This document shows positions 1 through 64,000 of a stretch of DNA of 64,000 nucleotides, piece after piece. The DNA is from Bacteroidota bacterium (GTDB lineage Bacteria > Bacteroidota > Bacteroidia > Bacteroidales > F082), in assembly GCA_020444415.1 (NCBI GenBank), contig JAHLLA010000006.1, positions 1 through 64,000 on the forward strand. Direction: 5' to 3'. The translations under genes were made by a program, and so were the position numbers. Within the stretch, counting starts at the first letter, position 1; each line of letters begins with the position of its first letter. Under the pieces are notes generated by a model that worked only from the letters and a program-made list of their open reading frames with translations, was not told where the DNA came from and did no database searches.

Positions 1-92
1 CGAGGTTAGGTATTGGCACCTTTTCCTATGCAGGAGGGTTGCCAGGGCTTCGTTGAGCCTAATCTCTCCACCCTTCTATATAAATCAAAAAG
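1..92 (-). ncRNA. SAM-I (S-box) riboswitch, 5' part, cut by the left edge
   Basis: Read on the minus strand, this stretch carries the S-box core in order: GGTGGAGAGATTAGGC, then GAAGCC, TGGCAACC, a variable P3 region, and AAGGTGCCAAT. These match the conserved SAM-I aptamer blocks (GGUGGAGGGA, GAAACC, GGCAACC, AAGGUGCUAAUUCC). The 3' strand of P1 and the regulated gene lie beyond position 1. In Bacteroidota, SAM-I elements normally control methionine biosynthesis or uptake, so the gene to the left is probably of that kind (inference). A separate promoter candidate lies just upstream at 139-146. Confidence 0.9.
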
Positions 93-138
93 CCTCAGAT
101 TTGCTGCAGACATGCAGGAGAGGATTTGAATTATGAGA

Positions 139-146
139 CAAATGTA
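139..146 (-). promoter_or_regulatory. Candidate -10 element for the riboswitch transcript
   Basis: The minus strand reads TACATTTG, a match to the Bacteroidota -10 consensus TAnnTTTG, about 50 bases upstream of the SAM-I aptamer and downstream of the small ORF at 185-433. A TTT lies 19 bases upstream, where the -33 element is expected. This would give the riboswitch its own transcript. Confidence 0.45.
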
Positions 147-184
147 GTATTTTTTCAAGATATGTAAACAGGTTCTAAATAAGA

Positions 185-433
185 TCAGGGTACTAATTCC
201 AATTCTAACGATCTAAGAGATATTTCCCGTTTTGGTTTTTGGCAATTTTGTTTTTGATTATTACAGCATTGCATCATTTCAACGGCTTCTTTTTCACTGA
301 CATGCAAAAGGAGTTCGAGTTTTTGGTATTGATCGAACTGATGAAACTTCAAATACGGGCAGGCGTTATTTTCCAAACCGAATTTACAAGCATTCAGAAA
401 GCCTGCAAAATCCAACCATTTGGTTTCTGTCAT
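185..433 (-). CDS. Small conserved-looking cysteine-containing protein, 82 aa
   Basis: This short reading frame starts with MTETKWLDFAGF and contains five cysteines, including a CC pair and a later C in the stretch around residues 56-64. It has no signal peptide or membrane segment, so the product is probably cytoplasmic. It resembles small uncharacterised Bacteroidota proteins of about 80 residues that begin with a Trp-rich segment, but I cannot name a family. It sits divergent to ahcY and upstream of the SAM-I riboswitch. A competing 69-residue frame overlaps it on the plus strand (239-448); I prefer this one because its composition is soluble and protein-like. Confidence 0.5.
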   Translation of the reverse strand: MTETKWLDFAGFLNACKFGLENNACPYLKFHQFDQYQKLELLLHVSEKEAVEMMQCCNNQKQNCQKPKREISLRSLELELVP

Positions 434-542
434 GATATTGGCATTTAGTTATTTCTAACTAAAGACAAATAAATAATTCAAGGGTTACATTGTTAAAATG
501 GTATTCATACATGCATCAGCTTTATATTTTAATATATATAGC

Positions 543-550
543 TATCTTTG
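543..550 (+). promoter_or_regulatory. Promoter of ahcY (-10 TATCTTTG)
   Basis: TATCTTTG is a full match to the Bacteroidota -10 consensus, with TTT at 521-523 nineteen bases upstream in the -33 position. It overlaps the alternative TTG start at 548, which therefore cannot be the translation start. The predicted transcript begins around 557, giving a leader of about 18 bases. Confidence 0.8.
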
Positions 551-574
551 CACCCCAAAATAAAAATCATATTT

Positions 575-2029
575 ATGTCAGAAATTGCTGTGAAACAAGA
601 ATTACAATATAAAATAGCCGATATTTCCCAGGCCGAATGGGGAAGAAAAGAAATTGATATTGCTGAAAAAGAAATGCCGGGTTTGATGTCGGTACGCGAA
701 AAATATGCCGCCGAGAAACCCTTAAAAGGTGCCAGAATAATGGGTTCTTTACATATGACCATCCAAACCGCCGTGTTAATAGAAACACTGGTTGAGTTGG
801 GTGCCGATGTACGATGGGCCAGTTGCAATATATTTTCAACCCAGGATCATGCTGCCGCAGCAGTTGTTGTTGGTAAAAATGGTACGGTTGACAATCCACA
901 GGGCACACCCGTTTATGCGTGGAAAGGTGAAACACTGAAAGAATACTGGTGGTGTACCAAACAGGCACTGTCATTTCCCGGTGGCAAAGGCCCGCAATTA
1001 ATTGTTGATGACGGGGGAGATGCCACGCTGCTGGTCCATAAAGGATACGCTGCCGAAAACGATGCATCGATTTTGGATGTAGTTCCCGAAAGTGTTGAAG
1101 AACGTGAAATTTTGAAGCTGTTGAAAGATACATTGGTTGAAGAGCCTAACAAATGGCACAAAACTGCTGAAGATTGGAGAGGCGTTTCTGAAGAAACGAC
1201 AACAGGTGTTCACCGTTTGTATCAAATGATGGAAGAAGGAACTTTGCTGGTTCCAGCTGTGAATGTGAATGATTCGGTTACCAAATCGAAATTTGACAAT
1301 TTATATGGCTGTCGCGAATCACTGGCTGATGGTATAAAAAGAGCTACCGATGTAATGATTGCCGGAAAAGTGGTGGTTGTTGCCGGTTATGGTGATGTGG
1401 GAAAAGGTTGCGCCAAATCAATGAAATCATATGGTGCCAGGGTTATTGTAACCGAAATTGACCCTATTTGTGCGTTACAGGCTGCCATGGAAGGATTTGA
1501 AATTACGACCATGGAAGATGCCCTGAAAGAAGGAAATATTTTTGTGACCACAACCGGGAACAAAGATGTGATTACGGCCGAGCATATGGCACATATGAAA
1601 GAAGAAGCTATCGTTTGTAATATTGGCCATTTTGATAATGAAATTCAGGTTTCTCAACTTGAGAATTATCCCGGTGTTCAAAAAACCAATATCAAACCTC
1701 AGGTGGATAAATATACATTTGAGCATGGAGGTTCCATTTACCTCTTAGCAGAAGGCCGTTTGGTCAACCTGGGTTGTGCCACAGGCCATCCTTCGTTTGT
1801 AATGAGCAACTCATTTACCAATCAAACCTTAGCGCAACTGGATTTATGGAAGAATAAAGAGAATTACAAAATTGATGTCTATCGTCTTCCAAAACACCTG
1901 GACGAAGAAGTAGCCAGACTTCATTTGGAAAAATTAGGCGTAAAACTGACAAAGTTAACGCCTGAGCAGGCCTCGTATATCGGTGTAAAACCGGGCGGAC
2001 CTTATAAACCTGAACATTACAGGTATTAA
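575..2029 (+). CDS. ahcY: S-adenosylhomocysteine hydrolase
   Basis: The enzyme reversibly splits S-adenosylhomocysteine into adenosine and homocysteine, using tightly bound NAD, and so closes the methyl cycle in the cytoplasm. The 484-residue product is collinear with the family. The NAD-binding Rossmann motif GYGDVGKG lies near the middle (around residue 270), a GHFDNE motif follows, and the C-terminus ends in the family-typical KPEHYRY tail that reaches into the partner subunit. I chose ATG 575 (MSEIAV) because the longer frame from TTG 548 overlaps the promoter. It lies divergent from a SAM-I riboswitch, which places two methyl-cycle functions side by side. A strong hairpin terminator follows. 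Identification is secure. Confidence 0.98.
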
Positions 2030-2050
2030 AATAATATAAAGATTATACGA

Positions 2051-2078
2051 AGCGCTGCCGGATGGGAGCGCTTTTTTT
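2051..2078 (+). terminator. Rho-independent terminator of ahcY
   Basis: AGCGCT (2051-2056) pairs with AGCGCT (2067-2072) around a 10-base loop, followed by seven T residues. It lies about 20 bases after the ahcY stop codon, and the T run overlaps the stop codon of the convergent gene. Confidence 0.85.
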
Positions 2079-2583
2079 AATTATGGATGTGCAAATAAGC
2101 TCCGTCATATTCGGCGGCATATTCAATAAGCGGGTATCTGCCTTCTCCCTGGAATAAGGAACCATCTAACAGTTGATACAGATTGTCGTTACAGGTATCT
2201 TTTACAAAAGGAAAGTTATCGCCTACCACCAGTTCGCCGCAAATGGTCATATCTGCATTGCAACATAAAAAGGGCTCATTCGGAGGCTGGCGTTCATAAG
2301 CTTTAAATTGATTCACATCCGCCCGGTACACAATAATACCCCTGCTTCCGAAAGGAATGTCTATGCTGGGTTTATCATCCAGGTACAGCCATCCGCCTAC
2401 GGTATTGATTTCAAGGTATTGGGTTGAATTCGGGTTGATAGTAATCCTGACAATTACATTCGGGATGTTTGGATTGATCTTGTCCTTGTTGCACGAAACC
2501 GTTATTAAAATGAGCAGGGTGGTAAAGATGGTATTTAAAACAGATTTTTTCAATAGTTGCAGGAATTTGATCAAAAAACGCAA
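2077..2583 (-). CDS. Lipoprotein with a degenerate Rieske-like domain, 168 aa
   Basis: Residues 1-31 form a lipoprotein signal ending in ITVSC (Cys31). The rest resembles the Rieske-fold lipoproteins common in Bacteroidota: a GIIVYR strand, two cysteine boxes, then LLDGSLFQGEG and a PLIEY...AYLHI ending. The canonical Rieske ligands are CxH and CxxH. Here the boxes read CCN (107-109) and CNDN (131-134), so asparagine stands at both histidine positions and a normal 2Fe-2S cluster is unlikely. I infer a membrane-anchored periplasmic protein that keeps the fold but has lost the cofactor. The function is unknown. It is convergent with ahcY and shares its terminator region. Confidence 0.75.
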   Translation of the reverse strand: MRFLIKFLQLLKKSVLNTIFTTLLILITVSCNKDKINPNIPNVIVRITINPNSTQYLEINTVGGWLYLDDKPSIDIPFGSRGIIVYRADVNQFKAYERQPPNEPFLCCNADMTICGELVVGDNFPFVKDTCNDNLYQLLDGSLFQGEGRYPLIEYAAEYDGAYLHIHN

Positions 2584-2633
2584 TTAATTGAATATTATTT
2601 TGTTAAAAAAGTGTATGAGTGCACACAAGCTTT

Positions 2634-2641
2634 TATATTTG
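2634..2641 (+). promoter_or_regulatory. -10 element (TATATTTG) for the 2652 gene
   Basis: This is a full match to TAnnTTTG eleven bases before ATG 2652. It lies inside the longer frame that opens at GTG 2619, so it argues for the ATG start and a very short leader. Confidence 0.6.
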
Positions 2642-2651
2642 TTGTAGTTGC

Positions 2652-2954
2652 ATGCAATTCTCCGCCAAAAATAAAAAAATACTGCGAGCCGTTCTTGTAA
2701 TTGTGCTTTTGCTTGCCATGTCTGTAGGGCCTTCCTGCCGTGGGAGCAAAGGCCCCCGCAATGCTTATAAATCTCAAAAAATTGCGGTAAAAGAAAGCAA
2801 TAAGGAACATGAAGAAATGTTGAAAACACATTATGACCGGCAGACAGATGCAACCAAGCAGATGATGAAGGACATGAAAAAGGAGAATAAAAGAATAAAA
2901 AAAAGCAAAAAAAGATCTCTTTGGGACCGGCTTTTTAATAACAAATGCAAATAA
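2652..2954 (+). CDS. Small exported, lysine-rich hypothetical protein, 100 aa
   Basis: I do not recognise this gene. From ATG 2652 the product has a basic start (SAKNKK), a hydrophobic segment (roughly residues 10-25, ILRAVLVIVLLLAMSV) and a cysteine in GPSC that could be a lipidation site. The remainder is highly charged, rich in Lys, Glu, Met and Asp, and probably helical, with a KKENKRIKKSKKRS stretch before a WDRLF ending. A start at GTG 2619 is open but overlaps the promoter. Charged lipoproteins of this size are common in Bacteroidota envelopes; no function is inferred. Confidence 0.6.
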   Translation: MQFSAKNKKILRAVLVIVLLLAMSVGPSCRGSKGPRNAYKSQKIAVKESNKEHEEMLKTHYDRQTDATKQMMKDMKKENKRIKKSKKRSLWDRLFNNKCK

Positions 2955-3008
2955 GAAAGCCTTTCCTCAAATATTCCCTGCACCCACATTCATATTTTTT
3001 AACAAAAA

Positions 3009-3044
3009 CTTTAGAAACTATTAATATAAAAATAGTTTCCAAAG
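3009..3044 (+). promoter_or_regulatory. Long palindrome over the efflux-operon promoter, probable TetR operator
   Basis: CTTTAGAAACTATT (3009-3022) is repeated inverted as AATAGTTTCCAAAG (3031-3044): 14-base arms with a single mismatch around an 8-base centre. The right arm covers the -33 position (TTT 3036-3038) of the -10 element at 3057-3064. The operon's second gene is a TetR repressor, so autoregulation through this site is a natural inference. Confidence 0.7.
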
Positions 3045-3056
3045 TTTATATTTTTA

Positions 3057-3064
3057 TATATTTG
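3057..3064 (+). promoter_or_regulatory. -10 element (TATATTTG) of the efflux operon
   Basis: This is a full match to TAnnTTTG, 33 bases before the TolC start codon and directly downstream of the palindrome. The predicted transcription start is around 3071. Confidence 0.75.
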
Positions 3065-3096
3065 CCGCTCGTTTTAAAATTCAAAATAGAGAATAG

Positions 3097-4446
3097 ATGA
3101 AAATATTCAATAAAATCATATTAGCCCTCATGTTTCTTTTTACAGTGGAATACGCGGCTGCGCAAAATACTTATCAGTTCTCATTGCAGGAGGCCATCGA
3201 TTATGCCATGGAGAATAACTATGATGTAATTTATTCGGAAAAGAACATTGAAGCAGCCAAACAGCAGATGCGCGAAGCTACTGCAATTGGCTTACCGCAA
3301 ATTGACGGATCTATAGATTATACGGATAATATAGCAAGACCTACCAGCTTGATACCCGGTGATTTTATTGGACAACCCGGAGAAGACATTGAATTAAAAT
3401 TTGGCACCAAATACAATGCAAATGCCGGACTTTATGCTTCACAATTGCTCTTCAGTGGAAAATATATTGTGGGTTTGCAAACGGCTAAAATATTTATGGA
3501 AAAGGCAAATGTAGATTTCTTTAAAGACAAGGTAGCTGTAAAGCAGCAGGTAGCCAATGCCTATTATAATGTGCTGTCTGCTGAAGAGGCGCTTTGGGTG
3601 ATTGATACCACGCTTTCGGTTACCCGGAAACTTGCTGAAGAAACCAGGTTGACTTATGAAGTGGGCTTTGCAGAAGACATCGATGTGGATCAGCTTGAAT
3701 TATTGGTTGCCGACCTGGAAGCATCGAAAGTATATTTAGAAAATCAATTAGGTATATCCCGTGCTTTTTTAAAATTTTACCTTGGATTGGGAGATCAGGA
3801 TACCGTAATACTTGAAGACAATATTACGGAACTGGTTGACGCTCGTCAAAACACGGCCATTGTAAATCGGCCTTTTGATTATTACGATAATGTGGATTAT
3901 GTGTCACTTTCGAAACAAAAAGAAATAAGTTATATGCAGGTAAAACTGGAAAAAACGAATTATTTGCCTTCGTTAAACGCTACCATTAACCTGATGACCA
4001 ATGCCCAGCGAAATGAATGGGACTTTTTTGATTCAAGTGGAAAGTGGTACACCAGTTCCGCATTTGGGGTGAGTTTACAGGTGCCTATCTGGTCGAGTGG
4101 CCAAAGAAATGCCAAAGTAAAACAAGCGCAAATTGCATACGAACAGGTGAATGTTTTGGAAGACCAACTGGTAACTACGCTGAAATTGCAGTATCAAACG
4201 GCCCGTAATGAATATCTGAATGCATATACTGTTTATGAAAATAAGGAAAAAGCGCGAAAAGTGGCTGAAAAAATATTTAATACCACAAGCATCAAATTTA
4301 CCGAAGGCATGGCATCAAGCCTTGATATTTTAAATACGCAAAACCAGTTTCTGACGGCTGAACAAGATTATATCAACTCCGCCTTATCGTTATTAAAAGC
4401 GGGCGAAGAACTTGAAAGGTTGCTTACTAAATCAATCAAACCCTAG
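3097..4446 (+). CDS. TolC-family outer membrane efflux channel
   Basis: A 449-residue outer membrane factor. Residues 1-22 are a signal peptide ending AAAQ. The TolC-type duplicated helical repeats follow: LQEAIDYAMENNYDV opens the first, and long Gln/Ala/Glu-rich helices (KQQVANAYYNVLSAEEAL; KQAQIAYEQVNVLEDQL) form the coiled-coil tunnel. The length is normal for the family. It is the first gene of an operon with a TetR regulator (3 bases downstream), a periplasmic adaptor and an RND pump, so it is almost certainly the exit duct of that tripartite system. The pumped substrate is unknown. Expression is likely controlled through the palindrome at 3009-3044. Confidence 0.93.
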   Translation: MKIFNKIILALMFLFTVEYAAAQNTYQFSLQEAIDYAMENNYDVIYSEKNIEAAKQQMREATAIGLPQIDGSIDYTDNIARPTSLIPGDFIGQPGEDIELKFGTKYNANAGLYASQLLFSGKYIVGLQTAKIFMEKANVDFFKDKVAVKQQVANAYYNVLSAEEALWVIDTTLSVTRKLAEETRLTYEVGFAEDIDVDQLELLVADLEASKVYLENQLGISRAFLKFYLGLGDQDTVILEDNITELVDARQNTAIVNRPFDYYDNVDYVSLSKQKEISYMQVKLEKTNYLPSLNATINLMTNAQRNEWDFFDSSGKWYTSSAFGVSLQVPIWSSGQRNAKVKQAQIAYEQVNVLEDQLVTTLKLQYQTARNEYLNAYTVYENKEKARKVAEKIFNTTSIKFTEGMASSLDILNTQNQFLTAEQDYINSALSLLKAGEELERLLTKSIKP

Positions 4447-4449
4447 GTC

Positions 4450-5061
4450 ATGAGCGAAAAACAATTAGAAATCGTCAAAAAGGTTTGTGAACTTTATCGT
4501 CAGTTTGGTATACGGAGTGTGACCATGGATGATGTGGTGCGCGAACTCGGTATCTCAAAAAAAACACTCTACCAGCATTTTAAGGATAAAACAGATATGG
4601 TGCTGGCGGTGATGGAATATGACTTTGAAACAAAAAAGAAAGAGTACATCAAGTGTTTCAATACGCAATTAAACGCAGTTGAAGAGTTGATTAACTATTC
4701 AATACTGCAACTAAAGATCATAATGGATCACAAGCCCACCCTCATTTATGACTTGAAAAAATATTACCCGGCCGTATTCGATCATTTCAATAAATTAAAA
4801 CGTGAAAGTATGTACAACGGGCTTCTTATGAATTTGAAGCGTGGTAAAAAAGAAGGCCTGTACCGTAGTGACTTAAATGCTGAATTGATCGCACGTCTAA
4901 ATCTTGTTCGCGTTGAAGGGATGATGAACTCAAAGATATTTAAACCGGAAGAAATAAGATCTCACGAGTTCTTTAAAGAACTGATAAAATATCATGCGTA
5001 TGGTATTGTGAGCGAAAAAGGAAGAAAAGTATTAGAATCAAATATTGACAAACTGAAATAA
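4450..5061 (+). CDS. TetR/AcrR-family regulator of the efflux operon
   Basis: A 203-residue TetR-type repressor. The helix-turn-helix occupies about residues 18-60 (RSVTMDDVVRELGISKKTLYQHFKDKTDM), with the hallmark YxHFxxK end. The C-terminal helical part is the ligand-binding and dimerisation domain. It begins three bases after the TolC stop codon and lies eight bases before the adaptor gene, so it is co-transcribed with the pump it presumably controls. The most likely target is the palindrome over the operon's own promoter; the inducer cannot be read from sequence. Family assignment is firm; the regulatory link is inference from position. Confidence 0.92.
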   Translation: MSEKQLEIVKKVCELYRQFGIRSVTMDDVVRELGISKKTLYQHFKDKTDMVLAVMEYDFETKKKEYIKCFNTQLNAVEELINYSILQLKIIMDHKPTLIYDLKKYYPAVFDHFNKLKRESMYNGLLMNLKRGKKEGLYRSDLNAELIARLNLVRVEGMMNSKIFKPEEIRSHEFFKELIKYHAYGIVSEKGRKVLESNIDKLK

Positions 5062-5068
5062 TAAACAC

Positions 5069-6196
5069 ATGAAAAAATTATTCATACTTTTTATACTGGC
5101 AGGCTTGGTAATATCCTGTGGAACAGACGGTTCAGATGTTGAAAAGATTAAAAATGGAATTGAGGCCCATAAAAAAGAAATTGCCGAACTGGAGGCCAAA
5201 ATAACAGAACTGAAAGCACAACTGCCCGAAAACGGTGTTAAAGCAAATAAATTGAAGGTCAGGGTAAAGGAAGTTGAACGTAAGTTCTTTTCCAAATATT
5301 TTGAAGCTACCGGTGAGCTTGAAGCAATAAATGAAGCCTATATAAGCCCTGAGGTAAGCGGACAGATCACCAGTATCCAAGTGGAAGAAGGTCAGAAAGT
5401 TTCAAGAGGCCAGTTACTGGCAAAGTTAAACACCAGTTTGATTGAAAAAAACATAGAAGAACTGAAAACACAACTTAATCTGGCGGAGACTTTTTTTAAC
5501 AAACAATCGGATCTTTGGGCAAAAGGCATTGGATCTGAGCGTCAGTACCTGGAAACAAAAAACAATTATGAAAGCTTAAAAAATAAATTAGCTACAGCGC
5601 AGGAACAATATAAACTATCCATTGTAACGTCCCCCATCAGCGGATATGTGGAAAAAATTATGCTAAAAAAAGGGGAGTTGGCCGTGCCCGGTATGCAACT
5701 CATGCGCATTATCGATATTGATAAACTTCAGGTTTCAGCTATGTTATCTGAATCGTATTTGCCGGTCGTTAATAAGGGCGATACGGTGACCATCACTTTT
5801 CCCACCTTTCCTGATATTGTTTTAAAAGAAAAAGTAAGCAGGGTTAGCAACGTGGTGAACCAGCAAAACAGAACCTTTACCATTGAAGTTGAGATTAGCA
5901 ATACAGATGGGCGCCTAAAACCAAATTTGCTGGCTACCATTAAAATAAACGATTACAACGCTGAGAATGCATTGGTAGTTCCTTCATTGGTGATTCGTGA
6001 AGATGTTAAAGGGTCTTATTTATATGTAGCAGAGCAACAGGATGATCTGTGGATGGCAAAGAAAAAATATGTTGTAACCGGGCGCTCTTATATGAATGAA
6101 ACCGAGATACTTTCAGGAGTTACAGACGGCGAATTGGTAATCACGGATGGATACAGCAATGTGTCAGACGGAACGATGATAAGTATAACTGAATAA
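5069..6196 (+). CDS. RND efflux periplasmic adaptor (membrane fusion protein), lipoprotein
   Basis: A 375-residue HlyD/AcrA-type adaptor. The signal ends in LVISCGTDG, giving a lipidated cysteine at about residue 17. An extra N-terminal coiled coil (about residues 25-50, EAHKKEIAELEAKITELKAQ) precedes the usual order: first lipoyl half (SPEVSGQITSIQVEEGQKVSRGQLLAKL), alpha-hairpin, second lipoyl half (VTSPISGYVEKIMLKKGELAVPG), beta-barrel and membrane-proximal domain. It links the inner-membrane pump to TolC across the periplasm. It lies between the TetR gene and the pump gene, 21 bases before the latter. Confidence 0.95.
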   Translation: MKKLFILFILAGLVISCGTDGSDVEKIKNGIEAHKKEIAELEAKITELKAQLPENGVKANKLKVRVKEVERKFFSKYFEATGELEAINEAYISPEVSGQITSIQVEEGQKVSRGQLLAKLNTSLIEKNIEELKTQLNLAETFFNKQSDLWAKGIGSERQYLETKNNYESLKNKLATAQEQYKLSIVTSPISGYVEKIMLKKGELAVPGMQLMRIIDIDKLQVSAMLSESYLPVVNKGDTVTITFPTFPDIVLKEKVSRVSNVVNQQNRTFTIEVEISNTDGRLKPNLLATIKINDYNAENALVVPSLVIREDVKGSYLYVAEQQDDLWMAKKKYVVTGRSYMNETEILSGVTDGELVITDGYSNVSDGTMISITE

Positions 6197-6217
6197 GGAA
6201 CTAAAAGATAAAAACTC

Positions 6218-9200
6218 ATGGAGAAGGAGAATAAGAAAGAATTGATCAGGAGTTTTTGGTTGTCATCATGGGCGCTGAAAAACAAGAATACCGTTTACCT
6301 GATCGTGGTGGCCATTATTACTTTCGGGCTTTATTCGTACATCACTTTACCTAAAGAATTATTTCCAGAGATCAGTATCCCAACGGTGATGGTACAAACC
6401 ATGTATCCGGGTAATCCACCGGTTGATATTGAGAACCTGATCACCAGGCATCTTGAAAAAGAAATAGAATCGGTAAAGGGTATTAAAGAGATGACCTCAC
6501 TATCGAGCCAGGATGTTTCCAACATATTTGTCGAGTTTCAAACCAACGTAGATATAAAAACAGCCTTGCAGGATGTAAAAGATGCTGTTGACAAAGTAAA
6601 AAGCGATCTGCCGGCTGATTTGCTGGATGATCCCATGGTGACCGATATTGATTTTTCAGAATTTCCAGTCATTAATATTAACCTTTCCGGCGATTTTAAC
6701 ATCAACGAATTGAAAAATTATGCCGAAGACCTGAAAGATGAATTTGAAGCTGTTTTCGAAGTATCCAAAGTAAACATCAATGGGGTAACGGAAAGGGAAG
6801 TCACCATTAATCTTGATCCCTTCAAGATGAGTGCACTGGAAGTGAGCTATGGAGATGTGGAAAATGCTATTTTTTCTGAAAATATCTCTATGTCGGGTGG
6901 TGAAATCAAAATGGGCGATATAAAACGATCCATCAGGGTAATTGGCGAGTTTGTGGATCCGGCTGAAATGGAAAATATCATTGTAAAAAGTGAGAATGGA
7001 AATATCGTTTATTTAAGAGATATAGGTTATGTAGTGTATGGATTTGCTGAACGGGATAGTTATGCAAGACTTGCAAAAAAACCGGTTGTATCATTACAGG
7101 TGGTGAAAAAAAGTGGTGAGAACCTTTTATCAACTATTGAACAAGTCATCACTATTTTAAATGAATCAAAGGAATCAAATATGATTCCGGAAAGCCTGGT
7201 GGTGACCATTACCCAGGATCAGTCGGAAACAGTTAAAATGCAGCTTAGCAATCTCGAAAACAGCATCATTCTGGGAATGATCTTCGTGATCATAGTCCTA
7301 TTTCTATTTCTTGGAACCCGTAACTCCCTTTTTGTTGGAGTGGCCATCCCCATGTCCATGTTCATGTCATTCATGATCATGGGAATGATCGGATACAAGG
7401 TAAATATGATTGTATTATTCTCTTTGATACTGGCCCTGGGTATGCTGGTCGATAATGCCATCGTGGTGACGGAAAATATTTATCGATATGTAAGTAAAGG
7501 ATATTCTCTTATCGAAGCTGCCAAACAGGGCACGGGCGAAGTAGCCATGCCCATAATATCGTCAACGGCAACTACACTAGCGGCATTTTTCCCATTGTTG
7601 TTCTGGGATAGTTTAATGGGCGAATTCATGTCGTACCTGCCCGTAACCTTGATCATCGTGCTGGCTTCATCCCTTTTTGTAGCACTGGTTATTATTCCCG
7701 TAATTTTCACTGATTTTGCAAAAAAAGGAACCAATGTGGTCATCCCGAAAGCCAAAAGAAGTTTAAAAATTGCAGCTATACTGGTATTGGTAGCACTTGG
7801 TTTTTATGCCATTGGCGTCAATTGGGCCGGAACGCTGATGTTACTATTTGCATTGATTGGCTTACTTGACCTGCTGTTCCTATCACGGCTGGCGATATGG
7901 TTCCAGGATGTGGCGCTGGTCTGGATGGAGAAAACGTATTTACAATTTATCCAGTTTGCATTAAATGGTTGGCGACCATATACTTTAATCGCAGGCACAT
8001 TTTTATTGATGATATTTACGATGATTTTCTATTTTGGTTCTGATCCAAAAGTGGTTAATTTTCCTTCTTCAGCGCCAAAATACATTAATATTCTGGCCGA
8101 AATGCCCATCAATACGGATATTGATGTGATGGATTCGGCCATGCATGAAATTGAAGACAAGGTATTTGAAGTGCTTGAACCCGACATGGATATTGTAAAA
8201 TCGGTTTTAACAACCGTTGGTAAAGGAGCTATTGGTGAGAGTGAAGGCTGGAGTGGGCGGTCTGGCGGATCAAACAGGGGATTGACCACCGTAAATTTTG
8301 TTGAGTTTGAGGACAGGGCCGGAAAAGATACCTGGCGTATCTTAGAAGCACTGGCAGATAATCTTGTCGGGCAATATCCTGGTATTACCATCTCCGTTGA
8401 GGAGCAAGAAGAAGGGCCGCCTGCCGGTAAACCAATAAACCTTGAAATTCATGGACACGATTTCAATACGCTTCTATATCTGACGGATACCATACGCTCA
8501 GTGATCAACCGTGAAAATATACCCGGAATTGAGGGCCTGAAAATTGACCTTGATGTGGGTAAACCTGAGCTTATCGTTCATATCGACAGGGAAAAAGCAC
8601 GCCGTTATGGATTGTCAACAGCCCAGATTGGAGATGTGATCAGAACAGCGCTGTTTGGTAAGGAGATATCCGATTTTAAAGACGGCGAGGATGAATATAA
8701 GATACGTATGAAACTGGATGACAGATACAGGTATAATATTGCGGACCTGATCAATCAAAGGATCACGTTCAGAAGTGCTTCATCTGGCAAAATAGTTCAG
8801 GTGCCCATTTCTGCCGTGGCCGATTTTGAGTACAGCACTACTTTCGGTGCTATTACACGTATTGACCGCGATCGTGTGATCACTATATATTCGAATGTAT
8901 TGCCGGGTTACAATGCAACCGAAATCAATAACCAGTTGAAATTGATCATGAAAGATTTTGAATTTCCCATGGGCTACAATTATGATTTTACAGGGGAACA
9001 GGAAGAACAGGAAGAGTCAATGGCCTTTTTAATGACAGCCATGCTGATCGCAGTGGTGTTGATCGCTATTATTCTTGTTTCGCAATTCAATTCATTTGTA
9101 AAGCCTGCGATGATCATATTTACTGTTTTACTCAGTACCATTGGTGTATTTGGTGGATTGGCCACATTTAAAATGGATTTTGTGGTAATTATGACGGGTA

Positions 9201-9640
9201 TCGGAATTGTTTCGTTGGCCGGTGTGGTAGTAAACAATGGTATTGTATTAATTGATTATATTGGATTGATCAAACAACGCAAAAGAAAAGAACTGGGTTA
9301 TGAAGAAGGTGCCGACCTGCCAATCGAAATATCCAAAGAATGCATTGTGGAGGGAGGACAAACCCGTTTACGTCCTGTGCTTTTAACAGCCATCACTACC
9401 GTTTTAGGGCTGATGCCTCTGGCGATGGGCTTAAATATAGATATTTTGTCTTTCCTCGAAACATTTAATCCACATATTTATTTTGGTGGTGATAATGTAG
9501 CATTCTGGGGTCCTCTAAGCTGGACGGTTATTTTTGGTTTAAGTTTTGCTACCTTCTTAACCTTAGTGATTGTGCCATCCATGTACCACGTGCTGGTTGT
9601 TGGTAAGATGAAACTTGGGAAAGTTTTTTCAAAAAAATAA
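6218..9640 (+). CDS. RND-family efflux pump, inner membrane permease
   Basis: A 1140-residue AcrB-like proton-driven pump. Landmarks are the first TM segment near residues 22-42, porter domains, the TM4 proton-relay motif GMLVDNAIVVTENI (AcrB has DD where this has DN, as in many Bacteroidota homologues), and the TM10 region with GVVVNNGIVLIDYI. It is about 100 residues longer than classical pumps; the surplus includes extra hydrophobic segments after TM6 (roughly residues 510-575) before the second half begins at LNGWRPYTLIAG. The substrate is unknown; the GVVVNNGIVLIDY motif points to the multidrug-type rather than the heavy-metal CzcA subfamily. It is the last gene of the tolC-tetR-adaptor-pump operon. 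Confidence 0.95.
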   Translation: MEKENKKELIRSFWLSSWALKNKNTVYLIVVAIITFGLYSYITLPKELFPEISIPTVMVQTMYPGNPPVDIENLITRHLEKEIESVKGIKEMTSLSSQDVSNIFVEFQTNVDIKTALQDVKDAVDKVKSDLPADLLDDPMVTDIDFSEFPVININLSGDFNINELKNYAEDLKDEFEAVFEVSKVNINGVTEREVTINLDPFKMSALEVSYGDVENAIFSENISMSGGEIKMGDIKRSIRVIGEFVDPAEMENIIVKSENGNIVYLRDIGYVVYGFAERDSYARLAKKPVVSLQVVKKSGENLLSTIEQVITILNESKESNMIPESLVVTITQDQSETVKMQLSNLENSIILGMIFVIIVLFLFLGTRNSLFVGVAIPMSMFMSFMIMGMIGYKVNMIVLFSLILALGMLVDNAIVVTENIYRYVSKGYSLIEAAKQGTGEVAMPIISSTATTLAAFFPLLFWDSLMGEFMSYLPVTLIIVLASSLFVALVIIPVIFTDFAKKGTNVVIPKAKRSLKIAAILVLVALGFYAIGVNWAGTLMLLFALIGLLDLLFLSRLAIWFQDVALVWMEKTYLQFIQFALNGWRPYTLIAGTFLLMIFTMIFYFGSDPKVVNFPSSAPKYINILAEMPINTDIDVMDSAMHEIEDKVFEVLEPDMDIVKSVLTTVGKGAIGESEGWSGRSGGSNRGLTTVNFVEFEDRAGKDTWRILEALADNLVGQYPGITISVEEQEEGPPAGKPINLEIHGHDFNTLLYLTDTIRSVINRENIPGIEGLKIDLDVGKPELIVHIDREKARRYGLSTAQIGDVIRTALFGKEISDFKDGEDEYKIRMKLDDRYRYNIADLINQRITFRSASSGKIVQVPISAVADFEYSTTFGAITRIDRDRVITIYSNVLPGYNATEINNQLKLIMKDFEFPMGYNYDFTGEQEEQEESMAFLMTAMLIAVVLIAIILVSQFNSFVKPAMIIFTVLLSTIGVFGGLATFKMDFVVIMTGIGIVSLAGVVVNNGIVLIDYIGLIKQRKRKELGYEEGADLPIEISKECIVEGGQTRLRPVLLTAITTVLGLMPLAMGLNIDILSFLETFNPHIYFGGDNVAFWGPLSWTVIFGLSFATFLTLVIVPSMYHVLVVGKMKLGKVFSKK

Positions 9641-9693
9641 GAAATTCAGTTCTAGAAAAAAGGCGCGTATCATGTCTCTTTTTGATTTATGAA

Positions 9694-11418
9694 TTAGTTT
9701 TTAATTAACTTCTGAGCGACTATTTTGCCACTTTCAAATTCAATTTGAAAAATGTAAACACCCCTCTGAATGATACTGACATCAATACTAAAATGGGGGT
9801 TACCTGTTAAGTTGATTGCATCACTTTTATATACAATTTGTCCGATAGCGTTCACAATGACAGCTTTAAAATTTTCTTCGGGTTGGTTTTTAAAATCAAT
9901 ATGAATTTTATTCAAGGCTGGGTTTGGAGAAATGTTGAAAGTAAAAGCACTGTATTCCTGAATGCCAGTGCAATTATCGATAAGTACCTGCATGGTTTCG
10001 GTCGTTTCACAGTCATAAGCATTTGTTTCAGTTACAGAAACACTGCCATAACCTTCCCCTCCCCAAATGACGGTTATTAAATGTGTGCCGGCACCTTCAG
10101 TAATTACTCCTCCTTCCACCTGCCATGCATAAGTATTCCCTTCGGTAAAAGAGGTGGTGTATTCCTCTTCCAGGAAGTCGCAAACGATTGCCGCCCCATC
10201 AATAGACGGTGCTGGATATTCGGTAACCATGATATAATCCTCTTTTAAGATTTCTGCAGTTTGGGAGCCGTCGCCGATGGTAAGTTGAGCATCGAAGGAG
10301 CCTGAATCATTATAAACAATTACCGGGTTTTCATCGGCAGAAGTTGCTGGGTCGCCACCCTCGAAAATCCAATCCCATGTAGTTGCCGCCGTGGTAGAAT
10401 TATTGTAAAAATAAACCGTATCTCCATCACAAATTTCTGTTTTATCGGCAAAAAAGTCAGCAACAAAAGCTTGAAATTTTCGTAATAGCAGCCCCTGAGA
10501 ACCACAGGCGAAGCCAATGCCACTCGTGGTAAACTTTAGCTTGTAAATATGTGAAGACCCGGCTCCATTATGTTCAATTTCCCATGTGTCGCCACCGTTT
10601 TCGGTTTTATAAATATCCTCATCAGTCCCGCCAATATAGGCCGTTTGGTCATCAATTACCTGAACACCTTGAAAATTATGATAACCCGTAGCAAAAGTTG
10701 ACCATGAATCACCGCCATTTTGGGTCGACATGATTTTACCATCTTCACCACCAACAACGCCAAAATCCCCTTCAAAATCAACCCCCATAAAATAACGCTG
10801 AAATGTTCCAGAATAAATCTCTGACCAGGAATATCCACCATCAATTGATTTTGAAATTTTCTCATCGCCTCCTACAGCATAGAGTACTGAAGATGACGCA
10901 TAAGCTATATCTTCAACTCCTTGATTAATACCTGTTGCTGGTGTCCATATGGTTCCTCCATTATTGGTTACATAAACTTCACCACCAAAACCAGCCGCCA
11001 CACCGTTATTTTCATCCCAAAATTCTAAATCCATGAAGTACCATACTTCTGAACCAACATTTAACTCATTCCATGTTTCTCCACCATCTACGGTTTTTGC
11101 GATATAATTATTCCATCCGGCAATATAGCCAATATCGGTTGTAAGAAAACTGACAGCCTCAATACCATCCATGGTACCAGCATCTGGAAGTATTTGAGTC
11201 CAGGTATCACCGCCGTTTGTTGTTTTAAGCACGATACCATCAGCATCATAGGTATACTGCATTCCCCCGGCATATCCTATTTCACTTTGTCCGGGAGCAA
11301 AACTCATATCAAAAAGGATAAATCCTGTACCCGATTCAAGCGATTCCCAGTTTTGTGCATTCAGGTTTGTACCCACCCATATGAATAAAAAAATGAGTTG
11401 AAGCGTAATTTTTTTCAT
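9694..11418 (-). CDS. Secreted YCF48-repeat/PKD protein with T9SS type A sorting domain
   Basis: A 574-residue exported protein. The signal peptide ends NLNAQ (residues 1-22). Six repeats with TNGGDTW-like turns (KTTNGGDTW, KTVDGGETW, VTNNGGTIW, KSIDGGYSW, STQNGGDSW, KTENGGDTW) form a YCF48/BNR-type beta-propeller across about residues 25-310. A PKD-like domain follows (CDGDTVYFYNNSTTAATTWDW, about 320-390), then a second Ig-like segment. The C-terminal 85 residues are a type IX secretion sorting domain: NISPNPALNKIHIDF, GQIVYKS, GVYIFQIEFESGKIVAQKLIKN. It is therefore expected on the cell surface or released. The role is unknown; it is convergent with the efflux operon. Confidence 0.9.
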   Translation of the reverse strand: MKKITLQLIFLFIWVGTNLNAQNWESLESGTGFILFDMSFAPGQSEIGYAGGMQYTYDADGIVLKTTNGGDTWTQILPDAGTMDGIEAVSFLTTDIGYIAGWNNYIAKTVDGGETWNELNVGSEVWYFMDLEFWDENNGVAAGFGGEVYVTNNGGTIWTPATGINQGVEDIAYASSSVLYAVGGDEKISKSIDGGYSWSEIYSGTFQRYFMGVDFEGDFGVVGGEDGKIMSTQNGGDSWSTFATGYHNFQGVQVIDDQTAYIGGTDEDIYKTENGGDTWEIEHNGAGSSHIYKLKFTTSGIGFACGSQGLLLRKFQAFVADFFADKTEICDGDTVYFYNNSTTAATTWDWIFEGGDPATSADENPVIVYNDSGSFDAQLTIGDGSQTAEILKEDYIMVTEYPAPSIDGAAIVCDFLEEEYTTSFTEGNTYAWQVEGGVITEGAGTHLITVIWGGEGYGSVSVTETNAYDCETTETMQVLIDNCTGIQEYSAFTFNISPNPALNKIHIDFKNQPEENFKAVIVNAIGQIVYKSDAINLTGNPHFSIDVSIIQRGVYIFQIEFESGKIVAQKLIKN

Positions 11419-11512
11419 GACATTTAAGATTTAATTATGTGAATAGCAGTTACAGGATCAATTAATAGCGAATTGATGATTGTGCTAAAAGTAATAAAAA
11501 GAAGTACAGCTC

Positions 11513-11541
11513 CAAAAAAAAAGGCCGGATGCCCCGGCCTT
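11513..11541 (-). terminator. Rho-independent terminator of the EF-G-like gene
   Basis: AAGGCCGG (11521-11528) pairs with CCGGCCTT (11534-11541) around a 5-base loop. On the minus strand the stem is followed by a run of about ten T residues. It lies 23 bases beyond the stop codon at 11565. Confidence 0.9.
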
Positions 11542-11564
11542 ATAATCAGTATGTTATTTCAAGT

Positions 11565-13700
11565 TTAATCTTCTTCTTCCAAAGATTCTTCGTACTCTTT
11601 GAGCAGTTTGTCCTGAACATCGCCCGGAACCTGCTGGTAATTGTCGTAGGTTAACTTAAACGTTCCTCTACCTGAAGTAATAGAGCTTAATGAAGTCACA
11701 TATTTACTCATTTCAGCCAATGGAACCTTTGCTTTGATCACCTGGTTTTTACCTTCAGAATCCATCCCCATAATGATGGCACGTCTACCTTGCAAGTCAG
11801 TCATTACCGCTCCCATATTATCCTCAGGAATACTCACTACCAAGTCACAAATTGGTTCCATAATTTTTGGACCTGCATTTTTAAATGCGGTGCTGAAAGC
11901 ATGACGTCCGGCGAGTTTGAAAGAAATCTCATTGGAGTCGACCGGGTGCATTTTTCCGTCATAAATGTAAACAACAATATCGCGTGCGTAAGATCCTGTT
12001 AATGGTCCTTCATTCATGCGCTCCATGACGCCTTTTAAAATGGCGGGTAAAAAACGCTGATCAATGGCACCACCTACGATACAGTTATTGAATACCAGTT
12101 TCCCACCCCAGGGCAGATCGTGCACATCAGTACCACGAACCGGAAAATCTGTTGGATCTTTATAACCTTCAAAGTAAGGTTGGATCATGAGGTGCACCTC
12201 ACCAAACTGTCCTGAACCACCTGATTGCTTTTTATGGCGGTAATCGGCACGGGCCGATTTAGTTATGGTTTCCCTGTATGGAATTTTAGGTGTGAATAAA
12301 TTAATATCGATTTTATGAATAGTATTCAAATACCACTTCACCGTATTCACATGAAATTCACCCTGTGTTTTTAAGAGTAATTGCTTTAATTCGCGTGAAA
12401 ACTCAACGATGATAGTTGGATCGGTTTTGTGCATTTCATTTAAAACGGCACCCAGTTTCTCATCATCAGATGAGTTCTCAGGTTTGATCGCAATTGTGTA
12501 CAATGGCTCAGGTAAATGCAATGCCTCGAAACCGCCTGCTGAGGCTTTTGGGTCCATTAATGAATCACTGGTTCTTACATCTTTCAGCTTGATAGTAACT
12601 GCAATATCACCGGCATAAACAGTATCTACTTTTTCACGGTTTTTACCATTTAATATGAATAATTGTGAAATCCGTTCTTTATTGTCATTTCGTGTATTAA
12701 CAAGGTCCTGTGCTTCTTTAACCGTTCCGCCCATTACTTTAAAAAAGGAGACTTCACCCAGGTGAGGCTCAATAGATGTCTTAAATACAAACAGTGCAGT
12801 TGGGTCAGTGTCTTTACATGAAAATTCTTTCCCTTTTTTGGTCTTTTTTACCGGCATTAAGTCGGGAGAAGGACATGAAAGGGTAATAAACTCTAATATG
12901 CGGTGAATGCCGACACCATGTTTTGCTGAAGAGCACATCACCGGGAAAATGCTTCTGGAAACCATACCCAATCTAACGCCTTCTCTCATTTCGTCCATGG
13001 TAAGCGTGTCGTGTTCGAAATATTTTTCCATGAGCGCTTCATCTCCTTCGGCTGCATTTTCAACCAATGTCAGGTGCAGTTCTTCTGCTTTATCTTTCTC
13101 CGAATCTGGGATATCAGAAATTTCAGGTGCACCACCAACATCTTTAAAGGTAAGCTGCTTCATCAGGATCAGGTCGATGACTGTATTGAATCCTTCGCCT
13201 GCATTAACCGGATACTGAACGATGGTAACCTTTTCACCAAAATAGTCTTTAAGTGATCGGATGGTCTCGTCAAAATTAGCACTATGGTGGTCTAACTGGT
13301 TGATTGAAAAGAATACAGGGGTATTATTGGCAGCAGTTTGACGCCATGCTGTCTCTGTGGTTGCTTCAACACCTGCCTGGCCATTCACCAAAAAAAGTGC
13401 TGTGTCGGCAGCATCAATAGCAGCGATAGTTTCTCCAACGAAATCTGAAAATCCTGGTGTATCTATTATATTGATCTTTACATCATTAAAAATGGTATTC
13501 AATAAGGATGAGTGGACTGAGTGTTGCCTTTCAATTTCGATTTGTTTGTAATCGGAAACAGTATTATGATCTTCAACAGTTCCTTTTCTATTGATTGATT
13601 TTCCTTCAAATAGCATAGACTCAGCCATGGTAGTTTTCCCTGACTTAGCTCCACCAATCAACGCTACATTCCTAATTTCAGTCGTCTTAAAAACCTTCAT
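11565..13700 (-). CDS. Elongation factor G paralogue (EF-G2 type) with altered GTPase motifs
   Basis: A 711-residue protein with the full EF-G layout: G domain, domains II-V, and an acidic tail ending EESLEEED. The GTPase motifs deviate from canonical EF-G. G1 is GGAKSGKTT (residues 16-24) instead of AHIDAGKTT. The switch I ERGITI stretch is ERQHSV. G3 is DTPGF (80-84), with Phe where the catalytic His of DTPGH should be. G4 is NQLD (134-137) instead of NKMD. Bacteroides carries an EF-G2 paralogue reported to support translation without GTP hydrolysis; this looks like the same class (knowledge plus inference). It is monocistronic, with its own promoter and terminator, and not linked to ribosomal protein genes. 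Confidence 0.93.
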   Translation of the reverse strand: MKVFKTTEIRNVALIGGAKSGKTTMAESMLFEGKSINRKGTVEDHNTVSDYKQIEIERQHSVHSSLLNTIFNDVKINIIDTPGFSDFVGETIAAIDAADTALFLVNGQAGVEATTETAWRQTAANNTPVFFSINQLDHHSANFDETIRSLKDYFGEKVTIVQYPVNAGEGFNTVIDLILMKQLTFKDVGGAPEISDIPDSEKDKAEELHLTLVENAAEGDEALMEKYFEHDTLTMDEMREGVRLGMVSRSIFPVMCSSAKHGVGIHRILEFITLSCPSPDLMPVKKTKKGKEFSCKDTDPTALFVFKTSIEPHLGEVSFFKVMGGTVKEAQDLVNTRNDNKERISQLFILNGKNREKVDTVYAGDIAVTIKLKDVRTSDSLMDPKASAGGFEALHLPEPLYTIAIKPENSSDDEKLGAVLNEMHKTDPTIIVEFSRELKQLLLKTQGEFHVNTVKWYLNTIHKIDINLFTPKIPYRETITKSARADYRHKKQSGGSGQFGEVHLMIQPYFEGYKDPTDFPVRGTDVHDLPWGGKLVFNNCIVGGAIDQRFLPAILKGVMERMNEGPLTGSYARDIVVYIYDGKMHPVDSNEISFKLAGRHAFSTAFKNAGPKIMEPICDLVVSIPEDNMGAVMTDLQGRRAIIMGMDSEGKNQVIKAKVPLAEMSKYVTSLSSITSGRGTFKLTYDNYQQVPGDVQDKLLKEYEESLEEED

Positions 13701-13747
13701 AATATTCGTATTCTTAAATGGTTAGCACTTTAAAATTTATAGGTTGG

Positions 13748-13755
13748 CAAATGTA
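13748..13755 (-). promoter_or_regulatory. -10 element (TACATTTG) of the EF-G-like gene
   Basis: The minus strand reads TACATTTG, a full match to TAnnTTTG, 48 bases upstream of the start codon at 13700. No clear -33 TTG is seen at the expected distance. Confidence 0.6.
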
Positions 13756-13800
13756 ATAAAATAAGTTTTTCGCTAGCAGCTATTTAACTATTTATACTGA

Positions 13801-14787
13801 TTAAATTGAACCTAAGGACGCGATTTCCTTTTTGATAAATGCAAATGATGATTCTGGTATTTTAGCCCCATAATTTTCAATAACTTTTGATGCCATAAGT
13901 GATCCGAGATAACCAGCATTCATAATGCCCAGCTTATTGAAGAATCCATATAAAAACCCTGCAGCATATAAATCACCTGCACCTGTTGTGTCAATGGAAT
14001 TTGTTAGCACCGGGGGTATTTTGTAAAGAGCATCTTCAAACATCACTAAAGAACCATTTTTGCCCACTTTTACAATAGCCAGTTCTGTATTCTCTGCTAA
14101 TATCTTCAACGCCTCCATGGGATCTTCTTTTCCGGTAAAAGCCCGTGATTCTTCTTCGTTGGCAAATACAATATCAACATAGCGAGCCACCATTTCTTTA
14201 AGGAAATCCAAGTTATCCTCGACTACATTATAACTGGCCAGGTCAAGGGATATTTTTAAGCCAGCCGTTTTGGCCTTGCGAAGCACACTTTCAAGCAACT
14301 CATGGTTATGTACAATATAGCCTTCTACATGCAATATATCAAAACCGGCAAAGTCATCATCAGTGATATGGTCGCCTGATAGTTCCACCGAAGCGCCAAG
14401 GTAAGTGCCAAAAGTACGTTCTCCATCTTTACTTACGAGGGTGCTGGCAATACCCGAAGCAGTGGCAGATCGCTTTAGTTTGGGGAATATTTTACTTTTT
14501 TCCAGATCGGCAAAAAAGAAGTCTCCGGTTTCATCATTGCCCACTATACCCAAAAAGGCCGTTTCAACGCCCAGTTTTGCCAAACCATGAATGGTGTTGG
14601 CTGCCGAGCCACCCGAAACCATCTCTTTCTCAAGCAGTTCCGCTTTGGTGGCGATCAAGTTTTTAGTCATTTCATCTACCAGGATCATGCTTCCTTTTGG
14701 AAGTTTTAATACATCCAGTAACAGGTCGTCATCTAATTTTATCAGTAAATCAACAAGGGCACTTCCAATGCCTATAACTTTGGCCAT
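13801..14787 (-). CDS. PfkB-family sugar/nucleoside kinase
   Basis: A 328-residue ribokinase-fold kinase close in type to adenosine kinase-like PfkB proteins. Visible motifs are the N-terminal GSALVDLLIKL strand, the substrate-side GGSAANTIHGLAKLG (about residues 58-72), and the C-terminal PfkB signature DTTGAGDLYAAGFLYG, whose Asp is the catalytic base. It phosphorylates a sugar or nucleoside hydroxyl with ATP in the cytoplasm; the substrate cannot be fixed from sequence. Its -10 element (14804-14811) lies just beyond the end of the upstream glycosyltransferase gene, so it can be transcribed independently of that gene. Confidence 0.9.
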   Translation of the reverse strand: MAKVIGIGSALVDLLIKLDDDLLLDVLKLPKGSMILVDEMTKNLIATKAELLEKEMVSGGSAANTIHGLAKLGVETAFLGIVGNDETGDFFFADLEKSKIFPKLKRSATASGIASTLVSKDGERTFGTYLGASVELSGDHITDDDFAGFDILHVEGYIVHNHELLESVLRKAKTAGLKISLDLASYNVVEDNLDFLKEMVARYVDIVFANEEESRAFTGKEDPMEALKILAENTELAIVKVGKNGSLVMFEDALYKIPPVLTNSIDTTGAGDLYAAGFLYGFFNKLGIMNAGYLGSLMASKVIENYGAKIPESSFAFIKKEIASLGSI

Positions 14788-14803
14788 CTATTTATTTTTG
14801 CGG

Positions 14804-14811
14804 CAAAAATA
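14804..14811 (-). promoter_or_regulatory. -10 element (TATTTTTG) of the PfkB kinase gene
   Basis: The minus strand reads TATTTTTG, a full TAnnTTTG match 17 bases before the start codon, squeezed between two genes 29 bases apart. The implied leader is only about 10 bases. Confidence 0.55.
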
Positions 14812-14816
14812 ACGAA

Positions 14817-16472
14817 TTAGTTGTCTTTTGAAAGCGGCGGGTCTTCAAAATCAAATGTGAATAAAACACAGGGTTTGGTTTTTTCAATATTTTGAACCAC
14901 GGAGCCAAGTACGTTAACTTGTTCGTCTTTAATGTGTTCCTCAAAGGCAAAATAGATAACTCCCGGTTTTTTTTCGGAGCTGATATATACTATTTCATCC
15001 CGTGCACGTGAAAGGTAAAAGTGATAGCGGAATAACAAAAAACTCTTTCGGTAATAATGAAAAGGTTCAAACTCCGGATTCCAGTATGAAACCAATGGCT
15101 TACCCTCAGTTTGCTCTGCCACCTCAATAGCCAGGTTCTCTGCTGGTATTTCAGGGGTGTTCAGTTGCCTTGTAGGCAATACAATCACATCAAAGCCTAA
15201 ACGTATTACGAGTAAGGCAATGGCGATCCAGAAAAGTCGCATATGCTTCTGTTTCCAGAATAATATAGTAAGAAGAACCAGTGCTGCCGATACCCAGATA
15301 ACATTAAACAGTATATGTGAAAACTCTTTGGTTACTTCATGGAATAATGCACCGAAAGGAGCGATGCAAGCGGCCATCATCAAAATGCCCAGGATATATT
15401 CAATAACGGTTACAAGTTTATGATTATTTTCTTTTCTATCAAAATACAACCAGGTTAAAACAGTAAAAAATGGCGGTAATAGCATGATAATATAGCGGGC
15501 ATGAACCTCAGGGGACGTCCAGTACACGATAATATTAAAAACCAATATGAGCACATTGTATTTTAGAAATGGATGTGACTTGATTTTTTTATAGTTCCCC
15601 TTCGTAAATAATACCAATATCAGAACAGTCCAGGGAAGAAAATGATAAAACATGGCAAAGGGAAATGTAAAAATGCCCATCAGGGTAGTAAGCCAGCCAA
15701 AACGAATGACTGTTCGCCGGGTGGTTTGATCCAATAATATCCATAAAAGCTCTTCAGGACTGATGTCGTTGGCATTGAAATAGAGCAGGTAATATCCACC
15801 TACGATGATGATGAGGATAAATATGCCAACGAAATGCCGCCAGTTAAAAAGCATCTTAAATTGCTTGTTGGAAATAAAAAGCACCAGCAATGTAATGCCC
15901 AGAAAAACAAGGCTTGGCAGCCCTTTCATCAGATAGGTGATGGAAGTTATAAAGTAAGCTGACACAAATAACAACAGGTATTTCTTCTTTTTGAAGAACA
16001 CATACGATGTCATAAAAAACAAGTAGGTTAGCCAAGAGTACGTAATATCAATAAGGCCGTGCAATGTCTCAAAAAAGAGGATTCTGCCAATGGTCATAAA
16101 AATGAGGGCATTGATGACCCCCATTTTCGTCCCCATTTCCTTTTTCACAAAGAAAAAGATGGTTAAACTGAAAAACAATAGTGAAAGGATCATCGGGAAC
16201 CTTAAACTGGTTTCCGAATAATTGCCAAACATGGTATAGGAGGCGGTAATGAGCCAATTATACAAGGGTGGTTTTTTAAAATAAGGTTCACCTCCAATAG
16301 TGGGTGTAATGTAATCAGTGCTCTTATGCATTTCAAAAGCTACAAGTGCACGAATGGATTCATCTTCGCTGATGGGCTGATCTTCAATGTTGGTAAGAAA
16401 TACCGGGAAAAATAATAACAGCGCTAATACAAGAAAAAAATAGTGGTTTTTAATCAGGTCTTTCTTAATCAT
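14817..16472 (-). CDS. ArnT/GT39-like membrane glycosyltransferase
   Basis: A 551-residue polytopic membrane protein of the GT-C fold. After TM1 (about residues 12-28) comes the large first loop with the catalytic acidic pair (ISEDESIRALVAFEMH) and the PYFKKPPLYNWL motif typical of ArnT/PMT-type enzymes that use a polyprenyl-phosphate sugar. About twelve hydrophobic segments follow, then a soluble C-terminal region (about residues 430-551). Such enzymes move a sugar from a lipid carrier to lipid A or protein on the periplasmic face; the acceptor here is unknown. A palindrome (16578-16601) sits just upstream of its promoter. Confidence 0.88.
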   Translation of the reverse strand: MIKKDLIKNHYFFLVLALLLFFPVFLTNIEDQPISEDESIRALVAFEMHKSTDYITPTIGGEPYFKKPPLYNWLITASYTMFGNYSETSLRFPMILSLLFFSLTIFFFVKKEMGTKMGVINALIFMTIGRILFFETLHGLIDITYSWLTYLFFMTSYVFFKKKKYLLLFVSAYFITSITYLMKGLPSLVFLGITLLVLFISNKQFKMLFNWRHFVGIFILIIIVGGYYLLYFNANDISPEELLWILLDQTTRRTVIRFGWLTTLMGIFTFPFAMFYHFLPWTVLILVLFTKGNYKKIKSHPFLKYNVLILVFNIIVYWTSPEVHARYIIMLLPPFFTVLTWLYFDRKENNHKLVTVIEYILGILMMAACIAPFGALFHEVTKEFSHILFNVIWVSAALVLLTILFWKQKHMRLFWIAIALLVIRLGFDVIVLPTRQLNTPEIPAENLAIEVAEQTEGKPLVSYWNPEFEPFHYYRKSFLLFRYHFYLSRARDEIVYISSEKKPGVIYFAFEEHIKDEQVNVLGSVVQNIEKTKPCVLFTFDFEDPPLSKDN

Positions 16473-16564
16473 TATTATTCATGTTGGGTATAAGTTTAAC
16501 GAGGCACCACAGATATTCAAATATGAAATAATAATTCAGGTCTGCATTGCCGGTTTTTAAATTG

Positions 16565-16572
16565 CAAATGTA
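16565..16572 (-). promoter_or_regulatory. -10 element (TACATTTG) of the glycosyltransferase gene
   Basis: The minus strand reads TACATTTG, 93 bases upstream of the start codon at 16472. The palindrome at 16578-16601 covers the region where the -33 element should be. Confidence 0.55.
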
Positions 16573-16577
16573 AATAT

Positions 16578-16601
16578 ATGAACAGAATTCGTACTGTTCA
16601 T
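16578..16601. promoter_or_regulatory. Perfect 8-base inverted repeat in the glycosyltransferase promoter
   Basis: ATGAACAG (16578-16585) and CTGTTCAT (16594-16601) flank an 8-base spacer. The position, upstream of the minus-strand -10 and between two divergent genes, fits an operator for a dimeric repressor. The nearby TetR protein (16748) is one candidate, although the sites at its own genes have a different sequence. Confidence 0.5.
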
Positions 16602-16655
16602 GATTTAGAATTTCAATAAATATCCGTTATTTGGTATTCGGGAAATTATAAAAAT

Positions 16656-16671
16656 ATCTCTAACCAGAGAT
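16656..16671. repeat. Small inverted repeat ATCTCT-AACC-AGAGAT
   Basis: A perfect 6-base inverted repeat with a 4-base centre between the divergent glycosyltransferase and TetR genes. It has no T run, so it is not a terminator; it could be an operator. The rest of the intergenic region shows only the elements listed separately. Confidence 0.35.
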
Positions 16672-16717
16672 TTTAGGATGAAAAGGCAAATATTTTTGGA
16701 GATTTAAAAAAGGCTTG

Positions 16718-16725
16718 TATCTTTG
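16718..16725 (+). promoter_or_regulatory. Promoter (-10 TATCTTTG) of the tetR-SDR gene group
   Basis: A full match to the Bacteroidota -10 consensus, 22 bases before ATG 16748. The inverted repeat at 16728-16741 begins three bases downstream, at the predicted transcription start, an ideal place for repression. Confidence 0.75.
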
Positions 16726-16727
16726 CA

Positions 16728-16741
16728 AGTGATTACTCACT
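16728..16741. promoter_or_regulatory. Operator-like repeat AGTGA-TTAC-TCACT
   Basis: A perfect 5-base inverted repeat with a 4-base centre. It shares the TACTCAC half with the site at 17295-17306 in front of the following SDR gene. It overlaps the predicted transcription start of the TetR gene, so autoregulation is the natural reading (inference). Confidence 0.6.
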
Positions 16742-16747
16742 ATAAAA

Positions 16748-17269
16748 ATGACTGAAAAGCAGGAAAAAATATTGCATGCAGCACTCGAACTTTTTGCAAG
16801 GGAAGGTTTTACTGCCACATCCACAAGCAAGGTAGCCAAACACGCGGGAGTAAGCGAGGGCTTAATTTTCCGACATTTTGTAAATAAAGAAGGTTTGTTG
16901 AAAGCTATTTTAGATGAAGGTGAACGGAGATTTAAAGCCTTGTTCGTGGATATCGTGATGGAATCAGATCCAAAAGAGGTTATTCGGAAAACCATTGAAA
17001 TGACAAGCCAAATTGATAAAGCAGACTACAATTTCTGGAAACTGCAATACAAACTTAAATGGGAGCTTGAAGTGAGTAGCGATAAGAAAATGGAACCATT
17101 AAGGATGGCGTTGACCAATGCTTTCAGTAAATTGAACTATGAATCACCTCAATTGGAAGCGGAATTAATTCTGCTGTATATTGACGGATTGGGATCGGCT
17201 CTTCTAAAGGGTTCAACCATTCATCCTGATGAAATGAATCAATTCATCTTAAAAAAATATAATATCTAA
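16748..17269 (+). CDS. TetR/AcrR-family transcriptional regulator
   Basis: A 173-residue TetR-type regulator. The N-terminal helix-turn-helix is canonical (TEKQEKILHAALELFAREGF, then ATSTSKVAKHAGVSEGLIFRHFVNKEGLL, residues 1-50). The C-terminal part is a helical ligand domain. It is followed 53 bases later by an SDR gene, a membrane protein and an epimerase-like gene on the same strand. Similar TACTCAC-containing repeats occur before its own gene and before the SDR gene, so it probably represses this group. The ligand is unknown; lipid- or aldehyde-like metabolites would fit the neighbours but this is speculative. Confidence 0.92.
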   Translation: MTEKQEKILHAALELFAREGFTATSTSKVAKHAGVSEGLIFRHFVNKEGLLKAILDEGERRFKALFVDIVMESDPKEVIRKTIEMTSQIDKADYNFWKLQYKLKWELEVSSDKKMEPLRMALTNAFSKLNYESPQLEAELILLYIDGLGSALLKGSTIHPDEMNQFILKKYNI

Positions 17270-17294
17270 AAAAATTTTCAATTTTTTAAAAAGA

Positions 17295-17306
17295 GAGTAA
17301 GTACTC
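17295..17306. promoter_or_regulatory. Operator-like repeat GAGTA-AG-TACTC before the SDR gene
   Basis: A perfect 5-base inverted repeat, continued as TACTCACAC, 17 bases before ATG 17323. The half-site TACTCAC is shared with 16734-16740. No TAnnTTTG element is seen between the two genes, so the site may tune read-through from the tetR promoter or mark an unseen promoter. Confidence 0.55.
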
Positions 17307-17322
17307 ACACTAAACGAAAACA

Positions 17323-18108
17323 ATGGAATCAAAAACAATAGCATTAATCACAGGAGCCTCTTCAGGCATTGGAAAAGAGCTTGCACATATTCACGCAGAA
17401 AATGCAGGAGATTTAATTATTGTTGCAAGAAGTAAAGATAAGCTCGAAAAATTAAAACGGGAGCTTGTTGATAAACATCATATAAATGTTATAGTAATCG
17501 CCAAAGACTTGAGTTTACCTGATGCACCAAAAGAAATTTATAATGAAGTGAAAAAAGCAGGTATTGAAGTCGATTATCTAATCAATAATGCTGGTTTTGG
17601 AGGAATAGGTAAATTCCACGAACGCAATTGGGAACAGGATTTAGCGATGATCAATCTTAATGTAGTGGCACTCACAGCCCTGACTCGATTTTTCTTGCCT
17701 GACATGGTAAAAAGAAATAGTGGAAAAATTCTCAATGTTTCCTCAACTGCAAGCCTGATGCCCGGACCTTTGCAAGCGGTTTATTACGCCACAAAAGCTT
17801 ATGTTACATTCTTCAGCAATGCAATTGCCGAGGAACTGCATGATACCGGTGTAACTGTTACCGCTCTTTTACCAGGAGCTACCGAAACAGAATTCGGTAA
17901 GGTATCGGGAATGGATAAAACTTCGATGTTCAAAAAAGCGGCTTCTGCGAGAGGTGTTGCAGAAGATGGTTACAATGGCATGCTGAAGGGGAAACTGGAT
18001 GTGATTTCAGGTTTAACCTTAACCCAAAAAATGATGATAGCAACAGTGCCACTGATGCCTAAAAAAATAATACTTAGCCAAATACGAAAAATGCAGGAAG
18101 TGAAATAA
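17323..18108 (+). CDS. Short-chain dehydrogenase/reductase (SDR)
   Basis: A 261-residue classical SDR. The NAD(P)-binding motif GASSGIGKE is at about residues 10-18, NNAG near residue 90, the catalytic Ser in NVSSTAS, and the catalytic YYATK (YxxxK) near residue 153. The C-terminal region (LPGATETEF) is typical of the DltE/YqjQ-like group. It oxidises or reduces an unknown carbonyl or alcohol substrate in the cytoplasm. It is the first structural gene after the TetR regulator, with an operator-like repeat directly upstream. Confidence 0.9.
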   Translation: MESKTIALITGASSGIGKELAHIHAENAGDLIIVARSKDKLEKLKRELVDKHHINVIVIAKDLSLPDAPKEIYNEVKKAGIEVDYLINNAGFGGIGKFHERNWEQDLAMINLNVVALTALTRFFLPDMVKRNSGKILNVSSTASLMPGPLQAVYYATKAYVTFFSNAIAEELHDTGVTVTALLPGATETEFGKVSGMDKTSMFKKAASARGVAEDGYNGMLKGKLDVISGLTLTQKMMIATVPLMPKKIILSQIRKMQEVK

Positions 18109-18161
18109 TTGATTATTAATAGTATTGTATTGCTATTTCAAACATTATAAAAATTATTACA

Positions 18162-18668
18162 ATGGATTTCTTTGAACATGCTGTCGCCTGGTGTAAAGGC
18201 GAAATTTTTGAAGGAAGACTCATATTATTGTTTGGTATTATTGTATTGGTGTCTGCCTTCCTATTCTCAAAAGTGGGCGAAACACCCAGTGCAAAAGCGA
18301 TGTTATATCCTCTACTGGTAATTGGAATCTTGTTTGTTGGTATAGGAGGAATAATGTCCTATTCCAATCCAAAACGGATTGTTGAATTCGAAACAGCTTA
18401 TGCAGAAAACTCGAAAGCATTCATACAATCAGAAAAAGAAAGAGTTGAAGGCTTTCAATACATGTACACAGTTACATTGATCATCGCAACATTGAGTTTT
18501 ACATTTGCGATGCTTGTTTTTTGGTTTTCAAGCAGTCCTACACTAAAAGCCGTTGCTATTGCCGTAGCAATATTTGGTATTTCAGGTCTTGTTATCGACT
18601 ACTTTTCCGAGGAAAGAGCCGCAATATATTACGAAATAATTGTTGAAACGATTGATAAACAAGAGTAA
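18162..18668 (+). CDS. Membrane protein of unknown function, about four TM segments
   Basis: A 168-residue protein with hydrophobic segments at about residues 20-37, 46-65, 103-122 and 127-146, joined by a charged central segment (NPKRIVEFETAYAENSKAFIQSEKERVEGFQ) that probably forms an amphipathic helix. No enzymatic motif is visible and I do not recognise the family. Spacing (53 bases after the SDR and 12 bases before the epimerase-like gene) suggests one transcript with the TetR-linked group. Confidence 0.75.
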   Translation: MDFFEHAVAWCKGEIFEGRLILLFGIIVLVSAFLFSKVGETPSAKAMLYPLLVIGILFVGIGGIMSYSNPKRIVEFETAYAENSKAFIQSEKERVEGFQYMYTVTLIIATLSFTFAMLVFWFSSSPTLKAVAIAVAIFGISGLVIDYFSEERAAIYYEIIVETIDKQE

Positions 18669-18680
18669 AGTAAAAATATT

Positions 18681-19355
18681 ATGAATAAAAGAGTCATCAT
18701 CACTGGAGCAACCGGAATGGTTGGAAAAGGGGTATTGTTTGAATGTCTCAATCATAAATCGATCAGTGAAGTACTGGTTATCGGAAGAAATGCAGTAGAT
18801 GTAGACCATCCGAAACTGAAACAATTGGTACACAAGGATTTTTCAGATTTCAGAACTGTAAAAGAACAATTGACAGGCTATAATGGTTGTTTTTATTGTT
18901 TGGGGATCAGTGCAGCCGGATTGAATGAAGATCAGTACAGGAAAATTACTTATGATTATACATTGGCACTTGCTAAGGTGCTTTTGGAACTAAACCCGGG
19001 AATGACTTTCAATTATGTTTCGGGGCAGGGAACTGATTCTTCTGAACAAGGTAGGGTGATGTGGGCAAGAGTAAAAGGAAAAACCGAAAATGATATACTG
19101 AACCTTGGTTTTAAGCAAGCATTTGCTATAAGACCCGGAATGATCATCCCCTTAAAGGGAATAAAATCACGGACAAAAAGCTACCAGTTTATGTATGATT
19201 ATTTTATGTGGCTGGTGAAACTGATCAAGGCCCTTTCACCTAATTCTGTTGTAAATACAACTCAAATCGGTTTAGCCATGATCAATTCAATGGATAAGGG
19301 TTACGCTAAAAAAGTATTGAGGCCGAAGGATATCATTATTTTATCAGAAAAGTAG
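18681..19355 (+). CDS. Atypical SDR / NAD(P)-binding epimerase-like protein
   Basis: A 224-residue atypical (NmrA/HSCARG-like) SDR. The Rossmann glycine motif is GATGMVGKG (residues 8-16). The classical YxxxK is not obvious; the sequence instead has YVSGQGTDSSEQG and ARVKGKTE, as in the short 'epimerase' proteins widespread in Bacteroidota. It probably acts on a small carbonyl compound or serves as a redox sensor. It starts 12 bases after the membrane protein gene and is the last member of the TetR-linked group. A following 144-base gap has no terminator that I can see. Confidence 0.82.
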   Translation: MNKRVIITGATGMVGKGVLFECLNHKSISEVLVIGRNAVDVDHPKLKQLVHKDFSDFRTVKEQLTGYNGCFYCLGISAAGLNEDQYRKITYDYTLALAKVLLELNPGMTFNYVSGQGTDSSEQGRVMWARVKGKTENDILNLGFKQAFAIRPGMIIPLKGIKSRTKSYQFMYDYFMWLVKLIKALSPNSVVNTTQIGLAMINSMDKGYAKKVLRPKDIIILSEK

Positions 19356-19499
19356 AAGAATAAAAGAAGGACTGAATATTGGAATTCTAAACCTGACGAT
19401 TCTGCGCATACGCAATTAATTTTCGCTCCAAAACAAATAGAATTCAAATTTGTTATATTGTTTTAGGTTAGTATACATACGTTTTTATAATTAAAGAAT

Positions 19500-20408
19500 A
19501 TGAAGAAAGAAAAATGGACCACAGAGAATATGCCTGATCTGTCTGGCAAAGTAATAATCGTAACCGGCGGCAACAGTGGCCTGGGATATGAATCAGTAAA
19601 AGCTTTTGCTAAAAAAGGAGCGGAAGTCATCCTGACCAGCAGGTCTCTTGAAAAGGGAGAGAATGCGAAAAATGAAATTGGAAAATCAAAAGGCAAAATA
19701 AGTGTTATGCAACTTGATTTGTCAGATCTGAATTCGATTCGTAAGTTCTCGGCCAAATTCCACGAAAATTACAAACAACTGGATGTACTGCTCAACAACG
19801 CAGGGATTATGACAACACCTTACTTTTTAACAAAAGATGGTTTTGAAGCCCAAATGGGAACCAACCACCTCGGGCATTTCGCACTGACAGGATTATTGTT
19901 CGACCTGCTTAAGAAAACAACGGGTTCCAGAATTGCAAATGTAAGCAGCTCTGCCCATAAGCAAGGTAAAATGGATTTCGACAATTTGTTGTTTGAAGAG
20001 GGAAAAGGATATTCACCCCTAAAATCTTATGGACGGTCAAAATTATCTAACCTGTTGTTTACCTACGAACTACAAAGAAAACTGGAACAAAATGGGATTC
20101 ATTCAATGGCTGTTGCCGCTCATCCCGGGGTAGCTCAAACCAACCTGGCAAGATATCTTGATGGGAAGTTTTGGTTTAAATTGCTAATGCCTGTTTTTAA
20201 ATTGATTTCACAGGATCAGGCGCAGGGGGCATTGCCGCAAATAAGAGCATCTGTTGATCCGAATGTAAAGGGTGGACAGTATTATGGACCGCACAGAGGG
20301 ATGAAAGGTGATCCGGTTATTGTAGAATCAAATGCAGCATCGCATAACAAAGAAGATGCGAAAAGACTTTGGGAGGTTTCAGAAAAGCTAACCGGGGTTC
20401 ACTTCTAA
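19500..20408 (+). CDS. Short-chain dehydrogenase, retinol-dehydrogenase/WWOX-like
   Basis: A 302-residue SDR of the oxidoreductase group that resembles retinol dehydrogenases and WWOX. Motifs are TGGNSGLGYE (about residues 22-31), LLNNAGIM (about 96-103), NVSSSAH and the catalytic YGRSK (YxxxK, about 179-183). The 300-residue length and the C-terminal GQYYGPHRGMKGDP region fit that subgroup. Its substrate is unknown. It has no clear TAnnTTTG element upstream. It stands between the TetR-linked group and the metal-oxyanion importer and need not belong to either. Confidence 0.9.
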   Translation: MKKEKWTTENMPDLSGKVIIVTGGNSGLGYESVKAFAKKGAEVILTSRSLEKGENAKNEIGKSKGKISVMQLDLSDLNSIRKFSAKFHENYKQLDVLLNNAGIMTTPYFLTKDGFEAQMGTNHLGHFALTGLLFDLLKKTTGSRIANVSSSAHKQGKMDFDNLLFEEGKGYSPLKSYGRSKLSNLLFTYELQRKLEQNGIHSMAVAAHPGVAQTNLARYLDGKFWFKLLMPVFKLISQDQAQGALPQIRASVDPNVKGGQYYGPHRGMKGDPVIVESNAASHNKEDAKRLWEVSEKLTGVHF

Positions 20409-20459
20409 TTCTAAAAGAAAGCAAGTGCTTATTTAGATTACAAAATATTGATAAAATAG

Positions 20460-20467
20460 TAATTTTG
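20460..20467 (+). promoter_or_regulatory. -10 element (TAATTTTG) of the tungstate/molybdate importer operon
   Basis: A full TAnnTTTG match, 30 bases before the start of the binding-protein gene. No good -33 TTG is found at the expected spacing. Confidence 0.5.
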
Positions 20468-20497
20468 AATCCGCAAATTGAAACTAATTAGCCCAAC

Positions 20498-21439
20498 ATG
20501 ATTCAAAAATACATTGCTTTTTTTCTGGGATGCCTGTTTTTTATATCGACATCATGTCAGCGACAGCAAGAAGTGATCAAGGTATTTCATGCCGGAAGTC
20601 TGTCAGTTCCATTGCATGCCATTGCTGACGCTTACGAAAATTTGCATCCTGGTGTTAAAGTCCAGTTGGAAGGTGCCGGTAGTTTAACCTGTATCAGAAA
20701 AATAACAGAGTTGCATAAAGTCTGTGATGTGCTTGCCGTGGCTGATTATGCGCTGATCGACCAGTTGATGATCCCTGATTATACGAACTTTAATATTTTG
20801 TTTGCCGGTAATAAAATGGCGATCGGATACAAACCCGGATCAACGTGGGGTGAAAAAATCAATGAAACCAATTGGCATGAGATTCTTTTGAGAGAAGATG
20901 TGCACTTTGGCCGCTCAAACCCGGATCATGATCCTTCAGGCTACAGAACCGAGATTGTGATGGGACTGGCAGAAAAACAATTACAAATTTCCGGTTTACA
21001 ACAAAGTTTACTGAATAAAGATCAGAAATTTATTCGTCCGAAAGGTACCGAGTTGCTTCCCTTATTGGAAACAGGAACCATTGATTTTATATTTCATTAC
21101 AGCTCGGTTTTACAACAGCACAACTTGTCCGTCCTGCGGCTACCCGACAGCCTCAACCTGAGTAATCCTGCCCTCGACGACTGGTATGCTTCCGTTTGTA
21201 CCGAGGTGGATGGAACAAGCCGTGAACAACGCATCACCAAGTGTGGCGAAGCAATGGTGTATGGTATCTGTCTTCCGGATAATGGAAACAATCCCAGTGG
21301 TGCAACCAAATTCCTGCAATATGTGCTGACAAACGGTAGAGATATTTTGGAAAAGCATGGGCAACCTACTATTCAGCCTGTTCTATCGCCAAAATCAATA
21401 GAAATTCCAGCATGGTATTCATCTAACATTATAAATTAA
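20498..21439 (+). CDS. wtpA: Tungstate/molybdate-binding lipoprotein of an ABC importer (WtpA-like)
   Basis: A 313-residue periplasmic binding protein anchored by a lipid (signal ending ISTSC, Cys20). It matches the WtpA/ModA oxyanion-binding group: VFHAGSLSVP, GAGSLTCIRKITEL, DVLAVADYALIDQLM, FAGNKMAIGY, NWHEILLREDV and the diagnostic DPSGYRTEIVMGLAE. It captures tungstate or molybdate in the periplasm and delivers it to the permease encoded two genes downstream. WtpA-type proteins prefer tungstate in archaea, but preference cannot be read here. It is the first gene of a four-gene run with spacings of 4, 3 and -14 bases, certainly one operon. Confidence 0.9.
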   Translation: MIQKYIAFFLGCLFFISTSCQRQQEVIKVFHAGSLSVPLHAIADAYENLHPGVKVQLEGAGSLTCIRKITELHKVCDVLAVADYALIDQLMIPDYTNFNILFAGNKMAIGYKPGSTWGEKINETNWHEILLREDVHFGRSNPDHDPSGYRTEIVMGLAEKQLQISGLQQSLLNKDQKFIRPKGTELLPLLETGTIDFIFHYSSVLQQHNLSVLRLPDSLNLSNPALDDWYASVCTEVDGTSREQRITKCGEAMVYGICLPDNGNNPSGATKFLQYVLTNGRDILEKHGQPTIQPVLSPKSIEIPAWYSSNIIN

Positions 21440-21443
21440 CCCA

Positions 21444-22508
21444 ATGAAAAAAATTCTTGTATCAAATTTAGCCATCATCACGATCTTTTTCCTTTTTGGA
21501 AAATGTACAACAATATCAAATGAAAAAAAACCAACTGCATTATTACCTGCAGTTGATACAATTGACGCTACCAATGATTTTTATGATAATGAAGCAACAC
21601 ATTTACTGCCTTTGGAAAAAATTATTGTGGATGGTGAAACTAAAGTCCAAGTAGAAATCGATTTGACCAGCTTGCCATTGCATTCGGTGATTGTAAAAGA
21701 AACAGCGTGGACTGCCGACAGTAACAAATTTATAGGTGCTTATCGATATGACGGACCTTCACTTTATGACATTCTGAATACTGTACCTTTAATAAAAAAA
21801 AATGCAGAAAAGTTTAACCCGATCATAGATGCATACGTTGAGGTCAGTAATGATGCGGGAGAAAAAGTAGTATTTAGTTGGGGAGAAATATTTTACCCGA
21901 TTCACCGTCATGAAATCATTATTGGAACCCGGGTGATGCAAATTGTTCCCAGCAAAACCAAAGAGTATTGGCCTTTGCCCGAAGAACCCCGGATGATTGC
22001 TGCGGCTGACTTGCTCACAGAAAGAAACATTAGCAATCCAAGCCGAATTACCATAAAATCTCTTGATCAATATTTTGAAGTGAATCGTGAATTAAACCCG
22101 ATGGTCTCCGAAAGCCTGGGAATTTATAAGGATGGACAGGAAGTGTCGCGTATTTCGGACATGCCTGAAGACAATGAAATCACTTATCCCAATATATTTT
22201 ATGGCCGGGGACGCGGAATTCATGCTGTTACACCATTTAGAGGAGTTTTGCTGAATAACCAACTTGCGTCTTTTTTCCCAATAAGCCGTGAAGCATTAAA
22301 AACCGGAATGTTTACTATTTCTTCAGTGGACGGTTACCGTGCAGCATTCACATACAGTGAAGTTATGAACAGGAATGACCAGTCGGAAGTGTTATTAATT
22401 GACAAAGGTGAAACTGACGGCGGACGTTTCATTATCTATCCTTCGGCAGACTTTTTTTCGGACAGGGCCGTAAAATCCATCGATGGAATCTGGTATAATG
22501 AACTGTAA
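21444..22508 (+). CDS. Lipoprotein with sulfite-oxidase-like (molybdopterin-domain-like) repeats, importer-linked
   Basis: A 354-residue exported protein with a hydrophobic signal and a possible lipidation cysteine at residue 21 (FGKC, a weak lipobox). Two segments resemble the sulfite-oxidase molybdopterin fold: YRYDGPSLYDIL with DAYVEVSNDAGEKVVFSWGEI (about residues 93-150), and FRGVLLNN with ISSVDGYRAAFTYSEVMNR (about 265-315). No cysteine lies where SUOX enzymes ligate molybdenum, so catalysis is doubtful. It sits between the oxyanion-binding protein and the permease, four and three bases from them. I infer a role in sensing, storing or delivering the metal or cofactor; this is a hypothesis. 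Confidence 0.65.
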   Translation: MKKILVSNLAIITIFFLFGKCTTISNEKKPTALLPAVDTIDATNDFYDNEATHLLPLEKIIVDGETKVQVEIDLTSLPLHSVIVKETAWTADSNKFIGAYRYDGPSLYDILNTVPLIKKNAEKFNPIIDAYVEVSNDAGEKVVFSWGEIFYPIHRHEIIIGTRVMQIVPSKTKEYWPLPEEPRMIAAADLLTERNISNPSRITIKSLDQYFEVNRELNPMVSESLGIYKDGQEVSRISDMPEDNEITYPNIFYGRGRGIHAVTPFRGVLLNNQLASFFPISREALKTGMFTISSVDGYRAAFTYSEVMNRNDQSEVLLIDKGETDGGRFIIYPSADFFSDRAVKSIDGIWYNEL

Positions 22509-22511
22509 AAA

Positions 22512-23306
22512 ATGAGACAGGGTAACCGAATACATATCTTTTCTGTATTTATGATGATGGCAGGTGCGCTGGTGTTGCTTTTTGTGATCGCACCACTGGC
22601 AGGCATGTTTTTACACACAAGTGGCAGCAGTATTGCTGAAGCGCTTCAGGATAACGAAGTAACACATAGCATACTGCTTACCCTGGGAAGTGCTATGGCG
22701 GCGACACTGATCTTTGGTCTAGGAATTATTCCTCTGGCCTGGCTCATGGCACGCCATACTTTTCGCGGAAAACGTATCATACAGGGAATTATTGACTTGC
22801 CTGTGGTTATCCCACATAGTGCAGCAGGCATCGCATTGCTCAGTGTGGTGTCAGAAAACGCCATCTTTGGAAAAGCAGCTGCAGGATTGGGATTTAGCTT
22901 TATAGGAACCATTGGAGGTGTTATCATTGCTATGGCATTTGTCAGCCTGCCGTTTCTCTTTAATGCAGCACGAGATAGCTTTGAGTCCATTGACCGTCGC
23001 CTCGAGTATGCAGCCATGAATTTGGGGGCTTCACCGGCCAAAACATTCTTCACTATTTCTTTGCCGTTGGCTAAAAATGGTATTGTTTCAGGAATGATCA
23101 TGATGTTTGCACGTGGCATGAGCGAATTTGGTGCAATTGTCATCATTGCCTATTACCCGATGGTTACCCCGGTTATGATTTACGACCGTTTTGCTTCTTT
23201 TGGACTGGAAGCCTCACGACCCATCGCCCTGCTTTTTATTTGTATTGCATTGATTGTATTTATCTTAATTCGCCTTTTTACACGCCCACGCTATGCTGCA
23301 CGTTAA
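22512..23306 (+). CDS. wtpB: Tungstate/molybdate ABC importer permease
   Basis: A 264-residue inner-membrane permease with about six TM segments. The ABC-permease EAA loop is clear (DRRLEYAAMNLGASPAKTFFTISLPLAKNGIVSG, about residues 160-193), which docks on the ATPase. It resembles ModB/WtpB. The final 14 bases overlap the start of the ATPase gene, so the two are translationally coupled. It imports the oxyanion delivered by the binding protein encoded first in the operon. Confidence in permease function is high; substrate rests on the binding protein. Confidence 0.9.
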   Translation: MRQGNRIHIFSVFMMMAGALVLLFVIAPLAGMFLHTSGSSIAEALQDNEVTHSILLTLGSAMAATLIFGLGIIPLAWLMARHTFRGKRIIQGIIDLPVVIPHSAAGIALLSVVSENAIFGKAAAGLGFSFIGTIGGVIIAMAFVSLPFLFNAARDSFESIDRRLEYAAMNLGASPAKTFFTISLPLAKNGIVSGMIMMFARGMSEFGAIVIIAYYPMVTPVMIYDRFASFGLEASRPIALLFICIALIVFILIRLFTRPRYAAR

Positions 23307-23997
23307 AGAAGTATCCATATACGTCGGAACATTTGCCGTGAACTCGGCATCTTTCCATATTAAAAAAGGCGAATATTATTTTCTTCTTGGCGAGAGTGGA
23401 TCAGGAAAATCATTGCTTCTGGAAGCCATTAGCGGCACCAGAAACATACAAAAAGGTAACATTATAGTAGCAGGCGAAGATATTACCAATCAGCCGTTGA
23501 ATAAACGAAATGTTGGGATTGTTTTTCAGAACCTTGCATTATTTCCACATAAAAAAGTATTTAAAAACATCGCATTTTCGTTGAACTGCCGAAAACTCGG
23601 CAAAAAAGAAATTGATTTTGAAGTACATCAAATGGCGGAAAAACTGGGTATTTCAAAACTGCTTCAGCGTTATCCTGAAACTTTAAGCGGGGGAGAACAT
23701 CAGCGGGTAGCATTGGCCCGAACCCTCATTATGAAGCCAGCTGTATTATTGCTTGACGAACCTTTGTCGTCGCTTGATATTTTGCTGAAAGAAGAAATGG
23801 TAGCTTTACTAAAGGAAATTCATCAGCTAGGTCAAACTATTTTACACGTAACACATGATTATCATGAAGTTGCCCAACTGGCGGATAGAATATCAATAAT
23901 TGAAAACGGGCAGATTTTGCAAACAGGGACCCGGCTCGAAATTTCAAAAGCACCTCGCAACCGGCTGGCACACCGAATCAGCAATCCATTCTTATAG
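23293..23997 (+). CDS. wtpC: Tungstate/molybdate ABC importer ATP-binding protein
   Basis: A 234-residue ABC ATPase. In order: Walker A GESGSGKS (about residue 34), Q-loop VFQNLALFPH, signature LSGGEHQRVALAR, Walker B VLLLDEPLSSLD, and the switch histidine in HVTHDYHE. It lacks the C-terminal TOBE regulatory domain of ModC/WtpC (family members are usually about 350 residues), so regulation by bound oxyanion is not expected in this subunit. ATG 23293 overlaps the permease gene by 14 bases. It is the last gene of the operon and faces a convergent yceI-like gene across a terminator. Confidence 0.9.
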   Translation: MLHVKEVSIYVGTFAVNSASFHIKKGEYYFLLGESGSGKSLLLEAISGTRNIQKGNIIVAGEDITNQPLNKRNVGIVFQNLALFPHKKVFKNIAFSLNCRKLGKKEIDFEVHQMAEKLGISKLLQRYPETLSGGEHQRVALARTLIMKPAVLLLDEPLSSLDILLKEEMVALLKEIHQLGQTILHVTHDYHEVAQLADRISIIENGQILQTGTRLEISKAPRNRLAHRISNPFL

Positions 23998-24021
23998 TTA
24001 AAATACCTCTATGGAATGCCA

Positions 24022-24056
24022 TAAAAAAACCGGCCCTGCAATAATCAAGGCCGGTT
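24022..24056 (-). terminator. Rho-independent terminator of the yceI-like gene
   Basis: AACCGGCC (24028-24035) pairs with GGCCGGTT (24049-24056) around a 13-base loop. On the minus strand the stem runs into seven consecutive T residues. It may also stop plus-strand transcripts of the importer operon, though without a T run on that side. Confidence 0.85.
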
Positions 24057-24075
24057 AGGGAATATATAATTACAG

Positions 24076-24666
24076 CTATAAAGCTGAAGTATTTTCATCA
24101 ATGGTTGCAATCTTCACGGTCATGGTAAAATCATCATAGATCATTTTATCACCTAAATTGTCAAAAAAGGATCCTGATCCATAGCGTACATCATATTTTG
24201 ATCTGTCAACAACAATTTCTGCCATAAACCAATTACCGTCTTTTTGAGCATCAAACTCAATCGGATGCGTTATATCTTTAATTGTTAAATGTGCTTTTAT
24301 TTTCGCTTTGCCATTGCTGAATTTTTCACTGCTTTTAATTTCAAGTTTGGCGGTTGGAAATTTTTCAACACCAAAAAAATCGTCTGATTTTAAATGGTTC
24401 ACAAGCTTGGTATTATATTCAGCATCTTCCAGGTCGGTATTTGTGATGCTGCTCATATCAATAACAAACTTACCGCCGGTTAATTTATCATTGTTCCAAC
24501 TTAACCATCCTTCTTTAAGTTCGATCATACCATCATGTTCTCCGGTCACTTTTTCACCATGCCAGGCAAGTGTTGATTTTTCTGTGTCTACTGTCAAATT
24601 TTGTGCAAACAATCCTGTTGTTGCAAGGATCATTACAAAAGCTACTATTGATTTTATTTTTTTCAT
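24076..24666 (-). CDS. YceI-family periplasmic lipid-binding protein
   Basis: A 196-residue exported YceI protein. The signal peptide ends at FAQN (residues 1-22). The mature part shows the family pattern: LTVDTEKSTLAWHGEKVTGEHDG at the start, GGKFVIDMSSITNTDLED, the LKSDDFFGVEKFPTAKLEIKS core, KIKAHLTIKDITHPIEFD, and a final FTMTVKI strand. YceI proteins are lipocalin-like barrels that bind isoprenoid chains such as polyprenyl pyrophosphate or quinones in the periplasm. It has its own terminator. No clear promoter element is visible upstream. Confidence 0.92.
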   Translation of the reverse strand: MKKIKSIVAFVMILATTGLFAQNLTVDTEKSTLAWHGEKVTGEHDGMIELKEGWLSWNNDKLTGGKFVIDMSSITNTDLEDAEYNTKLVNHLKSDDFFGVEKFPTAKLEIKSSEKFSNGKAKIKAHLTIKDITHPIEFDAQKDGNWFMAEIVVDRSKYDVRYGSGSFFDNLGDKMIYDDFTMTVKIATIDENTSAL

Positions 24667-24830
24667 TTTATTTCGTGTTTAATGTGTTTATTACTTTTTC
24701 AATTGACGTAAGAGTTATTCATTCCTTACAAATCCATTAATTATTATTTAATAACAAATGAAAATGGTTTTGGTTCAATCATTAATTCAAGAAAGATTGA
24801 CATAAATCAATTATAGATCCATTTACGCTG

Positions 24831-24859
24831 TTCGCCGACCAAATCAGACCATTCGCCGA
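24831..24859 (+). promoter_or_regulatory. Direct repeat TTCGCCGA x2 upstream of the repeat-protein gene
   Basis: TTCGCCGA occurs at 24831-24838 and again at 24852-24859, exactly 21 bases apart (two helical turns). The second copy ends 31 bases before a -10-like element (24890-24897). The arrangement fits two activator subunits bound side by side on one face, as LytTR-type response regulators do. The identity of the regulator is inference. Confidence 0.5.
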
Positions 24860-24889
24860 AAATGCCTTTCCTGTGGGCATAAATGCCTG

Positions 24890-24897
24890 TAATTTAG
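24890..24897 (+). promoter_or_regulatory. Near-consensus -10 (TAATTTAG) of the repeat-protein gene
   Basis: TAATTTAG differs from TAnnTTTG at one base and lies 31 bases before ATG 24928. A weak -10 combined with an upstream paired site is typical of an activator-dependent promoter. Confidence 0.45.
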
Positions 24898-24927
24898 CAC
24901 TCAGAAACAAATTAAAAAACTATAGAA

Positions 24928-25410
24928 ATGAAAACACAACTACAATTTACAGCCCTCGCAACTTTAATCGTTGCTTTAAGTTTTAGCCTGAATGCTTCAA
25001 CAATAATTCTTGAACCGGAGACATACATCAACGACATTCCTTTTGATACTGAAAAAATTGCTGCGGAGTATTTATACAATCAAGCTGTAGCAGAAACATT
25101 TGAACTGAATGAGGAAGCCTATATTGATGATATTCCTTTTAACACGGAATGCATTGCGGCCAACTGCATCTATCATAAAGCATTGCAAGTGAAATTTGAT
25201 TTTGAAGAAGAGTCCTATATTGATGACATTCCGTTTGATACTGAAAAGATAGCCTTGCAAAGTACATATGAAAAGGCATTAAAAGAAGAATTCACTTTGG
25301 CTGACGAACATTATATTGACGACATTCCTCTGGAACTGATGCATATGAAAACACAATCAATCGATTTAATATCAAATGAACTAAATACACTATTTGCAAG
25401 AGTAAAATAG
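24928..25410 (+). CDS. Secreted protein of four exact-period 32-residue repeats, unknown function
   Basis: A 160-residue protein. Residues 1-24 are a signal peptide (SFSLNAS). The mature part is four repeats with an exact 32-residue period beginning at residues 33, 65, 97 and 129: YINDIPFDTEKIA, YIDDIPFNTECIA, YIDDIPFDTEKIA and the degenerate YIDDIPLELMHM. Between cores lie helical spacers with an Ala-Leu/Val-Lys-Phe pattern. The second repeat alone has two cysteines (CIAANC), which could form a disulfide. I know of similar short Bacteroidota proteins with YIDDIPF cores but of no function. Its weak promoter with paired direct repeats suggests tight induction. Confidence 0.8.
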   Translation: MKTQLQFTALATLIVALSFSLNASTIILEPETYINDIPFDTEKIAAEYLYNQAVAETFELNEEAYIDDIPFNTECIAANCIYHKALQVKFDFEEESYIDDIPFDTEKIALQSTYEKALKEEFTLADEHYIDDIPLELMHMKTQSIDLISNELNTLFARVK

Positions 25411-25755
25411 CATGGATGAAAAGGTTGGTTTTAGTTTATTTTCTGAAAATTAACGGATTGGCAAAGCTGATCCGTTAATGCACTTCAATAAAAAAAAGGG
25501 TCAGAAAGGTCTCCAAACCTTCTGGCCCTTTTTATACAGAGCAAGCAGCTCACCAATGTATTTCTTAGAGAGGAAATGGTGTGAGGGTTTATACTGCACT
25601 TCAATTCAGAAAGTTTCAATTTGATTGTGTTTTTCTCCGCAATATGAATAATCATTCCAGTACCCATATGTTAAATAAATCCTAAATTACTGAAAATGAT
25701 AGTGTTTTAAAATATATATCGTCATATTTGGGAAAAACTAATCAAATAAACACCA
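25411..25755. other. Intergenic region with two hairpins and no credible gene
   Basis: A perfect 9-base inverted repeat, TTAACGGAT/ATCCGTTAA (25450-25458 and 25470-25478), lies after the repeat-protein gene, followed by a bidirectional terminator (listed separately). The rest has no coding potential that I accept. Near the right end CATATTTG (25723-25730), one base from the -10 consensus, may serve the peroxiredoxin gene. Confidence 0.6.
25490..25534 (+). terminator. Strong bidirectional terminator hairpin
   Basis: AAAGGGTCAGAAAGG (25495-25509) pairs with CCTTCTGGCCCTTT (25518-25531) with one wobble and one bulge around an 8-base loop. An A run precedes and a T run follows, so it can act on both strands. 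It lies 85 bases after the repeat-protein stop codon. Confidence 0.75.
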
Positions 25756-26484
25756 ATGAAACTAACTCTACTATTAGCCTGTACTATTTTACTAACTTGC
25801 TCACTACACACACAGGAAAGTGAAACATATAGGATTCCATTAATTGGAGAAAAAGCACCCTCTTTTACAGGACAATCTACAAAAGGAACAATTCATTTCC
25901 CAGATGATTATTTTGGTCAATGGAAAATTCTTTTTAGCCATCCGGCAGATTTTACCCCGGTATGCAGCACAGAAATTTTAGAATTAGCTGAACTTCAGGA
26001 CGATTTTAGCGAACTGAATGTAAAATTAGTAGTGATGTCGACAGACGGTCTTAACAGTCATATTGAATGGGTACGATCACTCCAGGGTATCAGGCTTCAT
26101 GGCCGTGAGGCTATAACAATAGAATTTCCACTGGTATCAGATACCGATTTAGAAATCTCGAAGAAATATGGAATGCTGCATCCAGGTTACAGCACGACAA
26201 AGGATGTGAGAGGTGTTTTTATCATTGATCCTGAAGATAAAATTTGTGCAACCTTCTTTTATCCGGTATCAACAGGAAGAAATATTGAAGAGATCAAGCG
26301 TGTTTTAATGGCCCTTCAAACATCTGCTAAAAGGGATGTACTTACACCGGCGAACTGGCAACCCGGTGACGATGTGTTAATAGACAGTCCCGTATCCGTG
26401 GAAGCAGCGGAAAAATTAGCTGCTAAAGAGAATCCTGATTTATATTCACTGGAATGGTATCTCTGGTTTAAAAAAAGCAAATAA
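25756..26484 (+). CDS. Exported Prx6-type peroxiredoxin
   Basis: A 242-residue peroxiredoxin with an N-terminal hydrophobic signal (about residues 1-16), so it acts outside the cytoplasm; a lipid anchor at Cys15 is possible. The peroxidatic cysteine is Cys70 in HPADFTPVCSTEI. The length, the DLEISKKYGML and RGVFIIDPEDKI segments and the long C-terminal domain (VLTPANWQPGDDV) place it in the 1-Cys/Prx6 group, usually cytosolic and about 210-220 residues long. Cys88-like resolving residues are not evident. It reduces peroxides with an unknown periplasmic donor. The promoter is weak and a near-consensus -10 lies at 25723-25730. Confidence 0.9.
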   Translation: MKLTLLLACTILLTCSLHTQESETYRIPLIGEKAPSFTGQSTKGTIHFPDDYFGQWKILFSHPADFTPVCSTEILELAELQDDFSELNVKLVVMSTDGLNSHIEWVRSLQGIRLHGREAITIEFPLVSDTDLEISKKYGMLHPGYSTTKDVRGVFIIDPEDKICATFFYPVSTGRNIEEIKRVLMALQTSAKRDVLTPANWQPGDDVLIDSPVSVEAAEKLAAKENPDLYSLEWYLWFKKSK

Positions 26485-27235
26485 AATAATTGACAGTTTA
26501 TTTGTGCGTTAGCGAAAGCTATGTGAATTCCTAAAGTTCCTCTGAGGCTTTACACTTCTGATACTACCTCACTCAACAATTTGCGAGATACAATAGCTCT
26601 GCCATATGCATATATTCAGGTCCATATTTTATTGAATTATGAAAAGAAGCGAAAAGTAGCAGGTTTTCCTGCCTTTAATACGTTTATAGGCGTATTTTGT
26701 GAGTTGACTTTGGTGTTGTAGAATAAAAAAACCCTGTCGGATAAAATAATTCTTATTAACCTATAAACCCAACTGAAAGGTGTGACCGACAGGGCTGTTT
26801 TAGTAAAATTTGTCTTACAAATGTAGTAAAAAACAAGCGCGATGTCAAGCAGTTAGTTAGTTTTAATTTTAAAACCTGCCAATTGTGTGTTATTTTCTGC
26901 TACAGCAGGATAAATACCGTTGAGAATGCATAAAGGGGATTGTGCTAGGATACCATCAAATTGCAGCCCCTAACCTTTAAAAAGGTAAGGGAAACACTTG
27001 AGGTGTTTATTATGCGTCAACAGTTTATGTATAATCGGGTGAATCTGGAAACAAGTTAAATAACTGTTAATTAATATAAAACAGTGTTTATACATTGAAA
27101 TTCTATCGTAATTGTTAAACTATTCAGACTTGTGAATCATATTAATAGGCATACGTTACTTGTCATAAGCGCCAAATAAACATGCCACATGATTCCTGAT
27201 GAATTATCAATCAAACACTTTATAAAATAAAAACA
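26485..27235. other. Long hairpin-rich intergenic region without a gene
   Basis: No convincing coding frame is present in these 751 bases. Several inverted repeats are visible: CAAATAAA/TTTATTTG directly at the stop codon (26478-26504), GCAGG-TTTT-CCTGC and AATACG/CGTATT in tandem (about 26660-26696), CCCTGTCGG/CCGACAGGG with a 45-base loop (26732-26794), CCCTAACCTTT/AAAGGTAAGGG (about 26968-26991) and AAACAC/GTGTTT (about 26992-27009). None is a clear terminator except possibly the 26732-26794 pair. The stretch could be relic mobile DNA or structured RNA. Confidence 0.6.
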
Positions 27236-28105
27236 ATGAAAAAAATACTCATTACAGGTTGCAGTACAGGATTTGGATTTAAATCAGCCATGTATTTGGC
27301 AGAGAAAGGACATCATGTGTTCGCGACCATGCGAAATATGAACGGTAAAAACAAAAAAGCTGCTTCCGAATTGATGGCATTTTCAAATTCAAAGAACTTG
27401 AAAATAAAAGTATTAGAGATGGATGTTACTTCCGACCAAAGCGTCAGCGAAGCTGCATCTAAACTTCCAATAATTGATGTGCTGATTAACAATGCGGGGC
27501 TTGGTTATGGCGGACCCGTAGAAGCTTTTTCTTCGCGCGAAATACTGGAACAATTGGATTTAAATATCGTAGGAACCATTAGGGTAGCTAAAGCGGTATT
27601 GCCTGGTATGAGAGGCAGTAAATCTGGCCTGATCATCCAGGTAAGTTCCACAGCCGGCAGAGGGGCTTTTCCGGGATTTGGAGTTTACCATGCCAGCAAA
27701 TGGGGTCTGGAAGGGATGAGTGAAGCCATGCGTTATGAATTGGCACCATTAGGTATCGATGTAGTACTTGTTGAGCCAGGTCCGTTTGCAACTCATTTCT
27801 TTGGAAATATTGTTCAGCCAAAAGATGAGGAAATGGCAGCAGCCTACAAGCATGTGGGTGGATTTTTGGATGGATTCGGACAGCAAGTGGAAAGCATGTA
27901 TAAAGATGAGAATGCACCTACTGACCCGATGATTGTCGTTAAAATATTTGAAGATTTAATAAATATGCCTGCAGGCAGTCGGCCATTAAGGACCATCGCG
28001 GGATTGGATTTCGGTTTCCAGGAGATCAATGATGCTACAGAGCCTGTTCGTAAGGCTGGTCTTGCATCAATGGGATTGAGTGATTGGGACGGCCCCCGGT
28101 CTTAA
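27236..28105 (+). CDS. Short-chain dehydrogenase/reductase (SDR)
   Basis: A 289-residue classical SDR. Motifs are TGCSTGFGFKSA (residues 7-18), DVLINNAGLGYGG (about 81-93), QVSSTAGRG and the catalytic YHASKWGLEG (YxxxK, about 147-151), then the VEPGPFATHFFGN loop. The length and these features match the 'SDR family oxidoreductase' group related to 17-beta-hydroxysteroid dehydrogenase-like proteins. The substrate is unknown. It is isolated between a long hairpin-rich gap and a terminator, so it is probably transcribed alone; no consensus promoter is seen. Confidence 0.9.
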   Translation: MKKILITGCSTGFGFKSAMYLAEKGHHVFATMRNMNGKNKKAASELMAFSNSKNLKIKVLEMDVTSDQSVSEAASKLPIIDVLINNAGLGYGGPVEAFSSREILEQLDLNIVGTIRVAKAVLPGMRGSKSGLIIQVSSTAGRGAFPGFGVYHASKWGLEGMSEAMRYELAPLGIDVVLVEPGPFATHFFGNIVQPKDEEMAAAYKHVGGFLDGFGQQVESMYKDENAPTDPMIVVKIFEDLINMPAGSRPLRTIAGLDFGFQEINDATEPVRKAGLASMGLSDWDGPRS

Positions 28106-28120
28106 AATGAATTGACATAA

Positions 28121-28158
28121 AAAAAGGGCACTTGAGATAGATTTCGCAGGTGCCTTTT
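28121..28158 (+). terminator. Terminator after the SDR gene
   Basis: GGCAC (28127-28131) pairs with GTGCC (28150-28154), extended by A-T pairs on both sides with one bulged G, and followed by TTTTG. It lies 16 bases after the stop codon. Confidence 0.65.
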
Positions 28159-28297
28159 GTTATTAGGTATTGGATAAGGTCTTTTATAGCATGTCTCAGC
28201 TACCAGCAAAATAAATGAAAAGTTATCAGTGGAAAATGATCATGCTTTACTAATCCTGAATTTCTATAGCAGGATTCGATTATCGTTGGTATACTTG

Positions 28298-28305
28298 TAT
28301 CTTTG
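28298..28305 (+). promoter_or_regulatory. Promoter (-10 TATCTTTG) of the esterase gene
   Basis: A full match to the Bacteroidota -10 consensus, 18 bases before ATG 28324, giving a leader of about 12 bases. Confidence 0.75.
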
Positions 28306-28323
28306 CAATAGAAACATTATTAA

Positions 28324-29487
28324 ATGAATACTTTATATCCTAAATTGGTAAGCACGATGGCTATTATTAGCCTGTTGACAATCCAACCTTCAGTATTTTC
28401 TCAGCAGACACTTAGCGAATCTATTTCGTATGACGGTATGCAACGAGAATATATTATATACATTCCAGCCAATTATTCTGGCAATACGGCTTTCCCATTG
28501 GTATTAAATTTCCACGGATATGGAAGCAGTGCCAGCCAGCAAATGTGGTATGGCGATTTCAGGTCCATTGCAGATACTGCAGATTTTCTGATTGTACACC
28601 CGCAAGGAACCTTATTGAATGGTATTTCACACTGGAATGTGGGTGGCTGGACAATTGGAAGTACGGTGGATGACGTTGGATTTATAGAAGCTTTGGTCGA
28701 TTCTCTTTCGGCGGATTATAGCATAGATTCAACAAGGGTATATGCGACGGGCATGTCAAACGGTGGTTTTATGAGTTTCCTTTTGGCGAGTCAACTGAGT
28801 GAAAAAATAGCAGCAATTGGATCGGTGGCCGGTTCCATGACCCCCGAAACATACAATGAAAGCAATCCTTTGCACCCAACACCTGTATTGCAATTCCATG
28901 GTACGGCAGATGGTGTGGTTCCTTATAATGGTGCCATTTGGACGCTGTCAGTTGAAAATGCTTTACAATATTGGGTGGAATATAACCATTGTAATACACT
29001 GCCGTCCGTTTTTCCATTACCGGATATTGATCCGAATGACGGAAGTACGGTGGAACACATTGTGTATTCAGACGGTGATAATGAAGTGAATGTGGAGCAT
29101 TTTAAGGTAATTGGCGGCGAACACACATGGCCCGGAAGCGATTTTGGTGGAGCAGGAACCAACCATGATATTGACGCATCCGAGGAAATTTGGACTTTTT
29201 TTTCCAGGTATGATATATACGGCCTGATGGGCATTACTGATACAGAAACCCCTGATGAAGAGAGTGATAAATGGATTGCATATCCCAATCCTGCCAAAGG
29301 GTTTATGAATATCAAACTTAATTTTGAGCATCCGGTCAAATACGAAATATTTTCGGTACAGGGCAAAATAGTACTCGATGGAAACATTAGCTCAAACCAT
29401 CAGCAAATTGACTTATCATCTTTGTCATCTAATATCTATATCCTTCAAATAGGTAATGAAAGGCAAAAAATATTGATAACAGAATAA
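28324..29487 (+). CDS. Secreted CE1/PHB-depolymerase-like esterase with T9SS sorting domain
   Basis: A 387-residue exported esterase. After a signal peptide ending VFSQ (about residue 27), the alpha/beta-hydrolase part runs to about residue 300: the oxyanion-side LNFHGYGSSA, the nucleophile in GMSNGGFMS (GxSxG, about 144), DGVVPYNG and the catalytic His in GGEHTWPG. This matches the LpqC/feruloyl-esterase/PHB-depolymerase family. The last 75 residues form a type IX sorting domain (IAYPNPAKGFMNIKL, YEIFSVQGKIVLDG, SSNIYILQIGNERQKILITE). It should act on the cell surface or outside, on an ester-bearing polymer or plant ester. The substrate is not determined. Confidence 0.92.
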   Translation: MNTLYPKLVSTMAIISLLTIQPSVFSQQTLSESISYDGMQREYIIYIPANYSGNTAFPLVLNFHGYGSSASQQMWYGDFRSIADTADFLIVHPQGTLLNGISHWNVGGWTIGSTVDDVGFIEALVDSLSADYSIDSTRVYATGMSNGGFMSFLLASQLSEKIAAIGSVAGSMTPETYNESNPLHPTPVLQFHGTADGVVPYNGAIWTLSVENALQYWVEYNHCNTLPSVFPLPDIDPNDGSTVEHIVYSDGDNEVNVEHFKVIGGEHTWPGSDFGGAGTNHDIDASEEIWTFFSRYDIYGLMGITDTETPDEESDKWIAYPNPAKGFMNIKLNFEHPVKYEIFSVQGKIVLDGNISSNHQQIDLSSLSSNIYILQIGNERQKILITE

Positions 29488-29517
29488 ATAACTTTACCAG
29501 GCTACTGAAAGTTATTT
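29486..29517 (+). terminator. Possible weak terminator hairpin after the esterase gene
   Basis: AAATAACTT (29486-29494) and AAGTTATTT (29509-29517) form a perfect 9-base stem with a 14-base loop beginning in the stop codon. Only three T residues follow, so termination efficiency is uncertain. Confidence 0.4.
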
Positions 29518-29751
29518 GGGATCCTTTTGTTTCCTGGGCCTATCAGTTTCACCGTACAAATAAGAAGATGGAAAGAAAAAGTGCAGCTTAACAAAATGTG
29601 CTCTATCGTTTTTGGATAAGGACTGTAGCTGATTTCGTGTTGAAACGATTGTCTGGAAAACAATCTTAAGACTTAAAACTTCAGTGTCTATGAAACACAG
29701 AACTCGCTATTGCCAATTTGCTTGCGTTAGGACGAGTATTTTAAACTATTT
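29518..29751. other. Intergenic DNA, nothing recognised
   Basis: Between the esterase gene and the truncated remnant I see no coding frame, promoter match or stable hairpin. The plus-strand frame at 29684-29881 overlaps the remnant and has no protein-like features. Confidence 0.5.
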
Positions 29752-30126
29752 TCATAGCTTCAAACAAAGTCCAAGTCCATTTTGCATAACTCCAAATTTA
29801 ATATGTAAGGATGATGTATTGTTAATGTCAGCATTATATATGTTTACAGAGCTTTTTATCATGTTGTCTCCTGCAATATGAATAAGAATCCAGGTAAATA
29901 AGCCACCAGCACTAATCATGTATATTGTTTTATTAATTTCTTGTCCAATAATTAATAAACCTACCCCGTAACCAAAGACGATACCTGAAGGAATTCCAAT
30001 TATAGTTCCAACTGCATTCAGAGCCTTTCCTTTTTTATATTTTGACAAAGCGTGGTAATTATCGAAATATAGTTTTTTAATGTCATTCGTCCTTAGTTTC
30101 TGGCTTTCTTGTTTAATGGTTACTCC
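29752..30126 (-). pseudogene. N-terminally truncated membrane-protein remnant
   Basis: On the minus strand an open frame runs from just after an in-frame TAG (30127-30129) to the stop at 29752, about 124 codons, with no ATG start. It reads GVTIKQESQKLRTNDIKKLYFDNYHALSKYKKGKALNAVG, then two hydrophobic stretches (GTIIGIPSGIVFGYGVGLLIIG and TIYMISAGGLFTWILIHIAG) and ends NIYNADIN...FGVMQNGLGLCLKL. This matches the C-terminal half of Bacteroidota proteins whose N-terminal secreted part is absent here. I infer a decayed gene. A 98-residue product from the internal TTG at 30048 is possible but unlikely to be functional. Confidence 0.55.
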
Positions 30127-30461
30127 CTAAAAACCATTATTATAATTAATGTTTTATTATTTCTGATTTCCTGAGAATAAATATCAGCTTATTAAAGAAG
30201 GAACAATATTAAAAGAAAAGGACATCTCATTTTTATTGATCAAGTTATAGATTTGTTAATAGCTGCCCTAACTATTGTAGAATGACAACTGCATTGTTTT
30301 CAAAATAATATAAGTAAAAGTAAGTTTATTAAGCTCTTTATAAAAAATTGCTTTATGACAAAAATTATATCTTTGCGATTACTATTTAGAACGATTCCAG
30401 ATTAACCACAGGTAAATAATACATCAATTATCGACAAACTATTATAACCAAAATCAACCAG
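30127..30461. other. AT-rich intergenic region upstream of the acetyltransferase gene
   Basis: It contains the TATCTTTG promoter element at 30368-30375 and no credible gene. The left end probably holds the lost 5' part of the truncated remnant, but no in-frame homology is readable. Confidence 0.5.
30368..30375 (+). promoter_or_regulatory. Promoter (-10 TATCTTTG) of the acetyltransferase gene
   Basis: A full match to TAnnTTTG, 86 bases before ATG 30462. The implied leader is about 80 bases, longer than most in this window. Confidence 0.7.
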
Positions 30462-31091
30462 ATGGCTGCACCAGACAAGAATTTAAAATTCCCTCTTGAA
30501 AATTACAACCGGCTTTGTTTCCTGAAAAACATTATCAAAAATCCCAATATCATTGTAGGCGACTACACTTACTATGATGACTTTGAAAGGGTAGAGAATT
30601 TTGAGAAAAATGTAAAGTATCATTTCGAATTTGTCGGTGATAAACTTATCATTGGAAAGTTCTGTATGATTGCTTCAGATGTAAAGTTTATCATGAATGG
30701 TGCGAATCATTTGACAAGCGCTTTGTCGAATTTTCCATTTGCCATTTTTGGTCATGGGTGGGAACATGCTATGGATGGAAAACAGTATCCATATAAAGGA
30801 GATATCCAAATTGGTAACGATGTTTGGATCGGTTACAATGCAACAATAATGGCAGGCGTGAACATTGGAGACGGCGCAATTATTGCGGCCAACTCAACTG
30901 TTGTTAAAGATATTGAACCTTATACAATTGTCGGTGGTAATCCTGCTAAAGAAATCAAAAAAAGATTTACGGACACTATAATAGAAAGACTTTTAAAAAT
31001 AAAATGGTGGAACTGGGATATTGAAAAGATATCCAGAAATGTACAGCACCTGGCGGATAGTAATATTGAAAAATTGGAAAAAAGCATTTAA
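30462..31091 (+). CDS. Vat/CatB-type xenobiotic O-acetyltransferase
   Basis: A 209-residue left-handed beta-helix acetyltransferase. The hexapeptide-repeat region includes IGKFCMIASDVKFIMNG, IQIGNDVWIGYNATIMAGVNIGDGAIIAANSTVV and the IVGGNPAKEIKKRF end shared by Vat and CatB enzymes. The catalytic histidine is His83 in NGANHLTS, at the position known for VatD (His82). Family members acetylate streptogramin A or chloramphenicol with acetyl-CoA; chromosomal relatives often have unknown substrates. Thus a drug-modifying role is possible but not shown. It has its own promoter and precedes the fusion regulator gene. Confidence 0.9.
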   Translation: MAAPDKNLKFPLENYNRLCFLKNIIKNPNIIVGDYTYYDDFERVENFEKNVKYHFEFVGDKLIIGKFCMIASDVKFIMNGANHLTSALSNFPFAIFGHGWEHAMDGKQYPYKGDIQIGNDVWIGYNATIMAGVNIGDGAIIAANSTVVKDIEPYTIVGGNPAKEIKKRFTDTIIERLLKIKWWNWDIEKISRNVQHLADSNIEKLEKSI

Positions 31092-31157
31092 AAATAAAAT
31101 GTCTGGTGATTTAAACTCACCTGTTCATTTCAACTGGCAAAAGAAAAACAATTATTA

Positions 31158-31165
31158 TATATTTG
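31158..31165 (+). promoter_or_regulatory. -10 element (TATATTTG) of the fusion-regulator gene
   Basis: A full TAnnTTTG match, 48 bases before ATG 31214. A small hairpin GGTGA/TCACC (about 31112-31128) precedes it. Confidence 0.65.
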
Positions 31166-31213
31166 AAAATCATTACATAAGGATCGTTTTGCAGTTTTAA
31201 CATCATTGCCCGA

Positions 31214-33013
31214 ATGAAAACTGAAATAAACCAAAATCATTTTTATACGGATAAATCCATAGCAGTGCTCCCATTTATAAATATGAGCGCTGATGAGGAA
31301 AACGAATATTTCAGTGATGGCATTACTGAAGAAATCATCAATGCCTTAACAAAAATACAAGGCTTAAAAGTAATTGCCCGAACCTCTTCATTTGCTTTTA
31401 AAGGGAAGCATGAAGATATAAGGAAGATAGGCAATTTGTTGGGTGTAACATCGGTTTTAGAGGGAAGTGTAAGAAAAGCAAAAAACAGGGTGCGAATCAC
31501 AGCTCAGTTAATCAATACCGATGATGGCACACACTTTTGGTCGAAAAATTTCGATAGGGAATTGGAAGACATTTTTTCACTTCAAGATGAAATAAGTTTA
31601 TTAATCGCTAACCAGATCAGAGAGAATTTCGGGCATTTGTATATTGAAGATCATCTTGTAAAACAATCTACATCAAGTTCTAAAGCATACGAATTATTTT
31701 TAAAAGCACGATTTCATCAGTTAAAATGGACTCCTGAATCTTTGAAACGAGCAGTTGAGTTCTACGATGAAGCCATAAAATATGATCCGCAATTCGCCAG
31801 GGCATATTATGGGAACCTTCAGTGTTATGGATTACTCGGCGCATGGGCATTTATGAATACTGAAGAAGCTTTTAAAAAAGCCATGGATTATTTCCGTATT
31901 GGTCAGGATTTAGACAAAGAATTGCCCGAATATACGCATTCGATTATGGGCCAGCGTTTTTGGGGAGAATGGAAATTTCAGGAAGCTTTTGATTTAAATA
32001 CTAAAACACTCGAAATAAATTCTAGCTATACTGACGCTATTGAGGCGATGGCAGAGCTTTATATCGCAACCGGATACTTTAAACGTGCAGAAAGCTGCAT
32101 TAAAGATGCCTTGGAGATAGACCCCTTATCTGCCAACCATCATTATACGCTTGCTAATATTAATTATATGCAAAAAGCGTATGATGTTGCCCTTGTTCAT
32201 GTTGAAAAATCACTTTCTTTAAATCCTGATCTATTACTAGCAGGTGAATTAAAAATGATGTGTTTAATTTGGCTTAACCAACGTGAAGAATTCGACCGGT
32301 TTGTTGCTAATAGAGAAGAAACAAAATTACAGTCATTATTATTTAATATCATTAATGGCAGTACTAAAACAGTATCAGATGGTTTGATAGAAGAATGGAC
32401 CAGGTCGAGTGAAGAAAAATCAATACTTGTCCCTTACAAGCTTTTTATTCTTGCAAATTCTGATCGAAAAATGCAAGCTATGAAAATGCTTGAAACATAT
32501 ATAGATCAAAAGCGTGGACAGATCATCAACTTTCGATTTGAACCTTTTTTAGAAAGATTACACGGGCTTGAAGAGTTTAAAAATCTTGACGTTCCTATTT
32601 TTACACTTCCTGAAGAGAAAGAGACGAAAACACCCGCCCAAAGTGAAAACATTTCAAACGGGTCAGAAATGGAGGTCCAATTTAAAAAATTGCTTCATTA
32701 TATCAAAACCGAAAAGCCTTACCTAAACTCACAACTGAACCTTAATAGCCTTTCAGGAAAAGTAAACCTTCACCCTAATAAATTGTCTTTTCTGATTAAT
32801 GAGAAAACAGGGAATAATTTTAATGAATTTATAAACCACTACCGTCTAAATTATTTTAAAAGTATTGTCAATAATCCAGAATTCGCCCATATGACATTAC
32901 TGGGGATAGCGTACGAAAGCGGTTTTAATTCCAAAACTGTGTTTAATGCTTTTTTCAAGAAGACAGAAGGTGTTAGCCCGAGCATCTGGAAGAAACAGAT
33001 GAATAAAAAATGA
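31214..33013 (+). CDS. TolB-like/TPR/AraC fusion transcriptional regulator
   Basis: A 599-residue cytoplasmic protein without signal or TM segments. Residues about 12-135 form a TolB/FlgO-like domain as found next to adenylate-cyclase-type regulators (SIAVLPFINMSADEENEYFSDGITEEIINAL; VLEGSVRKAKNRVRITAQLI; GTHFWSKNFDRELEDIFSLQDEI). Residues about 160-340 contain TPR repeats (FARAYYGNLQCYGLLG; AELYIATGYFKRAESCIKDALEIDPLSANHHYTLA). The C-terminus (about 490-599) is an AraC-type DNA-binding domain (MTLLGIAYESGFNSKTVFNAFFKKTEGVSPSIWKK). It probably senses a signal or protein partner through the TPR part and activates nearby genes. A decayed copy of its C-terminus lies at 38351-38587. Confidence 0.9.
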   Translation: MKTEINQNHFYTDKSIAVLPFINMSADEENEYFSDGITEEIINALTKIQGLKVIARTSSFAFKGKHEDIRKIGNLLGVTSVLEGSVRKAKNRVRITAQLINTDDGTHFWSKNFDRELEDIFSLQDEISLLIANQIRENFGHLYIEDHLVKQSTSSSKAYELFLKARFHQLKWTPESLKRAVEFYDEAIKYDPQFARAYYGNLQCYGLLGAWAFMNTEEAFKKAMDYFRIGQDLDKELPEYTHSIMGQRFWGEWKFQEAFDLNTKTLEINSSYTDAIEAMAELYIATGYFKRAESCIKDALEIDPLSANHHYTLANINYMQKAYDVALVHVEKSLSLNPDLLLAGELKMMCLIWLNQREEFDRFVANREETKLQSLLFNIINGSTKTVSDGLIEEWTRSSEEKSILVPYKLFILANSDRKMQAMKMLETYIDQKRGQIINFRFEPFLERLHGLEEFKNLDVPIFTLPEEKETKTPAQSENISNGSEMEVQFKKLLHYIKTEKPYLNSQLNLNSLSGKVNLHPNKLSFLINEKTGNNFNEFINHYRLNYFKSIVNNPEFAHMTLLGIAYESGFNSKTVFNAFFKKTEGVSPSIWKKQMNKK

Positions 33014-33074
33014 CTATAATCAAACTTATATAACTTCTATAAGACACATTATTTAAACAAAAAAAAGAGTTTTT

Positions 33075-34049
33075 ATGAAAGCAATTCTTTATAAAGAGTA
33101 TGGCCAACCAGAAGTACTTCAGTTAGTTGAGAGGGAAAAACCGACGCCTAAGGATAATGAAGTACTGATTAAAATTAATGCCACAACAGTTACAGCAACC
33201 GAATGCATGTTTCGACAAGGTAAGCCGCTTGCAACCAGGCTTTTTGTGGGCCTTACCAAACCCAAAATTACGAGGCTAGGTGAAGAACTTGCAGGCGAAA
33301 TTGTAACTGTAGGCAAGGAGGTAACCAAATTTAAAACGGGGGATAAAGTTTTTGGCACTGCCGGTCCAAAATTTGGTGCTAATGCAGAATATTTGTGCGT
33401 TAATGAAGATGGGGTATTAACCTTAAAACCTGATAATATGAATTTTGATGAAGCCGCTTCAGGTGTTGATGGTTTTCTAACCGCTATGCCGTTTTTAAGA
33501 GATGTGGGCAAGATCAAAAAAGATCAATCAGTCTTGATTATCGGAGCTTCGGGAAGTGTTGGGTCAGCAGCAGTTCAGATTGCTAAATATTTCGAAACAG
33601 AGGTTACTGGAGTGTGCAGTACATCAAATGTTGATCTGGTAAAATCTATAGGTGCTGACACGGTTCTTGATTACACTAAAGAAGATTTTACGGAATCAGT
33701 ACATGCCTACGATATTATTTTTGATGCCGTAGGCAAGACAAGTTTTTCAAAGGCAAAAAAATCACTAAAAAAAAATGGAGTATTTCTTGAGGCTGCTTTT
33801 GGAATGGGTGTTTTTACACATGTACTTTGGACATCTTTTTTCGGGGGGAAAAAAGCAAAAATTGCGGCCACCGGTTTACGTCCCCCAACTGAAAGAACAA
33901 AAGATTTAATTTTATTAAAACAACTGATGGAAGAAGGTAAAATAAAACCGGTCATTGACAAAACTTATCCGATGGAGAAAATTGTTGAAGCGCACAGGTA
34001 TGTCGATAAAGGGCATAAAAAGGGGAATGTTGTCATTAAGGTTCAGTAA
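33075..34049 (+). CDS. MDR-family NAD(P)H-dependent oxidoreductase (quinone oxidoreductase-like)
   Basis: A 324-residue medium-chain dehydrogenase of the zinc-free type. The N-terminal GroES-like part begins MKAILYKEYGQPEVLQLVERE, with the GEELAGEIVTVGKEVTKFKTGDKVFG segment. The Rossmann motif is IIGASGSVGSAAVQIAKYF (about residues 155-173). The Cys/His ligands of zinc alcohol dehydrogenases are missing. It resembles NAD(P)-dependent quinone or enone reductases, and the exact substrate is unknown. It follows the fusion regulator by 61 bases and precedes the DUF4386 gene by 65, so a shared transcript and control by that regulator are plausible. Confidence 0.9.
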   Translation: MKAILYKEYGQPEVLQLVEREKPTPKDNEVLIKINATTVTATECMFRQGKPLATRLFVGLTKPKITRLGEELAGEIVTVGKEVTKFKTGDKVFGTAGPKFGANAEYLCVNEDGVLTLKPDNMNFDEAASGVDGFLTAMPFLRDVGKIKKDQSVLIIGASGSVGSAAVQIAKYFETEVTGVCSTSNVDLVKSIGADTVLDYTKEDFTESVHAYDIIFDAVGKTSFSKAKKSLKKNGVFLEAAFGMGVFTHVLWTSFFGGKKAKIAATGLRPPTERTKDLILLKQLMEEGKIKPVIDKTYPMEKIVEAHRYVDKGHKKGNVVIKVQ

Positions 34050-34114
34050 GTAATTAAATGGTTTTTCGAGCAATTTTGTTTTATGATTAAATTTTTTCAA
34101 AACATTCACCAATA

Positions 34115-34813
34115 ATGCAAAACAAAGAGAAAAAACAGGGAATCATTGCAGGTATCTCACTGCTTATTATGGCCATTGTAGCAGGTTTCACTTTTGGATA
34201 TGCTCACAATAATCTAGTAGCAGATTCGCCTGAAATTACGCTAATGAACCTGATAACTGATAAATCATTATTTTTTGCAGAGTTGTCTGGTTGGAGCATC
34301 ATCTTTATTACTGACTTAATCGTAGCTGTGGCGTTGTTTTTCTTCTTTAACAGTACGTCAAAGCGAATATCGATGTTAACAGCGATCATAAGAATTGCTT
34401 ATACGCTTATACTTGGGATTGCCATTATCCAGCTTTTTAAAATAATTCCTATCCTATCTTTAGACTACCCTTTGTCAGACAAAATTAACGCAACAGTATC
34501 AGCCGCTCATATTCAACAATTTGAAAAGCTTTGGTCTGTTGGCCTCATTGTATTTGGATTCCATCTAATTGGATTGGGGTATTTATCGGTTCAATCAAAA
34601 TCAGTGCCTTCGCTATTGGGTTATTTACTGTATTTCGGAGGAATCAGTTATACGTTTTTAAATACTTCCATCCAGTTGAGTTTATTCGACACTATTGTAC
34701 TCAACTCAATCGAGAATGTTCTAGCCTTGCCAATGGCACTTGCAGAAATCCTGCTTGCTTTCTGGTTAATATATTTTGGATTCCGAAAAACACCTTCCAA
34801 AATCGAATCATAG
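34115..34813 (+). CDS. DUF4386-family membrane protein
   Basis: A 232-residue integral membrane protein with about six hydrophobic segments: residues 9-28, 52-78, 87-107, 138-157, 165-185 and 205-226. The GIIAGISLLIMAIVAGFTFGY opening, FHLIGLGYLSV and LLGYLLYFGGISY segments match the DUF4386 family. No function is known for the family. Its end overlaps the open frame of the downstream serine hydrolase gene, whose preferred start is five bases after this stop codon, so the two are surely co-transcribed. Confidence 0.88.
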   Translation: MQNKEKKQGIIAGISLLIMAIVAGFTFGYAHNNLVADSPEITLMNLITDKSLFFAELSGWSIIFITDLIVAVALFFFFNSTSKRISMLTAIIRIAYTLILGIAIIQLFKIIPILSLDYPLSDKINATVSAAHIQQFEKLWSVGLIVFGFHLIGLGYLSVQSKSVPSLLGYLLYFGGISYTFLNTSIQLSLFDTIVLNSIENVLALPMALAEILLAFWLIYFGFRKTPSKIES

Positions 34814-34817
34814 GGAA

Positions 34818-36371
34818 ATGAAAAAAACGATTAAAATAATTGTATTTACACTAGTTATTCTTCCGGTTCTTATTCTGGTTGTTTTATCCATTAAATTTTC
34901 ACCGGTATATGTGTACCGTTTAATCACCCAGAATGTGGCCGACGTTTATGATTACCAACTTTACGAAAACAGAACTATAAAAGGCGCTGATAGCAAGTTT
35001 CAGCTCAAGGAAAACCAAAATGAAAAATATGTTGAAGATTTGTTCCAGGACAGGGTGTTGCGTTCCGGTTTTAAAACATTTGACGAATGGGCAGAAAAAT
35101 CGCAAACCACAGCCTTGATTTTCATCCGTAAGGATACGATTTTATATGAGAAATACTTTAATGGATTCAGCAGGGATTCTTATTTCCATTCACAATCGAT
35201 GGCAAAATCGTTTATTTCATTTTTGATTGGTGCGGCTATTGATGACGAGTTGATTTCGGGAGTAGACGATCCCATGACAAATTACATTCCGGAGCTCAAA
35301 GAGCGTGATATGCGATTTGAAAATATCACCATCATAAACCTGCTCGAAATGCGCTCAGGGCTTGAATATAATACAAGCTACCTTCCGGGAACCAATATTC
35401 ATGCTCCGTGGCATGATGAGGCAATAGGGTACTACCATCCAAATGTTCGGAAACTGCTGCTTGAGGAAGTTGAAATTAAATCGGAACCGGGTAAAATGTT
35501 TCAATATTGTAATTACAACACCAGTTATTTGGGATTAATCATAGAAAGAGCTACAGGCAAAACTGTTTCAAAATATCTGGAAGAAAAATTGTGGTCACAG
35601 ATTATGGAATACGATGCATTATTTTCTATCGACAGCAAAGAATCAGGGTTTGAATACATGCCCAGCAGATTAATAGCCAGAGCAATCGACTATGCCCGGT
35701 TTGGGCGTTTATATCTAAAAGAGGGTGACTGGAATGGTAAACAAATAATTTCGCAGAATTGGATTAAAAAATCGACGAGGGAGGATAAATCTATTCCACG
35801 CAGCATTTATCCTGGTTGGCTTGGCGGTGACAATTGTAATCACACCTATTATAGTTACCAGTGGTGGGGGAATGCCGAATGTGATTCAAGCTATCAGTTT
35901 TTCGCAAATGGAAACCTTGGGCAAAACATTTACGTCATTCCCGACGAAGAAATTATTATTGTGCATTGCGGTAATTCGCTGGAATATTACAATGAAGGCG
36001 ACTTGTGGCATGTCGCGGATGGTATTCGTTTTAACGATTTTCATCAGCTAATAGTTAACAAAGGAGTAGCAGAAGCTATTCAGGAATATCATGAAAAGAA
36101 AAAACAACATCCCAGCTATCATCCATTTGATGAGCGTTTTTTAATGGATAAAGGATATGCGTATCTGGATGCTGGAAAAACAGAAGATGCAAAAAAAATA
36201 TTTGTATTAAATATCGAATCCTATCCTGATTCATGGCAGGTTTATAATAACATGGCAGAGGCCTATGCCAAAAGCGGGGATGCAGATTCTGCCATCATGT
36301 TGTATCAAAGATCACTAACAATGAAACCTGAAAACAATTGGGCAACGGAGAAACTAAAGATGCTTGAATGA
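34818..36371 (+). CDS. Class C beta-lactamase-fold serine hydrolase with C-terminal TPR
   Basis: A 517-residue membrane-anchored hydrolase. It has an N-terminal TM segment (about residues 6-26), then a beta-lactamase/6-aminohexanoate-dimer-hydrolase-like domain with the SxxK nucleophile in SQSMAKSF (about residue 128) and the second motif YCNYN. A TPR-like stretch closes the protein (ERFLMDKGYAYLDAGKTEDAKKIF; NMAEAYAKSGDADSAIMLYQRSL). I chose ATG 34818 (MKKTIKI), because the open frame from 34776 would start inside the DUF4386 gene. It may hydrolyse amides, esters or peptides; it is not necessarily a resistance enzyme. It is one of three such hydrolases within 7 kb. Confidence 0.9.
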   Translation: MKKTIKIIVFTLVILPVLILVVLSIKFSPVYVYRLITQNVADVYDYQLYENRTIKGADSKFQLKENQNEKYVEDLFQDRVLRSGFKTFDEWAEKSQTTALIFIRKDTILYEKYFNGFSRDSYFHSQSMAKSFISFLIGAAIDDELISGVDDPMTNYIPELKERDMRFENITIINLLEMRSGLEYNTSYLPGTNIHAPWHDEAIGYYHPNVRKLLLEEVEIKSEPGKMFQYCNYNTSYLGLIIERATGKTVSKYLEEKLWSQIMEYDALFSIDSKESGFEYMPSRLIARAIDYARFGRLYLKEGDWNGKQIISQNWIKKSTREDKSIPRSIYPGWLGGDNCNHTYYSYQWWGNAECDSSYQFFANGNLGQNIYVIPDEEIIIVHCGNSLEYYNEGDLWHVADGIRFNDFHQLIVNKGVAEAIQEYHEKKKQHPSYHPFDERFLMDKGYAYLDAGKTEDAKKIFVLNIESYPDSWQVYNNMAEAYAKSGDADSAIMLYQRSLTMKPENNWATEKLKMLE

Positions 36372-36472
36372 TTTCAACTTAATGAATGTTTGATTAATGG
36401 ATACAATCAGGTTTTCGATAGAGTAACTGTAATGAAACAAATTAGATTTTTTTAAATAAAGAAACAAACCTC

Positions 36473-36480
36473 TAGATTTG
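36473..36480 (+). promoter_or_regulatory. -10 element (TAGATTTG) of the DUF6624 gene
   Basis: A full TAnnTTTG match, 24 bases before ATG 36505. Confidence 0.6.
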
Positions 36481-36504
36481 TCATCATGGGTAAAATAAAA
36501 AAAC

Positions 36505-37161
36505 ATGAGATTTATTTTAATATGCATTTTAGGATTAACAATAGCTTGTTCAAATATTAACAACCCACAAAAGGATCAAACTCCTGAAAATCTAATGGCT
36601 GTGTTGGATACAATTTGGCGTACAGAACAAGAACCCATCAGATTAAGAGATTCTTTGATGAGAATCTATGGAGCTGACTCAGAACAGTTCCAGGAACAAC
36701 AGGAAATCTACAAGAGGAACCATCTGATTAATGAAAGAAAAATAAAAAACATCCTTGATAAATATGGATGGCCAACCAAAGAAATGATCGGAGAGAGTGG
36801 CAATTTGACAATATGTAATGTCATTCAGCATTCCGATAATTCAATACGACTAAAATATCTTCCATTGATGAGGCAAGCTGTAAAAGAAGAAAAATTAGAA
36901 CCACGATTTTTGGGAAGGGCAGAAGATAGAATTGCGACAGAAAGAGGTGTCTTGCAAATTTACGGAACACAGATAAAGTATTATCCTGAAACAAAAATTT
37001 TCGATGTATGGCCGATAAATGACCCGGTGAATATTGATAAGAAAAGAGCAGAAATAGGACTTGGCCCAATAGCTGAATTTTTAAAAAACAGGTTTGAAAT
37101 TGAATGGCAGATTGAAGAGCAAATAAAAAGGACGGAAGAATTTGAAAAAGAACAAAACTAA
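36505..37161 (+). CDS. DUF6624-type lipoprotein, 218 aa
   Basis: The signal peptide ends LTIACSNI with a lipidation cysteine at residue 15. The mature part is charged and helical, with the YGWPTKEMIGESG...VIQHSDNSIRLKYLPLMRQAVK block that marks the DUF6624 family, followed by RIATERGVLQIYGTQIKY and PVNIDKKRAEIGLGPIAEF. The family's function is unknown; such proteins are often found in stress or phage-related gene mixtures. It has its own promoter and a possible terminator. It sits alone between two serine hydrolase genes. Confidence 0.85.
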   Translation: MRFILICILGLTIACSNINNPQKDQTPENLMAVLDTIWRTEQEPIRLRDSLMRIYGADSEQFQEQQEIYKRNHLINERKIKNILDKYGWPTKEMIGESGNLTICNVIQHSDNSIRLKYLPLMRQAVKEEKLEPRFLGRAEDRIATERGVLQIYGTQIKYYPETKIFDVWPINDPVNIDKKRAEIGLGPIAEFLKNRFEIEWQIEEQIKRTEEFEKEQN

Positions 37162-37179
37162 AACAGAACTGTTTTTTTT
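37160..37179 (+). terminator. Possible terminator after the DUF6624 gene
   Basis: AAAACAG (37160-37166) pairs with CTGTTTT around a very tight centre, followed by a run of T residues. It begins at the stop codon. The short loop makes it only moderately convincing. Confidence 0.45.
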
Positions 37180-37301
37180 GGGTCTGGTTCATCTTCCTCT
37201 GTCAAGGAATTTTGTGGAAATAACACTTTTCACAATGCGATATATTTTTAGATAGAGATAAGATTTTAATAAAAAGAAAGGTCCCAAAAATATTTGACAT
37301 C

Positions 37302-38342
37302 ATGAAGAAAAAACAAATAAAACGAATACTCAGAATAATCTTTATTCTTGCAAGCATTGGCTCCTTGTACTTCGTACCCTGGATATTGGTAAAGGCATGG
37401 ATTGTTCCACTACCGGATACAGTTCAGGAACAATTGGATGAAGCCATTGCTTATGGGTTTGATGGGATGATTGTTTACGTGGACCAGGCCGGGAAGCCAC
37501 CGGAGTTTTATGCAGCAGGCTGGCACGACCGAAAAGCTAAAATACCTGCCTACCCACAAGCCATATTCAAGATTGCCAGTATTACCAAGCTATATATCGC
37601 TGTGGCTACTGCAAAATTAGTAAAAGCAGGGCGTTTGTCTTTGGATAAAACACTTGCTGAATACTTTCCGGAACTTGTGGGAAGAATTGAAAATGCTGAT
37701 AAAATTACCTTACGAATGATGGTGCAGCACCGGAGTGGCATTCCTAATTTTGTAGACCATCCTGATTTTTGGACAAAACCTCCGGAAAGCAGGCAAGAAA
37801 CACTTGAGTACGCACTGGATTTACCAGCTGACTTTGAACCAGGTGAAGATTACGGTTATTCAAATACCAATTATATGTTGATTGAAGACCTCATTGATAA
37901 AACCCTGGGCTATCCCCACCAACAATATATCAAGGAGGAAATTTTAATACCGCTTGGGCTGAAAAACACTTACGGGTCGCTTAGTGAAGTGAATATAGAC
38001 GATGTGATGAGTGGCTATTATGTTGGCTACGATGAAGATTTTAAGTATGATAATGTAGGCTTAATGCTAGCGACAGCAGAAGATGTGGGCATATTCTTAA
38101 GGGCGTTAAACGATGGTTCGGTGTTTAATGAAGGTGAGCAGGAAATCTATTCATCCATTTATGAGTACGAACATACAGGCCTTATTGTTGGCTACCAGAG
38201 TATCGCTAAATACCACAAAGATATGGACATGGTAATTATCCAATTTAATAATACAACCAATTTTAATGGATATGAATGGAACTTAGCTGAAATTTTTTAT
38301 AACCGTATTGTAAAAATATTGAGAAGAGAAAAAAGCTCATAA
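37302..38342 (+). CDS. Beta-lactamase-fold serine hydrolase, 346 aa
   Basis: An exported or membrane-anchored hydrolase with one N-terminal hydrophobic segment (about residues 10-29). The class C beta-lactamase/D-alanyl-D-alanine carboxypeptidase motifs are SITK in FKIASITKLYIAV (SxxK, near residue 94), HRSGIPNF, and YSN in YGYSNTNYML. The substrate is unknown; related proteins include esterases and peptidases as well as lactamases. It ends only eight bases before an AraC remnant begins, which suggests that DNA was lost or rearranged at its 3' side. No strong promoter is seen; AATATTTG near 37287 is one base from consensus. Confidence 0.9.
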   Translation: MKKKQIKRILRIIFILASIGSLYFVPWILVKAWIVPLPDTVQEQLDEAIAYGFDGMIVYVDQAGKPPEFYAAGWHDRKAKIPAYPQAIFKIASITKLYIAVATAKLVKAGRLSLDKTLAEYFPELVGRIENADKITLRMMVQHRSGIPNFVDHPDFWTKPPESRQETLEYALDLPADFEPGEDYGYSNTNYMLIEDLIDKTLGYPHQQYIKEEILIPLGLKNTYGSLSEVNIDDVMSGYYVGYDEDFKYDNVGLMLATAEDVGIFLRALNDGSVFNEGEQEIYSSIYEYEHTGLIVGYQSIAKYHKDMDMVIIQFNNTTNFNGYEWNLAEIFYNRIVKILRREKSS

Positions 38343-38350
38343 TCAATTAA

Positions 38351-38587
38351 AAAATTTCGTTACTTAAAGAATCAAACAGGATAAAGAAGAAAAACTTCAA
38401 TGAATTTATAAACCAGTTCCGAATTAAATATTTTAAAGAAATTGCCCTCAACCCAAAATTCAAACACATGACGCTGTTGGGCATGGCCTACGAAAGTGGG
38501 TTCAATTCCAAAACAGTATTCAATGTTTTTTTTAAGAAAAAGGAAGGAATCATACCAGGTGCCTGGTTGAAAGCTGCTAAAAAGTAA
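38351..38587 (+). pseudogene. AraC-type DNA-binding domain remnant
   Basis: An open frame without a start codon follows a TAA at 38348-38350 and ends at TAA 38585-38587. Its translation contains NFNEFINQFRIKYFKEIALN, then MTLLGMAYESGFNSKTVFNV and FFKKKEGIIPGAW. It aligns throughout with the C-terminus of the fusion regulator at 31214-33013 (NFNEFINHYRLNYFKSIV; MTLLGIAYESGFNSKTVFNA). The whole sensor part and half of the AraC domain are missing, so this is a decayed paralogue. The residues that remain are well kept, pointing to fairly recent loss. It lies between a serine hydrolase gene and an outer membrane protein gene. Confidence 0.85.
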
Positions 38588-38606
38588 TTTCCTGTAAAAG
38601 ATTCCA

Positions 38607-38635
38607 AATCTCACCAACGTACTGAATCTCACCAA
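38607..38635 (+). promoter_or_regulatory. Direct repeat AATCTCACCAA x2
   Basis: AATCTCACCAA is found at 38607-38617 and 38625-38635, 18 bases apart, followed by the inverted repeat CGTCCG/CGGACG (38638-38643, 38656-38661) and the -10 element at 38671. The shared TCACCAA core resembles the TCGCCGA repeats before the gene at 24928. A paired activator site is a reasonable inference. Confidence 0.45.
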
Positions 38636-38670
38636 TGCGTCCGTAATTATATTTTCGGACGACCAGCCTC

Positions 38671-38678
38671 TAGCTTTG
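38671..38678 (+). promoter_or_regulatory. -10 element (TAGCTTTG) of the 38762 gene group
   Basis: A full TAnnTTTG match, 83 bases before ATG 38762, downstream of the paired direct repeats. Confidence 0.65.
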
Positions 38679-38761
38679 CTGCATTTTTGCATTGTCAATT
38701 TGAAATAATGCGAATGGAAAATTTATTTAACAAAATACTAAACAACTAAAAACGAAGAAAA

Positions 38762-39487
38762 ATGAAAACAAAAACTACTTTAAACACAAACATTATAAGG
38801 AAAATCAGAAGACCTTTTACAAGCCGGAGAAATGGATTTCTAAACAATGCACAAAACATATCATTTAGGCGAAACCTGGTTTTGTCGATAATCTTTCTCA
38901 TGTTCTTTTTTGTATCAGGGAAAATTCACGCTCAAAAAGAAGAAAAGAGTTGGAAAACTGATACTACCCGTTCAGGAAAACAAATTAGGAATGCCGTAAA
39001 CGTTTGCCCGGGAGGAATTGCCTTTGGTATTTTTTCGGCCAACTACGAGCGCTTATTAAAGCCAAACCATGGACTGGTTTTTAGAGCTGATTACGAAAAT
39101 ATTCCTAAAGCGTATTCGGATGCAAATATTGAAGCATATGGTATGGCCTTTATCCTGAATTACCGGTATCATATCGGTGGTGGACTCGAATCGTTTTACG
39201 CAGGTGCATACGCCAGGTACAGGGTATACAATGGTACAGGAAACCAGGAAGGATCAATATTTGACTTTTCAATACCAGAAGTAACTGTAGGATTAAACGT
39301 TGGCAGACGCTGGATTTGGAAAAGCGGTTTTACCCTGAACCTTGCATTTGGATATGGCTATATGGAAAGCTGGCGAAATATAGACACGGAAAATCCGTAT
39401 AACGAAGCTGCTGTAAACGTATTTGAAGAGCAATATGATTTCATGAGCCCGTTTTATGGAGAGTTTTCGATAGGATACGCCTTCTAA
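38762..39487 (+). CDS. Outer-membrane beta-barrel-like protein, 241 aa
   Basis: I do not recognise a named family. The product has an unusually long basic N-region (about 37 residues, with RKIRRPFTSRR) before a hydrophobic segment (LVLSIIFLMFFFVSG) and a cleavage-like HAQ. The mature part alternates aromatic and polar residues (FGIFSANYERLLKPNHGLVFRADY; YAGAYARYRVY; LNLAFGYGYMESW) and ends in FSIGYAF with a terminal phenylalanine, as barrel proteins of the outer membrane do. The start is uncertain because no other ATG precedes the hydrophobic segment. It is followed by a second barrel-like protein gene 41 bases later. Confidence 0.75.
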   Translation: MKTKTTLNTNIIRKIRRPFTSRRNGFLNNAQNISFRRNLVLSIIFLMFFFVSGKIHAQKEEKSWKTDTTRSGKQIRNAVNVCPGGIAFGIFSANYERLLKPNHGLVFRADYENIPKAYSDANIEAYGMAFILNYRYHIGGGLESFYAGAYARYRVYNGTGNQEGSIFDFSIPEVTVGLNVGRRWIWKSGFTLNLAFGYGYMESWRNIDTENPYNEAAVNVFEEQYDFMSPFYGEFSIGYAF

Positions 39488-39528
39488 AATTTGAATAAAA
39501 AATAGTTTACAAATAGAAATTTATAACA

Positions 39529-40140
39529 ATGAAAAGATACAGCTTCATACTATTAACAATACTGCTATCAATATATAGCTATTCACAGACTGAGAAAATA
39601 TTATCCCTTGATCATCATTTGAAAACCAGGACCATTACATCATATGGTGCCCCCTTGGTTAATTTTACCCAAATGAATAAGAATTGGGGAGTGCTGATAG
39701 GTGGAAAAGGAGGCGTATTGATCAACCAAAAATTCTCTTTCGGTGGCATTGGGATGGGAATGGTGAAAGACCCAAAATTTAATGGTGCTGGATCTCCCGA
39801 TTTTAACAACAACCCACTCGAAGTAAGCCTGGGCTCAGGTGGCTTGTTTGTAGAGTACATCTTCAATTTTAATTTTCCCGTAAGCCTTTCAATACCGGTA
39901 AACCTTATGGCTGGTGGCGTTTCTGTTAAAGACACAGAGACCGATACAAAAATAGAATCATCGGGAATTTATATTCTTGAACCGGGAATAAATGTTGCTT
40001 TCAGAGTCTCAGCGAATTTTGCCCCAACCATCAATGTATCGTACCGACAGGTTTTTGGAAGTGACCTGGAAAACCTCACCAACAAGGAAATTTCAGGATT
40101 GAACCTTGGTTTGATACTGAAATTTGGAAATTTTAACTAA
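39529..40140 (+). CDS. Outer-membrane beta-barrel-like protein, 203 aa
   Basis: The signal peptide ends YSYSQ (residues 1-20). The mature part is glycine-rich with alternating strands (GVLIGGKGGVLINQKFSFGGIGMGMV; SLGSGGLFVEYIFNFNFPVSLSIPVNLMAGGVSV; INVSYRQVFG) and ends LGLILKFGNFN, typical of small outer membrane barrels in Bacteroidota. No enzymatic motif is seen. It overlaps the open frame of the next hydrolase gene, whose true start is 37 bases beyond this stop codon. It is probably transcribed with both neighbours. Confidence 0.78.
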   Translation: MKRYSFILLTILLSIYSYSQTEKILSLDHHLKTRTITSYGAPLVNFTQMNKNWGVLIGGKGGVLINQKFSFGGIGMGMVKDPKFNGAGSPDFNNNPLEVSLGSGGLFVEYIFNFNFPVSLSIPVNLMAGGVSVKDTETDTKIESSGIYILEPGINVAFRVSANFAPTINVSYRQVFGSDLENLTNKEISGLNLGLILKFGNFN

Positions 40141-40177
40141 TTATTCTTCAGTAACTTTCAATTTAAAACACAGAGAA

Positions 40178-41329
40178 ATGAAAAATATAGTCATCCTATT
40201 TCTATCTATTTTATTATTAGGAAATCTGAATGCTCAGGATTTTAATAATACTCATAATGAAGTAGATAAACTATTCCGTAATGAACTGAAAAAGGAAAAT
40301 GTGCGCAATGCATTTCTGGCTATTTATTCTCCTTCACTCCAGTTTGACTGGGAATTTGCAGGAGGTTTTTTTAAAAGTGGTGAGCCAATAACTACTCTCA
40401 ACGCTTTTTATTCTGCGAGTATAGGCAAAACATTTACCGCTACTGCTATTGCAATTCTTATGGAACAAAAACAGTTGGATTATGAAGATAAAATCAGTAT
40501 GTATCTTCCCCGCAAAGTGATAGAAAACCTGCATGTTTTTGAAGGAAAAGACTATTCTACAGAAATTACAATTGCACAATTGCTGCAGCATACTTCAGGT
40601 TTACCTGATTATTTTGAAGGCGAAACAGTTGATGGGAGCCCTAATGTGATCCAAAGCATATTTATTGACACGTCAAAATTTTGGAACCCGGTTGAAATCA
40701 TCAGCTTTTCCAAAGAAAAAATGAAGCCTAATTTTTTGCCTGGCGCTGGATATATGTATACTGATACTGAATATGTATTACTGGGGATGATCATTGAGCA
40801 TATTAGCGGGATGGCTTTACCAGATTTTTTTCAGAAATATTTATTTGAACCACTTGAAATGTATAATTCCTGGATTAATCTACGCTCGAAACCCTTAATT
40901 CATACTGGCAAAATGGCGGAATTTTATGCAGGAGATTTTGAAGGCAGCACCATGACAAGTTTAAGTGCTGATTGGGCCGGGGGAGCACTTGTTACTACTT
41001 CAGCCGATTTAATTACTTTCCAGTTTGCTTTGAATACCGGAGAGATAATTTCTAAAAACACCCTCGAAACCATGCAAAAGTGGATACCTGAAACAATGGG
41101 GATGTACTATGGTTTTGGCCTGCGTAAAGTTGTGTTCAATGAATTATCTCCTATGTTACCCGATTTGTATGTGGTAGGTCATTCGGGAAGTACCGGTTCG
41201 TTTATGTACTACTGTCCGCAACTGGATGTTTATATTGCCGGTACATTAAACCAAACAGACGCCGTGCAAGATGCTGTTGTTTTAACAGCCAATATATTAT
41301 CACTGATAAGCGAGAACATTCACAATTAA
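40178..41329 (+). CDS. Beta-lactamase-fold serine hydrolase, secreted, 383 aa
   Basis: The third serine hydrolase of this region. The signal peptide ends NLNAQ (residues 1-18). Class C motifs are the SxxK in YSASIGKTFTAT, the LLQHTSGLPDYF block, YTD in MYTDTEYVL where YxN is usual, and HSGSTGS near the C-terminus in place of KTG. With Asp instead of Asn in the second motif and no KTG, activity on beta-lactams is doubtful; an esterase or peptidase role is more likely. I chose ATG 40178 (MKNIVIL), since the longer frame from 40124 starts inside the previous gene and would bury the signal peptide. Confidence 0.88.
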   Translation: MKNIVILFLSILLLGNLNAQDFNNTHNEVDKLFRNELKKENVRNAFLAIYSPSLQFDWEFAGGFFKSGEPITTLNAFYSASIGKTFTATAIAILMEQKQLDYEDKISMYLPRKVIENLHVFEGKDYSTEITIAQLLQHTSGLPDYFEGETVDGSPNVIQSIFIDTSKFWNPVEIISFSKEKMKPNFLPGAGYMYTDTEYVLLGMIIEHISGMALPDFFQKYLFEPLEMYNSWINLRSKPLIHTGKMAEFYAGDFEGSTMTSLSADWAGGALVTTSADLITFQFALNTGEIISKNTLETMQKWIPETMGMYYGFGLRKVVFNELSPMLPDLYVVGHSGSTGSFMYYCPQLDVYIAGTLNQTDAVQDAVVLTANILSLISENIHN

Positions 41330-41403
41330 GATTCATGGGTGAAGAATATGTCCCGAACACACCCACCAAAAAAAAGTAGGGCTATCTATTAAATACTAAT
41401 AAC

Positions 41404-41769
41404 ATGAAAACTATAATCAACATTTCAATTTTTATCATTCTGACTGCATCACTTTCTAGTTGTGCAATTCATAACGGCAACATGAATAATTCTGCTTCTT
41501 TAAATGAAGCAAACTTTAACTACATCCAGCAGGATTTAAACGGTAAATCTCAAACGATAAAAGTATTGGGAATTGGCGGCCTTGGTGATGATGCCCTTGT
41601 TGCAGACGCAAAAAAGGATATGCTGACTGATATTGATTTACATGCAAATCAGGCGCTTGTAAATGTAACAGTTAACTGGAAGAGATCCTGGGTATTTTTT
41701 GTTCGCAAAACCAAGTGCACTGTTACGGCAGATGTGGTGGAGTTTCGTGAGCAAAACGAAGGGATTTAA
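41404..41769 (+). CDS. DUF6567-like lipoprotein, 121 aa
   Basis: A small lipoprotein with signal ending LSSCAIH (Cys20). The mature sequence MNNSASLNEANFNYIQQDL, KVLGIGGLGDDALVADAKKDML, ANQALVNVTVNWKRSWVFF and CTVTADVVEF is characteristic of a widespread Bacteroidota family of about 120 residues which I recall as DUF6567; the number is from memory. No function is known. It probably sits on the inner or outer membrane facing the periplasm. No promoter match is seen in the 74-base gap, so it may be read from the gene group upstream. Confidence 0.8.
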   Translation: MKTIINISIFIILTASLSSCAIHNGNMNNSASLNEANFNYIQQDLNGKSQTIKVLGIGGLGDDALVADAKKDMLTDIDLHANQALVNVTVNWKRSWVFFVRKTKCTVTADVVEFREQNEGI

Positions 41770-41902
41770 TAAATGGGTCTTAATATTATAATTCGTTATA
41801 TAAACCCAAGTCAATTGCAAAAGAACAACGTTCGGATTATCCTTCCATAAATGTCAACCTTTAAGTAGAACAAATAAATCTTAAAACAGAGAAAATGAAA
41901 TC

Positions 41903-42754
41903 ATGAAAAAACAAAAAGTTTTATTGGCAGGAGCAACAGGCTATCTTGGGCGGCATATTACACAGGAACTGGTGACGTCAGGTTATGAAACAAAAATCAT
42001 TGTTCGGGATATTGACAAAGTACAACTAAAGCATTCTAATCTTGAAATAGTTGAGGCTCAGCTAACCAATCCCGAAACATTAAAAGGTATATGCAGCAAT
42101 GTAGATATCGTAATCAGTACAGTTGGTATCACCAGACAAAAAGAAGGATTGACATATATGGATGTGGATTACCAGGCAAACGTAAATTTGATAAACGAAG
42201 CAAAAGCCAATGGGGTAAAAAAATTTATTTATATATCTGTATTGAATGGAGAAAAGCTAAGGCATCTAAAAATATGCGAGGCCAAAGAAAAATTGTGTGA
42301 TTATTTAAAAGCATCCGGGCTTGATTACTGTATAATCAGACCCAACGGTTTCTTTTCTGATATGAGGGATTTTCTAAAAATGGCAAAGGCAGGAAAGGTT
42401 TATCTATTTGGCAATGGAAAATTAAAACTGAATCCAATTCATGGTAAAGATTTGGCAAAAGCGGTTGTCGATACAATAGATTTGGATACAAAAGAAAAAG
42501 ATATTGGTGGTCCCGATATTTTATCTCAAAATGAGATTGCAGAATTAGCCTTAAAAGCATATTCAAAACCAATCAAAATTGTTCATCTTCCTGACTGTAT
42601 CAGAAAATTAGTGCTTTGGTTTGTGCGAGCATTTGCCAGTTCCAAATCTTATGGGCCTATTGAATTTTTTATGACCACTATGGTGATGGATATGCAAGCA
42701 CCTCAATACGGCAAACAAAAATTAGAAAACTTTTTTAAGGAAAATACAAATTAA
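41903..42754 (+). CDS. Atypical SDR (NmrA/epimerase-like) oxidoreductase
   Basis: A 283-residue atypical SDR. The dinucleotide-binding motif GATGYLGRHI lies at about residues 10-19. DVDYQANVNLINEAKANGVKKFIYISVLNGEKLRHL and the DYCIIRPNGFFSDM segment match the SDR-a5/NmrA-like group that includes complex I NDUFA9-like and isoflavone-reductase-like proteins. The C-terminal part carries a hydrophobic helix pair (PDCIRKLVLWFVRAFAS). It may act on lipid-soluble or quinone substrates or assist assembly; the real function is unknown. A good terminator follows 24 bases after the stop codon. Confidence 0.85.
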   Translation: MKKQKVLLAGATGYLGRHITQELVTSGYETKIIVRDIDKVQLKHSNLEIVEAQLTNPETLKGICSNVDIVISTVGITRQKEGLTYMDVDYQANVNLINEAKANGVKKFIYISVLNGEKLRHLKICEAKEKLCDYLKASGLDYCIIRPNGFFSDMRDFLKMAKAGKVYLFGNGKLKLNPIHGKDLAKAVVDTIDLDTKEKDIGGPDILSQNEIAELALKAYSKPIKIVHLPDCIRKLVLWFVRAFASSKSYGPIEFFMTTMVMDMQAPQYGKQKLENFFKENTN

Positions 42755-42777
42755 AACTTTGACGAATTGAGCCCTTC

Positions 42778-42801
42778 AAGTGTTTCTTTAAAACACTTTT
42801 T
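42778..42801 (+). terminator. Rho-independent terminator after the 41903 gene
   Basis: AAGTGTTT (42778-42785) pairs with AAACACTT (42791-42798) around a 5-base loop, followed by T residues to 42801. It closes the plus-strand accessory region. Confidence 0.75.
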
Positions 42802-42890
42802 GCACTTCATGAAAAATTTGATGGATAGATAGGCGCTCCTGATTTTTGAAGCATCTAAATATGTAAAGGGTATTAAGGGGAATATTTAAG

Positions 42891-42928
42891 AAAGAGGCCA
42901 TCTCATGTACTTGTGGGACAGCCTCTTT
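42891..42928 (-). terminator. Terminator of the basic-tail protein gene
   Basis: AAAGAGGC (42891-42898) pairs with GCCTCTTT (42921-42928), with further internal pairing of TCTCA with TGGGA. On the minus strand it is followed by TTTCTT. It lies 20 bases beyond the stop codon of the minus-strand gene. Confidence 0.7.
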
Positions 42929-42948
42929 ATATGGATTAAATAACCAAA

Positions 42949-44280
42949 TCAGTTGCCTCTTGTTTTACTTCTGCTACTTTTATTTCCAGAGTTTGAATAA
43001 CTCCTTGAAGCTTTTTGCTGTTCTTTACTACGGGAAGCATTAGCATAAGATCTTTGATTTGATGTAGCATTTTTGCTTTTTGATTGGTAGCTTTTTGAAT
43101 TGTCAGGCTTACTGCCATATGAACGTTGTTTTGTGTTGTTTACCTTTGGTTTAGCAGAGGGGTTACTTCTTGACTTAGAAGCCACGTTTTTTCTTTCATA
43201 TGACTTCTTAGTATAGACTGGTTTCCTGGAGTTAGAGGCTAAATCTTTATTGCTGGTTCTTGTTTTAGCTGCTCCAGATTTTACTTCTTTTTGATGGATC
43301 CTTTCAGTATAGCTTTTTCCTTTATTGTTCACAGTTTTACTGCTTCTGTAAACATCGGAAGTCGCTTTACTATTTTGAGAAACCCTCGTTTTTGGGTTTG
43401 CTCTGCTGATTTCACCTTTTTTAGAAATGTTTGTTCTTCTTTGAGCTTGTAAATTACTGTTATCAGTTCTGGAAGTGTGCTTTACAGCGCTATTTCTTTC
43501 AACAGTCTTGGTTGCTTTTTTTGTCGAAGCTCGTGAAGCAAGAGTATTATTATTTTGAGTACTTCTATTGCGCATCACGTATGATTTGCTTGGGTATTTT
43601 TTACCAAAGTCATTCCGTCTGTGTGTATTATGTAATTCTGAAGCGACATGACTTCTGCGATGGGATACGTGATGATACACATGTTGTACGTTTACATGAA
43701 CATATACATGATTTCTGTATATCGGTGTGTGATACGGGCGCCAGTAGCTGAAATAACCAGGATAATATCCCCAATAATATGGTGAACAATAAGGTCTGTA
43801 GTATGGTCGCCAGAAGAAGCTGAAAAATACAGGAATACGCACATACACAGGTTCGATGATATAATTGGGACCATACATATATACATCTCCAACTACTTGA
43901 ACATATGTTTTTCCATTGCGATCTCTTTCCACTTCAATGGTGGCCACATCTTGAAACAAATCGTCACCAAGTACAGCTTGAATAGCAATCAGATGGGTAT
44001 TCGCTTCTGAGACTTCTACGACACGCAGGTAATCTACATAACCATCCAGGTTAAGATCTAAATTAGATATTTGTAAATCAGGATCATTCAATCGTCTTTC
44101 GAAATCCTCTAAATCATTGGCATCACCAAAAATTGAGGCAACAGCTTTTAAATCTAAATTATCGCTGATATCATTGTTCATTGCTGTAACGGTTGTCACA
44201 TCTTGTGCCATAAGCCCTAGTATTCCAAAAAAGAATACGATGATTAAACTGGCCGCTTTTATTTTTTTAAGATTTTTCAT
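42949..44280 (-). CDS. Secreted protein with Tyr/Pro/His-rich middle and long basic low-complexity tail
   Basis: A 443-residue exported protein of unknown function. After the signal peptide (ending LMAQD, about residue 26) comes a folded N-terminal region with an EF-hand-like DLNLDGYVDYLRVV and a VATIEVERDRNGKTYVQVVGD segment (to about residue 140). A block rich in Tyr, Trp, Pro and His follows (FFWRPYYRPYCSPYYWGYYPGYF; HVYVHVNVQHVYHHVSHRRS), then about 230 residues of Ser, Asn, Lys and Arg repeats that should be disordered and strongly positive. Related Bacteroidota proteins share the N-terminal part and vary in the tail. The tail could bind polyanions such as DNA, RNA or LPS. Confidence 0.8.
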   Translation of the reverse strand: MKNLKKIKAASLIIVFFFGILGLMAQDVTTVTAMNNDISDNLDLKAVASIFGDANDLEDFERRLNDPDLQISNLDLNLDGYVDYLRVVEVSEANTHLIAIQAVLGDDLFQDVATIEVERDRNGKTYVQVVGDVYMYGPNYIIEPVYVRIPVFFSFFWRPYYRPYCSPYYWGYYPGYFSYWRPYHTPIYRNHVYVHVNVQHVYHHVSHRRSHVASELHNTHRRNDFGKKYPSKSYVMRNRSTQNNNTLASRASTKKATKTVERNSAVKHTSRTDNSNLQAQRRTNISKKGEISRANPKTRVSQNSKATSDVYRSSKTVNNKGKSYTERIHQKEVKSGAAKTRTSNKDLASNSRKPVYTKKSYERKNVASKSRSNPSAKPKVNNTKQRSYGSKPDNSKSYQSKSKNATSNQRSYANASRSKEQQKASRSYSNSGNKSSRSKTRGN

Positions 44281-44423
44281 GATACTTTTATTTAGTGATT
44301 CATAAATGTTTGCCGAGTCTTATTCATAAAGGCCAACGATCAAACGATTTCGCTTTGAAATCACTATAAGTTATGCATAGACTATGCCAGAATTAAAATT
44401 TGTTATCTAAAAAGTTATGCAAA

Positions 44424-44461
44424 TAAAAAAGCCACCTACATTTGAAATTCTGTAAGTGGCT
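44424..44461 (-). terminator. Terminator of tRNA-Asn
   Basis: AGCCACCTACA (44430-44440) pairs with TGTAAGTGGCT (44451-44461), one mismatch, 10-base loop, with six T residues following on the minus strand. Confidence 0.85.
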
Positions 44462-44471
44462 GATTTTCTGG

Positions 44472-44545
44472 CTCCCCCTTTAGGACTTGAACCTAAGACC
44501 CTCTGATTAACAGTCAGATGCTCTAACCAACTGAGCTAAGGAGGA
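44472..44545 (-). tRNA. tRNA-Asn (GTT)
   Basis: The minus strand folds as a 74-base tRNA: acceptor TCCTCCT with AGGGGGA, D arm TAGCTCAGTTGGTTAGAGCA, anticodon arm CTGACTGTTAATCAG with anticodon GTT, T arm TTAGGTTCAAGTCCTAA and discriminator G. The 3' CCA is encoded (44469-44471). It reads AAC and AAU codons. It is a single-gene unit with its own promoter and terminator. Confidence 0.97.
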
Positions 44546-44566
44546 GTGTGCTTTTTTAAGTGGCTG

Positions 44567-44574
44567 CAAAGATA
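44567..44574 (-). promoter_or_regulatory. Promoter (-10 TATCTTTG) of tRNA-Asn
   Basis: The minus strand reads TATCTTTG, a perfect -10 consensus, 22 bases upstream of the mature tRNA 5' end. Confidence 0.8.
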
Positions 44575-44807
44575 AATATTATTTTTAATCTCCAAATCTT
44601 TTTAAGTTTTTTATTTACCCCCAATCTTTCAGGTGTTGAAGGTAATTTAAATTCATTCAAAATTATTTTAGTCGGCATGTTTTCAGTAAGTTAATGATTT
44701 GAAGCCGGCAATACTTTTTATGATCGAAACTTCTTTGTTAAAGCAAGGGTCTTCATATGTATTAAATTTCTATTTTTATCAATTAAATCTCAATTATTAA
44801 ATAAAGC

Positions 44808-45263
44808 ATGCTGCTAAAAGGCTCTTTCGAAGATTTTTTTTATATCCTGATAGGAATTATTTGGATCGCTTTCTCCATTTACCAGGGACAAAAGAAGAGA
44901 AAGCAAAAAACGGCCTCCCAACCAACTACCGAAAAGAAAAAAAGCTTTTTCGAAACTTTACTGGATGAAGTCACAGAAAAAAACCAACAGTTTGAGGAAA
45001 CCTACGATGATAACATCGAACCTGAATTAGAAACTATTGAAGCAGTTGAAAATACGTTGGAAGAAAAGAAATTTTCTTATGATGATTACTATGAAGAACG
45101 CAACTATGAAGAAGCTGAAGATGTCCTTATAAAAAATGAACCAATAGCACAACCCATATCCACCCAGAATAAAAAAACCATTCTAAGAAAAAGCAGGAAA
45201 CCAAGATTTGACTTAAAAAAAGCAGTGATCTATTCAGAAATATTAAAGCCCAAATATTTTTAA
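44808..45263 (+). CDS. Single-pass membrane protein with acidic coil, 151 aa
   Basis: I do not recognise a named family. Residues about 8-26 form one TM helix (FEDFFYILIGIIWIAFSIYQG), immediately followed by a strongly basic stretch (KKRKQKKT) that should stay in the cytoplasm. An acidic, probably disordered or coiled region follows (about 55-110, rich in Glu and Asp). The end, RFDLKKAVIYSEILKPKYF, resembles a short C-terminal motif repeatedly seen in small Bacteroidota membrane proteins. Function unknown. It is 105 bases before the receptor gene and could be transcribed with it, though no promoter is clear. Confidence 0.75.
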   Translation: MLLKGSFEDFFYILIGIIWIAFSIYQGQKKRKQKTASQPTTEKKKSFFETLLDEVTEKNQQFEETYDDNIEPELETIEAVENTLEEKKFSYDDYYEERNYEEAEDVLIKNEPIAQPISTQNKKTILRKSRKPRFDLKKAVIYSEILKPKYF

Positions 45264-45367
45264 TAGAAAAATTGATGTTAATAAATGTTAAAAGGTAAAC
45301 TAATTATTTGTTAAATTTACCGACTCTTTTAAAAGAGCAGGAATTCAATGAACATAAAATTGCAGGT

Positions 45368-48300
45368 ATGATAAGAAATTTACTCCTCACCATTGGTTTG
45401 ATTCTATTTACCGGTGTTATGCTTTACGCACAGCAAGCTGCGTTGCAAGGAAAAGTGATTGATCAGGATACCAAGGAACCCATTCCTTTCGCCAACATTG
45501 TAGTTGAAAATAAAGGTTCGCAAGTGGGAGGTACTTCATCTGATTTTGATGGTAATTATGTGATTAAACCCTTACCGCCAGGAAAAGTGGATGTAAAAGC
45601 GACTTTTGTTGGGTACAAAACAAAAATGATACAGGGAGTTACCCTTGGAGCTGACAGAATACGTTTTTTAGATATTGAATTGGAAGCTACGGCTGAAACA
45701 CTCGAAACCGTTGAAATTGTCGATTATAAAGTTCCTCTGATCGATAAAGATCAAACAGCAAGTGGTGCCACCGTTACCGCGGAAGAAATTGCCAAAATGC
45801 CACAGAGGAATGCGAATGCCGTTGCCACAACAGTAGGCGGGGTATTTTCGCAGGATGGTGAAAGAGGTAGTGTCCGTGGTGCTCGTTCAGATGCCACAGC
45901 TACTTTTATTGACGGAATACGGGTTATTGGTACTTCAAGTGTGCCACAGTCTGCTATTGAGCAGGTAGACGTTATTCTGGGTGGTGTTCCTGCCCGTTAT
46001 GGTGATGCAACATCGGGTATTATTAATGTAACCACAAAAGGGCCTGCCCGCCAGTTTGGTGCCGGCATCGAACTTGAAACATCTCAATTCCTCGACCCAT
46101 TTGGCTATAACAGGGTTGGATTTAATTTAATGGGGCCATTAATTAAAGGAAAAAACAAGAATAATACATCATTACTCGGGTTTTTTATCGCTGGTGATAT
46201 TGATTTTCAGGAAGATGGAAACCCTTCTCCTATTGGATACGGAACAACTACTGAGGATGCCCTCAGAAACATTGAACAAAATCCGCTCAGGCCATCAGGA
46301 ACAGGATCAGGTACCTATTTAAACGGGGAATTTTTAAGAGCAGATGATTTAAGAAATGTAAAAGCTTCGCCCAACACCTCAAGGCAGAGTTATAACTTTA
46401 TTGGTAACATCAATATAAGAACTACTGAAACGATTAACCTGACCATTGGAGGAAGCTATTTCTATAACCACAGAAATTTGTATAGTTATAATGCCACCAT
46501 GGCAAACTATGATAAGAACACCGTTCAGAACAATACGAATTACAGGGGCTATATCAAATTTAGCCAACGTTTTCCAGGTTCGTCTGAAAGCACTTCAGCT
46601 TTTAAAAACTTTTACTACGCCATTCAATTTGACTATACCAAAGACAAAGGTGAATTTGGTGACCCCAACCACTGGGACAATATATTTGACTATGGGTACA
46701 TCGGAAAATTCACTACTTACAAAACACCAACCTATGAATTTGGAAGCGACACCGTAAATGGTGTATTTTATAACGATGTTTGGATATTAAATTCATGGAA
46801 TTACGATACGCTTGTAACCTGGGATCCGAGAAATACAAATCCATTGGTGGCTGAGTATACCAACAATTATTATACAGTATATGGTGGAAACCCGGAAGGA
46901 CATTACGAAAATTTCGACCAGATTATGTTGGGTGGCGGACTTGTTAACGGAAGTACACCACAGGCCATTTACGGTTTATACCAATCACCGGGTACGAACC
47001 AATCGGGTTATGGTAAATTTGACAACGACCAATATAATATTAGAGTAGACGCTTCTCTAGACATTAAAAATCATGCCCTTAAACTCGGTTTTCAATATGA
47101 GCAACGTGTGAATAGCTTTGCGAATTATGCACCAACAGGACTTTGGAGCCTGATGCGTGGTCTTACAAACTTTCATATAGAAGAATTGGATTTGGATAAC
47201 CCTGAAGTAATCAGTTATGATGGCCATGTAGATACCATCCTTTATCCGAGAAGATATGATGCCAATTCTCAAATGATATTCGATAAGAACCTCAGAATTG
47301 CTATGGGATTACCTGTTGACGGTTTGGATTATATAATTACGGATTCATATGATATTTTAAATAGTACAATTGAATATTACGATGAAAATGGTCTTATGCA
47401 TACGGCAACTGTTGATGCGGATGCACTGGGTATAGCTTTATTCTCACCGGATGAGTTGTGGAACAACGGTTCATCTTATATTAATTATTCAGGATTTGAT
47501 TATACCGGAGAAAAATTAACTGAGCAACCTGCATTTTCTGATTTCTTTACAGAAACGGATGAAAATGGTATGAACACCAGGCCCATTGGCGCATTCAGAC
47601 CCATCTATATGGCTGGTTATATCCAGGATCAGTTTGCCTTTAAGGATCTTATTTTTAATGTGGGCGTCAGGGTTGACCGCTATGATGCAAACCAGCAGGT
47701 GCTGGTTGATCCATTCGTGCTTTATCCAAGATATACGGTTTCCGAAAAAGATGCTTTACCCTTTAATTTTACAACCCCCGATAATATTGGTGGTGATTAT
47801 GTGATTTATGTTGACAATGTTGATAATCCTACTGAGGTAGTTGGATACCGTAATGAATACATTTGGTACAATGCTGAAGGAATCGAAATTCAGGATCCAA
47901 CCTTATTAGACGTGGGATCGGGTATTTCACCGGCATTAGTTGATCCTGACCAGGACAGGGTAAGTGTTGAATCGTTCAAAGATTATGACCCGCAGATCAA
48001 CGTAATGCCAAGGATTTCATTCTCATTCCCTATTTCGGATGAAGCCTTGTTTTTCGCACATTACGATGTGTTAACACAGCGGCCAACAAGTAATAGCTAT
48101 ACAAGTCCGGCCACCTGGTATTATTTTAACTTTACTGGTAACCAGATCAATAATCCTAATCTCGAACCTACAAAAACAATCGATTATGAATTAGGTTTCA
48201 CACAAAGGCTAACGGGTTCATCATCAATTACATTTACAGCCTTTTACCGCGAAATGCGGAATATGCTCCAGACCTATCGTTTCAACGGTGCCTATCCGAA

Positions 48301-49075
48301 AGATTATACGTCGTATAATAATATTGACTTTGGAACTGTAAATGGAATTACCGCAGAGTATGACTTACGAAGAACCAAGAATTTGAGGTTAAGAGCCGCC
48401 TATACATTACAATTTGCAGATGCTACAGGCGCCTCAACAACCACAGCTGCGTCATTGATCGCAGCGGGATTACCCAACCTGAGGTCTACATTCCCTATGC
48501 CATGGGATAGAAGGCACCAATTCAACATTGTAATGGATTACCGTTGGTCTTCAGGTAAGAATTATAATGGACCCAGAACCAGCCGTAAAAACGGTAAAGC
48601 ACCCATCGATTGGTTGAGTAATACCGGGTTTAACTTTACATTGATTGGGGGATCAGGAACGCCCTATACAGCTTCACGTAATGTGACATCTCCTATTTCG
48701 GCCGGTACAAACTTGCTTAAAGGAACATATAGTGGTTCCAGGTTACCCTGGCAATTCAGGTTTGATTTGAGGGTGGATAAGGATATCTATTTCAATTTAA
48801 GAAAACCCAAAGAAGGTAAAGAAGGCAAACAGGCATATTTAAATGTCTACTTCCAGATATTGAACGTGCTGAATACGAAAAATGTGGTTAATGTTTACCC
48901 ATATACAGGTAATCCTGATGATGATGGTTATTTGTCAGCGCCCGAATGGCAACGTCAAATCAACAACCAGTTAGATCCTCAATCATTCAGGGACTTGTAT
49001 AGTGTATATGTGAATAACCCTGGTAATTACAGTACGCCTCGTCAAATCCGTTTTGGTTTAATGTTCAATTTTTAG
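45368..49075 (+). CDS. TonB-dependent outer membrane receptor with CarboxypepD_reg-like N-terminus
   Basis: A 1235-residue outer membrane receptor. The signal peptide ends MLYAQ (about residue 20). Then come a CarboxypepD_reg-like domain (LQGKVIDQDTKEPIPFANIVVENKG...GNYVIKPLPPGKVDVKATFVGY, about 25-105), the plug (SGATVTAEEIAKMPQRNANAVATTVGGV; RGARSDATATFIDGIRV; VDVILGGVPARYGDATSGIINVTTK) and a large beta-barrel ending RFGLMFNF. No TonB box can be proved. It resembles non-SusC TonB receptors, so the substrate may be a peptide, metal chelate or oligosaccharide. I chose ATG 45368 (MIRNLLL) rather than TTG 45308. It heads a three-gene cluster with a large secreted protein and a PorV-like barrel. 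Confidence 0.93.
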   Translation: MIRNLLLTIGLILFTGVMLYAQQAALQGKVIDQDTKEPIPFANIVVENKGSQVGGTSSDFDGNYVIKPLPPGKVDVKATFVGYKTKMIQGVTLGADRIRFLDIELEATAETLETVEIVDYKVPLIDKDQTASGATVTAEEIAKMPQRNANAVATTVGGVFSQDGERGSVRGARSDATATFIDGIRVIGTSSVPQSAIEQVDVILGGVPARYGDATSGIINVTTKGPARQFGAGIELETSQFLDPFGYNRVGFNLMGPLIKGKNKNNTSLLGFFIAGDIDFQEDGNPSPIGYGTTTEDALRNIEQNPLRPSGTGSGTYLNGEFLRADDLRNVKASPNTSRQSYNFIGNINIRTTETINLTIGGSYFYNHRNLYSYNATMANYDKNTVQNNTNYRGYIKFSQRFPGSSESTSAFKNFYYAIQFDYTKDKGEFGDPNHWDNIFDYGYIGKFTTYKTPTYEFGSDTVNGVFYNDVWILNSWNYDTLVTWDPRNTNPLVAEYTNNYYTVYGGNPEGHYENFDQIMLGGGLVNGSTPQAIYGLYQSPGTNQSGYGKFDNDQYNIRVDASLDIKNHALKLGFQYEQRVNSFANYAPTGLWSLMRGLTNFHIEELDLDNPEVISYDGHVDTILYPRRYDANSQMIFDKNLRIAMGLPVDGLDYIITDSYDILNSTIEYYDENGLMHTATVDADALGIALFSPDELWNNGSSYINYSGFDYTGEKLTEQPAFSDFFTETDENGMNTRPIGAFRPIYMAGYIQDQFAFKDLIFNVGVRVDRYDANQQVLVDPFVLYPRYTVSEKDALPFNFTTPDNIGGDYVIYVDNVDNPTEVVGYRNEYIWYNAEGIEIQDPTLLDVGSGISPALVDPDQDRVSVESFKDYDPQINVMPRISFSFPISDEALFFAHYDVLTQRPTSNSYTSPATWYYFNFTGNQINNPNLEPTKTIDYELGFTQRLTGSSSITFTAFYREMRNMLQTYRFNGAYPKDYTSYNNIDFGTVNGITAEYDLRRTKNLRLRAAYTLQFADATGASTTTAASLIAAGLPNLRSTFPMPWDRRHQFNIVMDYRWSSGKNYNGPRTSRKNGKAPIDWLSNTGFNFTLIGGSGTPYTASRNVTSPISAGTNLLKGTYSGSRLPWQFRFDLRVDKDIYFNLRKPKEGKEGKQAYLNVYFQILNVLNTKNVVNVYPYTGNPDDDGYLSAPEWQRQINNQLDPQSFRDLYSVYVNNPGNYSTPRQIRFGLMFNF

Positions 49076-49108
49076 TAGAATTAATTAAGACAAGAAAAAA
49101 AATATATC

Positions 49109-52100
49109 ATGAATAATCTTTCTCGAACTTTAGTGATTCTTTTTATACTGGCCTTTGTGAATAGCCAGGTGTTTGCTGAAGAATACAAATATGAAAATGG
49201 TAAAAAACAAAGTTCCGGGTTGAAAGAAACAGCTGCCGGATGTGCACCAGCCTCAGCATATGATTGGCTTGACATAAATAATGTGAGGGCCAGGATCAAT
49301 ACCGGTGGTGATATGTGGTGGGATTTGCCCGGTGGAACAGGAGCAAAGTACTATGTCCCTAAGGCAGGCTCTGCTACTTCCATGTTTTCAGGAGCGTTAT
49401 GGATTGGAGGTCTGGATATCAACAACCAGCTAAAACTAGCTGCACAAAGATACCGCCAGATAGGGATAGATTATTGGACTGGCCCGTTAACAATAGATGG
49501 AACAGCAGCCATTGACGAAGCTACCTGTGCACAATATGACAGATTTGCTAAGATCACCAGGGCAGAAGTGGATGAGTTTATATCTAATACTGATCCCGAA
49601 ACAGGTTTTTTTATCCCGTCAGAGGATTATACTATTCCGCCATCCATAATGGAATGGCCTGCCCACGGGGATGTATCCAAGAACCAAAGCTATTATTTAG
49701 CTCCTTTTTTCGACAACGATGGAGACGGTGAATACGATCCTTTCGCAGGAGATTATCCATATTACGATATAGAAAATGAGCTTTGTCATACGGATATTCC
49801 GACCATGGAGGAAGAATTCCAGGGGACTATAGATGGAAGTATATTAGCAGACCAGGTCATCAAAGGCGACCAAACCCTCTGGTGGGTATTTAACGACAAA
49901 GGAAATATTCATACAGAAACGGATGGCGCTGCTATTGGCATGGAAATTAGAGCTCAGGCTTTTGCTTTTGCCACGAATGATGAGATCAACAATATGACTT
50001 TTTACAGTTATGAGATCATTAACCGTTCCACTTTTATTTTAACAGAAACCTATTTCTCACCATGGGTTGATACTGACCTCGGCTATGCCAGGGATGATTT
50101 TGTCGGATGTGATGTAGCGAGAGGCTTAGGTTACTGTTACAATGGAAGTGCCGTTGATGGGAGTGGGGAACCGGAATCGTATGGTGGCCCACAGCCACCA
50201 CCTCCAGCGATAGGTGTCGACTTCTTCCAGGGACCTTATATGGATCCAGATGGTTATGATAACCCTGGTTTTGGCGGAGCAGGAGATGGTCCACGTTTTG
50301 TTGACGATCCTTCAACACCAGATATTGATGAAAGATGCCAGATCGTAAGCAAGAATGGTGTCATCTTAAACATGCTAAATGGGGATGGAAGTACTGAACC
50401 AACAAGAGTTGTCTCAGCAGGAATCAACGGTGTTAATTTCGGAAATGGAATCAAGGACGATGAACGTTTCGGAATGCGCCGGTTTGTATATCACAACAAT
50501 AGTAACGGAAATCAAGGAGATCCTGATATTGCACCACAATACTACAATTATCTTAAAGGTATTTGGAAAGACGGAACTAAAATGTTGTACGGCGGAACTG
50601 CTTACGCCGGGGGAGCCGGTACAGTAGGTCCTGAATGTGATTTCATGTTCCCGGGCGATACAGATCCATGTAACTGGGGTACGAGAGGTGTACCACCCAA
50701 CGGCGGCTATACGCAGAATGGATTATACTGGACTGAGGAAACTGGTGATAATGGCGGGCCGAATCCACCTGAAGACAGGCGTTTTATGCAGTCGGCAGGA
50801 CCATTTACCCTGAAGCCGGGTGCCGTAAACTATATTACAGTAGGTATCCCTTGGGCACGTGCTACAGCCGGTAGTCCTTTTAGTTCTGTTGAATTATTGA
50901 GAACGGTCGACGACAAATGTCAGGCTTTATTTGATAATTGTTTTAAAGTTATTGACGGTCCTTCGGCACCGGATTTAACCATCAGGGAATTGGATAAAGA
51001 ATTAATTTTTTATATTTCCAATTCTCCATCGTCAAATAATTACCAGGAAAAATACCAGGAGTTTGATCCGAATATCGTTCAGCCCCTGCCCGGAGGAGAT
51101 GGTGAACGGAGTGACTCCATCTATCGTTTTGAAGGCTATCAGATATTCCAACTGAAAAATGATGAAGTGGGTGTAGAAAGCATTCATGATCCTGATTTGG
51201 TAAGACTCGTAGCACAATTTGATATCGATAATGGTGTAGGTAAATTGGTCAACTATTATTATGACGAATTTATTAACGGTAATGTACCTGTTGTTGAAGT
51301 GGTGGGAGGAGATGATGGTATTCAGCATTCCTTTGTTTTAACGCAGGATGCTTTTGCCACAGGTGATGTCAGGCTTATTAACAATAAAACGTATTATTAC
51401 ATGGCCCTGGCATATGCTTATAACGAATATTTGCCATTTAACCCTGGACCAGACAATTATTTAGGCCAAAAAAGACCTTATTTATCGGGTAGAAAAAATA
51501 TACAAACCTATAGTGCTATGCCGCATTATACCATCAATGGCACGGTAATTAGTGGCAACTATGGCGAAAGCCCTGAAATAACCAGGATAGCCGGTAACGG
51601 AAACGGTGGTCTGTTTCTGGATATGAAGGATGAAACCATTGAAGAAATACTTGCTAAACCTCCCGCCGGGCCTGATAATATCTTCGGCTCACCGGATTAT
51701 CCAATTGCTTACAATCCTGTTTATAAAGAAAATGCGGGACCCTTAAATGTGAAAGTGATTGATCCGTTGAATGTGGTTAGTACAACCTACACCTGGTGGA
51801 TGGATACACTTGAGCATGTTTTGATTCCCAATATTACCAATGATGGTGCTATACAGGGAGATACTGCAAGCAAGTATGTCGGTAAATGGTACCTGCTGGA
51901 TCATACAACGGGTTTCCGATTTGAAACAGACACAACTATTATTGTTGAAGATGAAGTGCTGTTTCCTGAATTAGGAATATCAATTATTGCAAAACAACCT
52001 TATTATCCGGGGCCAATCCCGATTGGAACGGTAGAGGTAGATAATAGTATTAAAACAGCCAGGGAAGTATTGGCTGAAAACAATGGCTTAATTACGGCTT

Positions 52101-53542
52101 CTATTGAATATGCAGATAGTTCACAGCGTTGGCTGAGTGGAGTGTTTGATGAGGACATTCCTGGTTATCCGCTTGATTGGATTCGTTCAGGTACCTATGA
52201 AGATGGTGACAATCCATCACAAAACGACTGGCAAATGGGTACATCTCCTGATAACCCGTGGGATCCAGATGAGGCCTATGAAAAAATTCTCAATGGTACC
52301 TGGACACCTTATTCATTGGCAGCCAGTGGAAATAATTTCTTTGCAGGAGATCCTTTCCAAAGTTTCGTTGGGCCGGCGTATTCTAAAGATTCAAGAACGA
52401 ATTCGCCATTTGATGAAGTATCAAGCGTTGATATCGTCTTTACACCTGATAGATCAAAATGGACGAGGGCTGTTGTACTCGAAATGAGCTATGATTCCGT
52501 GCTAGCACAAGGAAGAGCCAAGAGGTTCCAGTTGCGGCGATCACCTTCAATTGATAAAGACGGAAATTTTGCTACAATAGGTGAAGAGCCTAGTGAAAAC
52601 GAAGAAGCAGCCAATTATATCAGCTCACATGGAATGGGTTGGTTTCCGGGCTACGCGATCAATGTTGAAACAGGAGAAAGATTAAATATCATGTATGGTG
52701 AGGATTCATACCTCGTAGCCGAAAACGGCAGGGATATGCAGTTCAATCCACCTCCCAAGAACCTGGAACTAGATCAGCAATATCAGGATCCGAATATCAT
52801 TAAAGACACTGTTTCATTTACTCCGGTGTTAGGTGGGAAACATTATGTATACATTATGAAAACTTCCATCGTAGATTTAGATATTCTGCCTGGCGAACCC
52901 CTATGGAATTTTCCCGCTTATGATGCAGGAAGAAACAACGTAACCCTTTTGGATTCTATTTTTGATCCTATATTTCCCTGGTTGCCCAGTTACTTTTTTC
53001 AAAATATAATGTATGTGGGTATTCCCATGGGTGTTAAAGGACAGGAGTGGCTCTCAAACGAAGCAAAGATACGGATCAGGGTAAGCAAACCTTATGCGCG
53101 TGGTTACGGATTGAAGGCGCTGGATACAGTATACCCGGGTATGGATGTGAACAACTATTACCCTATGTACCAGTTTTCGATGGAAGGGCTCTCAACACAG
53201 TATAACGATCCACAGAAACTGGAATCCGATTTGGACGATATCAACATCGTACCCAATCCATATTATGCCTATTCATCATATGAAAATAACCCGTTGGATA
53301 ACAGGGTCAAGATTACAAACCTGCCCGAAAAATGTACGGTTACCATTTATAATGTGAGTGGAACAAAGATCAGACAGTTTAAAAAAGACACACCTGAGAC
53401 AACTATTGAGTGGGATTTGACAAACTTTGCCTCAGTTCCTATTTCAGGCGGTGTATATTACATTCATACTAAATCGGAACAAGGGGAGCGGGTATTAAAA
53501 TGGTTCTGTATTATGAGGGTACCTGACTTAAATACATTCTAA
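49109..53542 (+). CDS. Large secreted surface protein, 1477 aa, variant C-terminal sorting-like domain
   Basis: The signal peptide ends QVFAE (about residue 24). The mature protein is rich in Gly, Asp, Asn, Pro and aromatics, and looks extracellular. A calcium-loop-like DNDGDGEYDPFAGDYP lies near residue 200. No catalytic domain is recognisable. The last 100 residues look like a type IX sorting domain of the FlgD-like fold (INIVPNPYYAYSSYE; RVKITNLPEKCTVTIYNVSGTKIRQF; GGVYYIHTKS), but the terminus is GERVLKWFCIMRVPDLNTF rather than the usual VxKLVK-type ending. The gene follows the TonB receptor by 33 bases and precedes the PorV-like gene. I infer a surface protein working with the receptor. 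Confidence 0.85.
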   Translation: MNNLSRTLVILFILAFVNSQVFAEEYKYENGKKQSSGLKETAAGCAPASAYDWLDINNVRARINTGGDMWWDLPGGTGAKYYVPKAGSATSMFSGALWIGGLDINNQLKLAAQRYRQIGIDYWTGPLTIDGTAAIDEATCAQYDRFAKITRAEVDEFISNTDPETGFFIPSEDYTIPPSIMEWPAHGDVSKNQSYYLAPFFDNDGDGEYDPFAGDYPYYDIENELCHTDIPTMEEEFQGTIDGSILADQVIKGDQTLWWVFNDKGNIHTETDGAAIGMEIRAQAFAFATNDEINNMTFYSYEIINRSTFILTETYFSPWVDTDLGYARDDFVGCDVARGLGYCYNGSAVDGSGEPESYGGPQPPPPAIGVDFFQGPYMDPDGYDNPGFGGAGDGPRFVDDPSTPDIDERCQIVSKNGVILNMLNGDGSTEPTRVVSAGINGVNFGNGIKDDERFGMRRFVYHNNSNGNQGDPDIAPQYYNYLKGIWKDGTKMLYGGTAYAGGAGTVGPECDFMFPGDTDPCNWGTRGVPPNGGYTQNGLYWTEETGDNGGPNPPEDRRFMQSAGPFTLKPGAVNYITVGIPWARATAGSPFSSVELLRTVDDKCQALFDNCFKVIDGPSAPDLTIRELDKELIFYISNSPSSNNYQEKYQEFDPNIVQPLPGGDGERSDSIYRFEGYQIFQLKNDEVGVESIHDPDLVRLVAQFDIDNGVGKLVNYYYDEFINGNVPVVEVVGGDDGIQHSFVLTQDAFATGDVRLINNKTYYYMALAYAYNEYLPFNPGPDNYLGQKRPYLSGRKNIQTYSAMPHYTINGTVISGNYGESPEITRIAGNGNGGLFLDMKDETIEEILAKPPAGPDNIFGSPDYPIAYNPVYKENAGPLNVKVIDPLNVVSTTYTWWMDTLEHVLIPNITNDGAIQGDTASKYVGKWYLLDHTTGFRFETDTTIIVEDEVLFPELGISIIAKQPYYPGPIPIGTVEVDNSIKTAREVLAENNGLITASIEYADSSQRWLSGVFDEDIPGYPLDWIRSGTYEDGDNPSQNDWQMGTSPDNPWDPDEAYEKILNGTWTPYSLAASGNNFFAGDPFQSFVGPAYSKDSRTNSPFDEVSSVDIVFTPDRSKWTRAVVLEMSYDSVLAQGRAKRFQLRRSPSIDKDGNFATIGEEPSENEEAANYISSHGMGWFPGYAINVETGERLNIMYGEDSYLVAENGRDMQFNPPPKNLELDQQYQDPNIIKDTVSFTPVLGGKHYVYIMKTSIVDLDILPGEPLWNFPAYDAGRNNVTLLDSIFDPIFPWLPSYFFQNIMYVGIPMGVKGQEWLSNEAKIRIRVSKPYARGYGLKALDTVYPGMDVNNYYPMYQFSMEGLSTQYNDPQKLESDLDDINIVPNPYYAYSSYENNPLDNRVKITNLPEKCTVTIYNVSGTKIRQFKKDTPETTIEWDLTNFASVPISGGVYYIHTKSEQGERVLKWFCIMRVPDLNTF

Positions 53543-53590
53543 CCAATAAAAATGACAAATAAGAAAATAAGAAATAAACCATATTTGATC

Positions 53591-54658
53591 ATGAAACATT
53601 ATTATAAATATCTAAGCATTGTTTTGATCACAGCATTCGTATTACCTTTAACGTTATCACTACATGCTGGTAATAAAGACAGATCAGGCCAGGCCGGGGC
53701 ATCAGAATTGCTCATTAATCCATGGGCCAGAAGTAACGGCTGGGGCGGTGCAAATATGGCAAAAGTAAATGGCCTGGAGGCCATGTGGGCCAATGTTGCG
53801 GGAACCGCAAAAATCAGTGGAACCCAGGTAATACTGTCTTATACTGATTATCTGAGAGGAACCGGAACCAGTATCGCTGCTTTTGGTTTAACAACTAAAA
53901 TTGGTGATGCAGGTGCCCTCGGAATCCAGGTGGTTTCTATGTCGTTTGGTGAAATTGAGATCACAACACCAGACAGCCCGGAAGGTGGGCTGGGGGTCTA
54001 TAAACCAAACCTGATGAATGTTGCAATATCATACGGTAAAGCATTTTCAAATAGTATTTATGGGGGAATCGTGATTAAAGGTGTATCGGAATCTATATCC
54101 GACGTGACCGCTTTTGGCATTGCGATAGATGCAGGAATTCAATATGTTACAGGAGCGAAAGAGCAGATAGCATTTGGGATAGCGTTGAAAAATGTAGGAC
54201 CTAAAATGAAGTTCTCAGGTGATGGTTTATCTATAAAAACATTCATTCCGGGACAGGACAATGCATTTACACTTGAGCAACGTTCGCAAGCTTTTAACTT
54301 GCCCACCCAGTTGCAAATTGGTGCTGCTTACGATTTTCTGATGCCTAAAGATTACCGCATTACCCTGGCAGGAAACTTCGTATCTAATTCATTTACGAGA
54401 GATCAATTTTCTCTCGGACTGGAATTTAGTTTGAAAGACTACTTTATGTTGCGTGGAGCCTATACTTATGAAAATGGTATGTTCGAAGATATTACCAGTG
54501 ATGAAAATACAAATATCAACAATGGATTGAGCGCTGGTATTAGTGTCGCTGTTCCTCTGAATAAAGAAAAAGGATCCTTCATTGGAATTGATTACGCATT
54601 CAGAGAAACCGCCTCGTTTAATCACAATCACACACTGGGAATTATTTTTAATTTCTGA
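53591..54658 (+). CDS. PorV/PorQ-family outer membrane protein
   Basis: A 355-residue barrel protein from ATG 53591 (MKHYYKYLS); the frame is also open from 53552. The signal peptide ends SLHAG. The mature start ASELLINPWARSNGWGGANMAKVNGLEAMWANVAGTAKI is the PorV/PorQ hallmark, related to FadL-type barrels, and the end HNHTLGIIFNF is typical of the outer membrane. PorV itself shuttles T9SS cargo to the attachment complex; PorV-like paralogues are often encoded next to their clients. Here it follows the large secreted protein, so a dedicated export or attachment role for that protein is plausible (inference). Confidence 0.9.
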   Translation: MKHYYKYLSIVLITAFVLPLTLSLHAGNKDRSGQAGASELLINPWARSNGWGGANMAKVNGLEAMWANVAGTAKISGTQVILSYTDYLRGTGTSIAAFGLTTKIGDAGALGIQVVSMSFGEIEITTPDSPEGGLGVYKPNLMNVAISYGKAFSNSIYGGIVIKGVSESISDVTAFGIAIDAGIQYVTGAKEQIAFGIALKNVGPKMKFSGDGLSIKTFIPGQDNAFTLEQRSQAFNLPTQLQIGAAYDFLMPKDYRITLAGNFVSNSFTRDQFSLGLEFSLKDYFMLRGAYTYENGMFEDITSDENTNINNGLSAGISVAVPLNKEKGSFIGIDYAFRETASFNHNHTLGIIFNF

Positions 54659-54665
54659 TAAAGAA

Positions 54666-54695
54666 TTGACTGTAAAGGTTTTCTTTATATCTTTG
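54666..54695 (+). promoter_or_regulatory. Consensus promoter of greA (TTG-N19-TATCTTTG)
   Basis: TTG at 54666-54668 and TATCTTTG at 54688-54695 are separated by exactly 19 bases, the best match to the Bacteroidota primary-sigma promoter in this window. The predicted start is around 54702. Confidence 0.85.
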
Positions 54696-54710
54696 CGGGC
54701 ATAATTACAA

Positions 54711-54741
54711 GGGACCCTTAATTTATTTTAGGGGTCTTTTT
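54711..54741 (+). terminator. Terminator-like hairpin within the greA leader
   Basis: GACCCTTAA (54713-54721) pairs with TTAGGGGTC (54728-54736) with one G-T wobble around a 6-base loop, followed by TTTTTCTC. It lies after the greA promoter and before the start codon. It could end transcripts of the upstream receptor cluster, attenuate greA, or release a short leader RNA of about 40 bases. Confidence 0.65.
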
Positions 54742-54770
54742 CTCTTATTTAACTTAGTAACAACAAAACC

Positions 54771-55244
54771 ATGTCGCAGGCGAAGTATTTTACAGAAGAA
54801 GGATTAAAGAAATTGCGTGACGAGCTCGACCAACTGCTTAAAGTTGAAAGGCCAAGCATTTCAAAGCAAATAGCAGAAGCAAGGGATAAAGGTGACCTTT
54901 CTGAAAATGCTGAATATGATGCTGCTAAAGAAGCGCAGGGGCTGCTGGAATTAAAGATATCCAAAATCCAGGAAAAATTGCGAAATGCCAGGATTATTGA
55001 TGAATCGAAAATGGATAGCACTAAGGTATTGTTATTGTCAACGGTTACTATAAAGAACCTGAAAAATAATGCTACTATGAAATACATGCTTGTTCCAGAA
55101 GAAGAAGCAGACCTGAAAAAAAGTAAAATATCTGTTGGCTCACCAATGGCCAAAGGCCTGTTAGGGAAAAAGGTGGGAGATAAAGTGGACATTATTGTAC
55201 CCGCAGGCACCATCCCATTTGAAGTTATCGAAGTGACAAGGTAA
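54771..55244 (+). CDS. greA: Transcription elongation factor GreA
   Basis: A 157-residue GreA. The N-terminal coiled coil runs over about residues 8-75, with LKKLRDELDQLLKVERPSISKQIAEARDKGDLSENAEYDAAKEAQ holding the acidic DLSENAEYD tip that enters the RNA polymerase channel and stimulates cleavage of backtracked RNA. The C-terminal FKBP-like domain ends GDKVDIIVPAGTIPFEVIEVTR. Length and motifs are standard. It has a near-perfect promoter and a terminator-like hairpin in its leader, which suggests attenuation or autoregulation, as known for the greA leader (GraL) in E. coli. The HIT gene follows 72 bases later with a candidate promoter of its own. Confidence 0.97.
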   Translation: MSQAKYFTEEGLKKLRDELDQLLKVERPSISKQIAEARDKGDLSENAEYDAAKEAQGLLELKISKIQEKLRNARIIDESKMDSTKVLLLSTVTIKNLKNNATMKYMLVPEEEADLKKSKISVGSPMAKGLLGKKVGDKVDIIVPAGTIPFEVIEVTR

Positions 55245-55287
55245 ATATTCAATCAATTACATATTGACATTTTAGAATGAGGTTTTG

Positions 55288-55295
55288 TACTTTTG
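55288..55295 (+). promoter_or_regulatory. -10 element (TACTTTTG) of the HIT gene
   Basis: A full TAnnTTTG match, 22 bases before ATG 55317. A TTG occurs at 55264-55266 with a slightly long 21-base spacing. Confidence 0.6.
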
Positions 55296-55316
55296 AAGTG
55301 AATAAAACCTTTTTTT

Positions 55317-55721
55317 ATGGCTTCTATATTTTCACGAATAGTTAAAGGTGAAATACCTTCCTATAAAATTGCAGAAAACAACGATTTTTACGCTTTTCTT
55401 GATATTAATCCGCTGGCAAAGGGACATACCCTGGTAATCCTTAAAAAAGAAGTAGACTACATTTTTGATGTGGAAGACGTGCTTTATAAAGAGCTGTTCG
55501 CATTTGCAAAAAAAGTTGGAAAAGCTATTGAAACTGTCATACCCTGCAAACGAATGGGTATAATTGTATTCGGGCTGGATGTGCCACATGCGCACATTCA
55601 TTTAATTCCGATCAATAAAGCAAGTGATATGAGCTTTGATAGTCCGAAATTGTCACTTGAAAATGAAGAGTTTCTTGAAATTGCTGCAAGAATCAATCAA
55701 GCTTATAAAGAAAATACTTAA
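55317..55721 (+). CDS. HIT-family nucleotide-binding hydrolase
   Basis: A 134-residue histidine-triad protein. It opens with the usual SIFSRIVKGEIPSYKIAENNDFYAFLDINPLAKGHTLVI and carries the triad as VPHAHIHLIPIN near residue 98. HIT proteins hydrolyse phosphoramidates and related bonds of nucleotides, for example AMP-lysine or AMP-NH2, in the cytoplasm. It lies after greA as in many Bacteroidota genomes. The last four bases overlap the end of the convergent amidotransferase gene, so no terminator can lie between them. Confidence 0.95.
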   Translation: MASIFSRIVKGEIPSYKIAENNDFYAFLDINPLAKGHTLVILKKEVDYIFDVEDVLYKELFAFAKKVGKAIETVIPCKRMGIIVFGLDVPHAHIHLIPINKASDMSFDSPKLSLENEEFLEIAARINQAYKENT

Positions 55722-57619
55722 TAAGCTCTTACATTGTTGCCTTCAATATAATTGATGAATGACTGGTTAACGACTTTATTTCCACCGGGCGTGGGATAGT
55801 CACCGGTAAAATACCAGTCACCGGTATGGTTGGGAATCGCCTTGTGCAGGTTTTCAATACTTTGATAAATGATTTTTATTTCTGCGTGTACAGAAGCTGC
55901 TTTTACCAGTTCACCTATTTTATCCGAAATCTGTTGGGCCGTAAAAGGCTTGTAAATTTCTTTTACGTGATTGATAATCTCTTCTTTTGGCAAGTTCTCC
56001 TGTGCTTTCGACTTTTTATAAACGTCATTGATAATGTGGTCCTGCTGCGTTTCTTTCAATAATGCGATAGCCGCTTTAAAAGCAATGAAATCATTCAATC
56101 GCGCCATATCAATACCATAACAATCAGGATACCGGATTTGCGGTGCCGAAGAAGCAACAACAATCTTTTTAGGGTGCAGCCTGTCAAGCATAGTGATGAT
56201 GCTCTTTTTTAAAGTGGTGCCTCTTACGATCGAGTCATCAATAACAACAATGGTATCCTCATCCTCTTTGACAATGCCATAGGTAACATCATAAACATGT
56301 GCCACCAAGTCGTCACGTTGTGTGTCGGCGGTGATAAAAGTTCTGAGCTTTGCATCCTTTACTGCAATGGCTTCAACTCTTGGTTTGAATGCAAATAATT
56401 GTTGCAGTTTATCTTTTGAAATACCCGATTTCGATTTTACAATTTCTTCCTGTATCAGACGGGCATTAAAATCATGAATTTCATCCAGTAATCCCTGGAA
56501 AGCAACAGATGCAGTATTGGGGATAAAGGAAAAAACGGTTTTGTTGAAATCGTAAGCGATCTCATCGAGAATAGCCGGGGCTAAATAAGCGCCCAGTCTT
56601 TTTCGTTCCTGGTAAATGTCCTTGTCTGTGCCCCGCGAAAAGTAAATGCGTTCGAAGGAGCAAGGTTTTACCGTTTGCTTTTTGGCGAATCTCGACAAAT
56701 TTACGGTTCCATCTTTCTTAACAATCAAGGCATGTCCCGCGTCCAATTCTTTAACCTCAGTAACAGGAACATTGAATGCGGTTTGGATCACAGGTCTTTC
56801 TGAAGCCGCTACAATCACTTCATCATCCATATAGTAGTATGCCGGCCTGATACCATTTGGATCACGCATAATGAATGAATCCCCGTGCCCAAAAAGCCCA
56901 CCAATTACATAACCACCATCCCATCTTTTAGCAGCCTGTTCAAGGATTTTTAACACATCTAATTCCTGGATGATTTTTCCAGTTGTTTCAACTTTGGTAA
57001 ACCCTTCATCTTTAAACGAACGGTACAGCCGTTCATTTTCTTCATCAAGATAATGCCCTATTTTTTCAAGCACTGTAACTGTATCAGAAGTTTCAACTGG
57101 GTATTGCCCGATATCAACAAGGGTTTGAAATAATTCGCTGTTATTGGTCATATTAAAATTTCCGGCCAGCACCAGGCTTCTGGTTTTCCAGTTATTTTCA
57201 CGTACCATCGGGTGAAGACTTGATAAACTATGACCTCCGAAGGTGCCGTATCGCAGATGTCCGAGGAATAATTCGCCCGTAAAATCAGCATTGTTTTTCA
57301 GCCAACTGGGATCAGAAAGACGCTTAGGGTTGTCTTTGGTTGCCTTCTGTAAATTATCATATACCTCGTTAAATAAAGACTGGATCGGAGAGCTTTCGTT
57401 GGAACGCACTCTGTTGATGTAGCGTTTTCCGGGTGGCAAATCTAGTTTTACTTCGGCAATACCAGCTCCATCCTGCCCACGATTGTGTTGTTTTTGAAGT
57501 AAGAGGTGTAGTTTCTGCAATCCATACACAGAAGTACCGTATTTGGCGAGATAAAATTCAAGAGGTTTTAACAACCTGATCAATGCAATTCCGCACTCAT
57601 GTGTAAGTCTGTCGCTCAT
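55718..57619 (-). CDS. Long PurF-like amidophosphoribosyltransferase paralogue
   Basis: A 633-residue class II glutamine amidotransferase with a phosphoribosyltransferase domain. The N-terminal nucleophile is Cys9 in HECGIALIR, with QKQHNRGQDGAG and GHLRYGTFG as in PurF. The PRPP loop is VVIDDSIVRGTTLKKS (about residue 463). PurF is normally about 450-500 residues; the extra length lies in an insertion after NTASVAFQGLLDEI and in the C-terminal IINHVKEIYKPF part. Bacteroidota commonly carry this longer form. It may convert PRPP and glutamine to phosphoribosylamine, or have a specialised role. I cannot tell whether another purF exists outside this window, so I give no symbol. Confidence 0.88.
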   Translation of the reverse strand: MSDRLTHECGIALIRLLKPLEFYLAKYGTSVYGLQKLHLLLQKQHNRGQDGAGIAEVKLDLPPGKRYINRVRSNESSPIQSLFNEVYDNLQKATKDNPKRLSDPSWLKNNADFTGELFLGHLRYGTFGGHSLSSLHPMVRENNWKTRSLVLAGNFNMTNNSELFQTLVDIGQYPVETSDTVTVLEKIGHYLDEENERLYRSFKDEGFTKVETTGKIIQELDVLKILEQAAKRWDGGYVIGGLFGHGDSFIMRDPNGIRPAYYYMDDEVIVAASERPVIQTAFNVPVTEVKELDAGHALIVKKDGTVNLSRFAKKQTVKPCSFERIYFSRGTDKDIYQERKRLGAYLAPAILDEIAYDFNKTVFSFIPNTASVAFQGLLDEIHDFNARLIQEEIVKSKSGISKDKLQQLFAFKPRVEAIAVKDAKLRTFITADTQRDDLVAHVYDVTYGIVKEDEDTIVVIDDSIVRGTTLKKSIITMLDRLHPKKIVVASSAPQIRYPDCYGIDMARLNDFIAFKAAIALLKETQQDHIINDVYKKSKAQENLPKEEIINHVKEIYKPFTAQQISDKIGELVKAASVHAEIKIIYQSIENLHKAIPNHTGDWYFTGDYPTPGGNKVVNQSFINYIEGNNVRAY

Positions 57620-57636
57620 CGGAATACCAGAATGTT

Positions 57637-57644
57637 TATTTTTG
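57637..57644 (+). promoter_or_regulatory. -10 element (TATTTTTG) of the GNAT gene
   Basis: A full TAnnTTTG match, 30 bases before ATG 57675. It overlaps the alternative start at 57642, which argues for the ATG. Confidence 0.6.
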
Positions 57645-57674
57645 TTCTGTGTACGGGCAAAAGTATTAAAAAAG

Positions 57675-58124
57675 ATGGTTCAAATAAGATTAGCAACGGA
57701 GGAAGATCAAGATGTTATCGCTGATTTTCAATTGAAGATGGCATTAGAAACAGAAGATTTGCGATTGGATGAAAAAACGGTCAGGGAAGGCGTGTTGGGT
57801 GTATTTCGCGATCCATCGAAAGGAAAATATTTTGTTGCAACGGAAGATAAGCAAGTAATTGCATCCACCTTATTAACGAATGAATGGAGCGACTGGCGAA
57901 ACCAGTGGTTTTTGTGGATCCAATCTGTGTATGTTTTGCCCGAAAAACGTGGGAAAGGTGTTTTCAGAAAAATGTATGAGAGTATCCGGCAAATGATCAA
58001 AAATGATGAAACGATCGCCGGACTTAAATTGTATGTTGATTCTGAAAATGAATCAGCGATAGCAACCTATAAAGCTATCGGGATGGATGGCGAACATTAT
58101 AAACTCTTTGAATGGTATAAATAA
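57675..58124 (+). CDS. GNAT-family N-acetyltransferase
   Basis: A 149-residue GNAT protein. The pattern is complete: MVQIRLATEEDQDVIADFQLKMA at the start, the strand FLWIQSVYVLPEKRGKGVFRKMYES with the acetyl-CoA loop RGKGVF (Q/RxxGxG/A type, around residue 98), and the end GLKLYVDSENESAIATYKAIGMDGEHYKLFEW. The acceptor is unknown. I chose ATG 57675 because the longer frame from 57642 overlaps the promoter. It precedes the dipeptidase gene by eight bases, so the two are translated from one message. Confidence 0.92.
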   Translation: MVQIRLATEEDQDVIADFQLKMALETEDLRLDEKTVREGVLGVFRDPSKGKYFVATEDKQVIASTLLTNEWSDWRNQWFLWIQSVYVLPEKRGKGVFRKMYESIRQMIKNDETIAGLKLYVDSENESAIATYKAIGMDGEHYKLFEWYK

Positions 58125-58132
58125 TTTAACAC

Positions 58133-59731
58133 ATGAAAAACGTATTAAAATTAGTTTTTGGATTAACAATTATTCCCTTTCTTTTGATGTCGCAAACTGC
58201 TGATAAAAGTGATTGGCAGGGCGGTGTTCCGGAAGGCTGCACAACGATTACAGTTGGGAAACTTGCCACAGCAGACGGCTCGGTCATCACATCACATACA
58301 GATGATAGCCACCGGACCAGGTCGTGGATTGATATAGTACCACCTGCAGAGCATAAAAAAGGTGCCGTTGTTCCCATGTACAAACGGGTTCAAAATGATT
58401 CACTCGCCATGCCTGCATACGGACATGAAAAAGTGGGAGAAATTCCACAGGTAAAAAACACATATGGCTATATCAATACAGCCTATCCAAGCCTGAATCA
58501 AAAACAGCTGGCCATGGGTGAATCTACATTTGGTGGCCGTGATGAGTTGCAAAGCGATGCCGGAATTATTGATTGCCAGAGGTTATGCTTACTGATGCTC
58601 GAAAGGGAATCAACAGCCAGGGGCGCCATTAAAATGGCAGGAGAACTGCTAGAGAAATATGGATGGAATGATTATGGTGAGTGCCTGACGATAGCTGATA
58701 AAAAAGAAGTGTGGCACTTTGAAGTGGTAGGACCGGGAAAAGGTAAAGTGGGAGCTGTTTGGGCAGCTCAGCGTGTACCTGATGGGCATGTAGGCGTAAA
58801 CGCAAATGCCAGCACCATCAAAGAAATTGATCTTGATAACAAAGATTATTTCATGGCTTCAGATAATATTTATGATGTCGCTCTAGAAAACGGCTGGTGG
58901 GATCCTGAAAATGAGCCTTTCCGGTTTTGTTATACCTATGCACCCGAAAGCAGAACATCACTTGCTGCAAGAAGAAGAGAATGGCGTGTTTTCGATTTGC
59001 TGGCCCCATCTTTAAAACTGGATCCGAACGCGGAGAATTATCCCTTCTCCGTAAAACCCGACACCCTCGTTACCATGGAAAAAATAATCAGTGTTTTTAA
59101 AGATTATTACCAGGGAACGCCCTTTGATATGCGTCAAACACTGACGGTTACTGATGATGAAGGCAAAACGATCATTTCTCCATTGGCCAATCCGCATATG
59201 CCCTATGATGCCAATAAATTGCATAAAATAAATGGTGGCTGGGGCTGGCTGGGAGAACGTACCATCGCACGCTGGTATACCATGTACGCTACTATCATTC
59301 AATTGAGAGATTGGCTGCCGGATGAAATCGGCGGTGTTGAATGGCTGGCGATGGATAATGTAGCTTCTTCTATTTATGTCCCTATTTATGCTGGTGTTAC
59401 TGATTTGCCACATTATTACAAAACACCAGGCAGGGTGAATGGATATACGCTTGAATCGGCATGGTGGATTTTTAACCGGCTGGGAACATTATCCGCGCAG
59501 CGGTGGGGCGATATGCATAAAGATGTGGATGCCGTTTGGGTGCCCATGCAAAAGTCATTTATTGATGAATTGCCATCTATTGATCAACAAGCCCTGGAAT
59601 TATACGAGAAAGACCCCGAAAAGGCAAAAGCTTTTCTGACAGAATATTCTGGTAAAAAAGGAATTATGGTGATGGAAAGAGCCATCAAACTGGGCGATTT
59701 TCTGTGGACCAAATACGACGAAAAATTCTAA
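58133..59731 (+). CDS. Exported C69-family dipeptidase
   Basis: A 532-residue Ntn-hydrolase of peptidase family C69 (U34). A signal peptide (residues 1-20, ending LMSQ) precedes the catalytic cysteine, Cys36 in GCTTITVGKLATADGSVI. The DDSHRTR, GYINTAYPSLNQKQLAMGEST, GESTFGGRDELQSDAGIIDCQRL and WHFEVVGPG blocks match Lactobacillus PepD-like dipeptidases. It probably cleaves dipeptides in the periplasm after removing its propeptide, releasing Cys36 as the N-terminal nucleophile. It is translationally linked to the GNAT gene and its last four bases overlap the convergent isochorismatase gene. Confidence 0.93.
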   Translation: MKNVLKLVFGLTIIPFLLMSQTADKSDWQGGVPEGCTTITVGKLATADGSVITSHTDDSHRTRSWIDIVPPAEHKKGAVVPMYKRVQNDSLAMPAYGHEKVGEIPQVKNTYGYINTAYPSLNQKQLAMGESTFGGRDELQSDAGIIDCQRLCLLMLERESTARGAIKMAGELLEKYGWNDYGECLTIADKKEVWHFEVVGPGKGKVGAVWAAQRVPDGHVGVNANASTIKEIDLDNKDYFMASDNIYDVALENGWWDPENEPFRFCYTYAPESRTSLAARRREWRVFDLLAPSLKLDPNAENYPFSVKPDTLVTMEKIISVFKDYYQGTPFDMRQTLTVTDDEGKTIISPLANPHMPYDANKLHKINGGWGWLGERTIARWYTMYATIIQLRDWLPDEIGGVEWLAMDNVASSIYVPIYAGVTDLPHYYKTPGRVNGYTLESAWWIFNRLGTLSAQRWGDMHKDVDAVWVPMQKSFIDELPSIDQQALELYEKDPEKAKAFLTEYSGKKGIMVMERAIKLGDFLWTKYDEKF

Positions 59732-60315
59732 TCTGACTTTCTCAGAAATTCTTCAGTAGTTACTATAGTGCCATAAAAGCTTTGCATGGTGGCGAGCGTT
59801 GAGTTGTGCACATCCTTTGCCAGAACGGTGTCAGTTCCAAATGCTACATCCCTAGTGGCACAGGCATCACTGATAACGGTTACATTAAAACCATAATCGG
59901 CAGATGCCCTGGCAGCAGCCTCCACACAAACATGGGTCATCATACCGCAGATAACTACATCTGTTATTTCATTTTGTTGCAAGTAGTCCAGCAAATCAGT
60001 TTCCCGGTAACTATTCACATAATGCTTTGTAATGACTTTTTCGCCAGTTTCTGGTTTTACATTTGCACGGATTGCCGAATCTTTGAAAGAAGCATGCCGG
60101 ATATGGACCACCAGTTCATTCTTATCCCTGAAAGCTTTAAGGACTTTTGATGCTTGATCGCTGGCTTTTTCAGCTTGCTCCAATTGCGATTTTCCTTCTG
60201 CAAAATAAAATTCCTGGATGTCAATAATAAGCAGGGCTGTCTTCATGTCTTCTTTATCTTGTCCTAAAGCGCAAATGGATAATGCCAAAGTGATGATTAA
60301 AAGGATCTTTTTCAT
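59728..60315 (-). CDS. Exported isochorismatase-family hydrolase
   Basis: A 195-residue cysteine hydrolase from ATG 60315, with a signal peptide (ICALGQD, about residues 1-18); most relatives are cytosolic. The catalytic Asp is in ALLIIDIQEFYF, and the Cys is in GMMTHVCVEAAARAS, preceded by the YGFNVTVISDACATRD tail after it. Members hydrolyse isochorismate, nicotinamide, or other amides. The substrate is not known, but an extracytoplasmic role follows from the signal peptide. The longer frame from 60366 would overlap the zinc-ribbon gene and hide the signal. It is the second gene of a two-gene unit with that protein. Confidence 0.88.
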   Translation of the reverse strand: MKKILLIITLALSICALGQDKEDMKTALLIIDIQEFYFAEGKSQLEQAEKASDQASKVLKAFRDKNELVVHIRHASFKDSAIRANVKPETGEKVITKHYVNSYRETDLLDYLQQNEITDVVICGMMTHVCVEAAARASADYGFNVTVISDACATRDVAFGTDTVLAKDVHNSTLATMQSFYGTIVTTEEFLRKSD

Positions 60316-60325
60316 TTCAAAAATA

Positions 60326-60583
60326 TTATTTAAAAGGCTGCGAACCTGATCTTTTCTTTTGATCATAATTCTCTTTATCCAGTTTTATTGAATTACCACA
60401 AATAGGGCAATACAGTGTGTACGTTGTTTTGTAAGGAGCCACCGGAAGAAAAAACAAGGTGATGAAATGTCTTGTTTTTTGCAATATCCATCTACTGGTA
60501 TTGTTGCAGTGGAAGCAGTGCTTGTCTTCGTTTAATAAATACTTCTCATTTTGCCTATGTCCGGCTCCGGCAATGATGATCAT
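60326..60583 (-). CDS. Zinc-ribbon small protein, 85 aa
   Basis: A short protein with two metal-binding CxxC pairs: CFHC (about residues 23-26) and CPIC (about 59-62), separated by a hydrophobic stretch (FITLFFLPVAPY). This spacing and the KTTYTLYCPICGNSI ending match the widespread zinc-ribbon family whose members have a WxxxxFFxPxxPxxxxxxxxCxxC core. The function is unknown, possibly membrane-associated. The gene ends 10 bases before the preferred start of the isochorismatase gene on the same strand, so they form one transcript. Too short to be proved by sequence alone, but the motif is convincing. Confidence 0.75.
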   Translation of the reverse strand: MIIIAGAGHRQNEKYLLNEDKHCFHCNNTSRWILQKTRHFITLFFLPVAPYKTTYTLYCPICGNSIKLDKENYDQKKRSGSQPFK

Positions 60584-60687
60584 GCTATTAAAAGAATTAT
60601 TTTAATTATATTTTAACCTTCTGGAGATATAGCACTCCAAAATTAGTGCTTTTCTAAAAGATACATACCTGTTTGTAATATTCAGAT

Positions 60688-60695
60688 TATCTTTG
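60688..60695 (+). promoter_or_regulatory. Promoter (-10 TATCTTTG) of the YfcC-like transporter gene
   Basis: A full match to the -10 consensus, 21 bases before ATG 60717. Confidence 0.75.
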
Positions 60696-60716
60696 ATCCC
60701 TTAAAAACGTTTACCT

Positions 60717-62312
60717 ATGACCAGGAAAATCCCACACACATATGTAATTATTTTTTCCATCATCGTTATTGGCGCCATCATGACGTGGTTCATTCCCGGA
60801 GGTGAATACGACCGTCAACAAGTAATTGTAAATGGAGTTGAGAGGACGGTAATAGATAAAGATTCATTTCATTATATGGACAGCGAAGTGCAAACCTGGC
60901 AGATTTTTATCGCTTTTTTCAAGGGATTCGAAAACCAGGCAGGAATTATTGTTTTCATTATCATGATTGGCGGCGCATTCTGGATCGTAAACAGCAGCAA
61001 AGCCATTGATATTGGCATACTTTCATTTTTAAAATATACAAGGAAACTGGAAAAAAATAAGTTATTAAAAGTCATTGGGGTTAATAACATCATCATCACA
61101 ATGGTCATGTTGGTTTTCAGCACTTTTGGTGCTGTATTCGGCATGAGTGAAGAGACGATTGCTTTTATTGTTATTCTGGTACCCTTAGCTATTTCTATGG
61201 GTTACGATTCAATTGTAGGTGTAAATATGGTTTTTGTAGCAGCAGGCCTTGGTTTCGCAGGCGCCATGTTAAATCCTTTTACAATCGGTATTGCGCAAGG
61301 CATCGCTGATCTGCCATTATTCTCAGGTTTCGGATACAGAACGTTTTGTTGGGTTGTTCTGAATATTTTTGGTATTGCCTGGGTATTGCGCTATGCAGCT
61401 AAAGTTAAAAAACACCCGGAATCATCATTGGTATATGAAGAGGACGACTATTGGCGAAAGAGAGGATCTGTTGATGAAGAAGCCATTCAATACCACACTC
61501 CTATTGCTTCATGGGTGGTTTTTATTGCAATTTCATTGGCATTAACAGCCTTTTCATTTTACTACCCCATGACCCTGATGAAAATCGGAAATGCTTCCCG
61601 TTCACTACCAATGGTCCCCTTATCTGCAGCGCTTTTTGTTATTTCAGGTATTTTTTCACTTCGGAAATCGGCTCATTTTTTCGTATTAAACCTGTTGGGT
61701 TTTACCATCGTCTTTTTAGTAGTCGGTGTAATGGGATATGGTTGGTATATTGAAGAGATCGCCGGTTTGTTTTTTGCAATGGGTATCTTCTCCGGAATTG
61801 CCATGAATTACGATGGGAACCGTATCACCAAAGAATTCCTGGAAGGATCACGGGATATTCTTTCGGCAGCGCTGGTTGTCGGGTTGGCAGGGGGTATATT
61901 GGTGATTCTGGAAGACGGAAAGATCATCGATACCATTTTATACAAAGTTTCCACTTCAATGGAAGGTATGGGAAAACTGGGAACGGTAAGTGTAATGTAT
62001 GTCATTCAGACTTTCATCAATGTCATCATTCCATCTGGTTCTGCGAAAGCTGCATTAACTATGCCGGTGATGGCACCATTCTCTGACCTGGTTAACCTTT
62101 CGAGGCAGGCAACAGTGGTAGCTTTCCAGTTTGGTGATGGATTTACCAATATGATCACGCCTACCTCTGGAGTTTTGATAGGCGTGCTGGGTGTCGCAAG
62201 AATTCCTTACGATAAATGGGTGAAATGGATAGCTCCCTTTATGCTGATACTCATTATTTTGGGCTGGTTACTGTTAATTCCGACCGTAACTATGCAACTG
62301 GACGGGTTTTAA
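60717..62312 (+). CDS. YfcC-family transporter
   Basis: A 531-residue inner membrane transporter with about twelve TM segments. The opening MTRKIPHTYVIIFSIIVIGAIMTWFIPGGEY, the re-entrant VFSTFGAVFGMSEETIAFIVILVPLAISMGYDSIVG region and the second-half INVIIPSGSAKAALTMPVMAPFSDLVNLSRQATVVAFQFGDGFTNMITPTSGVLIGVL are diagnostic of the YfcC/C4-dicarboxylate anaerobic carrier-like family. Members are linked to arginine/ornithine exchange or to dicarboxylates and acetate; the substrate cannot be assigned here. It has its own promoter and stops three bases before the convergent phosphofructokinase gene. Confidence 0.92.
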   Translation: MTRKIPHTYVIIFSIIVIGAIMTWFIPGGEYDRQQVIVNGVERTVIDKDSFHYMDSEVQTWQIFIAFFKGFENQAGIIVFIIMIGGAFWIVNSSKAIDIGILSFLKYTRKLEKNKLLKVIGVNNIIITMVMLVFSTFGAVFGMSEETIAFIVILVPLAISMGYDSIVGVNMVFVAAGLGFAGAMLNPFTIGIAQGIADLPLFSGFGYRTFCWVVLNIFGIAWVLRYAAKVKKHPESSLVYEEDDYWRKRGSVDEEAIQYHTPIASWVVFIAISLALTAFSFYYPMTLMKIGNASRSLPMVPLSAALFVISGIFSLRKSAHFFVLNLLGFTIVFLVVGVMGYGWYIEEIAGLFFAMGIFSGIAMNYDGNRITKEFLEGSRDILSAALVVGLAGGILVILEDGKIIDTILYKVSTSMEGMGKLGTVSVMYVIQTFINVIIPSGSAKAALTMPVMAPFSDLVNLSRQATVVAFQFGDGFTNMITPTSGVLIGVLGVARIPYDKWVKWIAPFMLILIILGWLLLIPTVTMQLDGF

Positions 62313-62314
62313 GA

Positions 62315-63343
62315 TTACTTAATCCCCATACAAATATCCAACCCCAGTGCCCTTTGAATCAGCGGATGATCTTTGGGTACTAAACGCACTTTACTGCCAA
62401 CTTCTGATAACGGAATATCAGAAATATGGTCGCCCTTTTTAATCACCATTTTTCCGTATTCACCTTTGGCGATAAGTTCAACAGCATGCGAACCAAAACT
62501 GGTTGCCAGCAGCCTGTCGTAAGGTGATGGGCTACCTCCACGCTGGATATACCCGAGGATGGTTTTGCGGGTTTCAATGCCTGTACCCTTTTCTATCTGA
62601 CTTGAAATATAAGAAGCGGCTGAATCTCGCTTGTGTTTATTGATTCCTTCTGCAATAACAACAATGGAATACGGCTTCTTCTTTTTAGCCCGGTTCAGTA
62701 AATATTTATTTACCCTTTCCATGTCATAATCGAGTTCAGGAATGAGGATCACATCACCACCTCCAGCCATCCCGGCATACAATGTCAGCCATCCGGCATT
62801 ATGCCCCATCACTTCAATCACCATAATGCGTTTGTGTGAGTTGGCAGTCGAGTGCAGGCGGTCGATGGCATCCGTAGCGATCCAGAGGGCTGAGTCGAAG
62901 CCAAAAGTTTCATCGGTTCCCCAAACATCATTATCAATGGTTTTGGGTAAGCCAATTATATTCAGGCCTTCTTCTACCAGTCCGGCGGCTGTTTTTTGGG
63001 TACCATTGCCTCCAATGCAGACTAGGCAATCCAATCCCAACTGATGGTAATGCTCTTTAATCAGTTTTGGTTTGTTGATAGATAAATGTCCTGTTTTTTT
63101 AAATGGTTTCTCCCTGGATGTTCCCAGGATGGTGCCTCCCAGGGTGAGAATACCTGATAACATTTTCTCTTCGAGCTTAAAATAATCTTTATTGATCAAT
63201 CCAAGAAATCCTGACGAAAAGCCAATCACTTCCATATTGTATTTTACGATGGCGGTTTTGCCGACGCCCCTGATGGCGGCATTTAAACCCGGGCAATCGC
63301 CACCAGCAGTCAAGATTCCAATTCGTTTATTTTTTGTATTCAT
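62315..63343 (-). CDS. pfkA: 6-phosphofructokinase, mixed-motif (group III-like)
   Basis: A 342-residue phosphofructokinase converting fructose 6-phosphate to fructose 1,6-bisphosphate in glycolysis. Motifs are ILTAGGDCPGLNAAIRG (residues 10-26), GGNGT (111-115), PKTIDND (133-139, catalytic Asp) and MGHNAGW plus IQRGGSPSPYDR. The second Gly of GGxG normally indicates ATP use, while Lys in PKTIDND is the PPi-type residue, and Asn replaces the usual Asp in GGDGS. This mixture occurs in actinobacterial ATP enzymes (with GGEGT), so the phosphate donor is probably ATP but needs testing. It is downstream of the DAACS symporter gene, 11 bases away, on the same transcript. Confidence 0.93.
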   Translation of the reverse strand: MNTKNKRIGILTAGGDCPGLNAAIRGVGKTAIVKYNMEVIGFSSGFLGLINKDYFKLEEKMLSGILTLGGTILGTSREKPFKKTGHLSINKPKLIKEHYHQLGLDCLVCIGGNGTQKTAAGLVEEGLNIIGLPKTIDNDVWGTDETFGFDSALWIATDAIDRLHSTANSHKRIMVIEVMGHNAGWLTLYAGMAGGGDVILIPELDYDMERVNKYLLNRAKKKKPYSIVVIAEGINKHKRDSAASYISSQIEKGTGIETRKTILGYIQRGGSPSPYDRLLATSFGSHAVELIAKGEYGKMVIKKGDHISDIPLSEVGSKVRLVPKDHPLIQRALGLDICMGIK

Positions 63344-63354
63344 GATGATTGATG

Positions 63355-64000
63355 TTATACGTTTGTTTTTTCGCCTTCTGATTTGGCAATAATGACGGCA
63401 CCGCAGCTATCGCTCCAAACATTTACAGAAGTGCGAAACATGTCAATAATCCTGTCAACCGCAAGGATCAATCCAACCCCTTCCAGAGGTAGGCCAACGG
63501 CAGTTAAAATAACCGTGATCATCACCAGGCCTGCCATTGGAATAGCGGCAGCGCCGATGGAGGCCAACAAAGCCGTTACAACAATAATTAATTGCTGAAC
63601 AAAGCTAAGATCAATACCATAAGCCTGGGCAATAAAAATAGCGGCAATGCATTCATACAGGGCGGTTCCATCCATATTTACGGTTGCTCCCAATGGCAGG
63701 GTAAAACTGCTGATCTTATTGGAAACCCCGGAATTTTCCTCTACGGCTTGCATTGTTAATGGTAGCGTAGCTCCTGATGAAGAAGTAGAAAATGCAGTCA
63801 ACAATGGTGTGGTCATATTTCGGAAATGCTTCAGCGGATTGGCTTTCCCAATGAATTTCAAGAAAATGGGTAAGGTGATTATTGCATGTACAGCTAACGC
63901 GAGTATCACAGTTAGCATATACAATCCCATGCTCGATACAAGTCCACCAAGGTCTTCCTGGTCGGCAATGGTTTTGGCCACGATACCAAAAATACCGAGG
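63355..64000 (-). CDS. DAACS-family dicarboxylate/amino acid:cation symporter, C-terminal part
   Basis: The gene runs off the right edge; only the C-terminal 215 residues or so are visible. The serine-rich motif TSSSGATLP, the NMDGTALYE motif (cation and substrate site) and the DRIIDMFRTSVNVWSDSCGAVIIAK end are those of GltP/DctA-type symporters that import glutamate, aspartate or C4-dicarboxylates with Na+ or H+. The frame continues upstream without a stop to the edge (the ORF's apparent start at a GTG near 63981 is internal). It is followed by the phosphofructokinase gene 11 bases later, an unusual pairing suggesting one operon. Confidence 0.92.
   Translation of the reverse strand, partial: LGIFGIVAKTIADQEDLGGLVSSMGLYMLTVILALAVHAIITLPIFLKFIGKANPLKHFRNMTTPLLTAFSTSSSGATLPLTMQAVEENSGVSNKISSFTLPLGATVNMDGTALYECIAAIFIAQAYGIDLSFVQQLIIVVTALLASIGAAAIPMAGLVMITVILTAVGLPLEGVGLILAVDRIIDMFRTSVNVWSDSCGAVIIAKSEGEKTNV

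Follow-up and report, generated by a model that had tools for sequence, protein, structure and literature searches.

Tandem YIDDIPF repeat proteins of one Bacteroidota family as candidate envelope-stress effectors behind LytTR-type or sigma54-like promoters

A stretch of 64,000 nucleotides from a Bacteroidota contig (the window) contains a gene for a small secreted protein built of tandem YIDDIPF repeats, preceded by a pair of short direct repeats. The locus raises the question of what such a protein does and which signal switches it on. Judged from their regulatory placement, YIDDIPF genes are probably effectors of a Lia/Psp-like envelope-stress response, wired either to a LytTR regulator or to sigma54. 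The interval that first drew attention, 24831-25410, comprises the putative operator and the gene (Table 1).

The original prediction described a protein with an export signal, four cores spaced exactly 32 residues apart with the fourth decayed, a CIAANC pair in one repeat only, and a TTCGCCGA pair 21 bp apart; all of these are found in the window protein and its promoter. The signal peptide is read at the N-terminus, where Met-Lys, a hydrophobic stretch and Ala are conserved in 35 homologues. The cysteine pair, confined to repeat 2 in the window protein, is optional among homologues, several having it in the same place and many having no cysteine there. The box previously called a weak -10 is present, but it is of the -7 type with one mismatch and occupies the same place in the paralogues; TAnnTTTG is the -7 promoter consensus of the Bacteroidota sigma-A type (PMC9723704). 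Upstream of the gene, positions 20498-23997 of the window hold a probable tungstate/molybdate-type ABC transporter operon, consisting of a binding protein, a second protein, a permease and an ATPase.

Table 1 Features of the YIDDIPF locus and of the candidate regulator gene. Coordinates refer to the window unless a contig is named.
Feature	Coordinates	Strand	Basis or remark
Operator half 1, LytTR-type (putative), TTCGCCGA	24831..24838	+	Same pair at regulator operons
Operator half 2, LytTR-type (putative), TTCGCCGA	24852..24859	+	21 bp downstream of half 1
-7 box TAATTTAGC, Bacteroidota sigma-A type TAnnTTTG with one mismatch	24890..24898	+	30 bp past operator
Gene, secreted YIDDIPF repeat protein, 160 aa	24928..25410	+	ORF call and translation; orthologue L017; six paralogues
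Sec-type signal peptide MKTQLQFTALATLIVALSFSLNAS, without lipobox Cys	24928..24999	+	By reading
Repeat 1, residues 33-64, core YINDIPFDT	25024..25119	+	
Repeat 2, residues 65-96, core YIDDIPFNT, Cys pair CIAANC	25120..25215	+	
Repeat 3, residues 97-128, core YIDDIPFDT	25216..25311	+	
Repeat 4, residues 129-160, decayed, core YIDDIPLEL	25312..25407	+	
Probable intrinsic terminator, hairpin AGGGTCAGAAAGG/CCTTCTGGCCCT then T run	25497..25533	+	By reading
LytTR response regulator gene	G000 C5:710358-711107		

DNA and protein searches place six paralogues on four contigs of the window's genome (G000, 3.15 Mb), at 36-60% identity to the window protein. A pattern search for DIPF[D/N/S]T finds 18 coding sites in this genome, every one of them within the six paralogues; the reversed pattern, serving as control, gives 0 coding sites there. 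An orthologue (L017) of 88% amino acid identity keeps the same TTCGCCGA pair and the same four repeats; relative to it, the ratio of nonsynonymous to synonymous change is 0.19 for the cores and 0.32 for the remainder of the protein, indicating purifying selection on the window gene. The conservation in this orthologue, the low nonsynonymous rate and the confinement of DIPF sites to the paralogues argue that neither the repeats nor the pair arose by chance. Relatives occur at 32 loci in public genome contigs, all from metagenome-assembled genomes, whose records are labelled Bacteroidetes, Bacteroidia, Bacteroidales, Marinilabiliales, Lentimicrobium or Chlorobiota. Within the same GTDB family, homologues are present in 62 of the 173 genomes and 13 of the 16 genera, at up to seven matches per genome; among 394 other Bacteroidia, sampled evenly across the class, there are none. 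The mature proteins are acidic, with a median net charge of -13 and of -22 for the window protein, whose mature part is about 135 residues long. The YIDDIPF family is a lineage-restricted, multi-copy group of small acidic exported proteins. No family of Pfam-A or NCBIfam reaches its cut-off for the window protein, and a PDB sequence search yields no significant match. The sole weak library match, OrtA, was rejected at 14 bits versus a cut-off of 27 (Pfam) and 15 versus 70 (NCBIfam). Phage and plasmid records contain no match to the family and so give no sign of a mobile origin. The motif, the family and its dual wiring were not found in the searchable literature, which leaves out most subscription journals; secreted envelope-stress effectors are already known as a kind, and the new part is this protein family together with its dual wiring.

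Across 143 repeats, the core follows [DE]E-x-Y-[IV]-[ND]-D-I-P-F-[DN]-T-x-x-[IV]-A, and most family members carry three or four copies of [DE]ExYI[ND]DIPF[DN]TxxIA. The D, P and F residues reach 100% conservation, T 99%, I 98% and the E two positions before Y 97%; the repeat search pattern required P and F, so that their 100% is partly built in, and D, I and T are less affected. The linkers are poorly conserved, with most positions below 1 bit and some semi-conserved hydrophobic positions. The claim of no length variation holds for the window protein but not for the family, in which the cores are 32 residues apart in 78 of 110 cases within a range of 25-33. Irregular spacing in homologues, named beforehand as evidence against the prediction, is thereby found in part, and the 32-residue period is preferred, not exact. 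AlphaFold models of the window protein and one homologue, both of low overall confidence (pLDDT 71 and 70, pTM 0.21 and 0.26, from shallow alignments of 35 and 32 sequences), predict one helix per repeat, starting just past DIPFxT, with an extended core, no sheet and no packing between repeats. These models hint that the protein could be a flexible chain. The earlier suggestion of a ligand with repeated binding units would fit the near-invariant core, the poorly conserved linkers and the lack of a predicted tertiary fold.

The paired site precedes five of the six paralogues as TTYRCCGA-N13-YTCRYCGA, with a 21-bp period and about 30 bp ahead of a TAnnTTTG-type box; CATTCRCCGA-like repeats of this period are found at five of the six paralogues and at many relatives. 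In the window's genome, the regulon was mapped by sequence patterns only: at no more than one mismatch, the pair occurs before four paralogues and in only two other places, and the fifth pair-bearing paralogue is picked up at two mismatches. The two remaining sites precede a LiaF-like/histidine kinase/LytTR operon and a PspC/LiaF operon. Known LytTR sites consist of two repeats of 9-11 nt with 11-13 nt between them, and in the YpdB site of E. coli the period is likewise 21 bp (PMC4847170). The pair before the window gene shares this geometry, with direct repeats upstream of the promoter at the spacing of known sites, and looks like a putative LytTR operator. Since it is common to the regulator operons, it ties the window gene to the LytTR envelope-stress regulon. 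The paired site, named but uninterpreted in the original prediction, is thus real and became the most informative feature of the locus. In genus g212, three half-sites lie in a phase of about 21 bp before the YIDDIPF genes L173:4059-4388, L173:9214-9585 and L174:13815-14144, at about -119/-98/-77; they read TAACCGA, TCACCGA and then TCGCCTA or TGGCCTA, an arrangement that suggests cooperative LytTR binding.

The first of the two operons consists of three genes, encoding a LiaF-like membrane protein (Pfam LiaF-TM 3e-14, LiaF-like C 6e-8), a LytS-type histidine kinase (His_kinase 1e-30) and a response regulator of REC-LytTR architecture (LytTR 1e-25). The second encodes a PspC protein (Pfam 2e-24) and another LiaF-like protein. 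At all 28 readable LiaF loci, the pair is located some 90 bp ahead of the LiaF start; two loci with the wrong ORF picked are not in this count. It also precedes PspC at all 26 loci whose start is right, two rows with a wrong start and two giving none being set aside. The window's genome may encode LytTR proteins besides that of the operon. The LiaF-like protein is present in 73 of the 173 family genomes. The large genus g208 lacks both this protein and the YIDDIPF genes; the co-absence concerns a single lineage and is therefore weak support for a connection. Of 74 genomes outside g208, nearly all have the LiaF operon and 12 have no YIDDIPF genes, so that the regulon does not need YIDDIPF genes. 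At L078:224-3357, the LiaF-HK-LytTR operon is convergent with ABC transporter genes, read as a LolD/MacB-like ATPase and an FtsX-like permease. In g208 genomes, many PspC-like matches cross one in-frame TGA, which would fit either readthrough of the stop or a division of the PspC part and a LiaI-like transmembrane part into two genes.

The sixth paralogue and most relatives are without the pair and have TTTGGCAC(G/A)-N4-TNG at -45 to -70, which has the geometry of a sigma54 -24/-12 promoter (TGGCAC at -24). In 40 such sites, the G located 11 bases after GG is kept 37 times, and the C following this G is not conserved. The 55 family genes whose readable upstream DNA spans at least 130 nt divide into 40 with the sigma54-like site, 14 with the pair and one with neither; none has both. 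The exception, at L048, has a doubtful start codon, and a start farther upstream would restore its sigma54-like site. As control, 253 ORFs outside the family were taken from the same loci: four have a sigma54-like site and two the pair, the latter being the LiaF and PspC operons. Shuffled upstream sequences give 0.3% and 0.1%, respectively. The patterns were defined after part of the 55 sequences had been viewed, so that the fairer test is provided by the control ORFs and by 11 family genes fetched later, all of which obey the alternative (10 pair, 1 sigma54-like). The strict sigma54 pattern is found in the window's genome at the sixth paralogue and one other site only, and rpoN is present in 163 of the 173 family genomes, the window's included. 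In Bacteroidota, sigma54 controls envelope stress as well as protein quality control. In Flavobacterium psychrophilum, genes for chaperones, for envelope stress and for exported proteins without a known function belong to its regulon (PMC9723704). Promoter types group together on a tree built from 56 proteins, with 7 changes in all versus 14.6 after shuffling, but do not form two clades. Each promoter label takes 6 changes on the best tree, of which well supported branches force just 1-2; the switch has likely, though not provably, been exchanged repeatedly in evolution. A sigma54-type paralogue is syntenic between an rsmI-like methyltransferase and a NUDIX-like hydrolase (L083:6977-7438, L020, L034 and others), and the copy at this place may be the oldest.

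In the mechanism proposed, the LiaF-like protein and the kinase would sense envelope damage, and the LytTR regulator would bind the pair and switch on its own operon, the PspC operon and YIDDIPF genes. Control of the regulator by itself and of PspC/LiaF is proposed on the basis of the operator common to all of them. In other family members, a sigma54-like promoter would take the place of the pair. Once exported to the periplasm or the cell surface, the acidic protein would bind an envelope component many times through its core. This conserved core would dock and the linker would act as a spacer, so that envelope components might be buffered or cross-linked, as by Spy and similar stress effectors. 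Such a multivalent envelope binder, proposed by analogy, is the favoured reading of the molecular action, at low confidence. A broader reading, less likely than not, is a new class of exported multivalent YIDDIPF effectors, expanded to as many as six or seven copies per genome, whose core would be the ligand of a conserved envelope receptor and which would be split between LytTR and sigma54 by a switch exchanged in evolution.

Several other explanations bear on these parts. The CACCGA pair might be the site of another shared activator, given that LytTR sites have no common consensus and the assignment rests on repeat length, spacing and position before the regulator operon; however, every readable locus of the LytTR regulator operon retains the pair upstream, and its period equals that of the YpdB site, which makes this activator improbable. 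The repeats themselves might form a folded solenoid or a filament-forming structural protein of the envelope, each combining the extended core and a helix. The dominant 32-residue period, the single predicted helix per repeat and the semi-conserved hydrophobic linker positions would suit such a fold, but the tolerated range of spacings weakens the earlier argument from an exact period to a structural array, and neither AlphaFold model contains inter-repeat packing or sheet. We consider a solenoid or filament rather unlikely.

Near-identical cores with variable spacers would also be expected of a precursor from which proteolysis frees secreted signalling or antimicrobial peptides, one per repeat. 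In two genera, a YIDDIPF gene is immediately followed by genes for an ABC ATPase and a large ABC-type membrane protein (L173:4059-9042, L176:1-4547), the latter with an M1 peptidase domain in L173 and none detected in L176. These genes were not seen next to YIDDIPF copies outside the two genera, and their position is compatible with envelope stress as well. The set of processed peptides envisaged in the original prediction finds little backing: the linkers have no conserved cleavage motif, basic or other, they are predicted to be helical and are near-constant in length, no peptide-processing or exporting gene is a general neighbour, and the sixth paralogue and many relatives sit among unrelated housekeeping genes. 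A peptide precursor is very improbable. A serious rival is an acidic surface decoy that would capture cationic antimicrobial peptides or divalent cations and whose expression would be triggered when such peptides damage the cell. The strongly acidic mature proteins, the ABC transporter behind a copy in two genera and the resemblance of the presumed regulator to Lia/LytS systems answering cell-wall-active antibiotics all agree with a decoy, but charge alone does not explain an invariant Y-I-x-D-I-P-F-x-T, and we consider it rather unlikely.

The proposed envelope-stress effectors share traits with several known systems. Spy and CpxP are small periplasmic stress proteins, the output of an envelope-stress two-component system. 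The YIDDIPF proteins are likewise small, exported and the proposed output of such a system, but they have no Pfam match and consist of tandem YIDDIPF instead of the LTxxQ helical cradle of Spy/CpxP, whose profile is not matched by the window protein at Pfam-A cut-offs. As in LiaFSR and PspC-LiaF systems (PMC11237479), the presumed regulator operon combines LiaF-TM and LiaF-like C-terminal domains with a two-component system, and the PspC-LiaF operon has the same operator as the regulator operon; here, however, the regulator is REC-LytTR and the targets are a new exported family. The portion of the Psp survey drawn on here names LytTR with Toastrack/LiaI-LiaF-TM for Firmicutes only (PMC11237479). 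E. coli YpdA/YpdB (PMC4847170) shares the LytS-type kinase, the LytTR regulator and direct repeats with a 21-bp period upstream of the target promoter, whereas here the operator sequence is another, a LiaF-like protein belongs to the operon, the operator also precedes the regulator operon and the proposed targets are envelope-stress genes. The F. psychrophilum sigma54 regulon (PMC9723704) resembles the present one in that -24/-12 promoters precede genes for envelope stress and for exported proteins without a known function; it differs in that YIDDIPF proteins were not seen in the sampled class outside their own GTDB family and that the paralogues are split between sigma54-like and LytTR-like promoters. 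An unannotated protein family thus gains a functional context, and a conserved Lia/Psp-like LytTR envelope-stress regulon is outlined in one Bacteroidota family, with a directly testable operator. The alternative between LytTR-type and sigma54-like promoters shows with unusual clarity a single protein family connected to two stress circuits, and the near-invariant repeated core points to a binding partner in the envelope.

The gene neighbourhoods agree with an envelope-stress role on contig C26, where a YtxH-like protein, CsbD, two MscS-type channels and a BrkB-type membrane protein are encoded near two paralogues. The NUDIX-like hydrolase, the rsmI-like methyltransferase and others were rejected as functional partners, as their recurrence reflects locus synteny between related genomes. 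Adjoining one paralogue, L080:5459-5899 encodes a probably secreted protein with short repeats of a SRYDADxxVY-like motif.

Follow-up and report, generated by a model that had tools for sequence, protein, structure and literature searches.

A conserved trio of a TonB-dependent receptor, a T9SS-type surface protein and a PorV-family barrel in Bacteroidota, a candidate surface uptake system

Two pairs of proteins are known in which a surface protein is held by its partner outer membrane barrel, namely PorU with PorV and PorZ with PorQ (PMC7463736, PMC10202324). The sorting domains of PorZ and PorU stay uncleaved on PorQ and PorV (PMC10202324, PMC8545088), and for PorZ both its retention by PorQ and the absence of cleavage are described (PMC8545088, PMC7463736, PMC10202324). 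Another arrangement has been described for cargo with a type B sorting domain, where the cargo gene is directly followed by its own barrel gene of the PorP-SprF type (PMC12618676). The SusCD and RagAB systems, in turn, combine a TonB-dependent receptor (TBDR) bearing an N-terminal CarboxypepD_reg domain with an adjacent gene for a large surface protein. Here, we describe a locus that shares features with each of these systems. It lies in the window, by which we mean the whole stretch of 64,000 nucleotides that was analysed (contig JAHLLA010000006.1, positions 1 to 64,000, of the Bacteroidota assembly GCA_020444415.1). Between positions 45368 and 54658 on the + strand, three open, co-directional ORFs stand in tandem, encoding a TBDR of 1235 aa (45368..49075), a secreted surface protein of 1477 aa that we refer to as BIG (49109..53542), and an outer membrane barrel of the PorV/PorQ family (53552..54658). 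The gaps between them are 33 nt (receptor to BIG) and 9 nt (BIG to barrel), in keeping with the tight spacing noted in a preliminary description of this DNA. The barrel gene has a second in-frame ATG at 53591, which gives a product of 355 aa, equal to the median for its relatives; this is the likelier start, and the true gap between BIG and the barrel may therefore be 48 nt.

The surroundings of the triad were also inspected. A small gene upstream of the receptor, U1 (44808..45263, + strand), had no Pfam match over the cut-off; it is retained in many close loci and is absent from the make-up of the triad elsewhere. On the 3' side of the barrel gene are genes that we take, by eye, to be greA-like and HIT-like, and these neighbours say nothing about the ligand. 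The intergenic stretch from the barrel gene to the greA-like gene contains a terminator-like hairpin (54709..54740, + strand), although the pattern scan that found it returned 13 sites against 8.5 expected in shuffles and is not proof of a terminator, and a promoter scan gave only background levels. Further downstream, a gene for a peptidase of family C69 (58133-59731 of the window) is retained in many close loci as well.

Our analysis showed that the triad recurs across the phylum. A scan of one genome per species, covering 84,980 species, confirmed at least 577 relatives of BIG, and the best 80 loci were kept. In 76 of these 80, the order and the strand of the three genes are unchanged, and the other four each lose one neighbour to a contig end (L046, L062, L076, L077); the greA-like gene is present on the 3' side in all 78 close loci that reach past BIG. 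Within the window's own family, BIG was matched in 55 of 60 genomes and 14 of 15 genera, one of the matches being partial and paralogue-like (G423), and it is absent from all five genomes of the genus g181 (G393, G408, G421, G440, G446). As BIG is near-universal in the rest of the family, g181 provides a natural absence for comparison. A profile built from 25 BIG sequences matched 176 of 392 genomes at E up to 1e-10, a count that includes some genomes that are not proven to hold a triad (e.g. region L154). Three of 12 other families sampled in the window's class have BIG (f8, f9, f10), and the remaining nine lack it, most of them keeping SprA. Among 40 distant regions, from 39 genomes and 28 families, receptor, BIG and barrel are adjacent in one order and on one strand in 37; because these regions were hand-picked from the stronger profile matches, one or a few per family, this proportion does not describe a random sample. 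Leaving aside the window's own family, 26 of those sampled keep the order. The three exceptions are two pieces of one contig-split gene (L139, L140) and region L154 (G267, 5949-16594), where four BIG-like proteins, each with a type A end of the ordinary kind, are arrayed in tandem and no receptor or PorV-type barrel was found. A second copy of the triad is present in L153. The synteny search that the preliminary description had proposed thus shows an arrangement shared well beyond this genome, and with 76 of 80 close and 37 of 40 distant regions in agreement, a chance neighbourhood of the three genes is rejected. We consider it almost certain that the triad acts as one functional unit.

Some distant triads have additional genes directly downstream. 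The clustering of downstream neighbours consisted mostly of shadow ORFs, and only separately checked clusters are reported here. In six distant loci (L132, L146, L147, L150, L151, L152), a family of genes encoding 697-755 aa starts within about 150 nt 3' of the barrel gene, the member in L132 having TPR repeats and multihaem cytochrome domains. In six other loci (L119, L129, L130, L135, L136, L145), a different gene family lies 4-141 nt 3' of the barrel gene, and its member in L145 has a GWxTD domain.

The distribution of BIG is tied to that of the T9SS. SprA was found in 319 of the 392 genomes, including all 176 that are BIG-positive, and none of the 73 SprA-negative genomes has BIG; 143 genomes have SprA but not BIG. 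The association (Fisher p 2e-22) is overstated because the genomes are related, the co-occurrence following phylogeny so that the 176 genomes are not independent. Near its C-terminus, BIG has a T9SS-type sorting domain with an extended tail (residues 1367-1477; 53207..53539), identified by profile and structure matches. The domain scored 21.6 bits against TIGR04183 when searched as a protein (cut-off 23), 26.9 bits in a six-frame search of the genome, and 22.8 bits against the Pfam model (cut-off 27), and its assignment to type A is borderline. For the predicted fold, the best PDB match is the sorting domain of PorZ (Foldseek E 1.6e-5; VIA-align Z 10.7 over 90 residues at 2.5 A), followed by PorU (Z 8.9) and the C-terminal domain of mirolase (Z 8.1). 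The NCBIfam model for PorZ also matches this part of BIG (E 2.5e-6), far below that model's cut-off. Taken with the strict co-occurrence, the sorting domain suggests that BIG would cross the outer membrane through SprA, and we regard export by the T9SS as very likely. Two further sorting-domain matches occur in the window, at 9697-9933 (- strand) and 29278-29472 (+ strand), and the genome as a whole has 134 TIGR04183 matches in 3.1 Mb, with clusters of eight sorting-domain proteins at G000:C15:50000-68500 (L168) and six at G000:C26:81000-95000 (L170).

BIG ends in GERVLKWFCIMRVPDLNTF, and its last 14 residues, KWFCIMRVPDLNTF (53498..53539), form a tail that was delimited by comparing sorting domains and aligning relatives. 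The preliminary description had remarked on this unusual ending and suggested looking for it in other genomes, without noticing that it prolongs the sorting domain in a conserved way. All 79 close relatives compared have K(-14), R(-8), D(-5) and F(-1), a constancy beyond chance; L077, with a contig that stops early, was left out of the 80. Conservation is weaker in the 38 distant BIG proteins, a set restricted to matches above 120 bits (which removed L154 and a fragment in L149) and without L139 and L140: 37 of them have K(-14), and position -1 is occupied by F in 22, Y in nine, L in five and I in two. We examined 57 of the 134 sorting-domain matches in the window's genome, measuring how far the conserved G-x-Y motif lies from the C-terminus. 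This distance is 21-27 residues in 53 of them and 30 in BIG; for two others a second G-x-Y was taken, giving 12, and one has no G-x-Y motif. BIG is the only one of the 57 with the extra VPDLNTF. The tail comes after the final strand of the domain, and its last eight residues have a mean pLDDT of 59 when modelled in isolation, as would be expected of a segment that needs a partner. Published models place the contacts of PorV on motifs B, D and E of sorting domains (PMC11969387, PMC10202324), and we infer that the tail begins just past motif E. As a general mark of barrel-linked cargo the tail was rejected, since it is missing from the ends of several barrel-linked sorting domains of other classes, and it is thus no general rule of PorV-type pairing.

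The barrel belongs to the PorV/PorQ family NF033709 (130.6 bits, cut-off 90), and it is neither a true PorV (NF033710, 63.2 bits, cut-off 250) nor a PorQ (NF033711, 71.9 bits, cut-off 220), both identities being rejected by these scores and by its position in a separate clade. No solved structure was matched when searched by sequence with the barrel or with the receptor. The module barrels form one clade of 46 sequences, 37 of them from the distant loci and the remaining nine from the window together with close relatives, with a support of 100/100, apart from 26 other PorV-family proteins that include the PorU-linked true PorV; this tree omits three family members longer than 500 aa and four rows representing module copies. 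The true PorV of the window's genome is encoded elsewhere, preceded by a PorU-like gene (L083), and falls in another clade. In contrast to the type B pairs, the best match of the triad barrel is to the PorV family rather than PorP_SprF (130.6 vs 25.6 bits), and the sorting domain of its neighbour is type A-like. The closest arrangement outside the module is on the Rhodothermus marinus plasmid pRMAR01, where a receptor, a large 'hypothetical' protein and a PorV/PorQ-family gene stand in the same order. However, this barrel falls outside the module clade, the receptor groups with other PorV-linked receptors, and the match covers only 8% of BIG, at the C-terminus; the barrel tree rejects the plasmid triad as an orthologue, and we class it as paralogous. 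Other classes of the phylum have up to 21 PorV-family matches per genome (G148, G030, G172 and others), so that a barrel beside its cargo is common there, and many of these genes directly follow a sorting-domain protein or a TonB receptor (loci L196-L216), which suggests that cognate barrel pairs are numerous.

Like PorZ with PorQ and PorU with PorV, the triad combines a surface protein, a type A-like sorting domain that is closest to that of PorZ, and a PorV-family barrel as its proposed holder. It differs from both pairs in that BIG, outside its sorting domain, matches neither the PorZ nor the PorU family, its tail runs past the usual end, the genes are linked to a TonB receptor, and the barrel has its own clade. 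The preliminary description had proposed the barrel as an export or attachment partner dedicated to BIG, and this idea is well supported by analogy with the known precedents, by the separate clade, and by co-inheritance of barrel, BIG and receptor throughout the phylum. We consider it probable that the barrel is a permanent anchor. A simpler explanation would be that it acts only as an export shuttle and that the receptor is merely co-transcribed, as PorV-family proteins are known as shuttles (PMC12618676), the fold of the sorting domain is of type A and just over the cut-off in the six-frame genome search, and the genome has a true PorV with its preceding PorU-like gene. That same PorV would make a separate clade of barrels needless, however, and a mere shuttle would leave the strict conservation of residues that are to be discarded (79/79), and the resemblance to the uncleaved domain of PorZ, hard to account for. 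We therefore regard the shuttle-only explanation as unlikely.

The remainder of BIG gives some indication of what an anchored protein might do. It is encoded by a single gene in the window's genome, and its signal peptide lacks a lipobox, judged by eye, so it is not a lipoprotein of the SusD type. Apart from the sorting domain, Pfam found no family in BIG, in agreement with the remark in the preliminary description that it has no known catalytic domain, and searches of Pfam, NCBIfam and PDB sequences rejected SusD and known catalytic families. In 63 members, the N-terminal part had no Pfam domain, apart from weak fn3 matches in two members and a PRC domain in one. The model of residues 40-790 is predicted with confidence (pLDDT 85.1, pTM 0.85), and while Foldseek reached an E of 1e-3 only, realignment with VIA-align gave 50 listed matches that are all glycan-active enzymes aligned over one domain (Z 14.5-19.1, 230-271 residues, 3.0-3.9 A), the top alignment among those listed having Z 19.1 over 259 residues at 3.3 A. 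This domain, which we take to be the super-sandwich of GH15, GH65, GH94 and GH116 enzymes, a galactose-mutarotase-like fold that the preliminary description did not recognise, is predicted in BIG at residues about 40-614 (49226..50950). The catalytic alpha/alpha-6 barrel of those enzymes is absent from both BIG models, the rest being beta-rich with short helices only (DSSP). The second model, of residues 780-1477, has a pLDDT of 89.6, and its confident fold at residues about 820-1366 had no match among those listed. The predicted super-sandwich suggests a glycan or glycoconjugate as ligand, although such a fold need not imply glycan binding, and we propose a glycan tentatively, at rather less than an even chance. 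The region also contains an acidic motif of calcium type, D-x-D-x-G-x3-D-D-x2-G-x-D, at residues 321-335 (DTDLGYARDDFVGCD; 50069..50113, placed from the translation). It accounts for five of the 18 columns that are invariant in 63 BIG sequences (D321, D323, G325, D330 and D335), which agrees with the calcium-loop-like motif seen earlier. Proteins of about 500-700 aa that match only BIG residues of about 48-580 occur in genomes of the same family (e.g. G438:C7:40231-41592, G405:C37:90415-94013), sometimes in tandem, and look like stand-alone paralogues of this region.

A protein with a PorZ-like sorting domain might also serve the envelope rather than nutrition, in which case BIG would bind a surface polysaccharide of the cell itself, much as PorZ does A-LPS, and the receptor would signal or recycle envelope material. 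This would fit a single-copy gene that is 54-80% identical to 24 chosen relatives, occurs in 55 of 60 genomes of the family and keeps the same housekeeping-type neighbours in close loci. Yet BIG is missing from g181 and from nine of 12 other families of the class, most of which have SprA, so it is not essential to the T9SS or the envelope in general, and the second copy in L153 is also at odds with such a role. We think envelope maintenance improbable, slightly more so than the shuttle.

The receptor is over the Pfam cut-offs for the CarboxypepD_reg, Plug (37.8 bits, cut-off 23.9) and TonB barrel (44.7 bits, cut-off 27) domains, and also has a signal peptide and a TonB-box-like strand, both recognised by eye. 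The strand is kept along with the plug in nearly all aligned receptor rows. The receptor is present in a single copy, and its nearest relative in the genome is 31% identical over the N-terminal part only. In a quick tree with long branches, the module receptors group together and eight further receptors of that genome fall outside, the two 'other' rows inside the module clade being the second-copy receptor of L153 and a tandem duplicate in L151. None of its NCBIfam matches is to a SusC-named model, which that library presumably contains. The locus thus resembles SusCD and RagAB in its receptor and adjacent large surface protein; unlike SusD, BIG has no SusD family match at E up to 1 and no lipobox cysteine at the end of the signal peptide (by eye), and it bears a T9SS signal, and the third gene encodes a PorV-family barrel. 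It could be argued that the receptor is an unrelated neighbour and that BIG, being large, beta-rich and surface-destined with calcium-type motifs, serves together with its anchor as an adhesin or in a surface layer. The receptor, however, opens every one of the 37 intact distant triads and is co-inherited with the others, and sequence conservation this strong would be unusual among adhesins, making an adhesin very improbable. The preliminary description had left uptake and adhesion side by side; we favour uptake since the receptor keeps its plug and TonB-box-like strand and is co-inherited with BIG, and consider uptake together with the receptor rather likely.

Together, these observations lead us to propose a TonB uptake complex of SusCD-like design, in which the T9SS delivers the surface subunit and a dedicated PorV-type barrel holds it, a reading to which we give an even chance. 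The signal peptide would take BIG across the inner membrane, and after passage through SprA the adjacent barrel would collect BIG and then retain it. If the barrel keeps BIG, the sorting domain would stay uncleaved and serve as the anchor, as for PorZ on PorQ and PorU on PorV, and the conserved tail past the last strand may be a pairing tag for the barrel. BIG would then cover the receptor in the manner of SusD on SusC, acting as lid or capture subunit, and pass the ligand, possibly a glycan, on to it. In its fullest form, the proposal is that of a third anchored PorV-type pair, found phylum-wide, with a non-lipidated, T9SS-delivered subunit of a TonB transporter that stays uncleaved since its own barrel reads the K-14/R-8/D-5/F-1 tag, which is plausible but falls somewhat short of an even chance. 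A link to the newly described BAM complex of Bacteroidota was rejected, as the subunits named in the accessible part of that description are others and no such triad appears there. No study of the triad was found in the literature searched, which left out preprints and covered subscription papers thinly, and within that scope the system is, as first described, uncharacterised; its parts are of known kinds, and as far as this literature shows, their combination, its breadth and the tail are undescribed.

The conservation of the trio's order across families, with BIG mostly unannotated, suggests that what the trio does is important in much of the phylum. If BIG does take part in uptake, TonB importers can use partners delivered by the T9SS instead of lipoproteins. 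If the fullest form of the proposal holds, the triad would be an analogue of SusCD made from T9SS parts, and it would be the tail, rather than the sorting domain alone, that decides between processing by the sortase and permanent anchoring.
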